64,000 nt of DNA from Alphaproteobacteria bacterium. Its GTDB lineage: Bacteria > Pseudomonadota > Alphaproteobacteria > JABAAW01 > JAHZMA01. Of the stretch, positions 1 to 64,000 are shown piece by piece. The notes under the pieces are model-generated. The model saw only the letters and a list, made by a program, of their open reading frames with translations. It made no database searches and was not told the origin of the DNA. The stretch covers positions 1-64,000 of the forward strand of contig JAHZMA010000126.1 in NCBI GenBank assembly GCA_022599575.1, written 5' to 3'. The translations under genes and the position numbers were made by a program. Numbering within the stretch: position 1 is the first letter of the stretch; each line of letters opens with the position of its first letter.

Positions 1-22
1 AACCGAAGAAAGTTTGAGGGTT

Positions 23-2485
23 ATGGCAATAAATGTTTCTTTAGCTGAAAATCATCATCAGCAATCTCCTAACAAAAAAATTATTCCGCGCACAAAAATT
101 AAAGTGTTCGGCATTGGCGGTGCAGGCAGTAACGCCGTGGATAGCATGATACGCGTCAGTATGGAAGGCGTGGATTTTGTCGCTTGTAATACCGACCAGC
201 AAACGTTAGAAAACAGCCTTGCTGAAACAAAAATTCAGCTGGGCGCGCAAACCACGCAAGGGTTAGGCACGGGTTCTAACCCAAAAACTGGGGCGCAAGC
301 GGCGCATGAAGCGTTAGATGAAATTAAAGAAATGATTAGCAATACGCAATTATTGTTTCTCACCGCTGGTATGGGCGGCGGCACGGGCACGGGTGCGATT
401 TCGGTGATTGCCAAAATTGCCCGCGATATGGGCGTGTTAACAGTGGCTGTGGTAACCAAACCATTTGCCTTTGAGGGCGAGAGACGCTTGAAAACCGCAA
501 AGATTGGTATCCGCAATTTGGGCAAATATGTTGATACTTTGGTGGTGATTGATAATCAAAATTTACTTGCCATTGCCGATGAGAAAACCACTTTTAACGA
601 TGCGTTTAATATGACCAACGAAGTTGTGGCTTCGGGCATTAAAGGCGTAACAGATTTAATGACGATGCCGGGGATTATCAATCTGGATTTTTCGGATATC
701 ACCACCATCATGGGTGAGCGTGGCAAAGCGCTGATTGGCACTGCCGAAGAAGAGGGCGATGATAGGGCGATTAAAGCGGCCGAACGGGCATTGAATAATC
801 AGTTGCTAGATGATGTGAAGTTAGAACATGCCACTGGCGTATTGGTGAATGTAACAGGCGGTGATGATTTAGGATTGCTTGAGGTTGACCGCGCCGTTAA
901 TATGATTAAAGAAGCCGCATCAGAAAATGCCCAGTTGATTTTTGGCGCATCGGCAAGTCAAAAATTACAAGGTAAGATTCGAATTACCATTTTAGCCACA
1001 GGCATTACGCATCATCATAGCGATATACCGATGGAAGATGATATGGAAAATGACAATGAAAAAATAACCGTAACAGAAGATAAAGAAACCAAAGAAATCT
1101 CAAAAAATTCAGAAACAGGGCAAAGCGCGCAAACTGAAACAGAAATAAGCAAAACAGATGAGAATAATCAGGATAATCAGCAACAGATAAATGAAACAAT
1201 CAGTGAAAAAATAGAAACGCCCATAATAGAAATGCCCATAGCTGAACAGGCGCAACAATCACAACAGGCGCAGCAACCACAAACACAGCAAGCGCAACAA
1301 TTTCAGCCGCAGCCACAACAACCGCAATTACAACAATTCCAGCCGCAACAGCAAATGCCGCAACAGATGGCACAACAAATACATGCCCAACAACAAGCGC
1401 ATCAACAACAAATGGCGCAACAGCAATATGTGAATATGCAACAGGCACATCAACAGCAAGCCCCTTATCTCAATCGTAATGGTAACGCATTGCCAATTCA
1501 CGAGATGGTGATTAGTGATGACCCAATCAATGTGCCACATCATTATCGGCAAAATACGCAACAAATGCCAATACAGGGAAATAACACCCCGCAGGAAAAT
1601 AACACGCCACAAAACGCGATTCACGGTGATAATATTGATGTCAATAATTATGCTGCCAATCTAAAATTGGAACAGTTGCGCGCGAAAATTCATTTTGCCA
1701 ACCATGCCCAACCTAACACACAAATTGACAATCATATTGTGCAAGATATTAAACAAGTGCAATCGCAACTTGATGAAATTAGTATGAATACAAGACAGAC
1801 AGCGAATAGTCAAAATCCGCAAAATCCACAAAATCCTCAAAGCTCGCAAAATAATGGCACAGGCATGGTAGAGCATATCCAAAAAATGAAGCCAACACAG
1901 TATGATACTGACCATAATCTTGACTATCACGCTGGTGAACAGCATGATATTAATATTGCTGATGATGAGTATCATGGTAATAGGCAGTATGAAACAGAAT
2001 ATGATGCCCAATATGATACCGACTATAATGCCGACTATAATAATGAGCAGGCGCAAGAAACAACACAGGCGCATCAGCCTCATAAGGTGAATATTAAGCG
2101 ACCTGTTGCCACGCCCCCATCACAACATCAAGCACAACATCAGGCAAAAAATCAGGCCCAAAATCAGACACAGGCACAAGCGCCAAATATGGAGTCACCA
2201 AATATCGAGCGTTCTAAAAAAATACCATTTAGGTTGAAAAGAGGCGGTGGCCAAACAGAAAATCATCAGGCAGAAACCCATCAGGCAGAAGAGCATCGGG
2301 CGCCGTTAGAAAAATCAAAACAGAAGCAAGAATTTAATAGTAAAGCAAAGGTCGAAAGTTTTGACCTTCCCTTTGATGATAAAGCCTCTGATGACGATGT
2401 TGCCAAAGAAGCCGTGAATGGTGGTAAAATGTTGAGCCGTAAAGAACTTGATATTCCAGCCTTCCTGCGCCGTCAAGCTAATTAA
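23..2485 (+). CDS. ftsZ: Cell division protein FtsZ with very long low-complexity C-terminal linker and terminal DIPAFLRRQAN peptide
   Basis: Tubulin-like GTPase signature GGGTGTGA, FGIGGAGSNAV N-terminus, C-terminal conserved peptide. ORF opens at TTG 14; ATG at 23 preferred. Confidence 0.97.
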   Translation: MAINVSLAENHHQQSPNKKIIPRTKIKVFGIGGAGSNAVDSMIRVSMEGVDFVACNTDQQTLENSLAETKIQLGAQTTQGLGTGSNPKTGAQAAHEALDEIKEMISNTQLLFLTAGMGGGTGTGAISVIAKIARDMGVLTVAVVTKPFAFEGERRLKTAKIGIRNLGKYVDTLVVIDNQNLLAIADEKTTFNDAFNMTNEVVASGIKGVTDLMTMPGIINLDFSDITTIMGERGKALIGTAEEEGDDRAIKAAERALNNQLLDDVKLEHATGVLVNVTGGDDLGLLEVDRAVNMIKEAASENAQLIFGASASQKLQGKIRITILATGITHHHSDIPMEDDMENDNEKITVTEDKETKEISKNSETGQSAQTETEISKTDENNQDNQQQINETISEKIETPIIEMPIAEQAQQSQQAQQPQTQQAQQFQPQPQQPQLQQFQPQQQMPQQMAQQIHAQQQAHQQQMAQQQYVNMQQAHQQQAPYLNRNGNALPIHEMVISDDPINVPHHYRQNTQQMPIQGNNTPQENNTPQNAIHGDNIDVNNYAANLKLEQLRAKIHFANHAQPNTQIDNHIVQDIKQVQSQLDEISMNTRQTANSQNPQNPQNPQSSQNNGTGMVEHIQKMKPTQYDTDHNLDYHAGEQHDINIADDEYHGNRQYETEYDAQYDTDYNADYNNEQAQETTQAHQPHKVNIKRPVATPPSQHQAQHQAKNQAQNQTQAQAPNMESPNIERSKKIPFRLKRGGGQTENHQAETHQAEEHRAPLEKSKQKQEFNSKAKVESFDLPFDDKASDDDVAKEAVNGGKMLSRKELDIPAFLRRQAN
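1021..2440 (+). other. Low-complexity Q/N/H-rich disordered linker region inside FtsZ
   Basis: Translation dominated by Q, N, H, A repeats (e.g. QQAQQPQTQQAQQFQPQPQQPQLQQ, SQNPQNPQNPQ, HQAQHQAKNQAQNQ) between GTPase domain and C-terminal peptide. Confidence 0.9.
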
Positions 2486-2554
2486 TTTGCGCCGTCAAGC
2501 GAATTGATTATGCGCCGTCAAGCTAATTAATCCTGCGCCGTCAAGCGAATTGAT
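2466..2554 (+). repeat. Four tandem copies of a 21-bp unit TGCGCCGTCAAGC(T/G)AATT(A/G)AT spanning the ftsZ stop codon
   Basis: Copies at 2466-2486, 2488-2508, 2511-2531, 2534-2554; period 22-23 bp; T/G variants alternate. Confidence 0.97.
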
Positions 2555-2578
2555 ACATGCTTAATTTTATATGGTAAT

Positions 2579-2600
2579 TTCTGTACAGAAGCATTATAAT
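2579..2600 (+). promoter_or_regulatory. Palindrome TTCTGTACAGAA next to a TATAAT -10 just upstream of lipA
   Basis: Perfect 12-bp palindrome 2579-2590; TATAAT 2595-2600; lipA ATG at 2608 with no visible SD. Confidence 0.5.
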
Positions 2601-2607
2601 CACCAAC

Positions 2608-3564
2608 ATGGAACATGAGACACAAATTCGTTTAGGTGCAAAACGCCACCCTGAAAAACAAAAAAATCCTGATAGCTATTCGGCAAAAAAGCCTGATTGG
2701 TTGCGCGTGCGCGTCAGCAATAATTCTGAATTTTTAGCCACCCAGAAAATTGTGCGCGATAAAAAATTAGTCACGGTTTGCGAAGAAGCCGCTTGCCCAA
2801 ATATCGGCGAATGTTGGGCAAAAAAACACGCAACTTTTATGATTTTGGGCAGTATCTGCACGCGTGCATGTGCTTTTTGTAACGTAGCAACGGGCAAACC
2901 ATTTGCGCCAGACCCTTTTGAAGCCTATCGAGTGGCGGATTCTGTCGCCCAGATGGGGCTTGAACATGTGGTGATTACATCGGTTGACCGCGATGATTTG
3001 GCCGATGGTGGTGCCGAAGCTTTTGTGGCAGTTATCACGGCAATTAAGGCGAAATCTCCGCATAGCACGGTTGAAATTTTAACGCCAGATTTTCGCGATA
3101 AACACGGCGCGATAGAAAGAGTGGCGGCGGCAAAGCCCGATGTGTTTAATCATAATATGGAAACTGTGCCGCGCCTTTATCCGCATATTCGTCCGGGCGC
3201 ACGCTATTTCACCTCGCTTGAATTATTGCACCGCGTCAAAAAGATTGATGGCAATATTTTTACCAAATCTGGCATGATGGTGGGTTTGGGCGAAAGCAAG
3301 CAAGAAGTGATGCAGGTGATGGATGATTTACGGGCAGCACAAGTGGATTTTATCACGATTGGGCAATATTTACAGCCAACCCCTAAACATGCGCCGATTG
3401 ACCGCTTTGTAACGCCTGATGAATTTAAGGAATTGGAAAAAATCGCTTATGGCAAAGGTTTCTTGATGGTGGCTTGCACGCCGCTGACGCGTTCTTCGCA
3501 TCATGCGGGCGATGATTTTAAGAAATTACAACAGGCGCGCCAAATGTTAAAGGGCGTATCATAA
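2608..3564 (+). CDS. lipA: Lipoyl synthase
   Basis: Radical SAM motif [10 protein letters not shown] and N-terminal cysteine cluster [12 protein letters not shown]. Confidence 0.97.
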
Positions 3565-3576
3565 TCGGGCGGTATC

Positions 3577-4062
3577 ATGGAATATCGCGCTGAACAAAAT
3601 GTGTCGCTAACGGCAGAACAGATTTTTGCGATTATCTCGGATGTGGAATCCTATCAAGAATTTTTGCCATGGTGTCAGGGCAGTCGGCTGGTGGAAACAT
3701 TAAGCACCGATAGGCATATCGGCTTGCTATTGATAGGGTTTCAGCATTTTAAGGAAAAATTTTACTCAGAAGTGGTGGTGGATAGAAAAAATTTGCGGGT
3801 AGAAATGCGCGTGCCGATTGAATGTGATAACCCAAAATATCGTAAAGGTAATAATGCGGTGAAACAGCTTTACGCCTATTGGCAATTAACGCCAAGCAAT
3901 GATGGTGCTGAAACCGAAGCGGAAACGATAACAAATGTGCAATTCTATATAGAATTTAGAATGAAGCTAAAATTATACGATCAAATCCTATCGCTGATGA
4001 TGAAAGATACGATTGGCAAAATGGCAGAGGCGTTTATTGTTCGGGCTAAAAAATTGCGGTGA
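3577..4062 (+). CDS. COQ10/RatA-like START-domain protein
   Basis: EYRAEQNVSLTAEQIFAIISDVESYQEFLPWCQGSRL, typical of the coenzyme-Q-binding COQ10 family; located after lipA. Confidence 0.88.
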   Translation: MEYRAEQNVSLTAEQIFAIISDVESYQEFLPWCQGSRLVETLSTDRHIGLLLIGFQHFKEKFYSEVVVDRKNLRVEMRVPIECDNPKYRKGNNAVKQLYAYWQLTPSNDGAETEAETITNVQFYIEFRMKLKLYDQILSLMMKDTIGKMAEAFIVRAKKLR

Positions 4063-4096
4063 TGAGGAGATAAGACACATTCCCCTCTCGTCATTC

Positions 4097-4176
4097 CGTG
4101 CGTTTCGAGGTGTGCAACATAAAGGCGGTGCGTGTCAGGTTACGCAACACTAAAATCGTGCGTGTCGTTACGCATT
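4097..4176. repeat. Three degenerate ~30-bp tandem repeats (CGTGCGTGTC..GTTACGCAACACTAAAAT) reaching the 3' end of the methyltransferase gene
   Basis: 4097-4125, 4126-4156, 4157-4176 aligned by eye. Confidence 0.6.
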
Positions 4177-5424
4177 CTCCATCATTTTATGCTTATCTTC
4201 AATATCGGCAATGATATTGTTTAACGTGCCTTGCACCCATTCATGCTTGTTAGCGTATTTTTCATGGATATACGCTTCTATGGCGCGGAAATGCGGTGTT
4301 TCTAAATGATATTCAAGCCGATAATCTCGGTTAGGGTCACTGGTTTGATAGCTGTTAAGGCGGTTATTAACATCAGATGCGATGCCGACCTTATAATCAT
4401 CAGGATATTGTGGGTTAGATATAATATAAACGCTCTTTTTCAATATATAATCATCGCCCCTATCCGTTCGTTTCGGTGCTTTGGTTTGAAACGTAACCAA
4501 TTCTTCTTGAAATAGACTGCCGTCCCATTCTACTTCCTCACCCAACCGTGTTTTAACCAATTCGAATGCTTTGACTGATACATCTATGCCAATCCATTTT
4601 CGGTTTAAGCGTTCGGCAGCCACGCAAGTTGTGGCGCAACCACAAAAGGGGTCAAGCACAATATCACCTTCATTGCTTGAGGCTTTGATGATGCGTTCCA
4701 ATAATGCCAATGGCTTTTGCGTAGGGTAACCACGTCGTTCAGGTGATTGACTAATATGGGGCTTTGTTTCATCATGGTCCCAAATATCTCTTAAATAGGT
4801 GTCGACATAAAATTTGCCACTATCATCTATTTGTGTGTGCCTGAATGGCTTGGCATAATATTGCCGTTCCATCGTTGGTATGTAGGTGTAGTTCGGCTTT
4901 TTTACATACATAAATATCGTATCATGTTTTCTAGGCCACCATTTCATAGCCACGCCTTGCGTTCTATAGCCCCAAATAATTTCATTACGGAAATTTTTTT
5001 CACCGAAAATACAATCAAGCAGTAATTTAAGGGAGTGGCTCATGGTAGAATCGCAATGTAAATACAGGCTTCCAGTATCTTTTAACACGCGATGGCATTC
5101 TATCAATCTGATTGCCATATAGGCAAGATAACAAAAATTGTAAGAAGTTCTGCCTTCAATATTTTTAACCGCCTCTAGCAGATTAAAGATATTATCCTTA
5201 TCTTCCTTAATCGTTTGTAGCCATTCACTTTTAACATCTTCTTGCCTAAATATATCTTTGAATGCCGCACCCTCCGCCGAGCTACCAATAGGGGCGGTAA
5301 AAGTTTTCTTCTTATTAAAAGGTGGGTCAAGATAAATTAAATCGATAGATTCACTATCGATGCCTTGAAGTATATCAAGATTGTCTTTACAAAAAATAGT
5401 ACGATTGGCGATATTATTTTGCAT
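4168..5424 (-). CDS. DNA (N4/N6) methyltransferase with C-terminal GIY-YIG/T5orf172-like domain
   Basis: Motif IV LIYLDPPFN precedes motif I VLDPFCGCATTCVAAERL (beta-class order). C-terminus SVYIISNPQYPDDYKVGIASDVNNRLNSYQTSDPNRDYRLEY resembles GIY-YIG/T5orf172. ORF opens at 5457; ATG at 5424 preferred. Confidence 0.85.
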   Translation of the reverse strand: MQNNIANRTIFCKDNLDILQGIDSESIDLIYLDPPFNKKKTFTAPIGSSAEGAAFKDIFRQEDVKSEWLQTIKEDKDNIFNLLEAVKNIEGRTSYNFCYLAYMAIRLIECHRVLKDTGSLYLHCDSTMSHSLKLLLDCIFGEKNFRNEIIWGYRTQGVAMKWWPRKHDTIFMYVKKPNYTYIPTMERQYYAKPFRHTQIDDSGKFYVDTYLRDIWDHDETKPHISQSPERRGYPTQKPLALLERIIKASSNEGDIVLDPFCGCATTCVAAERLNRKWIGIDVSVKAFELVKTRLGEEVEWDGSLFQEELVTFQTKAPKRTDRGDDYILKKSVYIISNPQYPDDYKVGIASDVNNRLNSYQTSDPNRDYRLEYHLETPHFRAIEAYIHEKYANKHEWVQGTLNNIIADIEDKHKMMENA

Positions 5425-5457
5425 AAAATTTAACTCACAATATTTAAGCCACAGCAT

Positions 5458-6909
5458 TTAAGCCGCTAATTCAGTACCACCGATTGCTAATTTATCGATT
5501 TTTAACGAAGGTTGCCCAACCCCTACTGGCACGGATTGCCCATCTTTGCCACATGTGCCGATGCCCGTATCAAGCGACATATCATTGCCGACCATTGAGA
5601 TTTGATTCATCACATCAATACCACTACCGATTAGGGTTGCGCCTTTCAGCGGTGCGGTTACTTTGCCATTCTCAATTTTATAGGCTTCGGTGCAGCTAAA
5701 CACAAATTGCCCCGATGTAATATCCACCTGTCCGCCACCAAAATTGACGGCATACACGCCCTTATCCACCGATGCAATCATCTCGTCAAGCGTATGGTTG
5801 CCATTGCTCATAAATGTATTGGTCATGCGTGGCATTGGCAAATGCTGAAACGATTCCCGCCTGCCATTGCCTGTAGGGTTCACACCCATCAGCCTTGCAT
5901 TCATCTTATCTTGCAAATAGCCCGTTAAAATCCCATCTTCAATCAAAACATTACGCGCTGATTGCGTGCCTTCATCATCAATAGAAATCGAGCCACGTCT
6001 GCCTTGCAATGTGCCATCATCAATCACGGTCACGCCTTTTGATGCCACCTGTTGTCCCATTTTTCCTGCAAAAACCGATGTTTCTTTGCGGTTGAAATCG
6101 CCCTCAAGCCCATGCCCCACAGCTTCGTGCAATAACACACCGCACCAGCCTGGCCCTAGCACCACTGGTAATTCACCCGCTGGCGCAGGCACGGAATCTA
6201 AATTGATAATGGCTTGCTTCAACGCTTGTTCGCAGGCAAATTTACAGGCATCGTGATTAATATAATCATATAAATTTTCGCGCCCGCCAAAGCCGTAACT
6301 GCCTTGTTCCATACGCCCTGATGCTTCCACCATCACATTGATTGAGATACGGGTTAAGGGGCGACAATCATAGGCAATCTGCCCATCGGGGCGGATAATT
6401 TCAACATATTGAAACTGGTTGCCAAGAGACATGGTCACTTGCCGAATGCGGTTATCTTTGGCGCGCAATTCTTTATCTAATTTCAGCAGTAATGCCGATT
6501 TGTCCGAGAAACTCGCCTCGTTAATCGGCGAATGATTGCCATAATAACGCGGTGGATTTTTGGCTAAAATATCCTTATCTAAATTGGCGCCCATTTGACC
6601 AGTGGCATTCGTTTGACTGGGCAGAATATTACGCACCACCTTGCCCGCAATATCAATTTGTTCTAAAGTAACATTAGAAGAGCTAGCATAAGAAGCGGCA
6701 TCTTCTTTTACGGAACGCAAACCGAAGCCTGCGGAAATATCATAACTGGCATTTTTAATGATGCGGTCGGATAATAATAGGCTTTCGGTGGTTTGATGCT
6801 CTAAAAAAATCTCACCATCATCGGCGCCTGATAAAATATCACCTAATTTTGCGCTGGCTTTATCGCGGTCAAAATCCTTAAAAAAATCTGTCATACCAAA
6901 ATTTGTCAT
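5458..6909 (-). CDS. tldD: Metalloprotease TldD
   Basis: HEAVGHGLEGD metal-binding motif and full-length TldD-like sequence. Confidence 0.95.
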   Translation of the reverse strand: MTNFGMTDFFKDFDRDKASAKLGDILSGADDGEIFLEHQTTESLLLSDRIIKNASYDISAGFGLRSVKEDAASYASSSNVTLEQIDIAGKVVRNILPSQTNATGQMGANLDKDILAKNPPRYYGNHSPINEASFSDKSALLLKLDKELRAKDNRIRQVTMSLGNQFQYVEIIRPDGQIAYDCRPLTRISINVMVEASGRMEQGSYGFGGRENLYDYINHDACKFACEQALKQAIINLDSVPAPAGELPVVLGPGWCGVLLHEAVGHGLEGDFNRKETSVFAGKMGQQVASKGVTVIDDGTLQGRRGSISIDDEGTQSARNVLIEDGILTGYLQDKMNARLMGVNPTGNGRRESFQHLPMPRMTNTFMSNGNHTLDEMIASVDKGVYAVNFGGGQVDITSGQFVFSCTEAYKIENGKVTAPLKGATLIGSGIDVMNQISMVGNDMSLDTGIGTCGKDGQSVPVGVGQPSLKIDKLAIGGTELAA

Positions 6910-6966
6910 AATCGTTCCAATTCTACTTTAATGATGATTGTATTGTGCAACGAAACGCTAGCTTCG

Positions 6967-7800
6967 TCAAGGGGTGCTTGCCAAATTCAGCACATCAAGC
7001 ATTGAATAAAGCCCTGCTTTTTGTTTGCCAAGCCATAATGCGCCATGCACCGCGCCTTTAGCGAAAATTTCTTTAGATTGTGCGCGATGGTCAAAAATGA
7101 TGCGTTCATCAGTGCCTGCAAAAATCACCTGATGCTCGCCTACCACCGTGCCACCACGTAAAGTGGCATAACCGATTTTACCTTTTGCGCGTTCTGTCGT
7201 GCTAAGCCCATCATGCGGGGGCAGCATCATATCGGCGATGCGTTTATCATCATTGCTGCCATTGCTGATTTTGCCTAATGCACATGCCTCGCCTAATGCT
7301 AATGCCGTGCCAGATGGCGCGTCTAGTTTTTGCCGATGGTGCATTTCGATAATTTCAATATCATAATCATCGGGCAGAATTTGCGCCGCTTGCTTCACCA
7401 TGCCCAGCAGTAAATTCACCCCTAATGAAAAATTAGCAGCGCGCAATACGGGGATATAATGACCGCACATATCAAGCTCGCGTGATTGTTGTTCGGAAAA
7501 GCCAGTTGTGCCGCACACATAGGCAGTCTCGCTATTGGCGCAGATACGGGCATGGTTGATAGCGGCATCGGGCAGGGTGAAATCAATCACCACATCGCTT
7601 TCGGGGATGATTTTCAGCGGCTCACTGCTTAAAGTGATGCCAATGTTAGCACCACCAATGAGGGCGGAAACATCTTTGCCGATCAGCGCATTTTCGGGGC
7701 GTAGGGTTGCGCCAAATAGCATGGCTTGCGGGTGATTGATAACGCTGTGCAACAGCATTTGTCCCATTCTGCCGCCTGCACCCGTGATGGTGATATTCAT
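6967..7800 (-). CDS. dapB: 4-hydroxy-tetrahydrodipicolinate reductase
   Basis: N-terminal GAGGRMGQ; EIIEMHHRQKLDAPSGTAL signature. Confidence 0.96.
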   Translation of the reverse strand: MNITITGAGGRMGQMLLHSVINHPQAMLFGATLRPENALIGKDVSALIGGANIGITLSSEPLKIIPESDVVIDFTLPDAAINHARICANSETAYVCGTTGFSEQQSRELDMCGHYIPVLRAANFSLGVNLLLGMVKQAAQILPDDYDIEIIEMHHRQKLDAPSGTALALGEACALGKISNGSNDDKRIADMMLPPHDGLSTTERAKGKIGYATLRGGTVVGEHQVIFAGTDERIIFDHRAQSKEIFAKGAVHGALWLGKQKAGLYSMLDVLNLASTP

Positions 7801-8771
7801 GCTAGCGTTCCTCCATCTAAATCTGTTTTGGTAAAATATGTTTTAGCATCACTTAAATCTTGTTGCATCTGGGTTTGTAATGTCTGCAAACAGGGGAAAT
7901 TTACTTCTGCACGCAAATAATGGTGGAAATCAACGCTGAGATGCTTGCCGTAAATATCGCCTGCAAAATCTATCAGATGCACTTCCAATAATGGCGTCTT
8001 GCCGCCCACTGTTGGGCGTGTACCAAAACTGGCGACAGCTTGATATGGTGTATTATCACCTGCAATCTGCACCTGAACGGCATAGACACCATAAGCAGGT
8101 GGGCAGTAATCATTGGGTAAAATATTGGCAGTCGGCATGTTGAGGGTGCGCCCTAATTGTTCGCCCCGTATCACCTCACCGCTGATATTATAGGCACGCC
8201 CCAGCATGTTGCGCGCCAATGCAACATCGCCTTGCATGATGGCATCACGAATGGCGCGCGAGGCAAAACGTTGCTGATGTTCATTACTTTGCGCGCCAAC
8301 CATATAATAGTCAAAGCCATAATGCTTGCTTGCCTGCTGCAATGTTGCTTGATTGCCAGCGCGTTTTTTGCCAAAATGGAAATCATCGCCCGTTATCACG
8401 GCTTTGGCTTGCAACATATCGCATAGAATATTGCTGATAAACTCATCAGGGGTTAGCGAGGCACATTGCTGATTAAATGCCATCAGCAACAGCGCATCAA
8501 TATCATATTGTGTGAGCAACTCTAATTTTTGCTGAAGCGATGTTAGCTTAAAGAAAGGGCGGTCGGGCTGAAAAAACTGCACAGGGTGCGGGGTAAAGTT
8601 AAGCAAAAGATGTGGCTTTGGAAAATTTTGCTGTTTGATAGCGTTAAATAATGCCTGATGCCCCTTATGCAAGCCATCGAAATTACCAATCAGCACCGTG
8701 CCATGATGCCAATTTTTCAATTCTGATGCAGGGGTTAAAGTTGTGATATGAATAAGATGTGTGGGTATCAT
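7797..8771 (-). CDS. ribF: Bifunctional riboflavin kinase/FAD synthetase
   Basis: GNFDGLHKGHQALF and RGEQLGRTLNMPTANI motifs; overlaps dapB start by 4 bp. Confidence 0.95.
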   Translation of the reverse strand: MIPTHLIHITTLTPASELKNWHHGTVLIGNFDGLHKGHQALFNAIKQQNFPKPHLLLNFTPHPVQFFQPDRPFFKLTSLQQKLELLTQYDIDALLLMAFNQQCASLTPDEFISNILCDMLQAKAVITGDDFHFGKKRAGNQATLQQASKHYGFDYYMVGAQSNEHQQRFASRAIRDAIMQGDVALARNMLGRAYNISGEVIRGEQLGRTLNMPTANILPNDYCPPAYGVYAVQVQIAGDNTPYQAVASFGTRPTVGGKTPLLEVHLIDFAGDIYGKHLSVDFHHYLRAEVNFPCLQTLQTQMQQDLSDAKTYFTKTDLDGGTLA

Positions 8772-8795
8772 AGATGGTGTTGAACAATATGATGC

Positions 8796-10196
8796 TTACA
8801 TAAAATTATGTTTTTCAATCGTCTCATAAATATTATTGACTGAATCATTGAGTAAATTTTCATCACTGCCTTCAGCCATGATTCTAACCACGGGTTCGGT
8901 ACCTGATTCACGAATAATAAGACGCGCATTATTTTGCTGTAATCTATCACCTTGCTCGATAATGACTTTTTGGACATCTTGAATGGCAAGTAAATTGCGC
9001 GATGAGCCATCTTTCATCACTTCAAAACGAAAATTGCGACTGTAATTGGGTGTTTTTTGATAAAGATTAGCAAAATCGCTTAAATCCCTATTGCCATCAC
9101 GCAAACAAGCAAGTATCTGCAATGCACTCATCACGCCATCACCCGTATTGGTGTAATCATTCATGATAATATGCCCCGAAGGCTCGCCACCTAAATTGCA
9201 TCCCTCGGCAATCATTTTTTCTGCCACATAGCGGTCACCCACTTGTGTGCGCCACAGCCCAAGCCCTAATGTCTTTAGATAATGTTCAAACCCCATATTC
9301 GCCATAATGGTGGAGACCACTGCATGACCTAGCAATTTTTGATGGGTGCGCCAATAGGTGGCAATAATCGCTAAAATATCATCGCCTGAATAGAGGTTGC
9401 CTTTGCTATCAATCAGCTGAATACGGTCGGCATCGCCATCAAGTGCAATGCCTAAATCGGCTTTATTATCTTTAACAATTTGCGCGATATGGTCAGGGTG
9501 GGTTGCGCCACATTTCTCGTTGATATTGGTGCCATTCGGGTGAACGCCTGTTGTAATTACTTCTGCACCCAATTCCCAAAAAATAGCGGGTGCGATTTTA
9601 TAGGCAGCACCATGGGCGGCATCAACCACAATTTTGATATTATTAAGCCTGATACCACGCGGTAATTGCGCTTTGAGATATTCGATATAGCGTCCCGGCA
9701 CGTCTTCTAAACGTTTTGCGCGCCCCACCATATCTGATGCAATCAATGGTATTTCTTGCTCCATATAATTTTCAATTTCAAGTTCGGTTTCATCATTTAA
9801 CTTACAGCCATGCGAATCGAATATCTTAATACCATTATCGGCAAAGGGGTTATGCGAGGCTGAAAGCATCACGCCAATATCGGCGCGCAATGAGCGGGTA
9901 AGCATAGAAACACCGGGTGTTGGCACTGGTCCTAATAATAGCACATCATAGCCTAACGAGATAAAGGCTGAGGTGAGAGCGGGTTCTAGCATATAGCCTG
10001 AAAGCCTTGTATCCTTACCAATAATAACCCTTTTGGTTTTAATTTTATTTTGTTTTTTGAAGTAATAGCCGACTGCCATCGCAAGCCGCATCACGATTTC
10101 AGGGGTCATTGGGGCTATATTAACACGCCCGCGCATACCATCAGTACCAAAATATCGCTTATTCTGTTTTGCACCTATATTACGTAACTGATTCAT
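8796..10196 (-). CDS. glmM: Phosphoglucosamine mutase
   Basis: YFGTDGMRGRVN, ASHNPFADNGIKIF, DGDADR motifs. Confidence 0.96.
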   Translation of the reverse strand: MNQLRNIGAKQNKRYFGTDGMRGRVNIAPMTPEIVMRLAMAVGYYFKKQNKIKTKRVIIGKDTRLSGYMLEPALTSAFISLGYDVLLLGPVPTPGVSMLTRSLRADIGVMLSASHNPFADNGIKIFDSHGCKLNDETELEIENYMEQEIPLIASDMVGRAKRLEDVPGRYIEYLKAQLPRGIRLNNIKIVVDAAHGAAYKIAPAIFWELGAEVITTGVHPNGTNINEKCGATHPDHIAQIVKDNKADLGIALDGDADRIQLIDSKGNLYSGDDILAIIATYWRTHQKLLGHAVVSTIMANMGFEHYLKTLGLGLWRTQVGDRYVAEKMIAEGCNLGGEPSGHIIMNDYTNTGDGVMSALQILACLRDGNRDLSDFANLYQKTPNYSRNFRFEVMKDGSSRNLLAIQDVQKVIIEQGDRLQQNNARLIIRESGTEPVVRIMAEGSDENLLNDSVNNIYETIEKHNFM

Positions 10197-10229
10197 CTCT
10201 ATCCAAATTTAAATTTTAATACCCATATA

Positions 10230-10802
10230 CTAGTCGATAATCTCATTCGGGTAAAGCCCCCACAAGCCTGCGCGTCTTATCCACCCCTTTTTTTCCCCAA
10301 CATCTATTTCGCACCATTGTAAACCACATTGCGTGATTTTACCAACAATTTCGTAAGCAAGGCGCGCAATTTTACGGCTGGTCTTATCAGCCTGTTGATA
10401 CATTGATATTTCTTCTAGCACCACAATACCATAACGTTGACGGCTACGCGCTTGATTGCGTAATATCCAACCTTGATCACCAGTCCAATCGCGAATTTGC
10501 AACCAATCATCTAATTTATTGATAATTTCAAGCGGCAAATGTTCTTGGTTATACACAAATAAAACTGGATAATTGCGCCCTGGCCCTGAACGAACGAAAG
10601 TTTTATGATAGCGCAATGATGCAAAATAGGGGATAAATGTATCATTTTCTTGTGCAGATGTTTCTTGTGCAGATGCTATTGTTGCAGGCGTTACCGTCAA
10701 TATGAGGCAAATCAACCCAATCAACAATATAGGGGGTAAGATGGTAGGTAAGGTGATGTGATATATTGGCTTCATGATGATTACAGGGTTTGACTTTTCC
10801 AC
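10230..10802 (-). CDS. Secreted bacterial SH3-like domain protein
   Basis: N-terminal hydrophobic signal; FVRSGPGRNYPVLFVY and WLQIRDWTGDQGWI SH3_3-type motifs. Confidence 0.8.
   Translation of the reverse strand: MEKSNPVIIMKPIYHITLPTILPPILLIGLICLILTVTPATIASAQETSAQENDTFIPYFASLRYHKTFVRSGPGRNYPVLFVYNQEHLPLEIINKLDDWLQIRDWTGDQGWILRNQARSRQRYGIVVLEEISMYQQADKTSRKIARLAYEIVGKITQCGLQWCEIDVGEKKGWIRRAGLWGLYPNEIID
10646..10675. repeat. Perfect 15-bp x2 in-frame tandem duplication (TTTCTTGTGCAGATG)
   Basis: Read directly; encodes ETSAQETSAQ on the minus strand. Confidence 0.95.
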
Positions 10803-10861
10803 AAGGTTAGGCTACATCTTTTTATGTATAACCCTCTATCACTGCTATATCTATCACAAAA

Positions 10862-12592
10862 ATGACTCAAAACGCAACTTTCAACTTTAACGCTATTCAA
10901 CAAGAATTTAAACCTATCAAATCATGGGCGGTAGAACAAGCAGTTTCGTTGCTACAAAGGCTTGATAAAATCGGCAAACCGCAAACCGAAATGGTGGTAT
11001 TTGAAACTGGTTATGGCCCATCGGGGCTGCCACATATCGGCACATTTGCCGAAGTGTTACGCACATCTATGGTGAAGCAGGCATTTGAAGCTATTTGCAA
11101 AGATAAAGGGCTGGGCTGGGCTGATAAAACGCGGTTAATTGCTTTTTCTGATGATATGGATGGCATGCGTAAAGTGCCTGATAATGTGCCAAATCGCGAT
11201 ATGCTCATGCAACATTTGGGCAAACCATTAACGCAAGTGCCGAATCCGTTTGCCACTAATGATGCTGATAGTTTTGCTGATAGTTTTGCGGGGCATAATA
11301 ATCAGCAATTACAGCGATTTTTGGATAGGTTCGGCTTTGATTATGAATTTATCAGCGCAACTGACACTTATCAAGCAGGGCGATTTAACGATGGTTTGCT
11401 GAATATTTTACGCAATTATGATGCGATATTGGCATTGATGCTCAAGAATTTAGGCGATGAGCGTCAGCAAAGCTACAGCCCGTTTCTGCCGATTTGTCCT
11501 GATAGTGGCAAAGTGTTGCAAGCCAAAGTGGTGGCGCAAGATGCCAATAAAGGCACAATTATTTATCTCAACGAACAGGGTAAAGAATGCGAAACTTTGG
11601 TTACCGATGGCAAATGCAAATTGCAATGGAAGCCTGATTGGGCAATGCGCTGGTATATGTTGGGTGTTGATTATGAAATGGCGGGCAAGGATTTATCGGA
11701 ATCAGTCAAAATATCGTCGCAAATCACGCGCATCATGGGCGGCACACCACCAGTTGGTTTTTCATATGAGTTATTTTTAGACGAACAGGGCGAAAAAATA
11801 TCAAAATCCAAAGGCAATGGCTTAACCATAGATGAATGGCTGGCTTACGCGCCCGAAGAAAGTTTGGCGTGGTTTATGTATCAAAAACCGAAAACCGCAA
11901 AACGGCTCTATTTTGATGTGATACCGAAACAGGTGGATGAGTATCTGAATGGCTGGAAGAAATCAGCAGGTGAGGGCGTGGGTGAAACGGATTTAGATAA
12001 CCCCATCTTTCATTTGCAGGTGTTGAAATTACAAAACCAACAAAAGCCCATCATGCCCGATGGGGTGAGTTTTGCGATGTTGCTGAATCTCAGCGCGGTC
12101 TGTAACAGCGATGATAAGCAAGTTTTGTGGGGCTTTATCTCGCGCTATGCGCCCGAAGTTACAGCGGGCGATATGCCCTATCTGGATAGGTTAATAGGCT
12201 ATGCCATTCGCTATTATCAAGATTTTGTAAAGCCATATAAGCAATATCTGAAGCCCGAAGGTAAGGATAGGCAGGCGTTGCAAAATCTGCTACTGGCATT
12301 GCAGGCGATGCTTGATAATGCAGAAAATGCCGAAATAACGGGCGATATTTTGCAAAATACCATTTTCGCCATTGGCAATGAAGCAGGCTATGAAAATCTG
12401 CGCGATTGGTTTAAGTTGCTTTATCAAACATTATTGGGACAAGAACAAGGGCCACGCATGGGGTCGTTCTTTATGCTTTACGGGCTAGAAAATTCTTGCA
12501 AATTGATAGAAGCGGCACTTGATGGGACGTTGAATTTGTTATCAGCACCAGACGGACACTCCCCAATAGACGACCGAGATTTGCTGTTATAA
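10862..12592 (+). CDS. lysK: Class I lysyl-tRNA synthetase
   Basis: HIGH-like PHIGTF and KISKSKGNG motifs. Confidence 0.95.
   Translation: MTQNATFNFNAIQQEFKPIKSWAVEQAVSLLQRLDKIGKPQTEMVVFETGYGPSGLPHIGTFAEVLRTSMVKQAFEAICKDKGLGWADKTRLIAFSDDMDGMRKVPDNVPNRDMLMQHLGKPLTQVPNPFATNDADSFADSFAGHNNQQLQRFLDRFGFDYEFISATDTYQAGRFNDGLLNILRNYDAILALMLKNLGDERQQSYSPFLPICPDSGKVLQAKVVAQDANKGTIIYLNEQGKECETLVTDGKCKLQWKPDWAMRWYMLGVDYEMAGKDLSESVKISSQITRIMGGTPPVGFSYELFLDEQGEKISKSKGNGLTIDEWLAYAPEESLAWFMYQKPKTAKRLYFDVIPKQVDEYLNGWKKSAGEGVGETDLDNPIFHLQVLKLQNQQKPIMPDGVSFAMLLNLSAVCNSDDKQVLWGFISRYAPEVTAGDMPYLDRLIGYAIRYYQDFVKPYKQYLKPEGKDRQALQNLLLALQAMLDNAENAEITGDILQNTIFAIGNEAGYENLRDWFKLLYQTLLGQEQGPRMGSFFMLYGLENSCKLIEAALDGTLNLLSAPDGHSPIDDRDLLL
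11264..11287 (+). repeat. Perfect 12-bp x2 in-frame tandem duplication (GCTGATAGTTTT)
   Basis: Read directly; encodes ADSFADSF within LysK. Confidence 0.95.
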
Positions 12593-12623
12593 TATGGTAG
12601 AAGCAACATTATAAAATCTCCTA

Positions 12624-12651
12624 TAGCGAACCATTGGTAGCGAACCATTGG
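12624..12651. repeat. Perfect 14-bp x2 tandem duplication TAGCGAACCATTGG
   Basis: Read directly, intergenic between lysK and tRNA-Thr. Confidence 0.95.
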
Positions 12652-12677
12652 CTTTGCTAATGGTGAGTGAATCGAAA

Positions 12678-12750
12678 TGCCGCGGAGTGGAATTGAACCA
12701 CCGACCTCGTCCTTACCAAGGACGCGCTCTGCCCCTGAGCTACCGCGGCA
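12678..12750 (-). tRNA. tRNA-Thr(GGT)
   Basis: Reverse complement TGCCGCGGTAGCTCAGGGGCAGAGCGCGTCCTTGGTAAGGACGAGGTCGGTGGTTCAATTCCACTCCGCGGCA folds as cloverleaf; anticodon loop TTGGTAA. Confidence 0.95.
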
Positions 12751-13296
12751 AATATACAAGCATGATAACAACCATATGATAATAAAATCACACAATATAA
12801 ACATACGCGCTTTTGTAAGGGATTTTAAGCCCATATGCAAGTGCGATTTTTGCTAGTAGCTAGTAATAGGCAAATATGGTTTTTTTGGTATGGTTTTTTG
12901 GTATTTGTATGAGGTTTGCACAAAATATCGCTTAAATGCGAATCACTTGTGATTTTTTAGAGAATAGCTTGCATGTTTGTCAATAAAAATAATAGTTTAA
13001 ACAAATGATTGGTTGAAAATATCGCCATTTTTAGTAAAAATCAAAAAATATGAGTAAATTATGTGTGTTTATACCCTAAATAGCATTTTTTTGTTGATAA
13101 AGATGAATTTTTTTTTAGAATAGGTTCAGAATTCTTATATTGAGACAAAACTCTTATAATATAAAAATTACAAAATGCCCAGAAGGTGCGACCAGAAGGA
13201 TATGTTAACTTCGTTAAAAAAACGGTTTTGAATTTTGGGCTTTGATGTTGGATTTTATGTAAGATAAAACTATATAGAGTATATTTACATAAAATA

Positions 13297-13337
13297 GCCC
13301 TTAATAAATGGAGAAAGAAAACTCTTCGCTTAAGGGC
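13297..13337 (+). promoter_or_regulatory. Leader stem GCCCTTAA...TTAAGGGC upstream of the flagellin-like gene
   Basis: Perfect 8-bp inverted repeat with 25-nt loop ending 17 nt before the start codon. Confidence 0.6.
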
Positions 13338-13354
13338 AGTAGAAGGAGACAGTG

Positions 13355-14239
13355 ATGGCAAACGAAATTGGTGGTGCTTTAAATCAGCAAATCCGTCCGC
13401 AACAAGAAGTGCGAAATGATGCGCGCAATTTGCGCCGTTCTACTGATAGCTCATTGGCAGAGCAGGGCGGAGGTCGTAATGTGCAAATTACCGACCAAGT
13501 GTTGGTTCAGAATCGCCTGTCGCTACAAAGTGAAAAAGAAGCGATTGATATTAAAAATGACCCACGTGTGCAAAGCCTATCTGGTGCGATTGATACGGCG
13601 ATATTATTAGAAGGTTTGTTTGACGAAGCGGCAGAAATTGTTGAAGATTTGCGAACTGCGTTGGGCGCTGCTGACAAAGATGCGACTAACCAGTTGACGA
13701 ATGAGTTCAATCAAACATTCACCGATTTTACCAATATATTGCAAGATGGCGGACGTGTTGGCAATAATTTACTTATTTCCGAAGTGACACGGTTGACGAT
13801 AGAAATACCGGGCAGTGAGCCTTTTGTGATTGAAGGCAGAAATATTCTGGCATCGACAGAAAATGGTGGCATATTTGAGCAAGATTTTTTATCGGTGCGT
13901 GGCGAGTTTGATACCGAAAAAGTGGCGCAGATTATTGGGACATCTAACCCTTTTCAGTTGGCAGAATTGCCTGATAATGTGTTAGCTTCATTGCAGAATC
14001 TATTGGTTTCAGCGCAAAGTAGTTTGCAAAACTTCCGTGAAGATTTAACACGCAACTTCAATAGTTTGCAGCAGCTATTGCGTTCCGCAGAAGCGATTCA
14101 AGAGACAGGTGTTGAGACAGCTATTATCGACGAAGAACGTGCCAATTTAGTGGCATTGCAAACGCGTCAGCAGTTGGAAAATATTGGTGATGGTTTATTG
14201 GAAAATCGTCAGGAAGATATTTTGCAATTTTTCCGTTAG
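13355..14239 (+). CDS. Divergent flagellin-like protein
   Basis: C-terminus ERANLVALQTRQQLENIGDGLLENRQEDILQFFR resembles flagellin D0/D1; N-terminus atypical; next to three flagellin genes. Confidence 0.65.
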   Translation: MANEIGGALNQQIRPQQEVRNDARNLRRSTDSSLAEQGGGRNVQITDQVLVQNRLSLQSEKEAIDIKNDPRVQSLSGAIDTAILLEGLFDEAAEIVEDLRTALGAADKDATNQLTNEFNQTFTDFTNILQDGGRVGNNLLISEVTRLTIEIPGSEPFVIEGRNILASTENGGIFEQDFLSVRGEFDTEKVAQIIGTSNPFQLAELPDNVLASLQNLLVSAQSSLQNFREDLTRNFNSLQQLLRSAEAIQETGVETAIIDEERANLVALQTRQQLENIGDGLLENRQEDILQFFR

Positions 14240-14353
14240 GAAGCTAGCGATTGATATTGCCTGAAAATATTGCCTGATAGTGATAGATTGGGCTTGATTC
14301 TAACATGCCATTATTATATTGTTTTGCTGTTAATTATTTTTTTAGAGGTTGTT

Positions 14354-14485
14354 ATGGATAAAATTGATTTTCAAAAAGCACCAAAGCATCATTTAGATAC
14401 ATGGCGCAGATTCACCATCGTTTGTGTTGTTACAGTCATATCGATTGGCGCATTATTAGGGCTCATGGCATTATTTTTAACGTAA
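14354..14485 (+). CDS. Small single-TM protein, possible aa3-type cytochrome oxidase subunit IV-like
   Basis: MDKIDFQKAPKHHLDTWRRFTIVCVVTVISIGALLGLMALFLT; size and layout resemble COX4_pro_2-type proteins. Family assignment tentative. Confidence 0.45.
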   Translation: MDKIDFQKAPKHHLDTWRRFTIVCVVTVISIGALLGLMALFLT

Positions 14486-14625
14486 AATGCCTTATAACCA
14501 ATAATTTGGCGAATAATCATATAACATAATTTTGATTATTTAAAATATTTCAATAAATAAATGTATATTTTTCAATGCTTTGCAAAAAATTTGCATGTTT
14601 GATGTTATTTTAATGAAAATAACGC

Positions 14626-14655
14626 TTGCATTACATGGCGATTTATTGCTATAAT
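14626..14655 (+). promoter_or_regulatory. Sigma70-like promoter for flagellin 1: TTGCAT-N18-TATAAT
   Basis: Boxes 14626-14631 and 14650-14655. Confidence 0.65.
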
Positions 14656-14661
14656 GATGTT

Positions 14662-14754
14662 GTTCTTGGGGCAGAAGCGTCAAGACGTTAAACTCGCACA
14701 GAAAGTGCATATATTAACTTGCAGAATGCAAGCTTTAACAACTCTAGAACGGAG
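14662..14754 (+). promoter_or_regulatory. Structured flagellin 5' leader: stem I with GCAGAAGC loop, stem II CTTGCA-GAA-TGCAAG, then TCTAGAACGGAG
   Basis: Stem I 14662-14686; stem II 14718-14732; TCTAGAACGGAG 14743-14754. Confidence 0.65.
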
Positions 14755-14765
14755 GAAATTGAATC

Positions 14766-15677
14766 ATGTCAAGTGATATTACTTTGAGTTCAGCTCAAAG
14801 ATCTACCCTTGTTTCATTGAAACAAACAAGCAAATTATCAGATAGAACACAAGTGCGTTTAGCAACTGGTAACAGAATTAATGATGTTACTGATGGCGCT
14901 GAGGGGTTTTTCTCGGCACGTGCATTGGATAATCGAGCAGAAATTTTACTAGAAAGGCGCGGTGGTATCGATCAAGGTTTGTCGACATTACAGGCGACTT
15001 TAGACGGTATTGATGCGCTTGATGAATTATTAGGTCAGCTACGCGGTTTGGTGCGTCAGGCGCGCTCGCAAAGTGCTGTAGAGCGTCAGGAAACCACACG
15101 TTCCTATGAAAATGTGGTAGAACAATTTAGGTTGATATTGAACGATACCACCTATCAAGGTGTTAATTTATTAAACAATACCCAAACATCGCTTAGTATT
15201 GAATTTTCAGACCGTGACGATTCCGATATTGATATTAACGGGGTTAACATTTTAGCGAGTATAGCTAGCGATGGCGGTATTTTCAATACTGGATTACTTT
15301 CTAACATTAGAAATATTAACACTGGCTTTCCTGCTACCCCGCCTAATCAGGGTTTGAGTCAAGGTTTCTCGGTATTGAGTAACGCCAATAGCTTGCTTGC
15401 TGTTGATGAATTAGAGCGCGTTTTATCAGACGCACAAGAAAGGCTTGAAACGCGTGCCAATTCGCTTGGTAATAATGTGGCGATTTTGCAAACAAGGATT
15501 GATTTTACCGATTCAGTATCAACCGAATTAATTGCTGGTGCCGATAAAATTACCACAGCCGACCTCAATGAAGAAGCTGCCAACTATACTGCGATTGGTA
15601 CGCAATATCAAATTGGGGTGCAATCATTAGCAACATCAGCTCAGCGTTTACAGGCTCTTTTACAAGTTATTCGGTAA
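14766..15677 (+). CDS. Flagellin (paralog 1)
   Basis: MSSDITLSSAQRSTLVSLKQT..RTQVRLATGNRINDVTDGAEGFFSAR and EEAANYTAIGTQYQIGVQSLA; paralogous to the next two flagellins. Confidence 0.9.
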   Translation: MSSDITLSSAQRSTLVSLKQTSKLSDRTQVRLATGNRINDVTDGAEGFFSARALDNRAEILLERRGGIDQGLSTLQATLDGIDALDELLGQLRGLVRQARSQSAVERQETTRSYENVVEQFRLILNDTTYQGVNLLNNTQTSLSIEFSDRDDSDIDINGVNILASIASDGGIFNTGLLSNIRNINTGFPATPPNQGLSQGFSVLSNANSLLAVDELERVLSDAQERLETRANSLGNNVAILQTRIDFTDSVSTELIAGADKITTADLNEEAANYTAIGTQYQIGVQSLATSAQRLQALLQVIR

Positions 15678-15698
15678 TTATTAAAAATAATTGACACT

Positions 15699-15725
15699 AT
15701 TTTGTAAAGCTAAATTTTACAAAAT
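15699..15725. terminator. Stem-loop ATTTTGTAAA-GCTAAAT-TTTACAAAAT after flagellin 1
   Basis: Perfect 10-bp inverted repeat, 7-nt loop; no clear U-tract. Confidence 0.5.
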
Positions 15726-15871
15726 ATTTACGGACGCGACAAAGCAAAAATATATTTGTGTTGCACCGATAAAAGGCTATTGCATGACAATGTCAGTCGC
15801 AATCGCAATATTAATTGATTGAGTAGAGCATAAGTAAACGCTCAGTTGGATGGTTCTTAATGGAGGAAAAA

Positions 15872-16432
15872 ATGACAAAATATAGTTTCAACAACGCGAT
15901 GGATTTGAAAACAGAAAATAAGCGCGCCTTATTAACGCTGCGTTCAAAAGAAACATTGCACCAGATTAGTAATAAACCAATTATTAATGAGGGAATAGAT
16001 TATACTCCCCCAAAATATAAAAATAAGGAAGCGACCTTATTGAAAAATCAGCTGAATGATTGCCGCGATACATTGGTAGCGTGGCAAAAGGGAAGCAAAA
16101 CAAAAAATGTTGGCAAAGATGCACAAAAGGCACTGACATTATTAGATAATGTGCTGAAGCAGATGGCGGGTGCTAATATTATTAAGGAAGATTTTAGCAT
16201 TAATCATCGCATGCGTGCTTTTGGTGGCAAGGTTAAAGCATCGATTCGCGCCATCATCAGCCATGAAACAGACTTGTGCGCCCCCCAAAAAGATTATAAT
16301 GCAAAAAACTATAATGCACAAAATTATATGCAATCTATTTTAAATGTTGATTTTTCGCACATCAAAAGATTTGAGAAACAGCGCCAATGCAATACTGCAA
16401 AGCACCAGCTGATTATTGAAACAGCGGCATAG
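15872..16432 (+). CDS. Hypothetical protein (~186 aa) inserted in flagellin cluster
   Basis: Start at 15872 supported by upstream GGAGG; no recognised domain; followed by a strong terminator. Confidence 0.75.
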   Translation: MTKYSFNNAMDLKTENKRALLTLRSKETLHQISNKPIINEGIDYTPPKYKNKEATLLKNQLNDCRDTLVAWQKGSKTKNVGKDAQKALTLLDNVLKQMAGANIIKEDFSINHRMRAFGGKVKASIRAIISHETDLCAPQKDYNAKNYNAQNYMQSILNVDFSHIKRFEKQRQCNTAKHQLIIETAA

Positions 16433-16474
16433 CATTGTTTTTCATTTAACGGTTTCGTTTGTCTATACTTATCG

Positions 16475-16503
16475 GGCGTGTTTTTTTAACACGCCTTTTT
16501 TCT
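16475..16503 (+). terminator. Rho-independent terminator GGCGTGTT-TTTTT-AACACGCC-TTTTTT
   Basis: Perfect 8-bp stem followed by a T-tract. Confidence 0.9.
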
Positions 16504-16565
16504 TTAATTTCAGTAGGTTAACATTGTATCAATATATTATATGACGAAAAAACTTAAAATAATAC

Positions 16566-16594
16566 TTGCTTCCTAATGCGTTACGCGCTATAAT
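16566..16594 (+). promoter_or_regulatory. Sigma70-like promoter for flagellin 2: TTGCTT-N17-TATAAT
   Basis: Boxes 16566-16571 and 16589-16594. Confidence 0.65.
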
Positions 16595-16598
16595 AGCT

Positions 16599-16675
16599 GT
16601 GTTAGAGAAGCAGAAGCATCCCTCTAACACAGAAAACTAATACTTCAAGAATTGAAGTGCATATCTAGAATGGAG
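16599..16675 (+). promoter_or_regulatory. Structured flagellin 5' leader: stem I GTGTTAGAG..CTCTAACAC with GCAGAAGC loop, stem II ACTTCAA-GAA-TTGAAGT, then TCTAGAATGGAG
   Basis: Stem I 16599-16630; stem II 16642-16658; TCTAGAATGGAG 16664-16675. Confidence 0.7.
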
Positions 16676-16683
16676 ACCATATC

Positions 16684-17610
16684 ATGTCAAATGATATTAC
16701 TTTGAGTTCTGCTCAACGGCAGACGCTATTATCTTTACAAACAATTACCAATCTTTCTGACCGTACCCAGATACGTTTAGCGACAGGTCGTAAAATTAAC
16801 GACGTAACTGACGGGCCTGAAGACTATTTCGCAGCACGCACATTAGAAAAACGTGCAGGGCTTCTTAATGGACGTCGCGATGAAATTGATCAGGGCATTT
16901 CCACCATCCAAGCAGCATTAGAAGGTATTGATGCATTAGATGAATTTTTAGGGCAGCTGCGCGGCTTAACGCGGCAAGCACGTTCGCAAACAGAAGAAGA
17001 ACGTGCAGAAACAACCAGATCCTATAATAGTGTGGTAGCGCAATTTCAAAATTTGCTTGAAGATACGTCTTATCAAGGCTTGAATTTACTTAATAATGTC
17101 ACCGCTGATTTAACAGTTAAATTTTCTGAAGAAGAAGATTCATTATTGGTGATTGATAGCGTTAATATTCTTGCGACTGCTGCTGGTACTGGCGGTGTTT
17201 TTGGTGGTAGACCTTTCATAAATAATAGTTCTGGTAGTGTGCGCGGTATTGCTGGCACAATAAATGGCCTTAATGCTGGTGTTGGTTTAAGTTCAGGCTT
17301 TTCAGTATTGAGCAATGGCACTAATTTACAATCATTGAATACGCTTGATGCGCGCCTATCAGATGCACAAGATAGGCTTGAAAGCCGTGCCAATGTGCTA
17401 GGCAATCATGTTGCAGTTTTGCAAACGCGCTTAAATTACACAGATAATTTGATATCGAATCATATTACTGGTTCCGATAAAATTAAAAATGCCGACCTTA
17501 ATGAAGAGGCCGCTAACTTAACTGCCACTGGCACACAATATCAAATTGGTGTGCAAGCGCTAGGTGTTGCTGGGCAGAGGGTGCAATCATTGTTACAAGT
17601 GATACGGTAA
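16684..17610 (+). CDS. Flagellin (paralog 2)
   Basis: MSNDITLSSAQRQTLLSLQTITNLSDRTQIRLATGRKINDVTDGPEDYFAARTL; flagellin D0/D1 at both ends. Confidence 0.92.
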   Translation: MSNDITLSSAQRQTLLSLQTITNLSDRTQIRLATGRKINDVTDGPEDYFAARTLEKRAGLLNGRRDEIDQGISTIQAALEGIDALDEFLGQLRGLTRQARSQTEEERAETTRSYNSVVAQFQNLLEDTSYQGLNLLNNVTADLTVKFSEEEDSLLVIDSVNILATAAGTGGVFGGRPFINNSSGSVRGIAGTINGLNAGVGLSSGFSVLSNGTNLQSLNTLDARLSDAQDRLESRANVLGNHVAVLQTRLNYTDNLISNHITGSDKIKNADLNEEAANLTATGTQYQIGVQALGVAGQRVQSLLQVIR

Positions 17611-17712
17611 TTTTTTAGAATAATTTTTTTGATATATTCACTCAATTGGGCAAGGTTATTGCAATGGTCTATTATCATTATAATGGCTTTGCCCGAATTT
17701 AAGATTTGCCAA

Positions 17713-17740
17713 TAAATTGCTGATGGTAAATTGCTGATAA
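17713..17740. repeat. 14-bp x2 tandem duplication TAAATTGCTGAT(GG/AA)
   Basis: Read directly, intergenic. Confidence 0.9.
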
Positions 17741-17950
17741 GCGAATCATCATAGAATCGGTTGCGAATCACTTCAGTGAAAATATTACTGATTCGATAAA
17801 ATTTCACACAAAAAATAAAAAAAATTATTTTTTGTCGCGCGTATTTTTATATTTTAACGCCAATTTTTTATCGCATCAATTTATATAAATATTTTCTTAA
17901 TCTTTTGTATTTTATAGATATTTTTAAGATTTTATTTTGATATATACATC

Positions 17951-17980
17951 TAAAGTTTGATTTTTTTGGGTCAAACTTTA
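17951..17980. other. Perfect 10-bp inverted repeat TAAAGTTTGA-N10-TCAAACTTTA between flagellins 2 and 3
   Basis: Read directly. Confidence 0.9.
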
Positions 17981-18013
17981 ATGCTGTTGCTGTATAAGCG
18001 ACGCATTTTTTGC

Positions 18014-18255
18014 TTGCATTCATTCTTTTTACGATTTAACATGAAAGAGCCTTAAGGAAAAATTCCTAAGGTCAATCTAGACAGCTAAAAGCGGTCGGTT
18101 TAAGCAGAATGCTTTTTATGATGCCATTAAGGCGTTTTATAATGTTTTTTCTTTACCTGTTGTTTTTGGCATCTGCTTAAGACGGTAGATTGTTATTTTG
18201 CTGAATGTAAAATATCGTCTGGGTTGTTATCATATAAATATGTTCTAGAATGGAG
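18014..18255 (+). promoter_or_regulatory. Candidate promoter (TTGCAT-N17-TAACAT) and long structured leader for flagellin 3
   Basis: -35 at 18014, -10 at 18037; hairpin CCTTAAGGAAAAATTCCTAAGG 18050-18071; AAGCA-GAA-TGCTT 18102-18114; TCTAGAATGGAG 18244-18255. Confidence 0.5.
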
Positions 18256-18263
18256 ACATAGAC

Positions 18264-19199
18264 ATGGCAAACGATATTACTTTGAGTGCAACTCAAAGAC
18301 AAACTCTTATATCCTTAAAACGGACAAGTGATCTTTCTGATCGTACACAGGTTAGATTGGCAACTGGTCGTGAGATCAACGGTGTGACTGATGGTGCAGA
18401 AGATTTCTTCGCAGCACGGACATTGCAAAGACGTGCTGGTATTTTGGCACAACGCAATGAGCAAGTTGATCAGGGTATTTCTACCATCCAAGCAGCTTTG
18501 GAAGGTATTGATGCGCTTGATGAATTTTTATCACAGCTTCGTGGTTTAACGCGTCAAGCACGTTCGCAAACAGCCGAAGAACGTGTAGAAACAACAAGAT
18601 CCTATGATAGTGTGGTGGCGCAATTTCAAAATTTGCTTGAAGATAGTTCTTATCAAGGTTTGAATTTACTTAACAATGCAAATGCTAATTTAACAGTAAG
18701 GTTTTCTGAAGATACAGACTCAGAACTCGACATCGATGGCGTTAATATTCTTGCGACTACTGGTGCCGTTGGTGCTGCAGGTAGTATTTTTGCGGGTAGA
18801 GCTTTCGTAAATAATAGTTCTGGTGGTGTGCGCGGTATTGCTGGCACAGCAAATGGCCTTAATACTGGTGTTGGTTTAAGTTCAGGCTTTTCAGTATTGA
18901 GCAATGGCACTAATTTACAATCATTGAATACGCTTGATGCACGTTTATCAGATGCACAAGATAGGCTTGAAAGCCGTGCAAATGTGTTGGCAAATAATGT
19001 GGCAATTTTGCAAACGCGTTTGGAATATGGTGAAAATTTAATCAGTAACCATGTGTCAGGTGCGGATAAAATTGTCAATGCTGACCTTAACGAAGAAGCT
19101 GCTAACTTGACTGCCACTGGCACACGATACCAAATTGGCGTTCAGTCATTAGGTGTTGCTGGTCAACGGGTTCAATCATTGTTACAACTTATTCGTTAA
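18264..19199 (+). CDS. Flagellin (paralog 3)
   Basis: MANDITLSATQRQTLISLKRTSDLSDRTQVRLATGREINGVTDGAEDFFAARTL; strongly similar to paralog 2. Confidence 0.92.
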   Translation: MANDITLSATQRQTLISLKRTSDLSDRTQVRLATGREINGVTDGAEDFFAARTLQRRAGILAQRNEQVDQGISTIQAALEGIDALDEFLSQLRGLTRQARSQTAEERVETTRSYDSVVAQFQNLLEDSSYQGLNLLNNANANLTVRFSEDTDSELDIDGVNILATTGAVGAAGSIFAGRAFVNNSSGGVRGIAGTANGLNTGVGLSSGFSVLSNGTNLQSLNTLDARLSDAQDRLESRANVLANNVAILQTRLEYGENLISNHVSGADKIVNADLNEEAANLTATGTRYQIGVQSLGVAGQRVQSLLQLIR

Positions 19200-19266
19200 T
19201 TTATTTTTGCTATTGGCAAAGCGGATTTATCTGTTTTGCAATATGCGAAAATGATGAATTTGATTG

Positions 19267-19300
19267 GGGTGAAGTCTTTTACGGCTTCGCCCTTTTTCTT
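19267..19300 (+). terminator. Rho-independent terminator after flagellin 3
   Basis: GGGTGAAG-N10-CTTCGCCC followed by TTTTTCTT. Confidence 0.85.
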
Positions 19301-19315
19301 TGTTTAGGCACGGGA

Positions 19316-19343
19316 CTTATTTAATTGGGCTTATTCAATTGGT
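19316..19343. repeat. 14-bp x2 tandem duplication spanning the stop codon of the DUF1178 gene
   Basis: CTTATTTAATTGGG / CTTATTCAATTGGT, 12 of 14 identical; stop complement at 19335-19337. Confidence 0.85.
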
Positions 19344-19757
19344 TTTATCAAAATCAGGCATGATATGGCACTCAATGCCTTCTTCATATAAATCACGTAA
19401 TTCTTCTATCTTGGCTTTGCCGTAAATATCGCGCGGTGGCGATTTTTGATGATGAATTTTACGTATTTCGTCGGTAAATTTATCACCGACATTATCAAAA
19501 TTATCATGAATATGGGCGACCATTTTTCGCGTCTCATCATGGATATCGGCAAGATGCTGATGCCCAGTATGTTGGCTATTTGCCTGTGTTGATTTTTTGC
19601 CAATATTAGGCGCACACGGCAATCGGGTAATATCATTTGTGTGGCAGAACGGGCATTCCACTAAATCTGTGGTTAATTGTTGCTTAAAACTTAGCTCATC
19701 CTTAAACCAAATTTCAAATTCATGCTGATTGCAACATTGTAAATTATAGGCAACCAT
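19335..19757 (-). CDS. DUF1178 family protein
   Basis: MVAYNLQCCNQHEFEIWFKDELSFKQQ..VECPFCHTNDITRLPCAPNIG. Confidence 0.85.
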   Translation of the reverse strand: MVAYNLQCCNQHEFEIWFKDELSFKQQLTTDLVECPFCHTNDITRLPCAPNIGKKSTQANSQHTGHQHLADIHDETRKMVAHIHDNFDNVGDKFTDEIRKIHHQKSPPRDIYGKAKIEELRDLYEEGIECHIMPDFDKTN

Positions 19758-19869
19758 GTTTCATATCTTTTATTTTATGTGGGTTTCACAATAAAGAGGT
19801 TATGTTTTATTTGTTTTTCATTTATACAGTATATAGGAAAAGCTTTGTAAAATACAAGCGGTTAAAAAA

Positions 19870-20577
19870 ATGTTAGATGCTTATCAGATAAGAGCCGGAC
19901 GCGCATTATTGGGGGTAACTCAGCAAGAGTTAGCCAGTGCTGCTGGTATATCGGTGGCAAGTCTCAACAATATAGAGCGCAATATTGCCAAACCGCGCGC
20001 CGCCACATTAAAAATGTTAAAGCAGGTATTTTTCAATGCGGGCTTGAGTTTTGAACAAAATGAAACCTTTCAATCACTTTATTTTAATCGATTCGGGCGC
20101 CCTGGTAGCTATGATGCCGCATTAACATATGAACAATTAACCCATTATTTTAACCCTGATAGTTTGTTAAAAATTAAAAGAATTATTTTTTTTACATTTG
20201 ATTTAACCGATAAAACTGATATTGAAATTGGTATTGTGATTGAAACATCGCGCCGTGTGATTTTACTAGACCATATGAAATTCAGCTTTCAATATGCGCC
20301 ACGAATTGAATTATTGGGCAATGCGATGCTACAAATTTTTACCCTTTATGGCGAGCAAACTTATCTTAGCACACAACATGTTAAAAATATTCATCAACTA
20401 AAAGTAGATGAATTACTGGCTTTTCTTGATGCAAATGATTATCAAAAAATGCGTCATCCGCAACAATTATTTGCACAACTGCCCAATTGGCAAGAAAAAA
20501 TGCGTTTGTTGCTCAATATTCCAGACCATCCGATAAAAAGATTATATGCTTTATTAGAACATTTGATAGATGATTAG
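19870..20577 (+). CDS. XRE-family helix-turn-helix regulator
   Basis: RAGRALLGVTQQELASAAGISVASLNNIERNIAKPRAATLKML HTH; overlaps comEC start. Confidence 0.85.
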   Translation: MLDAYQIRAGRALLGVTQQELASAAGISVASLNNIERNIAKPRAATLKMLKQVFFNAGLSFEQNETFQSLYFNRFGRPGSYDAALTYEQLTHYFNPDSLLKIKRIIFFTFDLTDKTDIEIGIVIETSRRVILLDHMKFSFQYAPRIELLGNAMLQIFTLYGEQTYLSTQHVKNIHQLKVDELLAFLDANDYQKMRHPQQLFAQLPNWQEKMRLLLNIPDHPIKRLYALLEHLIDD

Positions 20578-22753
20578 CAACCATTTGATAAATAAATATT
20601 TATTGAAAATTAATCATATTGATTTACATCATTTGATCGCAAAAATTGATTGGCAGACACAATTTTTTTCACTTACCTTCATCGCTATTTTTTACGGGTT
20701 AGGTGTTTTGAGCTATTTCATTCTTCATGTTGAATTTTATATCATAAGCGTCTTATTATTCTGGATTATATTTGGAATATTTTTGTATTTTTTCTTTTAT
20801 AGGTTGCGAACGCTTTTTTTACCGATATTGATATTTGCTTTAGGTTTTTCTTGTGCATTCTTGCACAGCCATTGGCAGAGCGTGGGGTTTGAGCATCATG
20901 ATAATGACCGTGTTTTCACCATCGCTGGGCGAGTGATTGAGGCGAGTGACGGCTTGCGTTATAGTAAAGTGATTGTTAAAAATGAGGCTGGTGTGCATTG
21001 GCAATTGCGCCTTCAAGAAAAAAATGCACCGCTACCGGGTGCTAGGATTCAGCTATTGGTGAAGCCATTATTGAGCGAACGAGAATTTTTTCAATTTTAT
21101 CATTTTTATAAAAATATTGCGGGCTATGCCATCGCTTTATCAAAAACCACGATTTTGGATAATGGTGAAAATAGTGGTGGGTTTGATATTTACATTGCTA
21201 AATTGCGCTTGAAAATCGCGCGTATGTTTGATGATAGCGCATCCCCCGATGCGGTCATGCACCAAGATGCGGTCATGCACCAAGATGCGGTCATGCACCA
21301 AGATGCGGTCATGCACCAAGATGCGGTCATGCACCAAGATGCGGCAGGTGTGGCGCGTGCCATTTTGGTGGGAATGCGCGGCATGATTGATAAAGAAGCC
21401 CTTACGGCCATGCGTCATGCTGGATTGGGGCATCTTTTGGCAATATCGGGTTTACATTTTGGTATTTTTGCCTTTGGCGTGTTTTCGTTTGTTCGCTTTA
21501 TTTTGGCAGGGTTTCCAGTGATTGCGGAACGCTATCACATTAAGAAAATTGCCGCTTGCTTAGCAATTTTTTCAGGTTTTTTGTATTTACTGCTTTCTGG
21601 CGGTGCCGTTTCTGCCGCCCGTGCGTTCATTATGATGGTCTGTGTGTGCTGTGCTGTGTTATGGGATATGCGCGCCTTTAGCTTAAATTTACTGGCAGTG
21701 GCTTTCATTATTTTGCTCAGTATCTCGCCGCATTTTATTTTACAACCGGGTTTCCAAATGTCGTTTATGGCAGTGCTTGGGCTGATTGCTTTGTTCAACT
21801 ATTTACGTGATTCGCACTATTATCGATTGCCGAAAATTTTCCGTTGGTTGTTGGGGATTGCGCTTACCACATTGATTGCTGGCGTTGCAGTTGCACCTCT
21901 CACCCTATGGCATTTTAATTATTTTTCAAATTACAGCATATTGGCAAATTTATTGGCACTGCCACTGATGATGTTTTGGGTGATGCCATCAGCGGTTATA
22001 ACTCTATGTTTAATGCCGTTTGGACTGCATGATGCGGCAATGCAACTGATGTTTATGGGGATTGAACATATTATTGCGATTGCTTTTTTCGTTAGCGAAT
22101 TGGATGGTAGTATTAGCCATATCGTGCCACCATCATTGCCAGCGACGCTGTTAATGCTATTTGGACTCGTTAGCATTGCGCTATTATGGCGTCATCAGTT
22201 GGCGCTGATTGTTGGCACATTTGCATCATTGGCTGGGCTGATATTGATTGTGATGGCGCCGCAACCTGTATTGATATTGACAGGTTGGCATTATGGTTTT
22301 GCTGATGAAAATTCATCGCAATATATTTTTACGCATAATTTGCCACGTGGCAATAAACGGCGCGAGATTATAAATTATCTGCACGATAGCCCGATTAAAA
22401 TCAATGGTAAAAAGGACTTCAATGCCAGTAATTATCAATGTGGTGAGCTATTATGCGAGATTGAAAGTAAAGGCTTGCGGATTTTGGTTACCCGTAAACC
22501 TGAAGGGGCGTTATTAATGTGTGCACAACATGCCGATATTTTGGTCAGCATTTATGATATGCCAATTCTATGCGACAATGAACATGATTCGTTAAAGATT
22601 AGTGGCAGTCAAATGCGAGGTGGCGCTTTTGTGTTTGCCAACCGCTTTGGCGCACCGAATATCCGCTATTTCTTTCGCGATAAACCAGTTAAGTCCGAAA
22701 TTTCGTTACCTTTATCTATGGTTGCGGTAAGTAAGCGTTTATGGCAACATTAA
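20570..22753 (+). CDS. comEC: ComEC/Rec2-family competence membrane protein
   Basis: LGHLLAISGLHFGIFAFG competence-domain motif, multiple TM segments, N-terminal DUF4131-like region. Confidence 0.88.
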   Translation: MISNHLINKYLLKINHIDLHHLIAKIDWQTQFFSLTFIAIFYGLGVLSYFILHVEFYIISVLLFWIIFGIFLYFFFYRLRTLFLPILIFALGFSCAFLHSHWQSVGFEHHDNDRVFTIAGRVIEASDGLRYSKVIVKNEAGVHWQLRLQEKNAPLPGARIQLLVKPLLSEREFFQFYHFYKNIAGYAIALSKTTILDNGENSGGFDIYIAKLRLKIARMFDDSASPDAVMHQDAVMHQDAVMHQDAVMHQDAVMHQDAAGVARAILVGMRGMIDKEALTAMRHAGLGHLLAISGLHFGIFAFGVFSFVRFILAGFPVIAERYHIKKIAACLAIFSGFLYLLLSGGAVSAARAFIMMVCVCCAVLWDMRAFSLNLLAVAFIILLSISPHFILQPGFQMSFMAVLGLIALFNYLRDSHYYRLPKIFRWLLGIALTTLIAGVAVAPLTLWHFNYFSNYSILANLLALPLMMFWVMPSAVITLCLMPFGLHDAAMQLMFMGIEHIIAIAFFVSELDGSISHIVPPSLPATLLMLFGLVSIALLWRHQLALIVGTFASLAGLILIVMAPQPVLILTGWHYGFADENSSQYIFTHNLPRGNKRREIINYLHDSPIKINGKKDFNASNYQCGELLCEIESKGLRILVTRKPEGALLMCAQHADILVSIYDMPILCDNEHDSLKISGSQMRGGAFVFANRFGAPNIRYFFRDKPVKSEISLPLSMVAVSKRLWQH
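21248..21345 (+). repeat. 18-bp tandem repeat (GATGCGGTCATGCACCAA) x5 plus partial, in comEC
   Basis: Five perfect copies 21248-21337; encodes (DAVMHQ)5. Confidence 0.98.
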
Positions 22754-22770
22754 CCATAATAGTGTTACGC

Positions 22771-23418
22771 CTAATATTGTCGTAACAACGCATGTAATTT
22801 ACCCTGAATTTCAACCTGTCCGGGCTGATAATGTTGGTCAGCATGGCGTGGATTGGCGGCGCGTAAGGTAATTCTATTATATTCGGGATAAAAATATTTT
22901 AAGGTAGCCTCTTCGCGATTAACCAACGCAACCACAATATCCCCCCTGTTGGCATAGTCGATTTTTTTGATAATTACCGTATCGCCATCCATAATGCCCG
23001 CATAAACCATCGAATCACCTGAAACCTCAAGCGCAAAATAATGCCCACGCGTTACCATATGGGGTGGCACATCAATAAAACTGCTCTCATCAGCGATGGC
23101 TTCTATCGGTGTGCCAGCAGCAATGGTGCCCATTAGCGGTATTTGAATATTTTTATTAGGGTTAATATCATGATCTATATATTTTCCGATAGTTTTGATT
23201 GGCGTCATATCAGGGCGCAATACATCAATGGCACGCGCACGGTTGTTTAATTTGCGGATAAAGCCACGTTCTTGCAAAGCAGAAAGCAGGTTGTGAATGC
23301 CTGATTTTGACTTTAAGCCTAGCGCAAGGCGCATTTCCTCAAAAGATGGTGAATAGCCTTTTTCATTTTGATATTCGCGTAAATAGTTAAGTAATTTATG
23401 TTGTCTTTCTGTTAGCAT
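22771..23418 (-). CDS. lexA: LexA repressor
   Basis: MLTERQHKLLNYLREYQNEKGYSPSFEEM and VSGDSMVYAGIMDGDTVII autoprotease region. Confidence 0.96.
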   Translation of the reverse strand: MLTERQHKLLNYLREYQNEKGYSPSFEEMRLALGLKSKSGIHNLLSALQERGFIRKLNNRARAIDVLRPDMTPIKTIGKYIDHDINPNKNIQIPLMGTIAAGTPIEAIADESSFIDVPPHMVTRGHYFALEVSGDSMVYAGIMDGDTVIIKKIDYANRGDIVVALVNREEATLKYFYPEYNRITLRAANPRHADQHYQPGQVEIQGKLHALLRQY

Positions 23419-23549
23419 TGGGCTTTCCTTTCATATAAGCATTGTTCATAGATTTGTTGCTGGATAATGGCATTGTTTTTGCACACGATAATATGAATAT
23501 TGTTGTGTGTTTAGTTAAACAGCGAACAAAATAATTGGCACATGGTACT

Positions 23550-23564
23550 GTTCTAATAATGTAC
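23550..23564 (-). promoter_or_regulatory. Putative LexA box (GTTC-N7-GTAC) upstream of lexA
   Basis: One mismatch to the alphaproteobacterial GTTC-N7-GTTC; overlaps a TTGACA-N17-TAGAAC promoter on the minus strand. Confidence 0.5.
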
Positions 23565-23624
23565 AATGTTTTTGTCAAGTCTTTTTATGGTTTGACACAA
23601 ATATTTTTTTAATGACAAGTTTTC

Positions 23625-23653
23625 TTGTCTTAAATTATGTGTTACGGTATAAT
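23625..23653 (+). promoter_or_regulatory. Sigma70-like promoter for slt: TTGTCT-N17-TATAAT
   Basis: Boxes 23625-23630 and 23648-23653. Confidence 0.6.
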
Positions 23654-23703
23654 ATCATCTCTCAATTGATGGTTATATCAGCATATTTAGGGGAATGGTG
23701 ATT

Positions 23704-25614
23704 ATGAATTTGCGTCAAATCGCACCTTATAGAATCGCATCTTATAAAATTGCATCAATGGGGCAAATATTATCGGTATCGGCTTTTTTGTTGTGTCCAT
23801 TCGTTACCGCACAGGCTGATAATCAATTTCAAATGACGCAACAACAGATTGATACGGGCATTAAAGATGAAGCTGATACCCAGTATCAGCGATTTGCACT
23901 TGATGATGTGACCGCGATTCTTACCGCTGAAGACCAACAGCTTTACCGCGAGATTTTCAAGTTGCAAGAAGATGGTAAAATGCAACAAGCCAATGTTAAA
24001 ATCAAGAAAATTGAGAATAAATTGTTATTGGGCTATGTGCTTTATCAGCGTTATATGCACCCCACTGCTTACCGCAGCAAATATGTCGAATTAAAACAAT
24101 GGTTGCGCAATTATGCCGACCAACCAGGGGCTAAAAACATTTATAAAATGGCGCGCAAGCGTGGCAACCCTTATAATCTTGTGCGGCCGCATGCGCCCAA
24201 AGTGCCTGATAACCTTAGAATTGATAGTATCTTGCAAGATAGGTTTGCGCCTGTGCAGGTGACAAAAAAAGAAAAATTGCGCTGGCGTAATACCGAATAT
24301 AATGTCTATCGTACGGTGAATCGTCATATAAAGCGTGAGCGTCCTACTGTTGCTTTGGATTTAGTGATGAAGAATCGTGCTAAAATGAGTGGCCATGCAC
24401 AAGCATTAAGTTTAGCGAAAATCAGTAAAGCCTATTTTCTTTATGGCGGTTTAGATGATAAGGCGGTGCAGGCTGCTGAAATGGGATTAAAAGTTGATAA
24501 AAATGGTGATGCACCAGCATTATTATGGTGGCTTGGATTATCGGAATGGCGCAATGGTGATTATTTGAAAGCGGCGCATCATTTTCGCACTCTTGCTTTT
24601 ATGAAGGATAATGCCCAGAAGAATGAAAAAGTGAGTGATTATATGGCATCAGCCGCTGCATTTTGGGCATCGCGCGCCTATATGCAAAAGGGTTTTATGG
24701 ATGAAATGCAGGTGATGCTAGAATTTGCGGCTGATTATCCCTTTAGTTTTTACGGGCAGTTGGCGAACGAAATTTTAGGTTATCAGATTGATTATGATTG
24801 GAATAAGGCGGGTGGAAAAAACCACAATAGAGAGGAATTTGAACGATTTTTTAGTTATCCTGCGGCCATGCGCGCTTTGGCATTGTATCAGCTGGGCGAT
24901 ATAGGGCGTGCGGGTAAGGAATTTCGTGCTATTGTGACGCAATTGCCAAGCGAGGTTGCGATTCATTATATCAAATATATGGATGAAAGTGATTTGGCAT
25001 CGGTGGCATTTGCGGTGGGTAAGAAGTTAAATCGGCAAGGGGTGCGTGTGAATGCCGCGCTTTATCCTGTGCCTTTATGGCAACCAAAAGATGGTTTTAG
25101 GTTAGATCCTGCGCTTATTTTTGGCTTTATCCGTCAGGAAAGCACTTTCAAATCTAATGCGCTCAGTGTTGATGGCGCCACAGGATTGATGCAAATCATG
25201 CCCGCAACTGCCCGCTTTGTTGCGCGTTCGCGTGTGAAGCAAGATAAATTATTTGAACCTGAATATAATATGTCGCTAGGGCAACGTTATATTGAAAGCC
25301 TGATGAAGGAACGCTATATTGCGCGCAATTTATTATTCACCACTGTTGCCTATAATGGTGGGCCGGGCAATTTATTGAAATGGCGTAAAAAAATGGATTA
25401 CCGCGACGATCCTTTGCTATTTATGGAAACCATACCAGCCTACGAGAGTCGTCATTTTGCTGAAGCGGTGCTATTGAATTACTGGATTTATGCCGATAGG
25501 CTAGGGCGAGCGAATCCTACAAGGAAGCAATTAGCGCAAGGGCAGTGGCCAATCTATCAAGATTTTGATAATCTGCCCGCACGTGATTCTTATGTGATTA
25601 ACGATGCCTATTGA
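23704..25614 (+). CDS. Lytic murein transglycosylase (Slt-like)
   Basis: C-terminal SLT domain: FIRQESTFKSNALSVDGATGLMQIMPATA..YNMSLGQRYIESL..VAYNGGPGNLLKW. ORF opens at 23695. Confidence 0.92.
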   Translation: MNLRQIAPYRIASYKIASMGQILSVSAFLLCPFVTAQADNQFQMTQQQIDTGIKDEADTQYQRFALDDVTAILTAEDQQLYREIFKLQEDGKMQQANVKIKKIENKLLLGYVLYQRYMHPTAYRSKYVELKQWLRNYADQPGAKNIYKMARKRGNPYNLVRPHAPKVPDNLRIDSILQDRFAPVQVTKKEKLRWRNTEYNVYRTVNRHIKRERPTVALDLVMKNRAKMSGHAQALSLAKISKAYFLYGGLDDKAVQAAEMGLKVDKNGDAPALLWWLGLSEWRNGDYLKAAHHFRTLAFMKDNAQKNEKVSDYMASAAAFWASRAYMQKGFMDEMQVMLEFAADYPFSFYGQLANEILGYQIDYDWNKAGGKNHNREEFERFFSYPAAMRALALYQLGDIGRAGKEFRAIVTQLPSEVAIHYIKYMDESDLASVAFAVGKKLNRQGVRVNAALYPVPLWQPKDGFRLDPALIFGFIRQESTFKSNALSVDGATGLMQIMPATARFVARSRVKQDKLFEPEYNMSLGQRYIESLMKERYIARNLLFTTVAYNGGPGNLLKWRKKMDYRDDPLLFMETIPAYESRHFAEAVLLNYWIYADRLGRANPTRKQLAQGQWPIYQDFDNLPARDSYVINDAY

Positions 25615-26122
25615 TAGCAAAATATCATTTTTTCCACTCAATATCGGATTGCTAACACTTTCTGATAGTCGCACTCAAGCAGAGGATTTATCGGGTGATT
25701 TGCTTGCTGGGCGCATTGCCGCATCGGGGCATCATCTGGTGAAACGTGATTTAATACAAGAAAACTTTGCTGAAATATGCGAAAAATTGCGTGAATGGAT
25801 TGCAGATGATGGCATTGATGTCATTATCAGCACAGGTGGCACGGGCATTACGGCACGCGATTTAACGCCTGATGCTGTGCTGGCGGTGATGGATAAAGAA
25901 ATAAAGGGTTTTGGAGAATTATTCCGTATGTTAAGCTATCAAAAAATCGGTACTTCTACCATTCAATCGCGCTGTATTGGCGCAGTGGCGCAACGAACGT
26001 TAATTTTTGCGTTACCTGGTTCAAAAAATGCCTGTAAAGATGCTTGGGACGATATTTTAGCCATGCAATTGGATATAAGGCATCAACCTTGCAATTTTGC
26101 GGAATTACTGCCACGCATGTAA
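25604..26122 (+). CDS. moaB: Molybdenum cofactor biosynthesis protein MoaB-like
   Basis: LTLSDSRTQAEDLSGDLL, DVIISTGGTGITARDLTPDAV, FALPGSKNACKDAWDDIL. Confidence 0.9.
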   Translation: MPIDSKISFFPLNIGLLTLSDSRTQAEDLSGDLLAGRIAASGHHLVKRDLIQENFAEICEKLREWIADDGIDVIISTGGTGITARDLTPDAVLAVMDKEIKGFGELFRMLSYQKIGTSTIQSRCIGAVAQRTLIFALPGSKNACKDAWDDILAMQLDIRHQPCNFAELLPRM

Positions 26123-26263
26123 TTTTAAAAAACACAAAAAACATATTATCTTATGCTTGTTATTTTCTAGCAACAATGTTATAATATCGTAGGCTAATGT
26201 GGAAGCTATTTTCTATTATCACTAAAATTTACAAAAATATCATTATTTAAGAAAGATTGTATT

Positions 26264-27079
26264 ATGAATAATTTTGTTAAAATAACATTTGTTATTACTC
26301 TTGCGTCATTGTTATCGGTTGTTAACATATCGGCACAAGAAAGAGACCTTAAAAAAGTTGTTGCCGAAGTGGGCAAGGATAAAGTGCTGGAAGAGGATTT
26401 GTTATTTCGCTATCAACAATTGCCTCCGCAAACAAGGCAACAAAATTCTTACGATGATGCCCGTGACCAGCTGATTAATCAGTTGGTGATTGAGCGGTTA
26501 TTTGCGGCTGAGGCACGTAGAGACGGTTTGCAAAAAGATAAGGAAGTTGCAGCGGCAATTAAGCGCACTGAAAGCACAATTTTGCATCAGGCATTCGTGC
26601 AAAATTTTGCGCGTAATAACATTAGCGATGCAGAGCTTGCAGAAGAATATAAGAAATTTAGTGAAAATTATGCCAAAGGCGCTGAATATAGAGCGCGTCA
26701 TGTTTTGGTAGAAACCGAGCGAGAAGGTTTGGATATCGTTAAAAAATTGAATAATGGTAGTGATTTTGCCGAATTAGCAAAAACCTATTCTACGGGTCCT
26801 TCGGCACCACGTGGTGGCGATTTAGGCTATTTTCGTGAAGGGCAGATGGTGCCAGAATTTGAACGCGCTTTGAAATTACTAGATTCTGGTAAATATACCA
26901 GAAAGCCTGTGGAAACTCAGTTCGGTTGGCATGTGATTAAGCTTGAAGATAAAAGGGCAGCAGAAGTGCCAGAGTTGGCAAGGGTAGAAAATGAATTGCG
27001 TCAAGGCGTTGCCGAAAGAAAATTAAGAGACGAGCTTGAAAAACTAAGAAAAAAATATCCAGTAACCATTAAAGAATAA
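26264..27079 (+). CDS. Parvulin-type peptidylprolyl isomerase
   Basis: Signal peptide; RARHVLVETEREGLDIVKKL..FAELAKTYSTGPSAPRGGDLGYFREGQMVPEFE..GWHVIKLEDKR. Confidence 0.93.
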   Translation: MNNFVKITFVITLASLLSVVNISAQERDLKKVVAEVGKDKVLEEDLLFRYQQLPPQTRQQNSYDDARDQLINQLVIERLFAAEARRDGLQKDKEVAAAIKRTESTILHQAFVQNFARNNISDAELAEEYKKFSENYAKGAEYRARHVLVETEREGLDIVKKLNNGSDFAELAKTYSTGPSAPRGGDLGYFREGQMVPEFERALKLLDSGKYTRKPVETQFGWHVIKLEDKRAAEVPELARVENELRQGVAERKLRDELEKLRKKYPVTIKE

Positions 27080-27091
27080 GAGTGTGCGATA

Positions 27092-27937
27092 ATGGCTGAA
27101 AATCTGATGCTACAAAATCTAATGAAAGGCAAAAAAGGTTTAATCATGGGCGTTGCCAATGATAAATCTATTGCCTATGGCATTGCCAAAGCGGCATCGG
27201 ATGCTGGCGCTGAGTTGGCTTTTAGCTATCAGGGTGAGTTGCTTGAAAAACGCGTGCGTCCGCTTGCCGAATCACTTGGCGTTAAACATATGATTCCATG
27301 CGATGTGGGTGAAGATTCATCAATCGAATCCGCTTTTGCCTTACTACAAAAGGAATGGGGCGGTTTAGATTTTGTTGTGCATGCCATTGCCTTTGCCGAT
27401 AAAGATGAATTGCGCGGTGCCTATTATGATACATCGCGCGATAATTTTAAGCTGAGCATGGATATTTCATGCTATTCATTTACGGCTGTGGCACGCTATG
27501 CCCGTCCACTGATGATGCAAAATGGTGGGTCATTACTTACGTTAAGCTATTTCGGTGCTGAAAAAGTTATCCCGCATTATAATGTGATGGGCGTTGCCAA
27601 AGCAGCATTAGAAGCTTCGGTGCGCTATTTGGCGGCTGATTTGGGTAAGGATAATATCCGTGTTAATGCGATTTCTGCAGGACCGATTCGCACATTGGCG
27701 GCATCGGGTATTGGCGATTTTCGCAATATGTTGCGCTGGAATGCGTTAAATGCACCGATGCGTGATAATGTAACGATTGAAGATGTGGGGTTGGCATCGC
27801 TTGGTTTGATTTCCGATTTAGGATGTGGCATAACGGGCGAAATTCAACATGTTGATAAAGGGTATAACATCAACGGTATGATGGCTCTTGATGATATTGA
27901 TGCCGCTATCGATGTATTGCAGGCAATGAAAAAATAA
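27092..27937 (+). CDS. fabI: Enoyl-[acyl-carrier-protein] reductase (NADH)
   Basis: [41 protein letters not shown]. Confidence 0.95.
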
Positions 27938-27941
27938 AGCA

Positions 27942-29030
27942 ATGAGCTTTAATTCTTTCGGGCATTTGTTACGTTTCTCAAGCTTTGGCGAGAGTCATGG
28001 GCAAGTGATAGGCGGTATGCTTGATGGTGTGCCACCTAATATTGATTTATCAGAAAGTGATATTCAGCCTTTTTTGGATAAGCGCCGTCCCGCGCAATCG
28101 CGTTTTACCACACAACGTAAAGAGCCTGATAAAGTTAAATTGCTATCGGGAATATATCAGGGCAAAACAACAGGCACCCCGATTGCATTTATCATTGGCA
28201 ATCAAGATAGCCGCAGTCAAGATTATACAGAAATTGCCAAGCAATATCGTCCTGGTCATGCTGATTATACTTATGAAGCAAAATATGGCATTCGTGACCC
28301 GCGTGGTGGTGGGCGGTCTTCGGCACGTGAAACCGCAATAAGAGTGGCGGCAGGTGCGGTTGCACGTAAGGTTTTAACCACGCAATATCCGATGATTCAA
28401 ATTGTTGGCGGGCTGATGATGATGGGCGAAAAGAAATTATCAGAACCATATGATTTTAAGGCGACATATCAAAATCCTTTATTTATGCCTTGTGCCGATG
28501 AAAAAACATGTTCACTATGGCAGGATTATCTTGATCGTATTCGTAAAGATGGTGATTCGGTGGGGGCGATGGTTGAAATTCGCGCCTTGCATGTGCCACC
28601 CGGTTGGGGTGCGCCGATTTATGGCAAGCTAGATGCAGATTTGGCATCGGCAATGATGAGTATTAATGCAGTGAAATCGGTAGAAATTGGTGATGGGGTA
28701 AGGGTTGCAAATCTAAGCGGTGCAAAAAATGCTGACGAGATGCGAATGCGTGGCGGGCATCCCGTATTTTTAAGCAATCATGCAGGTGGTATTTTGGGCG
28801 GTATCAGCTCAGGTGCTGATATTATTGTGCGGTTTGCGGTGAAGCCCACAAGTTCTATATTAACGCCACGTCGTACGATAGATAATAGTGGCAATGAAAT
28901 TGATATTGTTACCAAAGGCAGGCATGACCCTTGTGTGGGGATTCGCGCTGTGCCAGTAGGCGAGGCAATGATGGCATTGGTATTAGCCGACCATTATTTG
29001 CGTCATCGTGGGCAATGTGGTGAATTATGA
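27942..29030 (+). CDS. aroC: Chorismate synthase
   Basis: [48 protein letters not shown]. Confidence 0.97.
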
Positions 29031-30934
29031 TTAAAGCAATGAAAACAAAAATAGATAAAATAAAAGCTAACATACGGGCAAAAATCACCGCTGTTAAACA
29101 ATTTATCACTCAAATATTACTATCGCCTGTTTCATTTTGGCGATGGTGTAAAAATAAAATCAAACAGTTTTTTAGATTCATATGGCTATTACCCATGCGG
29201 TTTTTGCGCTTTTGCATCAGAAGCATCGGGCGTATCATCTTATGGTTGCTGAAAGTTGTTATTTCGTGGTTTATTGGGGTGGCGGTAGTTATTGGCGTTC
29301 TATTCTGGCTGGTTGATAATAAATTTAGCGGGCTAGAAGATAATTTTATGCAATTTGAACAGGCAGGGCAAGAAAATTGCGAACCAGCTGAACATCATAT
29401 TTTATATATCAACAGTGCATCATTGGCACCCTTATTGGCAAAACAATCTTTTGTGCCGATTGATTTTGCTACAAATTCACTGCCCGAACATTGGGGTGAT
29501 TTGCATCAAAAATTACAGCAAGCCGCTTATGATGATGGGGTTCAGGCGGTGCTGATTGATTATCAAGGCTTATGGTCATCGCGTGCGGGCATTGCCGAAT
29601 TGCGCGAACAGTTGAAAACATATAAGCAGGAATCGGGCAAAAAAGTCTATTTATTTGTGAGGAATCAAGGCGAATATCACGGCATTGCCGATTACGGATT
29701 ACATGATGTTGCTGATAAAATCTATCTTGCGCCTTCGGGCTATAGTGCGGTGAAACCTGTTGGTAGTGAACAATTTTACCTTAGCCGTTTGTTTGATACG
29801 CTTAAGATTAAGCCTGAATTTATCCGCCGCCATGAATATAAATCGGCGCCATCTATGTTCACTAGCAATGCGCCCACCAATGCAGAACGCGAAAACACAT
29901 CTGCGCTGATTGCTGATATTGAACAAATTTACCGCGCTATTTTACGCCCACGTTTCGCCCCTGATGGGCAGGCATTTGTGTTTTCAGCGCAAGAAACATT
30001 ACGCAATAATCTGGCAGATGAAATCATCTATCGCGATGATTTGCTAGAAACATTGCAGGCGCAAAATAATATCAGTGATGATGCGCGCTATCTTGCGCTA
30101 TCATGTTATCAAGTCAACCCGCTTTTTGCGCTTTTTGTGGAACCTAAGAATGTGCAGATTATCAATATTAAAGGGACGATTACGCCTGATATAGCAGGGC
30201 AGCCTACAATGGGCAGTCGGGCATTAAGGCAAATTAAACGGGCGAATGATGATGATGATATTGCCGCTTTGCTGATTTATATTGATTCCTCGGGCGGTGA
30301 TTATGCGATGTCGGAACGGATTTGGCACGCGCTTTACCAAACAGAAAAGCCAGTAGCGGTGCTAATGGGCAATGTTGCGGCATCAGGCGGTTATTTCATT
30401 GCTGTGGGTGGCGATAAAATTTTTGCTTATCCTTCCACTATCACGGGTTCTATCGGAATTTTCACGGGGCATTTTGCATTGCGTGACTTTTTTAACGAAA
30501 CCCTATCAATTGATACTTATGTCTATGGCGGCACTGGCTATAAAAGCGAATTTTTAGATGAATATTCGCCTGAATATCGCGCGCAGATGGAAAAATTTAT
30601 TGATGCGTTATATGATGATTTTGTGAATAAGGTGGCATTATCGCGTGATATTAACAAAGTAACGATGAATGCGTTGGCACGTGGCCGCGTGTTTTCTGGC
30701 ACGCGCGCCTTGCAAAATGATTTGCTAGATGGTGTCAATGGCTTGCAAGGGGCGGTGGATTATCTGGAAGAAACATTGGGGCAAGATATTATATTACTGC
30801 CCGAACAAGAAGAATTTGATTTTGCAACCGCGTTAGGGCAGTTTGTGGGGCAAAGCTTTGGTCCAAAAGTCACCGAATATTTGTATCAAATAGGCATTTT
30901 ACAAAATGGTATGAGAATGCAAAGTGATTATTAA
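29027..30934 (+). CDS. sppA: Signal peptide peptidase SppA (67K-type)
   Basis: N-terminal TM, two S49 protease regions; [34 protein letters not shown]. Confidence 0.9.
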
Positions 30935-30949
30935 TGGGTGATTATTAAT
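30924..30949 (+). repeat. 12-bp direct repeat GTGATTATTAAT x2 (period 14) spanning the sppA stop codon
   Basis: Copies 30924-30935 and 30938-30949; stop TAA at 30932-30934. Confidence 0.95.
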
Positions 30950-31021
30950 ACTTGCTTATTGTGGTGATTAGGTTTATTAATATAATAATGGCATAAAATT
31001 AGAATAGAAAAGGTGGAAGAT

Positions 31022-31468
31022 ATGTTAAAGCTACGGATTTTTATCTTATTATCACTATTTTTAAGTGCATCTGTGGCACATGCGCTTGACCCCGTCTATA
31101 AATCAAGCTCTGGCAAAGGGGCAGGTGGCTATGATGTGGTTGCCTATTTTGACCAATCCCAACCCGTAAAAGGCGATTCAGATTATCAAACGCAATGGAA
31201 TGGCGCAGATTGGTTGTTTTCTTCTGCGGAAAATCTTAAAAAATTCACCGCTAACCCCGAAAAATACGCACCGCAATATGGTGGCTATTGTGCATGGGCA
31301 GTATCGCAAAATTACACTGCAAGGGGAAGCCCAAAACATTGGAACATTGTAGATGATAAGCTTTATCTTAATTATAATGGGTCGGTGAAATTAACATGGC
31401 AACGCAATGCGCGTAAAAATATCGTATCGGGCAATAAAAACTGGCCTAATTTATTAACATCAAGATAA
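31022..31468 (+). CDS. Secreted YHS-domain protein (copy 1)
   Basis: Signal peptide; GGYDVVAYFDQSQPVKGDSDYQTQWNGADWLFSSAENLKKFTANPEKYAPQYGGYCAWA. Confidence 0.85.
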   Translation: MLKLRIFILLSLFLSASVAHALDPVYKSSSGKGAGGYDVVAYFDQSQPVKGDSDYQTQWNGADWLFSSAENLKKFTANPEKYAPQYGGYCAWAVSQNYTARGSPKHWNIVDDKLYLNYNGSVKLTWQRNARKNIVSGNKNWPNLLTSR

Positions 31469-31472
31469 GATA

Positions 31473-31949
31473 ATGGTAAAATCATCTAAAATCATATTTT
31501 TTTCACTCATTATGGTGGCAATGTCAATGGTGGGGGTGGGGCAGATGGCACAAGCGGCAGAACCTTTTATTTACACACAAAAAGATAATAATTACGGCGC
31601 GGGTGGCTATGATGTGGTTGCCTATTTTACCGATAATCAGCCGATGGAAGGCAAGCAAACCTATCAAACCGAATGGAACGGCGCGATGTGGCTATTCTCA
31701 TCGGCAGAAAATCTTGATAAATTCACCAAAAATCCTGACCAATATGCCCCACAATATGGTGGCTATTGTGCATGGGCGATGGCAAAAGGTGATTTGGCAA
31801 AAGGCGATCCCAAACGCTGGAAAGTGGTAGATAACAAATTATATCTTAACTATAATTGGACGATTCAAAAATTATGGGAACGCGATATACCCGGTATGAT
31901 TGAGCGCGGTGATGCACAATGGCCAACCGCCCTAACGACTCAAAATTGA
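31473..31949 (+). CDS. Secreted YHS-domain protein (copy 2)
   Basis: Tandem paralog of preceding gene with the same motif set. Confidence 0.87.
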   Translation: MVKSSKIIFFSLIMVAMSMVGVGQMAQAAEPFIYTQKDNNYGAGGYDVVAYFTDNQPMEGKQTYQTEWNGAMWLFSSAENLDKFTKNPDQYAPQYGGYCAWAMAKGDLAKGDPKRWKVVDNKLYLNYNWTIQKLWERDIPGMIERGDAQWPTALTTQN

Positions 31950-32911
31950 GTGACGCAGAAATAAGCGCGACCACAGATTTAGCCATCAACGATAGCAACC
32001 ATCAACTCATTATCATTGCGGGCGCAACCGCAAGCGGTAAAAACCAACTGGCATTGCGTTTGGCGCAACATGTTGCGATTACCATTATCAATGGCGATGC
32101 CATGCAGCTTTATCGTGGCTTACCCATTTTAACGGCACAGCCTAGCGGTGATGAAAAGGCGCAAACCCCGCATTTGCTTTACGGCATTAATGATATTCAT
32201 GAAAAATATTCGGTGGCGCGTTGGCTAGAAATAGTGCAACAGGCAATCGGGCAGGCGCGTGATAATCATACCATACCCGTGATTGTTGGCGGCAGCAGCA
32301 TGTATCTTGATAGGTTACTGAATGGCATCACGATAATCCCCGAAATTCCTGATAATATCAAGCAACAGGCTGAAACATTGCGCGCGCAAAAGGGCAATCT
32401 GGCATTATATGAATTGCTTGCTGATGATGATAGACAAAGATTACATGTCAATGATAGCCACCGCATTATCAGAAGCTATTGCGTCTATCAGGCGACGGGG
32501 CAATCATTATTATGGTGGCAGAAAAATCACCATCAAGATAGTATTGCACCGGAATCGCTCACAAAAATCGCGCTGATGCCCGCCCGTGATGTGCTGTATC
32601 AGCGTTGCAATCAGCGGTTATTGCAAATGATAGAAAATGGTGCGCTAGAAGAAATACGCGCGATTTTAGATGAAGATGATAGCCTGCCCGCCTGCCAAGC
32701 GATTGGTGTGAAGCCATTAAAATCTTATCTGCGCGGTGAGATTGGCCGTGATGAAGCGGTGGAAAGGGCACAACAGCAAACGCGCAATTATGCAAAACGG
32801 CAATATAGTTGGCTTAATAATCACTATCATGCTGATAGGATTATTAGCGATGAATTAACTGAAGTCGATTTTATAGCGATGGCCCGAAAAATGCTTGCTG
32901 AAAAACCATGA
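31919..32911 (+). CDS. miaA: tRNA dimethylallyltransferase
   Basis: IIIAGATASGKNQLALRLA P-loop and NGDAMQLYRGLPILTAQPS. Confidence 0.94.
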   Translation: MANRPNDSKLSDAEISATTDLAINDSNHQLIIIAGATASGKNQLALRLAQHVAITIINGDAMQLYRGLPILTAQPSGDEKAQTPHLLYGINDIHEKYSVARWLEIVQQAIGQARDNHTIPVIVGGSSMYLDRLLNGITIIPEIPDNIKQQAETLRAQKGNLALYELLADDDRQRLHVNDSHRIIRSYCVYQATGQSLLWWQKNHHQDSIAPESLTKIALMPARDVLYQRCNQRLLQMIENGALEEIRAILDEDDSLPACQAIGVKPLKSYLRGEIGRDEAVERAQQQTRNYAKRQYSWLNNHYHADRIISDELTEVDFIAMARKMLAEKP

Positions 32912-32943
32912 ATTATGCTATTTAAGAGGCAAGTATTAAAAGG

Positions 32944-34728
32944 ATGCAAAAAATGACAAAACAAGGTGAATTGCTCACTGGGGCAGAAATTGTGTTACGC
33001 GCTTTGGAAGAACAAGGCGTTGATGTGATTTTTGGCTATCCGGGCGGTGCGGTATTACCACTTTATGATGCTATGTATCAATCCGAAACGCTGAATCATG
33101 TGTTGGTGCGGCACGAACAAGGCGCGGCGCATGCGGCCGAAGGTTATGCGCGCTCTACGGGCAAGGTAGGTGTGTTATTAGTAACATCGGGTCCAGGGGT
33201 TACCAATACCGTAACGGGCTTAACCGATGCGTTGCTTGATTCTGTGCCGATTGTGTGTTTTTCGGGGCAGGTGCCAAGCCATCTTATCGGCACTGATGCG
33301 TTTCAAGAATGCGATACCACAGGCATTACCCGTGCCTGCACCAAGCATAATTATCTGGTGCGCGATGTGAATGATTTAGCGCGTGTGATTCACGAGGCAT
33401 TTTATATTGCGCGTAGTGGTCGCCCTGGTCCAGTGCTGATTGATTTGCCGAAAGATGTGCAATTTGCCAAAGGCACATATACAAGTGGTGAAAATGTGAA
33501 GCATCGCAATTATCGCCCGATTGTTAAAGCCGAGCAAAATGTGATTGATGATGTTGCCGATTTACTATGCACTGCCGAAAAGCCGATTATTTATGGTGGT
33601 GGCGGGGTGATTAATTCTGGCATGGCGGCTTGTGAAAAATTGCAAAAACTGATTGATTTAACAGGTTTTCCGTTTACCCTCACACTGATGGGGTTAGGGG
33701 CAGTGCCAACAGGCAAGCCAGAATTTTTGGGCATGTTAGGCATGCATGGCACTTACGAAGCGAATCTGGCAATGCATCAATGCGATGTTATGCTGAATGT
33801 CGGCGCACGGTTTGATGATAGAATTACGGGTAGACCAGATAAATTCTCGCCACATTCTAAAAAGATTCAAATTGATATTGACCCATCATCAATCAATAAG
33901 GTGATTAGGGTTGAACATGCGGTGATTGGTGATTGCAATATTGTGTTAGAACAATTGCTTGATGCCGTTGAACAGCGTAAAAATCGCTTGCCCAATAAAG
34001 AAACCCTCAAACCATGGTGGCAACAAATTGGCGAATGGCGCGCGCGCAAATGTCTGGATTTTGACCAAGATACGGATAAGAAAGCAACGCTTAAACCGCA
34101 ATATGCCATTTCGCGACTCTATGAATTAACCAAAGATACCGATACCTATATCACCACCGAAGTGGGGCAGCATCAAATGTGGGCGGCGCAATATTACCCG
34201 ATTAATAAGCCGTTTCATTGGATGACGTCAGGGGGGCTAGGCACAATGGGTTACGGGCTACCCGCGGCAATCGGTGTGCAGATGGCAAATCCCGATGCGT
34301 TGGTGATTGATATTGCGGGTGAAGCCTCAATTTTAATGAATATGCAAGAGATAAATACCGCAGTGCAATATGAATTGCCCGTGAAGATATTTATTCTCAA
34401 CAATCAATATATGGGCATGGTAAGGCAATGGCAGGAATTGTTGCATGGCGGGCGTTACGCGCATTCTTATTGCGAATCACTGCCTGATTTCGTCAAATTA
34501 GCTGAAGCCTATCATGCGGTGGGTTTGCGCGCCAATAATGTGGGCGAGCTTGATGATGTGATTGAAGAAATGAAAAGCATCAAAAAACCAATGCTGATTG
34601 ATGTGCGCGTGGAAAAACAAGAAAATTGCTATCCGATGATTCCATCGGGCGCGGCGCATAATGAAATGTTGTTGAATGATAAATCGGTGCCAAAACCGAT
34701 TAGCAAGCAAGGCAGGGTGCTGGTATGA
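32944..34728 (+). CDS. ilvB: Acetolactate synthase large subunit
   Basis: IFGYPGGAVLPLYDA, HEQGAAHAAEGYARSTGKVGV, ThDP-binding domain. Confidence 0.96.
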   Translation: MQKMTKQGELLTGAEIVLRALEEQGVDVIFGYPGGAVLPLYDAMYQSETLNHVLVRHEQGAAHAAEGYARSTGKVGVLLVTSGPGVTNTVTGLTDALLDSVPIVCFSGQVPSHLIGTDAFQECDTTGITRACTKHNYLVRDVNDLARVIHEAFYIARSGRPGPVLIDLPKDVQFAKGTYTSGENVKHRNYRPIVKAEQNVIDDVADLLCTAEKPIIYGGGGVINSGMAACEKLQKLIDLTGFPFTLTLMGLGAVPTGKPEFLGMLGMHGTYEANLAMHQCDVMLNVGARFDDRITGRPDKFSPHSKKIQIDIDPSSINKVIRVEHAVIGDCNIVLEQLLDAVEQRKNRLPNKETLKPWWQQIGEWRARKCLDFDQDTDKKATLKPQYAISRLYELTKDTDTYITTEVGQHQMWAAQYYPINKPFHWMTSGGLGTMGYGLPAAIGVQMANPDALVIDIAGEASILMNMQEINTAVQYELPVKIFILNNQYMGMVRQWQELLHGGRYAHSYCESLPDFVKLAEAYHAVGLRANNVGELDDVIEEMKSIKKPMLIDVRVEKQENCYPMIPSGAAHNEMLLNDKSVPKPISKQGRVLV

Positions 34729-35267
34729 CGCATGTTGATGATGTGGTAAGACGCGCCTGTTTTTCGGTGGTTGTTGATAATGAACCGGGGGTGCTTGCGC
34801 GGGTTATCGGTTTGTTTGCAGGGCGCGGCTATAATATTGAAAGTCTAACAGTCTGCACGATTGACCATGAACAAAGCCTATCGCGCATCACCATTATTAG
34901 CTATGGCGTGAAGATGGTGATTGACCAAATTAAAGCGCAATTAGAAAAATTAGTGCCAGTGCATTCTGTTACCAATATAACGGAAGCTGGCACATCGGTT
35001 GAAAAAGAAGTGGCATTGGTGCGGTTTACGGCGGGCGGTGCCGAACGGCGCGAAGGTTTGCGAATTGCTGATATTTTCAAAGCAACTGTTGCTGATACCA
35101 CACATGGCTCATTTATTTTTGCGCTGAGTGGGTCGTCTGAAAAAGTAAATGCTTTTATTGATTTAATGAGTGATATTGGCGCGGTGGAAATTGCCCGCTC
35201 TGGCGTTATATCGCTAAATCGCACGAAAGCATCGACAAAAAAATCTTTGGATAACAATCAAGAATAA
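34725..35267 (+). CDS. ilvH: Acetolactate synthase small subunit
   Basis: ACT domain [30 protein letters not shown]; overlaps ilvB end. Confidence 0.95.
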
Positions 35268-35286
35268 TCTCAAGAAAGGGAATTTG

Positions 35287-36306
35287 ATGAAAGTTTATTA
35301 TGATAGTGATGCGGATATCAATCTGCTTAAAGATAAAAATATTGCCATTATTGGTTATGGCTCGCAAGGTCATGCCCATGCGCTCAACTTAAAAGATAGC
35401 GGCATTAAAAATGTGGCAGTGGCGTTGAAAGAAACATCTGCCAGCCGTGCCAAAGCTGAAAAAGTAGGCTTCAAGGTGATGACGCCAAAAGAAGCTGCGG
35501 CTTGGGCTGATATTTTAATGGTGCTGATACCTGATGAATTACATGCCGATATGTATTATGCCGATTTACATGAAAATATGAAATCAGGGGCGGCAATCGC
35601 CTTTTCGCATGGTTTAAGCGTTCATTTTAGCTTGATTGAGCCACGCAATGATGTTGATGTGATAATGATGGCACCCAAAGGGCCAGGCCATACAGTGCGC
35701 GGTGAATATGCGCGTGGCGGCGGTGTACCTTGCTTGGCGGCAGTCTATCAAGATTATTCGGGCAAAGCGATGGAATTGTCTCTCGCCTATTGTTCGGCGA
35801 TTGGTGGCGGACGTTCGGGCATTATTGAAACAACATTCCGCGAAGAATGCGAAACCGATTTATTTGGCGAACAAGTGGTGCTATGTGGCGGTTTGATTGA
35901 GCTGATTCGCAATGGCTATGAAACTTTGATTGAAGCGGGTTATAAACCTGAAATGGCGTATTTTGAATGTCTGCATGAAGTGAAGCTGATTGTTGATTTA
36001 ATTTATGAAGGTGGCATTTCTAACATGTTTTACTCAATATCGAATACGGCAGAATATGGTGCGTATCGCACGGGACCTAGAATTGTAAATAGCCAAACCA
36101 AAACTGAAATGAAAAAAGTGTTGGAAGAAATTCAAAATGGCAAATTCACCCGTGATTGGATGTTAGAAAACAAAGCCTATCAGGCGCATTTTAAGGCAAA
36201 ACGCAAATTAGATGCCGAACATCCGATTGAGGCGGTTGGCACTGAATTACGTGGCATGATGCCATGGATTGGTAAGAATAAATTGGTTGATAAGGCGAAA
36301 AACTAA
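35287..36306 (+). CDS. ilvC: Ketol-acid reductoisomerase
   Basis: [38 protein letters not shown] at 35287. Confidence 0.97.
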
Positions 36307-36309
36307 TAT

Positions 36310-37089
36310 ATGACCTCACAGCTGACTGCAAACAAAATCGATAGTCTTTTATCTGGACGCGTTAAAATCGCGCAAGCCAAAGATTATAAGGCAACAATCG
36401 ATTCGGTGTTGCTGGCTGATTTTGTGCTGCGCCATTATAATGATAATGGTAATAGCAAGCGTGGGCATAGAAATAAACAACCATCTGCTATTGCTGAATT
36501 AGGTGTTGGCACAGGGGCAGTGATGCTGTGTGTGTTGCATTATTTTGCGCGTTATAATATTGGTGTTGATTATGATGGCTATGATTGCAATCAGCATTTT
36601 TTAGATTTGGCGCAAGAATCGTTACGGCTGAATGGGTATGATGCTCCCAATATTATGTTGCATCATTGCGATATTCGCGATATTAGTAACCGCAATTGTT
36701 ACGATGCGGTGGTGATGAATCCACCATTCTTAGCATTTGATGAGCAAGCGGGCATGGAACGTGCCAATATGCGTAGCCGTGCGCTTTATGAAGGCGAGGT
36801 AAAACTTGCTGATTGGCTTAACATGGCGGGCAAATTATTAAATCAGCAGGGGTGGTTGTTCATGGTGCATCAAGCCGAAAGGCTGAGTGAGATTATTGTG
36901 CATATGCAAAAATTCGGGGCGATAACAATCATGCCGATTCACAGTTATCATGAAAAGGCGGCGAAACGAATATTGCTTGCGGCACAGTTGGGCAGTAAGG
37001 CGGGGGTTCGCATCATGCCAAGTTTGGTGATGCATGATGCAGGTGGTGATTATACCGCGCAGGCACAGAAAATTTTACAAGGGGAATGA
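36310..37089 (+). CDS. TrmN6-like N6-adenine methyltransferase
   Basis: AELGVGTGAVMLCVLHY SAM motif and VVMNPPFLA catalytic motif. Confidence 0.8.
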   Translation: MTSQLTANKIDSLLSGRVKIAQAKDYKATIDSVLLADFVLRHYNDNGNSKRGHRNKQPSAIAELGVGTGAVMLCVLHYFARYNIGVDYDGYDCNQHFLDLAQESLRLNGYDAPNIMLHHCDIRDISNRNCYDAVVMNPPFLAFDEQAGMERANMRSRALYEGEVKLADWLNMAGKLLNQQGWLFMVHQAERLSEIIVHMQKFGAITIMPIHSYHEKAAKRILLAAQLGSKAGVRIMPSLVMHDAGGDYTAQAQKILQGE

Positions 37090-37910
37090 TGATGATGCGT
37101 TTATTATTATCGACCTTATGCCTATTACTGCTACCAATGGCGGCATTTGCAAAAACTGAAATTACCACAAAAGAGCAGATTACCCCATTGCTAGCATCAG
37201 ATAACAGCAATATAGCCGTGATTGATTACAGCCTATATCAACAATTTTTGCAGAAAAATCGAAAAAACAATCTGCCAAGTGGTGTTGCGGGTTTTGATTA
37301 TGCCAATATCAGCGCAAGCGATAAAGCATTGCTGAAACAGCATTTTAACAAAATGCAGGCGGTGAATATCACGCAATATAATGATGATGAGCAACTCGCC
37401 TTTTGGTTGAATATGTATAATGTAATTGTGCTAGATATGATATTGGAATTTCACCCGATTAAAGCATTTGCACTGATTGAGGTTAAATCAGAACAGCCCG
37501 TATGGAAAATGCAACGGGCAGAAATGATGGGTTTACCTTTGAGTCTGGATAATATTCAGCATGATATTTTGCGTGAAAAATTTAACGATTGGCGCATTTT
37601 GAATGGGTTGAATATTGCAGCAGTATCATCAGGTCCGTGGCAAGAAAAGCCTTTTATCGGCAAAGATATTACCGCACAGCTTGATGCCCATACCAAGCAA
37701 TTATTCACCTATGAATTAACCGCAAATATGCCTGAAAAAAATATATTGCGTTTGATAGCTGGCTTGCAATGGTATGCGACTGATTTTATTGATGCAGGAA
37801 TCACGCTTGATGATATATTGCAACAATATTTGCCTGATAATTTGAAACAGCAATTAAGCAATGTGCAAGAGATTGAATATTTTTACGATTGGCGCTTGAA
37901 TCAACCATAA
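37086..37910 (+). CDS. Secreted DUF547 protein (copy 1)
   Basis: AFWLNMYNVIVLDMILEFHPI..ILNGLNIAAVSSGPW typical of DUF547; signal peptide. Confidence 0.82.
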   Translation: MMMMRLLLSTLCLLLLPMAAFAKTEITTKEQITPLLASDNSNIAVIDYSLYQQFLQKNRKNNLPSGVAGFDYANISASDKALLKQHFNKMQAVNITQYNDDEQLAFWLNMYNVIVLDMILEFHPIKAFALIEVKSEQPVWKMQRAEMMGLPLSLDNIQHDILREKFNDWRILNGLNIAAVSSGPWQEKPFIGKDITAQLDAHTKQLFTYELTANMPEKNILRLIAGLQWYATDFIDAGITLDDILQQYLPDNLKQQLSNVQEIEYFYDWRLNQP

Positions 37911-37948
37911 AATCATGCTAATTTATAGTGAGTGATAGAGGGCGTTTT

Positions 37949-38746
37949 ATGATGTTTAACATGATGATGAAATATGTGATTGTTATTTGGTGTGTCTTTG
38001 CCCCTGTAACCATACAGGCGCAAGAAGCAATGAAATTTTTTATGCGCGATGGCCCCAAAACTTCTGCGATTGATTATAGCAATTACGAAGAATTTTTAGA
38101 AAAATATATAACAACATCAGCAAAAGCAAATGGTGTCAGCTATTTTGACTATAAAAATATTAGTGCCGATGGACATCAATTGCTAAAAAATCAGCTTCGC
38201 TTGATGGAAGGTGTTTTTATCACCAATTATAGAAAACCAATTCAGCTAGGCTATTGGCTTAATCTTTATAATATCATCGTGCTTGATGAAGTGTTAACGA
38301 ATTATCCAATTGATAATATTCGTGATATTAAAAATATTTTTACTGATAAAAAGGTAACAATTCAGAATTTACCATTAAGTTTAGATGATATTGAACATAA
38401 AATTATTCGTCCTACTTTTAAGGATTATCGAATTCATGCCGCATTAAATGTCGCTAGCATCTCCTCAGGAAGATTAACGGTTAAAGCCTACGGTTATAAT
38501 ATCAACCAAGAGTTGCAAGACGCGATGGTTGCGTGGCTGGCGCGTTCTGATATATTCCGAATTGAAGGCAATAATATTCACCTTGTGCGCGCGTTTGATT
38601 GGTATACAGAAGATTTCGGCAATAGTGAAAGCGCGATGCTTTTTACTATCTCTCAGCATTTAAATCATAGTGAAAATCTACGGTTACGGAGAACCAGTAA
38701 TAGAAAAATTATTTACGATTATAATTGGGACTTAAACGATAAATAA
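37949..38746 (+). CDS. Secreted DUF547 protein (copy 2)
   Basis: Tandem paralog: GYWLNLYNIIVLDEVLTNYPI..HAALNVASISSGRL. ORF opens at GTG 37928. Confidence 0.82.
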   Translation: MMFNMMMKYVIVIWCVFAPVTIQAQEAMKFFMRDGPKTSAIDYSNYEEFLEKYITTSAKANGVSYFDYKNISADGHQLLKNQLRLMEGVFITNYRKPIQLGYWLNLYNIIVLDEVLTNYPIDNIRDIKNIFTDKKVTIQNLPLSLDDIEHKIIRPTFKDYRIHAALNVASISSGRLTVKAYGYNINQELQDAMVAWLARSDIFRIEGNNIHLVRAFDWYTEDFGNSESAMLFTISQHLNHSENLRLRRTSNRKIIYDYNWDLNDK

Positions 38747-38754
38747 TACAGCAT

Positions 38755-41337
38755 CTAATCTGTAGCTGATATAATCCCTAATTTTTCTAATCTTTCATTA
38801 ACTGTTAATTCTGCCTCAAAATAAAATCTTGTCTTCTTATCAATCAAATAGCTGCTAATGGTAGGCTTTTGCATCAAAATTTTAGGATTTTTGATATATT
38901 TGCTGAGTATCTCGGTATTTAACCAACCGAAACCATAGACGCTTTTACTATGTGCAGCATAGGCAAGCGAGCTATGTAGGAAAGGACGCTGATAATAAAG
39001 CGTGCTAATATCACAAAAATCTTGCTGCTTTAACACTTGCCATTTTATATGTTTTTCTTCTAAAAAACCAATATGGTCAATCTTCCCTACGCCTATTAAT
39101 TTCATATGTTGAAATAATGGATATTGCTTTACGTAACGTTGCTTTTCTAATAATGGCTTTTGCCAAAAATCTTGCTTGTCATAATCAATATGATTCTGCA
39201 TGCCTAAACCATAAAGCGTTGCTATTCCTTGCATTTCTTGCCAAATAGGGAAGCCCGCTTCTAACCGTAAGGCTTGTAAAGCATAAAAACCGATGGGCTT
39301 GATATCAGCATCATTAGCCTTCGCCCGAATGGCTTGATACAGCTTATTGATATGTTGGTTTGGGGCATAAATTTCATAACCTTTTTCGCCAGTAATTGAA
39401 AATTTTACAATTACTGTTTCAATGCCTTCAATCACAGTTTTGGCGATGCCGAAAAATGGCAGAGTTTCATCAGAAAATTGTGAGAATAATGTTTGCGCTT
39501 GCAATCCTGCAATTGCAATACCGCCATAGGTAGCGGTGATATTATTGATAGTAACATCCATCTTTGCTTGCTTTTGCAAATAAAGCAGATAAGCATGGTC
39601 AATATGATGCCTATCACCATCGCCAATCAGCCAATAAAGATTATCATCTAAACAGCCTAATGTGAGCATGGTATGAGGTTTACCTTGCTTGTTGATAATT
39701 GGCGCTACTTTCATCTCGCCCTGATTGGGCTGTTTGCCTGCACTGATGAATGAGACAAATTTTTCAGCATCTTTGCCGCTGATTTCAAATTTGGCATGAT
39801 GCCCTATATCGTAATAGCCACCAATGGTCCGCATTTGGATTTGTTCTTGATTGATAACAGCAATATTATCTTCGGGATTATGAGAAGCAGCCTGTTTATC
39901 CGTAAAAAATTGTGGGGTTGCAAATTGTTTTCCTGCCATCAAAGCGGCATTATCGCTGATAAATTCTTGTTGCAAAGGGTGGGGTGGCACTTTATGCTGG
40001 TCAGGAAATGCACAATTATTATCATCATGGCGATAGAAAGGATTTTTTTCAATATTTACCTTTATCCAATCCTGATCCTTATCACTAAAACGGACAGGCG
40101 AAAATTCAGTAATATCAACTGTTTCGGTGCGGTGGTCACCATCGGCAATCAGTGATGCCAGCCCAATTCTTACCAGAATTTCTTGCGAGAAACCTTCGGT
40201 AAAACCGCAGGCAAGCCATAGATTATCGTCTATTTCGCCTATTAATGGTTTGCCATCGGGCGATACCAGAATATCGCTCGGGATATAATGGGTGATTCTA
40301 TCTTTCAATTCGGGCATAAGCGCAAAAATACGCGCAAAATCTTCTTGTAATTCAGGAAAATCGTGCTGATTACAAGCAATTTTTTCACCTGCCACTATTT
40401 CATTTCCCTTAAAGTCAACAACCGTGGCACGCATTTTTTCGCGCGTAACATCATCAGTCACAACATCGTCACTGATGATAGTTCGATTTTCGGCAAATAA
40501 ATTCAACACCAGATATTTATCATGCACATAGAGATAAAAATCATCGCTAATGCCAAGATAGTTGGATGGTAAATTACCTTTATTAAAGAAATCTTCAGCA
40601 TTTTCTAGCAAGAAACAATAATGTTGTACAGAGCGCAAAGGCAACTGATGCTGGGTCATTGCGGCAATATGATTGGCGGCATTGCCAGCCGCATTCACCA
40701 CATGGTTGGCAATGATTTTGCCTTTTGTTGTATCAATTTGCCATGTGCCGTCTTCATTTTTGCTGATAGCACGCACAGCGCATTGTTCTTGATATTCTCC
40801 ACCAGTTACTTTAGCCGCTTCGGCCAATGTTTGTAATGTGGCAAGTGGCTTTAGGGTAAAGCTTTCCATGATTAGCTGATAAAGATAGCCTTCAGGAATG
40901 TTATTAATCAGTGGAATCGCATGTTCGTCCAGATGCTGATTATCAATGAAATGATTGTATGTGGTAATGGTTTCAAATTGTCTATGAAAATTATGCATCA
41001 TTTGTTGCAATTCTAACATATGTTCATTGCGCGCATGGGCAATAAAGCCAGTATCCGTCCATGTATCTTTTTCATGTGTATAAAAGAACGTTTTGCCAGA
41101 TACCCGTTCAATATGCTGTAAGAATAATGTTTGATAGGATTGCGTGTGCGATGCATCAAGATTTTCTATGCGGCGCGCTGGTAATTGCAATGCGCGTGGC
41201 GGTAGTGACGAAAGCCCCGCACCTAATGTGCCAGCCTCTACCAGCACGGTTTCACATTTTAACGCAGAAAGCCCAAATAATAAAGAGCAACCAATAATCC
41301 CGCCACCAATAACAACAACATCTGCTTTAGATTTCAT
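38755..41337 (-). CDS. Dimethylglycine/sarcosine dehydrogenase-like FAD oxidoreductase fused to GcvT-like domain
   Basis: N-terminal VVVIGGGIIGCSLLFGLS DAO fold; C-terminal GcvT-like ITGEKGYEIYAP..YALQALRLEAGFPIW. Confidence 0.85.
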   Translation of the reverse strand: MKSKADVVVIGGGIIGCSLLFGLSALKCETVLVEAGTLGAGLSSLPPRALQLPARRIENLDASHTQSYQTLFLQHIERVSGKTFFYTHEKDTWTDTGFIAHARNEHMLELQQMMHNFHRQFETITTYNHFIDNQHLDEHAIPLINNIPEGYLYQLIMESFTLKPLATLQTLAEAAKVTGGEYQEQCAVRAISKNEDGTWQIDTTKGKIIANHVVNAAGNAANHIAAMTQHQLPLRSVQHYCFLLENAEDFFNKGNLPSNYLGISDDFYLYVHDKYLVLNLFAENRTIISDDVVTDDVTREKMRATVVDFKGNEIVAGEKIACNQHDFPELQEDFARIFALMPELKDRITHYIPSDILVSPDGKPLIGEIDDNLWLACGFTEGFSQEILVRIGLASLIADGDHRTETVDITEFSPVRFSDKDQDWIKVNIEKNPFYRHDDNNCAFPDQHKVPPHPLQQEFISDNAALMAGKQFATPQFFTDKQAASHNPEDNIAVINQEQIQMRTIGGYYDIGHHAKFEISGKDAEKFVSFISAGKQPNQGEMKVAPIINKQGKPHTMLTLGCLDDNLYWLIGDGDRHHIDHAYLLYLQKQAKMDVTINNITATYGGIAIAGLQAQTLFSQFSDETLPFFGIAKTVIEGIETVIVKFSITGEKGYEIYAPNQHINKLYQAIRAKANDADIKPIGFYALQALRLEAGFPIWQEMQGIATLYGLGMQNHIDYDKQDFWQKPLLEKQRYVKQYPLFQHMKLIGVGKIDHIGFLEEKHIKWQVLKQQDFCDISTLYYQRPFLHSSLAYAAHSKSVYGFGWLNTEILSKYIKNPKILMQKPTISSYLIDKKTRFYFEAELTVNERLEKLGIISATD

Positions 41338-41434
41338 CAGATAAAACTCCTTTACATAAATTTATTATCATCAATAGCATTATTATCATATCATTTCAAT
41401 ATGCTGATTATTTTTGCACATTAAATATGATAGA

Positions 41435-43744
41435 TTATGCATCTACTGGCTTTGCCGATGGCTGAAACAGATTAAGCATTGCGGGCAGAAGCATTGTTGA
41501 CGAAAACCATGCCAGAAACATCGCTTGCGTGGCGAAGATGCCAAAACGGGTGAGAATCACTAAATCTGAGCTGGCAAATATACCAATGCCCAACATGAAT
41601 AATAAAGATGTTTTTAACACGGGTTTTCCCGGTATCATCATCGCCGATTCAATCGCCAAATTATGATTGCCCGTTTGCTTTAATTTGTTGCTATAGCAAT
41701 GCATGATATGGATATTATCATCAACGCTGATGCCCATCGCCACCGCCGCAATAATCACAGTGGCAAAATCAAAGGGCAGACCAAACAGGCTGACCGTGCC
41801 AAGAGTCATCACCACTGGCAGGGTGGTTGCCACAATGCCAATCAGCGATACCGAAAAGCCGAATTGCACCAATAGCACGAAAAAAATGAGCAAGAACGTT
41901 ATAGCGATTGAGCTTAATTGGGTTTTCACCACATAATCGCTTAATGTTTGGAAAAACGCGCTATGCCCTGTAATTACAGGGGCGGGCAGTTGATAATCAG
42001 GCAGATTTTTATTGAGTTCGGCAAGGAACACTGCTAATTTTGTGGAATTCAAATTCGGCAGTTGCACTTTCACTCTTATCCGTTCAGCAGTAAAATCCAG
42101 ATAGGGCGCAAGCACATCTTGCTTATCGGCAGAGCGTGAAAAATCAAGAAATAATAATTCTTGATTTAATTCCTCATCATTATCAGGTTCAGCACTTTCA
42201 TCTTCTGAAAATTTTTCATGCACTTCGCGTACAGGGTCAAGATAGGATTGCACCCCCTTTACCAATGGCAAACCAAGAAGCAGTTTTTCTAACCTTAAAG
42301 TTTCAGCAAAAGGCTGATAGCTACGAAAAAATTCTTCTTCATGTTCGGTGAAAATAATATCAACCGAGCCTGAGCCACCTAATTCATCATCAATCAGATT
42401 GAAAGCACGGTAAATTTCGCTATCAGGTTTGAAAAACACATCTAGCAGATTTGTTTCGGTGCGCGCCCAACCCAAAGCTGTGCCAGTGATAATCAGCACT
42501 AAAATGCTAACACTGGTGATGGTTTTACTGCGCGCATGAACCAGCTTTAATAATTTCTGCAGTATCAAGGCAATGATAAAATCATTACGCGCACCTAGTT
42601 TTGATGTTGGCTTTTGCCAAGAAACATACCATAAGCCACTTGCCATCGCTAATAGCATCAGCACATAAGATACCATTACCGCAACCGCCGCATCACGCCC
42701 AAATTGCTGTAGCGGCAAAATATCGCTCAGCGCGAACGACCCAAAACCAATCGCGGTGGTAAGCGATGTATTCAGGCAAGGACGCCAGCTATAGCCCATC
42801 ACGCGTTTTAATAATTCGCCCGTATTGGCAAAACTTTCGGATTCCCGCAAATCATCCCAATAGCCCATAATATGCAGAGAATCGGCAAGCGCAATCACCA
42901 CAATCATCACGGGCAAAGTGAGCGAGATAATCGTTAAATCATGCCCAAATAACACCACAATGCTGAGTGATGCCAACACACATATGCCAGCTGTGCCAAA
43001 TAGCAAACCTACCCGCCAGAATTGCCCAAACATCAGCAGTAAGAAGCTCGATAGAATAAGGGCAGTCATCAATAGCAAACGCCCCAATTCGCTATGGGTG
43101 CTGCTATTCAGCTGTGCTTTGAGGCGTAAATTGCCCGCAACTGAAATTTTGCCTAAATCTTGATATTCTGCTAGCAGCTGATAAATATTACCCAGCGTTT
43201 CCTCGCGCAATTCCGCTTGTTTGACACTATCCACTAGCACCGAGAATGTGATAATGCTGTAATCTTTTGAGATGAGCAGACCATAATAGGGGCTATCGGT
43301 TAAGATGCGCCGATATTCCTGATAATCTTTAATCGCATCTTTTTCTAAAGCGCGCCTATAGCTTTGAATTTGTAGCGTATCACCTTCTTCTATAATCACG
43401 GTTGCTTCAAGTGGTGAGTTAATTTCTTTAACATTTTCAATGTCAATCAGCCTATCTGAAAATTCGCTAAAACTATCAATCATTGGCTTTGTGAAAAAAT
43501 TACTGCCATCTTGCAAGGTAAAGGCAATCAGTAATTGTTCGGCATTTTGTTCAAATTCTCTGGTTAGCAAATCGCTTGCTTGCTGTTCGGGATTATCTTC
43601 GGGCAACCAATTATCGTTGTTATATTTTATGCTACTCGCAATCATCACCAATGTAACCGCTAGTGCGCCCCATAATAACGGTACTAAATACTTAAATGTT
43701 TTCTTCATCACATACCTTCTATGAACAAACTCTAAAAACGCCAA
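41435..43744 (-). CDS. RND-superfamily (MMPL-type) exporter
   Basis: Two sets of TM helices separated by large periplasmic loops; ALADSLHIMGYW and AMGISVDDNIHIMHCY RND motifs. Confidence 0.88.
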   Translation of the reverse strand: MAFLEFVHRRYVMKKTFKYLVPLLWGALAVTLVMIASSIKYNNDNWLPEDNPEQQASDLLTREFEQNAEQLLIAFTLQDGSNFFTKPMIDSFSEFSDRLIDIENVKEINSPLEATVIIEEGDTLQIQSYRRALEKDAIKDYQEYRRILTDSPYYGLLISKDYSIITFSVLVDSVKQAELREETLGNIYQLLAEYQDLGKISVAGNLRLKAQLNSSTHSELGRLLLMTALILSSFLLLMFGQFWRVGLLFGTAGICVLASLSIVVLFGHDLTIISLTLPVMIVVIALADSLHIMGYWDDLRESESFANTGELLKRVMGYSWRPCLNTSLTTAIGFGSFALSDILPLQQFGRDAAVAVMVSYVLMLLAMASGLWYVSWQKPTSKLGARNDFIIALILQKLLKLVHARSKTITSVSILVLIITGTALGWARTETNLLDVFFKPDSEIYRAFNLIDDELGGSGSVDIIFTEHEEEFFRSYQPFAETLRLEKLLLGLPLVKGVQSYLDPVREVHEKFSEDESAEPDNDEELNQELLFLDFSRSADKQDVLAPYLDFTAERIRVKVQLPNLNSTKLAVFLAELNKNLPDYQLPAPVITGHSAFFQTLSDYVVKTQLSSIAITFLLIFFVLLVQFGFSVSLIGIVATTLPVVMTLGTVSLFGLPFDFATVIIAAVAMGISVDDNIHIMHCYSNKLKQTGNHNLAIESAMMIPGKPVLKTSLLFMLGIGIFASSDLVILTRFGIFATQAMFLAWFSSTMLLPAMLNLFQPSAKPVDA

Positions 43745-45405
43745 CCTAAACTAAATTGCGTGGTTGTGCTACCATTACCATCACCTTCAAGTTTATAATA
43801 GCGGTCGTTACTTTGCCCATTGCTTAAATCAACTTGTCCAATAGAGAGCGCAACATTCAGGCTTTCGGTGATATTATAGCGATAAATAAGCGCAATGCCA
43901 CCAGAACCACCAACAGCACCCAGATTCAATCCATAGCGATGTTGTTTTTCATCGCCTGAAGAGCGGAATAAGGACACAAGTGGTAAAGTGGTGATAGGGT
44001 CGGTTGTGATGCCTGTTTCTGCTTCAAGTGATTCATATAAACGGACAATTTCTTTATCGCTGGCATTTTTTGGTTTTGGTAATGTGCGTGATAAAAGCAT
44101 AACGCTACCATACCACGCGCCTTGTTCGTAGAGAAAGCCTAATGCTTGAATGTCGCTGGTGGCATGATAGAGCGAGGTGCCTTGCAACAATCCCGAACGG
44201 GCATTGATAGCATTTTCAAATGCCTCACCTTGTGTGAATTCACCATTTTTGCTAAGGTTAATTGTGCCGTTAAAGCCTAACCCTTGAATTGAATCAATTT
44301 TGGCATATTCATAGCGCCATGTCCACGCGCCAACTGGCACTGAAACTTCTAACCCAAACAATGTGCCTTCGGGGTAATAGAAAAAACTTTGCCTTGCATC
44401 CTTAAATTCACTGGAAATGATTTCAGGTCTTTGCTGATTAATCGGATTGATATTTCCTTGCACGCGCCCGACTGGTGCGCGTAAAATAGGTTCGCTGCCG
44501 TTAATCCCTTGATGATAAGTAATACCCAACGTTCCCCAATCGGGATAAAATAACAAACGCAATGCTGATTGCGTGGTATCTTGATTCAGTTCACTGCCTT
44601 GATTATTTAATAAAATATCTTCAACATTGCTTGCATTAAAATCGCCATTAACAAAATCATCATCATTTATGTCAACAGGCCCTAGCCAGCGGGAAAAAGA
44701 TGTATCAACAACAGGGTCGGTGCGTAAATCATTCATCGCATAAAGCTGCACTTCCATTTTTGGATTAGGAAACAAAGAAAGCTTTAGCTGGTCTTGCGCG
44801 TAAATAAAATCTAATTTGCTAGGAATCAGCGTGGTAATGGTGGTGTTAACGGGCAACATGGCGGCACTAGGCGAGTAGAGTTCAAACTGCCCCCACGCAT
44901 TGCGTAACCTGCCAACCGATATTGTGCCGAAACTGCTGATGCTATGTTGCACAAAGCCTTCTTTTAGCAAAAATTGTCTATTTTCAATCTCGATGGTGCG
45001 GGTTGTTGGTAAGCTTAAATTAGAATCTTGCACCACAATCTCATCTAATCTTTGCTTAAGCGTTAAGGTGGATTGTGTCGCGCCATAATTCAAGTAAAGC
45101 CGCCCTTTTTGAAGTGGCACATCCACCCCTAGATTGATGATTGCGCCGATGCGTTCGGCAGAAATATTCTGGGCATTATTATAGCCGACTTCACCGATAA
45201 AATAGTCACGCAAATCAAAATCACTTTTGGTGTCTTCCTCATCAACCAATAAAGATTCTTCATCAAACGAGAAATCTTGCTCAAAACTTTGGGCATGAAT
45301 GTTAGAGGGGCTGTTGATGATAATCATTGTCCATAAAACCATGCCACACATAAAATATTTATTCACATAATACATTTTTTTGTCCCTAATTTTCGCAACC
45401 ATCAA
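43732..45405 (-). CDS. Predicted outer-membrane beta-barrel protein, paralog A (DUF1302-like)
   Basis: Signal peptide; GRLRNAWGQFELYSPSAAMLPVN motif; C-terminal GWRF. Confidence 0.7.
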   Translation of the reverse strand: MMVAKIRDKKMYYVNKYFMCGMVLWTMIIINSPSNIHAQSFEQDFSFDEESLLVDEEDTKSDFDLRDYFIGEVGYNNAQNISAERIGAIINLGVDVPLQKGRLYLNYGATQSTLTLKQRLDEIVVQDSNLSLPTTRTIEIENRQFLLKEGFVQHSISSFGTISVGRLRNAWGQFELYSPSAAMLPVNTTITTLIPSKLDFIYAQDQLKLSLFPNPKMEVQLYAMNDLRTDPVVDTSFSRWLGPVDINDDDFVNGDFNASNVEDILLNNQGSELNQDTTQSALRLLFYPDWGTLGITYHQGINGSEPILRAPVGRVQGNINPINQQRPEIISSEFKDARQSFFYYPEGTLFGLEVSVPVGAWTWRYEYAKIDSIQGLGFNGTINLSKNGEFTQGEAFENAINARSGLLQGTSLYHATSDIQALGFLYEQGAWYGSVMLLSRTLPKPKNASDKEIVRLYESLEAETGITTDPITTLPLVSLFRSSGDEKQHRYGLNLGAVGGSGGIALIYRYNITESLNVALSIGQVDLSNGQSNDRYYKLEGDGNGSTTTQFSLGWRF

Positions 45406-45439
45406 TAGATTAGCATTATTTTAATATTGGGGGCAAGCA

Positions 45440-47035
45440 TTAAAATTGCCACCTAACGCCAAACTGCAATGTCGGGTTTTCAGGGTCTTTGGTGCTGTAA
45501 CCTGTATCTTCTTCAAATACAGAAATATCAACCCAGCCAATAGAAGCGCCAATCGATAAATCATCATTCACGCGGTAATTATAAATCGCGCCAATGCCAA
45601 ATCCTACACCAACAACGCCTAGCGCGCCACCATAATAATGCCTATCATCATCACCAGCGGTGCGGTAGGCTGATATTAATGGAAAATAATCAAAATCTTG
45701 GTCATTAGGAAATTCGGATTCATTTTCTAATTCTATATAGCTTGCGCGAATCTCTCTGCCAGCATCAGTGGTTGGCTCTATACCACCAAACCAAATAATA
45801 TCTAGCGAAATAGTCCAGACGGGGGCATAATAGGTAATACCAGCTGTGCTGATGGTAAGGGTGGCAGGGAATAATGGTGTGTTTTCTAATTGCGAACCGC
45901 GACTTTTATCGCCAATGGCATTAAAAAAATTTGTTATATTATCGTCACTAAAAACCTCATCTTCTTCAGTTACTAGCCCGATATTGCCTAAAAAATCAGG
46001 TGTTGCTAATGTTTCAAGCGTGGCAGTTTCGGCACGTAAGGTCACATTTTTTAGCGATACCGCTAATTCTATGGCATTTAATGTAGATTTTGGAAAGAAT
46101 AGGTAAGTTTCTTGGTCATTATCATAAACCGAAGAAATGATATTAGTGCCTTCATTTGCCTCCTCACCATCTTCATCATTATAATTACCTTTATCAACAG
46201 GTGCGCGTAAAGTTGCGACGCTTGAAACGCCTTCTTGCCGCGTAAAGCCTAACACCCCCCAGCTAGGATAAAACAGCAAGCGCACCGCTTTTTGAGTGGT
46301 GTTTTGTTTTTGCGCGTCACCTAATGGTAAGGTTTTACCTGCATCTGCTAATTCACCAAATTCTGGCGTTAAGATATCGGACTCAGACCTATCGGCGACT
46401 TTATCGGTACGGATATTCTCCATATCATAAAATTGAATCTCACTTCTGCTGGTCGGAAAAATAGCAATCTTAACTTGGTCTTGGGCATGCAGTAAATCCA
46501 CCTTGCTAGGAATGAACGAGATAAGATTGGCGGTGAAAGGTTGCATCAGGGTTGCGGGCGAGAATAGCTCAAACTGTCCCCATGCGTTGCGCTGTCTGCC
46601 AGCAGTTACTGTAATTGCACTGCCTAAATTGAGTTGCACAAAGGCTTCGCGCCAATCGCGGTCGGTTTCGCTGACTTTAATTTCAACTTCGCGCGGACGG
46701 TCATCGCGCACCTGTAAATCTTCAGCTAGTTCTTGGGTAACTTTCACCTGATAGCTAACACCGCCATAATTGGCATAGAATCTGCCCCAATCCCATTGAA
46801 TATCAGCACCCACATCTATAAATTCGCTTTGCCGTTGGGCAAAACCGCCCCATGCACCCACAAAACCAATTTCGCCAAACAGATAATCGGTAAGTGGCTT
46901 TTTATTTTCTTCTGGCTCCGATAGGTTGGTAAGAATATCGGGTTCAAATGAAAAATTTTCAAAATCATATTCTTGTGCATAAATAATAGGGCTGAATAAA
47001 AAACATGCAACATAAAAATATGAAAATTGTCGCAC
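45440..47035 (-). CDS. Predicted outer-membrane beta-barrel protein, paralog B (DUF1302-like)
   Basis: Signal peptide; GRQRNAWGQFELFSPATLMQPF motif; C-terminal VRWQF. Confidence 0.7.
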   Translation of the reverse strand: MRQFSYFYVACFLFSPIIYAQEYDFENFSFEPDILTNLSEPEENKKPLTDYLFGEIGFVGAWGGFAQRQSEFIDVGADIQWDWGRFYANYGGVSYQVKVTQELAEDLQVRDDRPREVEIKVSETDRDWREAFVQLNLGSAITVTAGRQRNAWGQFELFSPATLMQPFTANLISFIPSKVDLLHAQDQVKIAIFPTSRSEIQFYDMENIRTDKVADRSESDILTPEFGELADAGKTLPLGDAQKQNTTQKAVRLLFYPSWGVLGFTRQEGVSSVATLRAPVDKGNYNDEDGEEANEGTNIISSVYDNDQETYLFFPKSTLNAIELAVSLKNVTLRAETATLETLATPDFLGNIGLVTEEDEVFSDDNITNFFNAIGDKSRGSQLENTPLFPATLTISTAGITYYAPVWTISLDIIWFGGIEPTTDAGREIRASYIELENESEFPNDQDFDYFPLISAYRTAGDDDRHYYGGALGVVGVGFGIGAIYNYRVNDDLSIGASIGWVDISVFEEDTGYSTKDPENPTLQFGVRWQF

Positions 47036-48706
47036 TTAGAATCTCCAAGTTAAGCTTAATTGTGTGGTTAAGCCACCAAATTCATTTTTATTCTCATAAG
47101 CAGAATCCGAATTGCTATTGGTATTTAATTGTGCGAAGCCCAGTGAGGTATTAATGCTAATATCTTCAGTAATTTTATAACCATAGATACCGCCTATGCC
47201 AAAACCAACGCCAATAGCACCTAATGCGAAGCCATAACGATGCTGGTCTTCATCGCCACGGCTGCGAAAGCCGTTCACCAAAGGCACGGCGCCGAAAGAT
47301 GAGCCATCCTCATTATTAGCCGTTTCAGCCTCTAGCTGTTGATAAAGTGCTAACATTTGTTTACCACGTGCGGTTGTTGGTTCAGGTGTACCAAGCATAA
47401 TGGCAGTCACATTAAATGTCCATTCATTTCCTTGATAAATAAAGCCAAATGCCGACGTATTTACGCGTGACTTAAATAAAGCCGTGCCAGTGATGGGGTC
47501 GTTTGGATCGCCATCGCCCGCGATGGTAAGAAAATTATTAACAAGGTCAGAGCTAAAACCGTTTTCGCCATCATTTGCGATAAGATAAATATTGCCACCA
47601 AATTGGTCAACGCCACTATAAGAATCAACAAACGAGGTTTCTAATCGCCAGACAAATCTACCAACAGGCACAGAAATTTCTAACGCGGTATTGGTGCCTT
47701 CAGCATAATAAAGATAAGAATTTTTTTCATCAATATAAGCAGAGGCAACAACAGTATCAACAGAGTTACGTTCGGGGTTGCTATCGCCAGCAGCGATTGG
47801 CGTGCGTAATAAAGGCACAAACGCATTATAGCCTTTATGGTAGGTGAAGCCAATCGTGCCCCAATCGGGATAAAATACCAGACGGAGTGCTGATTGATTT
47901 TTTTCATATGTTTCCTTATAACCAAAATCAATCTCTTCATTTTCACCGATCGAGACTAATTTGCCACCTTGTATACCATTTTCTAATTTATTAAAGGGCT
48001 GTAACCATAACAGCGCACTTTCATCGCCACTATTATCGGTTGCTAAACCATCAATGCTGTAAAGCCCAATTTCCACTTTACTGGTCGGGAATATTTTGAC
48101 CACTGCCTGATTTTGCGCGTAAAGTAAATCTAACTTATTGGGAATGATTGAGGTGAAATTGGCATTGAATGGCAACATGATAGTGGCAGGTGAAAGCAAT
48201 TCAAACTGGCCCCACGGGTTGCGCTGTCTGCCCGCTTCGAATGTAACGTAAGAACCGAGATTTAATTGCACAAAAGCCTCGCGCAAACCAACATCTTTGG
48301 TATTCGTTGAAATCGTGCGTTCCAGTGGTAAATCTGATGTGTCTTGGTTAGGGTCATTCTGTATACTTTCACGTAATTCTTGCGTGATTTTCAAATCAAA
48401 TTCAACACCACCATAAGTTGCATAGACGCGTCCCCAATCCCAAGGTATATCAACCCCTACATTATAGATGGTAGAGCGGCGCGAAACGCCAGCATTACCA
48501 CCACTAATCAAGCCAAACTCACCAGTGATATAATCGGTAAAATTAAGACCACTGCTACTGCTGCTATCACCTTCATCGCTGATTAATAAATCATCTTCAT
48601 TAAATGTTTGTGCGAAAGCATGATTGCTAATTAAGCTTGCGCTTGCGAACATTACTGAAGCAAAAAGTGTCACAGAAAATGGTTTTTTGTTATAACCTGC
48701 AGACAT
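47036..48706 (-). CDS. Predicted outer-membrane beta-barrel protein, paralog C (DUF1302-like)
   Basis: Signal peptide; GRQRNPWGQFELLSPATIMLPF motif; C-terminal LTWRF. Confidence 0.7.
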   Translation of the reverse strand: MSAGYNKKPFSVTLFASVMFASASLISNHAFAQTFNEDDLLISDEGDSSSSSGLNFTDYITGEFGLISGGNAGVSRRSTIYNVGVDIPWDWGRVYATYGGVEFDLKITQELRESIQNDPNQDTSDLPLERTISTNTKDVGLREAFVQLNLGSYVTFEAGRQRNPWGQFELLSPATIMLPFNANFTSIIPNKLDLLYAQNQAVVKIFPTSKVEIGLYSIDGLATDNSGDESALLWLQPFNKLENGIQGGKLVSIGENEEIDFGYKETYEKNQSALRLVFYPDWGTIGFTYHKGYNAFVPLLRTPIAAGDSNPERNSVDTVVASAYIDEKNSYLYYAEGTNTALEISVPVGRFVWRLETSFVDSYSGVDQFGGNIYLIANDGENGFSSDLVNNFLTIAGDGDPNDPITGTALFKSRVNTSAFGFIYQGNEWTFNVTAIMLGTPEPTTARGKQMLALYQQLEAETANNEDGSSFGAVPLVNGFRSRGDEDQHRYGFALGAIGVGFGIGGIYGYKITEDISINTSLGFAQLNTNSNSDSAYENKNEFGGLTTQLSLTWRF

Positions 48707-48736
48707 GATATTTCTCCTAATTGAACAATGATAATA

Positions 48737-49516
48737 TTAACTTTTCTTCAATGCTTTGATGCTGACATCATTGGGATGAATTTTGATTGCCACCTTTGTT
48801 TCTTTACGTAACATATGGCTTTCACCGCCAGTGAGATGATTGGTCATCACAGCATTTTGTACCAAATACATACCTTTAATTTCTTGAATACCTTTATTGG
48901 CAAGGCTTTTGAATTTTTCGCCTTTTTTATTGAAAAATACAATATGTAATGGCACAAGATATTTTTTGGAAATCACCAAATCTAGGCGATTATAGGCTTC
49001 GGTTTTATCAACGGGTACAGATGAGATAAAATAATATTTTTCATCTTCTTTAATCAGCTTATGGGTGTCTTGGTCTAATGTGCGCCCTGCCACATCAGAA
49101 AATGAAAAGTCGGAACCCATAAATGAATCATCTTGTTCATCACTGCGTAATTGTTTTACCGAACGAAATGCAGGCAGATAAAGCCACTGATTTGCTTTGG
49201 TGGCTTGGTCTTCTTTTTCGGTTAAAAGCCCAGTGCCTTTTACCGATGCTGGCTTATAAAAATTGACTAAAGTATGGGTTGTGGTGTTTTGGTCAATTAA
49301 CTGTTTGGTTGAAAAATATCTTTTACGCTCTCTTTTCGATTTATCAATGATAATAAGCTCGACTTCGCTTTGTTGCGTGTTATGTTTGCGTCCTTGATCT
49401 TGCACCATTTTCATAATCTCACGACCATCAAGGGCATGGGCGATATTATTGAATAAAAAAACAAATGCGATAACAGAAAGCAAAGCAAATCTTGTAATTT
49501 TAATTGAATGTGACAT
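48737..49516 (-). CDS. LolA-like outer membrane lipoprotein-sorting family protein
   Basis: Signal peptide; ANQWLYLPAFRSVKQLRSDEQDDSFMGSDFSFSD, typical of the LolA-like (PF17131-type) family. Confidence 0.85.
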   Translation of the reverse strand: MSHSIKITRFALLSVIAFVFLFNNIAHALDGREIMKMVQDQGRKHNTQQSEVELIIIDKSKRERKRYFSTKQLIDQNTTTHTLVNFYKPASVKGTGLLTEKEDQATKANQWLYLPAFRSVKQLRSDEQDDSFMGSDFSFSDVAGRTLDQDTHKLIKEDEKYYFISSVPVDKTEAYNRLDLVISKKYLVPLHIVFFNKKGEKFKSLANKGIQEIKGMYLVQNAVMTNHLTGGESHMLRKETKVAIKIHPNDVSIKALKKS

Positions 49517-49704
49517 TGTAATATTCTCCAGAATACATATTTATGTTATAAAAAGTAAAATTTTGCAACTACTATTTAAGTTACTTACGTGCTTAATTAA
49601 CATATTATTAACATTTTGTCAAATAATAATTGTGTAAAAAATAATTAATTATTTTGAGGCGTGTCACAATAAATACACATCTTATAAATTATTTTGGCAG
49701 TGAT

Positions 49705-49720
49705 TTGGCATTGTTTTTGC
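49705..49720 (+). promoter_or_regulatory. Putative sigma54 (-24/-12) promoter upstream of MCP
   Basis: TTGGCATTGTTTTTGC: GG-N10-GC spacing, about 100 bp before the GTG start. Confidence 0.55.
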
Positions 49721-49822
49721 CTATCATGCTTTTGAATGTAATAAAAAATCTTGCATATTATGTTTGTGTTGTATAAAATGTTAATCTTGTTACTCAAGAA
49801 AAAAGTTAGTAGAGGTTATTAG

Positions 49823-52078
49823 GTGGTTGATACTGATATAACAAAGGGAAATGGTCAGAATAGTTCTGATAATGGTATTGCAACAATACCATCGCAATTA
49901 GATGTGGATACAAGCAAGACGCAGCAAAAAGCATCGGCAAACCAAAAATATTTGCAAAAACGGGCGAATATCACAGGTTTTAGAAAGCTCATTAATGTGA
50001 TATTTTTGGCGAGCATGTATGATTGGATTTTTAATAAAGTAAAATTAAGCACCATTATTGTCATTTCATCTGTGATGCCATTGGCAGCGGCCACCTTTTG
50101 GGGGTCACAAATTTTATATGAAAGAGTGTCGCGCTACATTGAAGTAGGCCATTTTGTTGAAAGCTATACTATCATTGATAAAGCGTCTCAGTTGCGAGTT
50201 GCAATGGCAAAAGAGCGTAATCTTGTGCTTGCCAACCTTTTGCAACCCGGTAAAATATCTGCACAAGAAATTGAGAATATTAGTAATGAACGACAAAATA
50301 TTTCCGATTTAATGTTGATTGATTATTATAATTTGCTAGAAACCGAAATATTATCAGAATCGTTTGCACAAGATTTGACGACTGCCATTCAAGTGTTAGG
50401 GGATAGTTTGGCAACCATTGCTCTTTATGAAGACAGCGAAGATATTTATGATTTCTTGGAATATTACGGTGCTTATAATGTGGCAACTGAAAGTTTGCAA
50501 AAATTATTTTCTGTCTTCTATATTCATGCAAAAGTAGAAGAAGTTGGGCGTGCTTTATTGGCAACGGATGCTTTTCTCACTTATTATGATTGGGTTAATC
50601 GCGAGCATATTTATCTTTATTCTTATGGCAGTGGCACCTCTTTTGACGATGAGTTTGGCATTGAAGTGAATCAAATTGCGATAAGGGAAGAATTGGCAGA
50701 ACAGGAATTTTTTGCATTCTCTGATATAGATGCAATTGAAGAATTTCGGCAAAATGTTGAAAAAGTTTTGCAAACGCATCCTACCAATAGAATTTTGCAA
50801 GAAGTGCTTTATAGTGATAATTATGAAGTTGAAGATATAGAGGTTTGGTATCGGCAATCGGAAGATAGGCTGAATATAGTTAATAGTTTTTATGATTTGT
50901 ATATCAAAAATAACATTGACGAGGTAGGGCAGGCCTCTTATCAAGAGGCATTATTTTCTCGCAACTTAAATGCAATTATTGTTGCGATTGTGTTATTTTC
51001 AGTGTTTGGCTCAATGCTTCACACCACCCGTTATTTGATTTCTGCCTTTCGCAGAATTGCTTTGATTATGAGCGAGCTAACACAAGGCAGGCTTGATGTA
51101 TATGTGCCAAAACCCACACGTAACGAGGTGGGCGAGATGTTTAGTGCGTTACAGATATTGAAAGAAAATGCGATTGAGCGTGAAAAATTGCATCAACAAC
51201 AGCAAGACCAAGCAACAAGAAGAGAGAAACGCGCTGAAGCAATGGAGCATTTGATTAGTGAGTTTGATGTTACTGTGGGACAAGTATTGCAGACGATTGA
51301 TGATGCATCCGAAACATTACGCAGAACTTCTGATATTATGAATCAATCGGTCACCAGCACCACAGAAACGGCTGATGCGGCAGTCGAAAAATCAACGAAA
51401 ACCACTGAAGATGTGCATCAGGTGGTGACGGCGGCAGGAAACCTTGCCAATTCGGTGCAGCAGATGAGCGAACAATTTAGGCTTTCAGCTGAAGTGGCGC
51501 ATCGTTCGGCTGAACGTGCTGAAAAAGTTGATGAGGTCTCCAATTCGCTAGAAGAATCAACCAACCAAATCAGTGATGTGTTGGGTATTATTAAAGATAT
51601 TGCCGAGCAGATTAATTTGTTGGCGTTAAATGCTACTATCGAAGCGGCACGTGCGGGTGATGCAGGCAAAGGTTTTGCCGTTGTTGCTGGTGAAGTTAAG
51701 AATTTAGCAACCCAAACATCGCAATCCACTGATAAAATTGATGGTCTTATTCAAGATGTACAAGTGATTACCCGCGAGGTGTTGAATATTCTACATGGCT
51801 TGAAGGGTGCCATTGATGAGGTGGAAACAAATTCTAGCAACATTGCCCAATCATCTGAACATCAGGCAATAACAACTGTGCAGATTAGCGATAATATGCG
51901 TAACGCCGCAAGGTCGGTTGAGGATATCGGCACAGATATTACAGTGGTGCAGGAAAATGCCAAAGCGGCGCGCAAAATCTTTACCGAAGTAACTGATGCG
52001 GTTTCGGGTTTGGCAGAACAATCGACAACGCTTTCACATGCGGTTAATAAATTTTTACACGAAATCCGCAACACCTAA
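49823..52078 (+). CDS. Methyl-accepting chemotaxis protein with large periplasmic (NIT-like) sensor, HAMP and MCP signalling domains
   Basis: C-terminal [44 protein letters not shown]-like region; two TM segments. Confidence 0.92.
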
Positions 52079-52211
52079 ATTCTCACTTATTTGCAACAAT
52101 CATCGTTATATTTCTAGTTTTTCACTATTAAATGCAGTATGATTGCGCTATAATGGCGTCAAACAGAATATTATTCTATTGTTAGAATATTTAGCGAAAG
52201 GTTGTGGCATA

Positions 52212-52712
52212 ATGATTAAAAATGATGTGGTGAACCCAGGGTGCATTGATAATGCCACCGATTATGCGATTTTACAGCATTTACAACAACGTGGCAGAAT
52301 CACCAATGCTGAACTTGCTGAACGTGTCGGATTATCGCCTTCGGCAATGTTGCGGCGGGTGCAGATGTTGGAAGATAGTGGCATGATTGTGAATTACACC
52401 GCAAGATTAAATCCGCAAAAATTGGGCTATAAGGGTAATATTTTTGTGCATGTCAGTCTTGATAGCCAAACAGGGCAAGCCTTGCAGGAATTCGAACAAG
52501 CAGTGCTGGCAGTGCCACAAATTATGGAATGCTATCTGCTTGCGGGTGATAGTGATTATTTGTTACGGGTGATTGTAGGTGGCATTGATGATTACGAAAA
52601 ATTACATATTCAAACATTAACCTCACTGCCGCATGTGGCACGAATTCGCTCGCTATTCACATTAAAAACTGTGATAAGAAACACGGCATTACCGCTTCAT
52701 GAAGGCGCGTAA
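52212..52712 (+). CDS. Lrp/AsnC-family transcriptional regulator
   Basis: RITNAELAERVGLSPSAMLRRVQMLEDSGMI HTH; ORF opens at 52143 but ATG 52212 is more plausible. Confidence 0.9.
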   Translation: MIKNDVVNPGCIDNATDYAILQHLQQRGRITNAELAERVGLSPSAMLRRVQMLEDSGMIVNYTARLNPQKLGYKGNIFVHVSLDSQTGQALQEFEQAVLAVPQIMECYLLAGDSDYLLRVIVGGIDDYEKLHIQTLTSLPHVARIRSLFTLKTVIRNTALPLHEGA

Positions 52713-53541
52713 ATTGGGGAATAGTGAATCAAACATTAATGAGTTAAACACTGCTATCATGGCGGTGAAAGTGGCGGGCATAGAAGCGATGAAACTATTT
52801 CGCAATCATACACTCACCATAGATTATAAAGCTGATGCCTCACCCGTTACATTTGCTGATAAGGCGGCTGAAAAGGCGGTATGTTTGGTGATTGGGCGCG
52901 ATTATCCAGATGATGCGATAGTGGGCGAAGAAATGGGCGGCAAATTACGCAAAACAGGCAGACAATGGGTGATTGACCCGATTGATGGCACCAAAAGTTT
53001 TGCGGTTGGCAATCCTTTATTTGGCAATATGGTGGCGTTTTGCGATAATGCTGTGCCACAATGTTCGGCAATTTATATCTGTGCGCTAGATATGCTCTAT
53101 TATGGCGATGCAAAAAATAGGCAAAGTTTTTTACAAATCGGGCAAGCACCACCTAAAAAAATTAAAACAAATCAGCATGTTAAAAAATTATCAAACGCAA
53201 AACTATTAACCACTAGCCCTGATTTATTCAGCCCTGCATCGCGCCTATTGTTTAATAATATCGCAAAACAATGTGCCTTTACCAATTATGGTGGCGATTG
53301 CCATAATTATATGTTGGTGGCATCAGGTTTTGCCGATTTGGTGATGGAAGAAGGGCTGAAATCCCATGATATATTACCATTATTGCCGATATTACAAGGT
53401 TCAAATTGCGTGGTGAGTGATTGGCAAGGTGAAGAAATTACTTATAATGGTACCGATAATGGCGAAACTGATGGCCAGATTTTGGTATCGTCTAATGATT
53501 CATTACACCAAAAAGCGCTTGCCATTATTGCTACTTCTTAA
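52699..53541 (+). CDS. Inositol monophosphatase-family (histidinol-phosphatase-like) protein
   Basis: DAIVGEEMGGKLRKTGRQWVIDPIDGTKSFAVGNPLFG. Confidence 0.87.
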   Translation: MKARKLGNSESNINELNTAIMAVKVAGIEAMKLFRNHTLTIDYKADASPVTFADKAAEKAVCLVIGRDYPDDAIVGEEMGGKLRKTGRQWVIDPIDGTKSFAVGNPLFGNMVAFCDNAVPQCSAIYICALDMLYYGDAKNRQSFLQIGQAPPKKIKTNQHVKKLSNAKLLTTSPDLFSPASRLLFNNIAKQCAFTNYGGDCHNYMLVASGFADLVMEEGLKSHDILPLLPILQGSNCVVSDWQGEEITYNGTDNGETDGQILVSSNDSLHQKALAIIATS

Positions 53542-53641
53542 ATTATTGATAATTTGGTGCGGAAAAACTTTTTTTGATATTGCGACAAACAGAAAAAGCA
53601 AGTATCATCTGCCAGAAATTTGACGAAGGAGGAGTTATCTT

Positions 53642-54892
53642 TTGTCGCATTATTCAGCTTGGCAGGTGTTTTACAGAGGCTTATTCGGTAAAAAATGGTC
53701 GCCTGCGCTTACGTATCCCGAATTGCAATCGCGCTATGATGTTATTATCATTGGCGGCGGAGGGCATGGCTTGGCTACTGCCTATTATCTGGCGAAAAAT
53801 CACGGCTACCGCAAGATTGCTGTGATTGAAAAAGGCGCGATTGGGCTGGGCAATGTGGGGCGCAATACCACCATCATACGGTCAAACTATATGTTGCCTG
53901 AAAATAATCGTTTTTACGAAAAATCATTGCAGCTATGGGAAAGCCTCTCGCAAGAGATTAACTATAATGTGATGTTTTCGCAACGCGGTGTTCTTAATCT
54001 TGCCCATTCTGATGCCCAGATGGATGCTTTTGCAAGGCGTGGCAATGCGATGCGCTTGCAAGATATTGATGCGAAATTATTAAATCCCGAACAAGTAAAA
54101 GCCTATTTGCCACAATTAGCGATGGATGATGTGCGTTTTCCGATTTATGGCGGTTTGGTGCAAACACGTGGTGGCACGGCAAGGCATGATGCGGTGGCGT
54201 GGGGGTTTGCACGGGCGGCATTGACAATGGGGGTTGATATTATTCAGCATTGCGAGGTGAAAGATTTTGTGATGCAAGGCGATAGGGTGGTTGGCATTGA
54301 AACCACAAAAGGGCGTGTGCTTGCCGATAAAATTGGTATGGCGGTGGCAGGAAGCACTAGCCTGCTTGCCAATAAATTAAAATTAAAATTACCGATTGAA
54401 AGCATGCCGTTGCAGGCTTTTGTTACCGAAGCCATCAAGCCAGTATTGAATCGGGTGGTAACATTTGGTGCAGGGCATTTTTATATCAGCCAGTCTGATA
54501 AGGGGTCACTGGTGTTTGGTGGCAATTTAGATACCTATAATAGCTACGCGCAACGCGGTAATTTGCCAGTGGTTGACGAGGTAATTACAGAATGTTTGGC
54601 GTTATTTCCACAATTTGCAAAACTTCGTCTGCTTCGCAGTTGGGCTGGAATCATGGATATGTCGATGGATGGCACGCCTATTATTAGCGCAAGCCCATAT
54701 GAGGGGCTTTATCTTAATTGCGGTTGGTGCTATGGCGGTTTTAAGGCGGTGCCGGGCTCTGGCTTTGTATTTGCCCACACAATAGCCAATGGCAAACCGC
54801 ATCAGCTGAATGCAGCGATGGGGCTGGAACGATTCAGCACTGGTAATATTGTTGACGAAAAGGGTGCAGGCCCTTATCCTAAAGCGCATTGA
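53642..54892 (+). CDS. soxB: Sarcosine oxidase subunit beta
   Basis: YDVIIIGGGGHGLATAYYLAKNHG; NCGWCYGGFKAVPGSG; position in soxBDAG. TTG start. Confidence 0.94.
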   Translation: MSHYSAWQVFYRGLFGKKWSPALTYPELQSRYDVIIIGGGGHGLATAYYLAKNHGYRKIAVIEKGAIGLGNVGRNTTIIRSNYMLPENNRFYEKSLQLWESLSQEINYNVMFSQRGVLNLAHSDAQMDAFARRGNAMRLQDIDAKLLNPEQVKAYLPQLAMDDVRFPIYGGLVQTRGGTARHDAVAWGFARAALTMGVDIIQHCEVKDFVMQGDRVVGIETTKGRVLADKIGMAVAGSTSLLANKLKLKLPIESMPLQAFVTEAIKPVLNRVVTFGAGHFYISQSDKGSLVFGGNLDTYNSYAQRGNLPVVDEVITECLALFPQFAKLRLLRSWAGIMDMSMDGTPIISASPYEGLYLNCGWCYGGFKAVPGSGFVFAHTIANGKPHQLNAAMGLERFSTGNIVDEKGAGPYPKAH

Positions 54893-54914
54893 CTGAGTTG
54901 AAAAGGAAGTTTTG

Positions 54915-55256
54915 ATGCGAATAAATTGTCCATTATGTGGTTTACGTGATTTAGAGGAATTTAGCTATCATGGCGATGCCAAGCAGGCAAAAAAACGCCC
55001 TAGCAATGGCGGTATGGATATTGCCAAGCGTAAACCGAGTGAAAAAGAGATGGCACAATGGGTTGATTACGTTTATTTGCGCGATAATATCGCGGGCAAA
55101 CATGATGAAATTTGGCAACATAGTGCGGGCTGTCGACAATTTTTACAAATCATACGCGATACCAGAAATCATGAGATTTTTTCAATCAAGCTTTATGAAA
55201 ATAGCTTGGCTAATCCATCAGCTGATAAAAAGCCTAAAAAAGGAAAAGCGACATGA
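54915..55256 (+). CDS. soxD: Sarcosine oxidase subunit delta
   Basis: MRINCPLCGLRDLEEFSYHGDA; between soxB and soxA. Confidence 0.94.
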   Translation: MRINCPLCGLRDLEEFSYHGDAKQAKKRPSNGGMDIAKRKPSEKEMAQWVDYVYLRDNIAGKHDEIWQHSAGCRQFLQIIRDTRNHEIFSIKLYENSLANPSADKKPKKGKAT

Positions 55257-58200
55257 AGCGTTTGAAACAAGGCGGTTTGGTTGATAGAACGCGAAAGATT
55301 ACTTTCTATTTTGATGGTAAACGCTATAAGGGTTACCCTGGTGATACGCTTGCCTCAGCCTTATTGGCAAATAATGTTAGGCTGGTGGCGCGTTCCTTTA
55401 AGTATCATCGTCCGCGTGGCATTGTTACCGCTGGCAGTGAAGAACCATCGGCTTTGGCAGAAATTGGCGAGGTAAAATACCGTATCCCCAATAGTCGTAT
55501 GACGACACAGATGCTTTACGATAATATGTATGCGCGGGCGCAACATGCTTTTCCTTCCATAAATTATGATTTCGGGGCTATTAATAATCATCTTTCGCGC
55601 TTTTTGGGTGCAGGTTTTTACTATAAAACCTTTATGGGCAATACACGCAACACAAAATTTTGGATGTTTTGTGAAAAATTTATTCGCCGTGCCGCAGGGT
55701 TAGGGCGCGTTGCTTTGGTAGATGATAAAGTCTATTTTGAACATTTTCATGCCCATACCGATATATTGATTGTTGGTGGTGGCGTTGCGGGCATTTGGAG
55801 CGCCTATCGCGCAGGTCTGCAAGGGGCAAAAGTGATTCTGGTTGACCAAAATTTTATCATTGGCAGTCAGCTACTTGGTGCAGAAGATAAGGTTGATAAT
55901 GCCTCTTTGTATCAATGGGGGCAAATGCTATTAGATAAGTTGCAACATATGGATAATGTTACGCTGCTACCTTGTAGCACTGTATTCGGGCTTTATGATG
56001 GCAATGTGGCGGCTGTGGTGGAACGGGTGCATCATAATAGCAGTAGAACCCAAACCAATGCGCTACTGGTTGATGGCGAAACAATTCCAGATAGCGAACA
56101 TCATGGTGTACCTTATGAGAGACGGTGGAAAATTTATTATCAAAAGGCAATTCTGGCATCAGGCGCGATTGAGCGGCATTTGGTGTTTGGTAATAATGAT
56201 TTACCGGGCGTGATGCTATCGGAAGCGGTGGAACGCTATATTAATGAATATGCGGTATTGCCCGCCCGAAAAAATGCTGTGGTGTTCACCAATAATGATT
56301 ATGCTTATCGCACCGCCTTTGCTTTACGCAAAAATGGTATACAGACGGTGATTGTTGATGCGCGCCTGCCGAATGATAAAACCAAACAATATATTGATAA
56401 GGCGCGTGGCTTGGGTATCACGGTGCATAGCGGTGCTGTTGTTACTTACGCGCGTGGCAAAAAAGCGGTGCGTTCGGTGCGGGTGCATCAATTTGATGCA
56501 CAGACGGGCGAGTTACACCGAAAAGGGCACCATGTGCGCGCTGATTTATTGGCAGTTTCAGGTGGCTTTACGCCGACAATTCATTTGTTATGCCATTTGG
56601 GCGCAAAGGTAAAGATGAAAGATGATACGCTAGTAATGCCAGAAAATGCCCCAGCAATTGTGGCAGGCAGTGCCGCCACGATGCATGGCATGAAGGCGGT
56701 GTTGCAATCGGCTGAAAAAGCGGTACAACAGGCATTTGCTGATTTAGACCTACCATTAGCAGAACATGATTTGCCTGCAATCGATGAGCATGACCCTTAT
56801 TCACCATCTCTGCCATTATGGGAAGTGCCATGTTTCACCGATGTGAAAAAATTTGCCGATTTGCAACATGATGTGACTGCCAAAGATTTGCATCAGACGG
56901 TGCAAGAAGGCTATCATAATGCTGAACATGCCAAACGCTATAGCACTGCTAGCATGGCGACCGATCAAGGCAAAATATCGGCAATGAATATTGCGGGCAT
57001 TTTGGCAGATGCACGTGGCGATGATTTGAATGATGTGGGGCTCACCAGTTGGCGTCCGCCTTTCACACCAGTGAGTTTGGGTGCTTTTGCGGCAACACAA
57101 CGTGGCAGCCATATCCAGCCATTTCGTAAAACCCCGATGCATCAGTGGCATGAAGAAAATGGTGCGGTGATGGTGGAAGCAGGCTTATGGATGCGGCCGC
57201 GCTATTACCGTCAGCATGGGCGCAATATCACCGAAGCCTATATTCATGAAATGCACCGTGTTCGAAAATTTGCTGGCTTGTGTGATATTTCTACATTGGG
57301 CAAGATTGATGTTGTAGGGCCTGATGCGGCAGAATTTTTGAATCGCGTTTATGTCAATAAATTTCTGAAGCTAAAAGTCGGCAAAGCGCGTTATGGTGTG
57401 ATGTTGCGCGAAGATGGTATCATTTTAGATGATGGCACGGCGGTGCGTCTTGATGATAATCATTTTTATATGACCACCACCACTGCACAGGCAGGCACGG
57501 TGATGAATCATTTGGAATATCATCTTTCGGTGATTTGGCCAGACTTAAAGGTAAGAATCAGCTCGGTAACCGACCAATGGGCGGCGATGGCGTTAAGCGG
57601 GCCATTGGCGCGCGAGATATTATCGCAAATGACCAAAGAAGATGTGAGTGATGAGGCATTGCCCTTTATGGGGGTAGGGCATTTTATCTGTAAAGATATT
57701 CCAGTGCGCGTGATGCGGATTAGTTTTTCGGGCGAGCTTGCCTACGAATTACATACCCCTGCCCATTTTGGTTTGCCACTATGGACGAGTATTTTGAAAA
57801 CGGGTGGCAATCAGATTATCCCTTATGGTACCGAAGCCCTTACATCATTACGAATTGAAAAAGGGCATATTGCGGGTGCTGAAATTACAGGCCATACCAG
57901 CCTGCGCGATGTTGGGCTAGATGGCATGGCGGGCAATCAAAAAGATTATATTGGCAAAATTTTGAGTCTGCGGGCAGGGCTGAACCATGATGAGCGTGAG
58001 CAACTGGTTGGTATCAAAATGCACAAAAATAGGCGTTATGTGCGCGGTGGCGCAACAGTGCTGGTGAAAGATAAAACCATGCCGAAGGCTGAGGCTGCAA
58101 TTGGGCGCATCACATCATTTTGCTATTCTAATGTGGTTGGGCAGAATATCGCGCTGGCATTGGTAAAAGATGGGCGCAATCGGCATGGCGAAAAAGTGTT

Positions 58201-58291
58201 GCTGAAAGATTTTGTGCGTGGTATCAATTCCGAAGGTGAGATTTGTGACCCGATTTTTTACGATAAAAAAGGGGAGATGGTACGTGGTTAA
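55253..58291 (+). CDS. soxA: Sarcosine oxidase subunit alpha
   Basis: YFDGKRYKGYPGDTLASALLANNVRLVARSFKYHRPRGI; FAD domain; C-terminal GcvT domain. Confidence 0.96.
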   Translation: MKRLKQGGLVDRTRKITFYFDGKRYKGYPGDTLASALLANNVRLVARSFKYHRPRGIVTAGSEEPSALAEIGEVKYRIPNSRMTTQMLYDNMYARAQHAFPSINYDFGAINNHLSRFLGAGFYYKTFMGNTRNTKFWMFCEKFIRRAAGLGRVALVDDKVYFEHFHAHTDILIVGGGVAGIWSAYRAGLQGAKVILVDQNFIIGSQLLGAEDKVDNASLYQWGQMLLDKLQHMDNVTLLPCSTVFGLYDGNVAAVVERVHHNSSRTQTNALLVDGETIPDSEHHGVPYERRWKIYYQKAILASGAIERHLVFGNNDLPGVMLSEAVERYINEYAVLPARKNAVVFTNNDYAYRTAFALRKNGIQTVIVDARLPNDKTKQYIDKARGLGITVHSGAVVTYARGKKAVRSVRVHQFDAQTGELHRKGHHVRADLLAVSGGFTPTIHLLCHLGAKVKMKDDTLVMPENAPAIVAGSAATMHGMKAVLQSAEKAVQQAFADLDLPLAEHDLPAIDEHDPYSPSLPLWEVPCFTDVKKFADLQHDVTAKDLHQTVQEGYHNAEHAKRYSTASMATDQGKISAMNIAGILADARGDDLNDVGLTSWRPPFTPVSLGAFAATQRGSHIQPFRKTPMHQWHEENGAVMVEAGLWMRPRYYRQHGRNITEAYIHEMHRVRKFAGLCDISTLGKIDVVGPDAAEFLNRVYVNKFLKLKVGKARYGVMLREDGIILDDGTAVRLDDNHFYMTTTTAQAGTVMNHLEYHLSVIWPDLKVRISSVTDQWAAMALSGPLAREILSQMTKEDVSDEALPFMGVGHFICKDIPVRVMRISFSGELAYELHTPAHFGLPLWTSILKTGGNQIIPYGTEALTSLRIEKGHIAGAEITGHTSLRDVGLDGMAGNQKDYIGKILSLRAGLNHDEREQLVGIKMHKNRRYVRGGATVLVKDKTMPKAEAAIGRITSFCYSNVVGQNIALALVKDGRNRHGEKVLLKDFVRGINSEGEICDPIFYDKKGEMVRG

Positions 58292-58829
58292 AAGGCTATT
58301 TCCACAACAAATTAAAGGCATTGATGAGCATTATGGGATTCGCATCAGAGAGGCGCCACATATTTATAAATGGGAGGTGCATGCCTTCCCCGATACGCTG
58401 ACAAAAGTGAATAATATGCTCAACAAGCAGACCAGCGTTACGATTCCTGAAAACCCTGCCGACATCATCAATGGCACACGCACACGGGCGTTATGGCTTG
58501 CCCCTTGTAAGGCGTTGATAACCTCGTCTAAGCCGTTAAATATCAGCATACCACCCGCATTGGCGCTGAGTTGCGACCAATCCGATGGCAGAAAGGGAAT
58601 TCGCATCACGGGCGGTTGCGCGCAATATGTGCTGCAAAAAGGGGTGAGTGTGCCACTTGACCGCGATGATGGCGCAGATTTTGTGGTGCAGACAGCATTG
58701 CATGGCATATCGCTGATTATCGATGCCCATAAAAGTGGGTTTGATATTTATTTCTATCGCTCATTTGCGGTATCGTTTCAAGAATGGTTGCTGCAATCAT
58801 CGCTTGAATATGGCTATATGCGCGAATGA
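58284..58829 (+). CDS. soxG: Sarcosine oxidase subunit gamma
   Basis: Downstream of soxA; TRALWLAPCKALI..GCAQYVLQKGVSVPL. GTG start at 58284 preferred. Confidence 0.85.
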   Translation: MVKRLFPQQIKGIDEHYGIRIREAPHIYKWEVHAFPDTLTKVNNMLNKQTSVTIPENPADIINGTRTRALWLAPCKALITSSKPLNISIPPALALSCDQSDGRKGIRITGGCAQYVLQKGVSVPLDRDDGADFVVQTALHGISLIIDAHKSGFDIYFYRSFAVSFQEWLLQSSLEYGYMRE

Positions 58830-58835
58830 TTTTTG

Positions 58836-61800
58836 ATGCCTGATTTTATTCATTTGCGTGGCTTTAGCTCTTATTCTTTGCTAGAAAGCGCGCTTAAAAT
58901 TTCGGATTTAGCGGATTATTGCCAACATTACAAAATGCCCGCATTTGGCTTATGCGATAAGCATAATATGTGCGGTGCGGTTGAATTTAGCAAAGCATTT
59001 ACCAAAGCAGGATTGCAACCTATTTTGGGGCTAACCTTGCAAATCGCTCTCAATGATGATGCCTCCTCTGATAATCATCAACATAGCACAAATAGCGCAT
59101 CACTTGGTTTGATTGCCAAAGACGAAACTGGCTATCGGCATTTAAGCGCGCTGAGCACAGAATATTACCTTAATGGGCGTAACCCCATTGCATTACAACG
59201 CTTATGCGAGGCAAATCAGGGGCTGATTGTGTTGACGGGCGGGCAAGATGGCTTGTTGAATCATTTGTTGCAATGTAACCCAGATGATGCCGAGCAGATG
59301 CTTGCACAGCTGAAAAATGCGTTCGATACACGGCTTTATGTAGAGCTCACCCGTCATGGCGACCCACAAGAAAAAAAGACCGAGCCGAAATTATTAAATA
59401 TTGCCGCCGCCTATCGCTTACCATTGCTGGCAACCAATCATTGCTATTACCGCAATAAAAATCATCATGCAGGTTGGCGCGTGTTACAAAATATCGGCAC
59501 GGGTGGGCATTACATCAATGATGGCAGTGATGAATATGGTGAACATTATCTGAAAAGCCCTGCCGATATGCAGGTATTATTCGCCGATTTGCCCGATGCG
59601 TTAGAAAATACAGTGCATCTGGCGCAAAGATGCAGTTTTTTGATGCAGGAAAAAAAGCCATTATTGCCAACTTATCATGATTTTGGTGAGGGCAATGAAA
59701 GCCAAGCTGAGTCTGATTATCTAACAAATTTGAGCGAGAAAGGCTTAACAGCAAGGCTTGAAAATTATGTTTTTCCGCGCTTTGCCAAAAATAAACATGG
59801 AGAATTGAAAAAGCAATATTATGATAGATTGCATTACGAACTTGATATTATTCTCGATAAGGGGTTTGCGGGCTATTTCTTGATTGTCGAAAATTTTATC
59901 CGCTGGGCAAAACAACAAGGCATTCCAGTCGGTCCAGGTCGCGGTTCTGGCGGTGGCTCGGTGGTGGCATGGGCGCTGGATATTATCGATTTAGACCCGA
60001 TTCGGTGGGGCTTGCTATTTGAAAGATTTCTGAATCCTGAACGGGTATCGATGCCCGATTTTGATATTGATTTTTGCCAAGATAGGCGCGGTGAGGTGAT
60101 CAATTATGTCCGCGAAACTTATGGTGACGAACAGGTGGCGCAAATTATTACTTTTGGCACGTTAAAACCGCGTGCCTGTGTGCGTGATGTTGGGCGCGTG
60201 ATGGGCTTGCCCTATCCAGTGGTTGATAGAATTTCTAAGCTGATTCCTGATTTTTGCTCGCATATCGCCCCTTTATTGCAAGATGGTAAAGAAAAAATAG
60301 AAGCGTTGCAAATCATGTATCGCGATGATAGTCAGATACGGGTTTTGCTTGATTTCACCAAACAGCTTGAAGGGCTGTATCGCCATGCTTCCACCCATGC
60401 GGCAGGTGTGGTGATTGCCAATCAAAAGCTGGTGGATATTGTGCCGCTTTACCATGATGGTAACGAAGATAATTTGCCCGCCACGCAATTTAGCATGAAA
60501 CATGCGGAATTTGCTGGCTTGGTGAAGTTTGACTTTTTAGGGCTACGCACCTTAAGCGTGCTTCAAAAAGCAGCGCAGATGATAAAGCAAAATCATGATG
60601 TGGATATTGATATCAGCGCTATTACATTTGATGCACCAGAAATTTACAAAATGCTGGCACAGGGCGATAGTTTTGGCGTGTTTCAGTTTGAATCAAGTGG
60701 CATGCGCGATGTGTTGCGTAACATGCAACCCGATAGGTTGGAAGATTTAATTGCAGGGGTGGCATTGTATCGGCCTGGCCCGATGGAAAATATCCCGATC
60801 TATAATGCACGCAAAAATGGCAAGGCTGAGGTGCGCTATCTGCACCCATTATTGGAACCAGTGCTGAAAGAAACTTATGGCATCCCCGTTTATCAAGAAC
60901 AGGTGATGCAAATGGCAGAACAATTGGCGGGCTATTCATTGGGGGCAGCCGATAGATTACGGCGCGCAATGGGTAAAAAAATACCAGAAGAGATGAAAGC
61001 GGAACGCGAACATTTCATTAATGGGGCGGCCAAACATCATAATATCGGCAAGGCGCAGGCGGAACAGATTTTTAACGAAATGGATGCGTTTGCGGGCTAT
61101 GGCTTTAATAAATCACATGCGGCGGCCTATGCAATCGTGGCGTATCAGACCGCATGGCTGAAATATTTTTATCCGCCCGAATATTATGCCGCCATGCTAA
61201 CTTACGAAATGCACAGCACCGATAAAATATCGCATTACCGCACGCAAATTGAACAGCAGGGCATTTTGTTTTTACCGTCCGATATTAATAAATCCGATGC
61301 TGGTTTTAAGGCAGAGATGGGTGACGAAAATAAGGTGTATTTGCGCTATGCGCTAGCGGCATTGAAAAATGCGGGCGAAGATGTGATGAATGGCATCATT
61401 ACCGAGCGCGCTAAAAATGGCGATTATACAAGTCTAATTGATTTTGCCGAACGAAATTGCGATTTACGGATTGGGCGGCGCGCTTTGGAAACCATGTGCA
61501 AAGCGGGGGTTTTTGATAGTTTGGTAGCCCATCGCGCGCAAAGTTTTGAAGCGATTCCTTTGATGATTGCCCATGCCGCCGCTTGTTTGGCGCAACGCGA
61601 TTCCACACAAAATAATCTGTTTTTTGATGCCCAAAATGCTAACCCACCACCCCCTGCATTGCCAGAAGTGGAAGAGTGGACGCATCACGAGATGCTAAAT
61701 CATGAATTAGATGCGGTCGGTTTTTATATCAGTGACCATCCGCTTAACCCCTATGGCGATATATTGCAGCGGCTGAATGTGCTACAAGCCAAAGATATTG

Positions 61801-62306
61801 ACGGCAAAAAAGGCTTGGTAACATTATGCGGTATTCCGAACAGCATGCGTAAAATCAATAGCCGCACGGGTAAAAAAATGGCGTTTGTGACTTTTTCTGA
61901 TATTAGCGGGCAGTTTGAACTCACTTTATTTGAAGAGCAAATTAATAGCCATCGCGATTTATTAGAAGGCAAAGCACCATTGTTGATTAAAGCCGAAATT
62001 CGGTATCAAAGTGATATGCAGGGGCAAGAAAAAATGCGGCTACGCTTTATCGAGCTCAGCTTGCTTGATGATGGTTTGGCTGAAAATATTCATCAAATTA
62101 CGCTAATTTGCGCTGAGCCAAAATGGTTGCAAATGGTGCATAATATTTTGCAAAATCACGGACAGAAGGGCAGTGGTAAAATCATGCTGAAACTACCAGT
62201 TGATGATAAAATGGTGATTTTAAAATTAGCAGAGCAATATAATCTTTCACCGGGATTGCTGAACGCTTTTCGGTCGACTCCACATATTGATGTCCATACC
62301 AGTTGA
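58836..62306 (+). CDS. dnaE: DNA polymerase III subunit alpha
   Basis: PHP domain [67 protein letters not shown]. Confidence 0.97.
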   Translation: [1156 protein letters not shown]

Positions 62307-62323
62307 TAATGGCCAGTTGATGA

Positions 62324-63145
62324 TTACGGGATAATCTCGCATTGCCCATAATGATTGAGGTCAATCGCAGGCCCATAAAATTCATGAATTGTGCCACGAC
62401 ATTCAATCGTGAAGCCCCGCAAATCATCAGGCCAGCCAAGCTTATTTTGTATGAGTAAAAATCTGGTATCTATGGCGCGAACGGTGAAATCAGTTTGCCA
62501 TTCATCGCCAAAATTAAGATAAACCACATTTTTGCGTGTTTCGTGGTTTACGATAACATCGCGTACAATTCTATATTCCCCAATATGATTTGCGGCTTGA
62601 AGCGCATCAACAATAATTGGTCTAAAGGCTTTTTCTTGATTGCGCCAAATTCCAACCTGTTTTTCAGCGCCAATTCTTTCTAATTCGCGTAAATGTGACG
62701 CAGTCTCATAATCCAAATAAAACGGAAACATGATCGCGTGACCCGCTTTAAGCATTTCGTCTCGGATAAAAAAATCTGGTAAAATTTCAACTTCGGCACG
62801 TAATTGTATGGCAGGAGATTTAATTGCTGGAATCACCCGAACTTGCGTGCCTTTTGTGATGAGCTCGCGTAAATGCTTTATCCCTTCGGGGAACAGTACA
62901 ATACCATCGAGCTTGATACGTCTATCATCGCTTAATATAATATGTCCGTTTTTATTAGCGGGTTTTTTAACAATTGCTAAAAAAGGTTGCGGTGCTTCAG
63001 TATCAATATCGGCTTCAGCTTCAATGTCATCAGCAGCCCACAGATTGCTGATGGGGGTAACAGCAAAAATGGTGATAATGAAAAGGGCAAGCAATAACTG
63101 CATCATTAAAAAAATGTGTGTGTTTTTGCTTGCCCCAATCATCAT
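62324..63145 (-). CDS. Secreted SNase-like (thermonuclease-fold) protein
   Basis: N-terminal signal/TM; RRIKLDGIVLF..RDEMLKAGHAIMFPF..RELERIGAEKQVGIW pattern. Confidence 0.6.
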   Translation of the reverse strand: MMIGASKNTHIFLMMQLLLALFIITIFAVTPISNLWAADDIEAEADIDTEAPQPFLAIVKKPANKNGHIILSDDRRIKLDGIVLFPEGIKHLRELITKGTQVRVIPAIKSPAIQLRAEVEILPDFFIRDEMLKAGHAIMFPFYLDYETASHLRELERIGAEKQVGIWRNQEKAFRPIIVDALQAANHIGEYRIVRDVIVNHETRKNVVYLNFGDEWQTDFTVRAIDTRFLLIQNKLGWPDDLRGFTIECRGTIHEFYGPAIDLNHYGQCEIIP

Positions 63146-63173
63146 TATATTGTCATCATATTGTTACGAAAGA

Positions 63174-64000
63174 CTAACGCCGAGAGAAACCGCCACGTCT
63201 GCCGCCGCCATCGCGGTCGCCACCGCCACGTCTATCGTCGCCACCGCCACGTCTGTCGCCGCCACCGCCACGTCTATCGCCACGGTCGCCTCTATCGCCA
63301 CCACCGCGTCTATCGCCACCATCTCTTGATGGCGGGCCACTGCGTTTCGGCACTTGGTCTTCAATATCTGCGCCACTATCTTGGTCAACAACGCGCATTG
63401 AAAGTCTTACTTTACCGCGGTCATCAATGCCGATACATTTAATATAGACTTCTTGGCTTTCTTGCAGATAATCAGTTACCACATTCACGCGGTCATTGAT
63501 AATTTCTGAAATATGCACAAGCCCTTCGCTGTTATATTGGAAAGTAACAAACGCGCCAAAATCAACTATTTTATTGACTGTGCCACGATAAATTTTACCA
63601 ACTTCAGGTTCGGTTACGATTGATTTAATCCATTCCAACGCTTGTTTAGATGAATCGCCATCAGGTGCTGAAACGGTGATAAGACCTGTATCGTCAATAT
63701 CAATTTTCGCGCCAGTGGTTTCGCAAATCTCGCGAATAACCTTGCCGCCAGTGCCAATCACATCACGGATTTTTTCCTTATCAATTTTGATATTGGTAAG
63801 GGTTGGTGCGAATTTAGAAATTGAATCACGCCCTGCTGTAAGGGTTTTCGCCATCTCACCTAGAATATGCATTCTTGCCTTATTGGCTTGGGCGAGCGCA
63901 ATTTCCATAATTTCACGCGTGATTGAAGTGATTTTAATATCCATTTGCAACGCAGTGATACCATTATCGGTGCCAGCCACTTTGAAATCCATATCGCCCA
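63174..64000 (-). CDS. pnp: Polyribonucleotide nucleotidyltransferase, C-terminal part (truncated by window edge)
   Basis: KH domain [29 protein letters not shown]1 domain, Gly/Arg-rich tail. Confidence 0.96.
63183..63330 (-). repeat. Repeat tract encoding the R/G/D-rich PNPase tail
   Basis: Repeated CGCCACCGCCACGTCTATCG-type units; encodes [32 protein letters not shown]. Confidence 0.85.

Follow-up and report, generated by a model that had tools for sequence, protein, structure and literature searches.

Analysis of a 64,000-nucleotide stretch of an alphaproteobacterial genome (GenBank assembly GCA_022599575.1, contig JAHZMA010000126.1; hereafter, the window) revealed a predicted operon of five genes that encode a LolA-like periplasmic carrier, three diverged outer-membrane beta-barrels and a single RND/MMPL pump. 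The kit of pump, carrier and barrel is already known; the unusual feature is the multiplication of the barrels that share one pump and one carrier, and the open-access literature that was searched yielded no account of a pump with several diverged barrels. We put at about even the chance that the operon encodes a single trans-envelope system that exports a hydrophobic small molecule or a lipid. More tentatively, we propose a hub-and-spoke exporter, in which one pump and a soluble carrier serve several specialised exits, and evolution of the substrate range or the surface profile proceeds through repeated duplication of only the exit barrel. Cassettes of DUF1302, LolA_like and RND proteins are widespread and their mechanism is unproven; multiplication of only the barrel, at least three times independently, amounts to a natural experiment on its contribution; moreover, the paralogues allow mapping of the barrel-carrier contact, which should be shared, as against the determinants of surface or substrate specificity, which should be diverged.

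Organization of the operon

The five minus-strand open reading frames (ORFs) delineated in the first-pass annotation were all recovered with the same boundaries (Table 1). In operon order, from the LolA-like gene to the pump, the gaps between them are 30, 0, 34 and -13 nt, with the GTG start of B2 directly following the stop codon of B1, and no convincing terminator was found between the five genes. The 13-bp overlap between B3 and the pump, noted in the first-pass annotation, holds for the ORFs as called but depends on a TTG start. The ATG at 43708, which is preceded by AGAAGG and is equivalent to the site where the relatives of the pump start, is more likely to be the actual start, about 23 nt after the B3 stop codon. 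Judging from the start context, B3 itself probably starts at the ATG at 45375. The promoter-like match upstream of the operon belongs to a class of matches that do not exceed the number expected by chance. The G+C content of the operon (41.3%) equals that of the window (41.7%), so that composition gives no sign of recent foreign origin.

Table 1. The predicted operon and its upstream region
Feature	Coordinates	Strand	Basis
LolA-like (PF17131) periplasmic carrier, 259 aa	48737..49516	-	Pfam score and PDB relatives
Barrel B1, 556 aa, predicted outer-membrane beta-barrel, DUF1302-like clade	47036..48706	-	AlphaFold2, Foldseek, motifs
Barrel B2, 531 aa, B1 paralogue	45440..47035	-	38% identity to B1, motifs, terminal WQF
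Barrel B3, 557 aa as called	43732..45405	-	39% identity to B1, 33% to B2
RND/MMPL pump, HAE3/MmpL type	41435..43744	-	MMPL score, predicted fold, conserved residues
AT-rich divergent intergenic region, operon promoter likely inside	49517..49822	-	promoter-like match 49784-49757

A DAO/GCV_T fusion gene (38755-41337, minus strand) lies 97 nt downstream of the pump gene on the same strand and has a good ribosome-binding site; no clear terminator was seen between the two genes. This gene is absent beside the pump in the relatives' loci that were read and, together with a chemoreceptor gene, is among the window neighbours that are not common to these loci. Further along, the window encodes a tandem pair of DUF547 signal-peptide proteins (37086-38746, plus strand) and, in the region 13352-19199 (plus strand), a run of at least three flagellin-like genes (14766, 16684 and 18264), each with a Flagellin_N match; two ORFs between or before these genes have no Pfam match.

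The pump and the carrier

The 769-aa pump belongs to the MMPL/RND superfamily (PF03176, 78.5 bits against a cut-off of 20.5). Its best NCBIfam match, of near full length, is the HAE3 family TIGR00921, but the score of 123 bits misses the cut-off of 351.9, and we accordingly term the protein HAE3/MmpL-like only. The fold of the predicted model (pLDDT 73, pTM 0.66) is nearest to MmpL4, MmpL5 and MmpL3, followed by NPC1L1, Dispatched, Patched and HpnN, and no AcrB-type entries are present among the best 50 fold matches. The pump retains acidic residues in membrane helices of both halves (ADxLH and VDDxIH) that are conserved among its relatives and, by analogy with other RND pumps, suggest proton coupling. 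A search of the genome identified the operon pump as the only one of its type, along with one more, weak match (E 3.8e-5 over 120 positions).

Two other assignments of the pump were considered and rejected. A tripartite HAE1 efflux pump is incompatible with an MmpL-like protein of this size encoded in an operon that lacks a membrane-fusion or TolC-like protein. As for hopanoid transport, the score against the HpnN model (45 bits, cut-off 751.85) is far below that required for membership, and hopanoid cargo is unlikely because a search of the genome for the squalene-hopene cyclase C-terminal domain gave no match.

The carrier is a member of the LolA_like family (PF17131, 142.3 bits, cut-off 30), with a partial match to DUF1329 (28.2 bits, cut-off 23.1) and a signal peptide that ends at about AHA. 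Its relatives in the PDB are 9tp6 (E 1.4e-25) and 3bk5 (E 2.2e-19; E 4e-83 in the profile comparison); for 9tp6, a recent LolA relative, no role was found in the literature searched.

Three paralogous barrels

The paralogy of the three signal-peptide proteins, proposed in the first-pass annotation, is borne out by the highly significant matches to B2 (E 2.5e-108 and 7.2e-78); the pairwise identities are 38% (B1/B2), 39% (B1/B3) and 33% (B2/B3). Each of the motifs GRxRNxWGQFELxSP, FYPxWGxxGxT and GD(E/D)xxHxYGxxLGxxG, listed in that annotation, is present exactly once in all three proteins, and the C-termini SLTWRF, GVRWQF and SLGWRF are typical aromatic beta-signals. Structure prediction yielded a barrel rather than a non-barrel fold: the AlphaFold2 model of B1 contains about 18 strands and is of moderate confidence (pLDDT 66.8, pTM 0.70). 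All three proteins are therefore predicted to be outer-membrane beta-barrels with a beta-signal, B1 from its model, and B2 and B3 by homology. In a Foldseek search, the best match of the B1 model was AlgE (E 4e-10, TM 0.41/0.48), and OprD-type and general porins were also retrieved, with low TM scores.

None of the three barrels matches a Pfam family at the cut-off, PF06980 (DUF1302) included, and a barrel profile search against PDB sequences gave no match. A related barrel from another genome, the upstream copy of locus L019, does pass the PF06980 cut-off (25.5 against 23.2), and profile-profile comparison with four DUF1302-type proteins gave an alignment (90%, E 1.5e-6, 48 columns) that is confined to the GRxRxxWGxF region. 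Because of these two observations, we denote the barrels DUF1302-like; as judged by sequence comparison, they are a divergent clade and not members of PF06980, the identity to the true DUF1302 proteins compared being about 14%.

On the B1 model, similarity among the three barrels is highest in strand 5, in the 163-196 link that carries WGQFELxSP, in strand 6, and in both the FYPxWG turn and the GDE..H.YG block. The least alike regions are the long links 220-269, 309-335, 366-409, 439-473 and 527-545, which are 4-17% identical across the trio, against 44% for the WGQF link. Given periplasmic termini, the diverged long links would be extracellular, an assignment that derives from one medium-confidence model; the conserved WGQF link, also on the outer side, is probably folded inward, into the lumen.

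Conservation of the unit and repeated duplication of the barrel

In a class-wide sample of 385 genomes, full-length barrels were detected in five, the present one included. The first-pass annotation had called for a survey of the neighbourhood, and the arrangement turned out to be conserved: the LolA_like and pump genes adjoin the barrels in all five genomes and also in G404, which was added, along with G403 and G409, by a follow-up search of the order to which G331 belongs. The LolA-barrel-RND unit thus recurs in distant members of the class. In a phylum-level sample of 399 genomes, only two weak, short matches were found beyond the present genome. A distant spirochaete locus, identified in a LolA scan of genome contigs, combines LolA with a barely scoring neighbour and was left out.

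The number of barrels per single pump varies from one (G331, G058) through two (G134, G404) and three (the window) to at least four (G235), so that 4 of the 6 units carry two or more barrels along with a single pump and carrier. The positions of the barrels vary as well. In G404 the order is LolA-B-RND-B', and in G235, relative to the direction of transcription, one barrel lies before the pump and three after it, with the final one running off the contig end; an apparent frameshift in one G235 barrel is a 16-N assembly gap and so does not mark that barrel as a pseudogene. The G403 locus is a fragment that looks broken at the pump and the barrel, possibly through a scaffold error, and was left out of the counts. 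In G409 (locus L095, 10382-13188), the pump is kept, the LolA-like gene is gone and a 69-aa barrel remnant is left, in the chromosomal location that the complete unit occupies in G404. ABC-F-like and dehydrogenase-like flanking genes (names read from the sequence) persist in G331, G404 and G409 while the barrels vary.

In the barrel tree, the window trio forms one clade (support 100/99), G134 and G235 group with each other twice, once through their upstream and once through their downstream copies, and both G404 barrels join with that of G331. These groupings point to at least three separate duplications and, on the sequence evidence, imply that these occurred in the window lineage, in the common ancestor of G134 and G235, and in the G331/G404 lineage, with one copy later lost in G331. 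The pump tree places the window with G331 and G404, and pairs G134 with G235; in the carrier tree, all units form one clade within which the place of the window is not resolved. The three trees largely agree, and those of the pump and the barrel match on the main groups. The first-pass annotation had singled out three divergent barrels as unusual; possession of more than one barrel is indeed unusual and, as indicated by the barrel tree and the loci of the relatives, arose repeatedly. The three barrels may stand for substrate diversification or a heteromeric pore, the two options given in that annotation, or for surface variation.

A putative export route and the alternatives

A single route through the inner-membrane pump, periplasmic carrier and barrels was suggested in the first-pass annotation. 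The barrel fold, the conserved neighbourhood and the existence of similar sets that handle hydrophobic compounds (PMC6394551, PMC10866462) favor this suggestion; the idea is not new, such a route having been proposed already for both published systems. In the export route that we favor, the proton-driven RND pump would lift a hydrophobic molecule from the inner membrane and hand it over to the LolA-like protein, which would hold it in its hydrophobic cavity and cross the periplasm, a TolC-type duct being unlikely. The carrier would then dock on the periplasmic side of one of the three barrels, where the conserved WGQF loop, which probably folds into the lumen, may guide release to the surface. 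B1, B2 and B3 would be alternative exits with diverged outward-facing loops for the common pump and carrier. These steps draw on protein family, fold, gene linkage and the two published systems. Export is supported by the tight co-directional arrangement of the genes, LolA-barrel-RND adjacency, the concordant trees, the MmpL-like pump fold, the PF17131 carrier and the predicted barrel fold. Against it, the neighbouring genes give no clue to the substrate; furthermore, the pump may work partly alone, given that in G409 it persists although LolA is gone and just a remnant of a barrel is left.

One published counterpart is ameABCD of Castellaniella defragrans, a DUF1302, DUF1329 and HAE3 RND cassette, the deletion of which lowers monoterpene tolerance, reduces growth on monoterpene hydrocarbons and increases Nile Red accumulation (PMC6394551). 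Like the window operon, it combines in one cassette an outer-membrane barrel, a LolA-superfamily periplasmic protein and an RND pump, and its substrate is hydrophobic. AmeABCD differs in having one barrel instead of three, a 451-aa DUF1329 carrier instead of the 259-aa PF17131 protein, and an extra periplasmic protein, AmeC (COG4447). The lack of this second periplasmic protein in the window counts against the export reading: no AmeC-like YCF48/COG4447 protein is encoded in the operon, and the proxy PF14870 has no match in the genome. In Pseudomonas putida, where a barrel, a LolA-fold carrier and an RND pump have likewise been proposed to form one route, PP_0765 (DUF1302) and PP_0766 (DUF1329) are needed for the use of Tween20, and AlphaFold predicts contacts of the DUF1329 protein with both the barrel and the RND pump PP_2018/PP_2019 (PMC10866462). 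That system is split between two loci and has one barrel, whereas the window has one operon and three barrels.

Alternatively, the barrels might admit exogenous lipids, hydrocarbons or esters that the carrier and the pump then process or clear from the periplasm, the three barrels widening the range. Known RND pumps with this fold act as exporters or move lipids outwards, which counts against uptake, and no genes for hydrocarbon or lipid catabolism were seen directly beside the window operon. By analogy, the data on related systems would fit uptake as well as export: growth on Tween20 requires PP_0765/0766 (PMC10866462), and in Thalassolituus, n-C28 raises an MMPL + LolA-like protein 42-fold and is the only substrate on which a predicted porin is made (PMC6304351). 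In Aromatoleum, the DUF1302, DUF1329 and MMPL genes are located among fatty-acid-oxidation-type genes. On balance, we regard uptake as possible, albeit rather doubtful.

It also appears unlikely that the extra barrels serve primarily to vary the surface, as might help against phages or grazers, or to adjust dosage, rather than to broaden the substrate range, with one ancestral exit function and changing outer loops. The putative extracellular links are indeed the most diverged parts of the trio, and barrel number and position often change, including by loss. However, the pump and the carrier have remained single and in linkage, divergence in some of the core strands equals that in the loops, and loop variability is usual in any barrel family, with the topology here taken from one medium-confidence model. 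Because surface variation of the barrels is compatible with either export or uptake, our confidence in these readings overlaps.

That the barrels are ordinary porins with no tie to the lipid pump and carrier beyond a common operon, as the low-TM matches to AlgE, OprD-type and general porins might suggest, is quite improbable: linkage was observed in every sampled genome with a full-length barrel, Prevotella has the same three-part set, and a barrel-type ORF adjoins most of the LolA_like and RND pairs across the class. The outcome that the first-pass annotation had named as damaging to its proposal, ordinary porins unrelated to the pump, did not materialize. Lipoprotein sorting, suggested by the family name and the automatic annotation of PF17131, is barely credible, given that LolCDE-type ABC genes are absent here, the partner is an RND pump, and LolA-like genes beside FtsX-like permease-sized ORFs make up a different arrangement, found elsewhere (L084, L085). 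In both of these loci, the LolA_like gene precedes two ORFs of FtsX-like permease size and one of ATPase size (names read from the sequence).

Related cassettes in other bacteria

Under NCBI annotation, the three-part kit is present in Prevotella and Aromatoleum. In Prevotella nigrescens (NZ_CP082843), MMPL, LolA_like and DUF1302 genes lie side by side, and the carrier is of the PF17131 type (30% identical); this cassette differs from the window operon in its order (RND-LolA-barrel), in having one barrel and in adjoining ABC transporter genes. In Prevotella intermedia and Porphyromonas gingivalis, iron depletion elicits a strong response of operons that combine MMPL with outer membrane lipoprotein-sorting genes (PMC10434189); different clades therefore probably have different substrates.

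Many genomes of the class encode an equivalent three-part cassette, RND - LolA_like - approximately 400-aa barrel (L072, L076-L083), the barrels of which were recognised only by size, signal peptide and terminal beta-signal. This common cassette differs from the window-type units in gene order and in the smaller barrel, which, wherever it was seen, is the only adjacent one; the pump and carrier trees set the two types apart as separate clades. G134 and G331 carry both types.

Further cases of a pump paired with a LolA-like protein are Thalassolituus TOL_3187 and the aryl polyene genes. In aryl polyene export, apeL (LolA-like) and apeM (RND) similarly provide a carrier and a pump for a lipid-like product; in contrast to the window operon, apeN (LolB-like) replaces the barrel and the biosynthesis genes are attached (PMC8253772). 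On a Sulfitobacter plasmid (L101, 1-5720), MMPL and LolA_like genes directly follow a type I polyketide synthase gene, which suggests a polyketide-derived lipid as the cargo at that locus.
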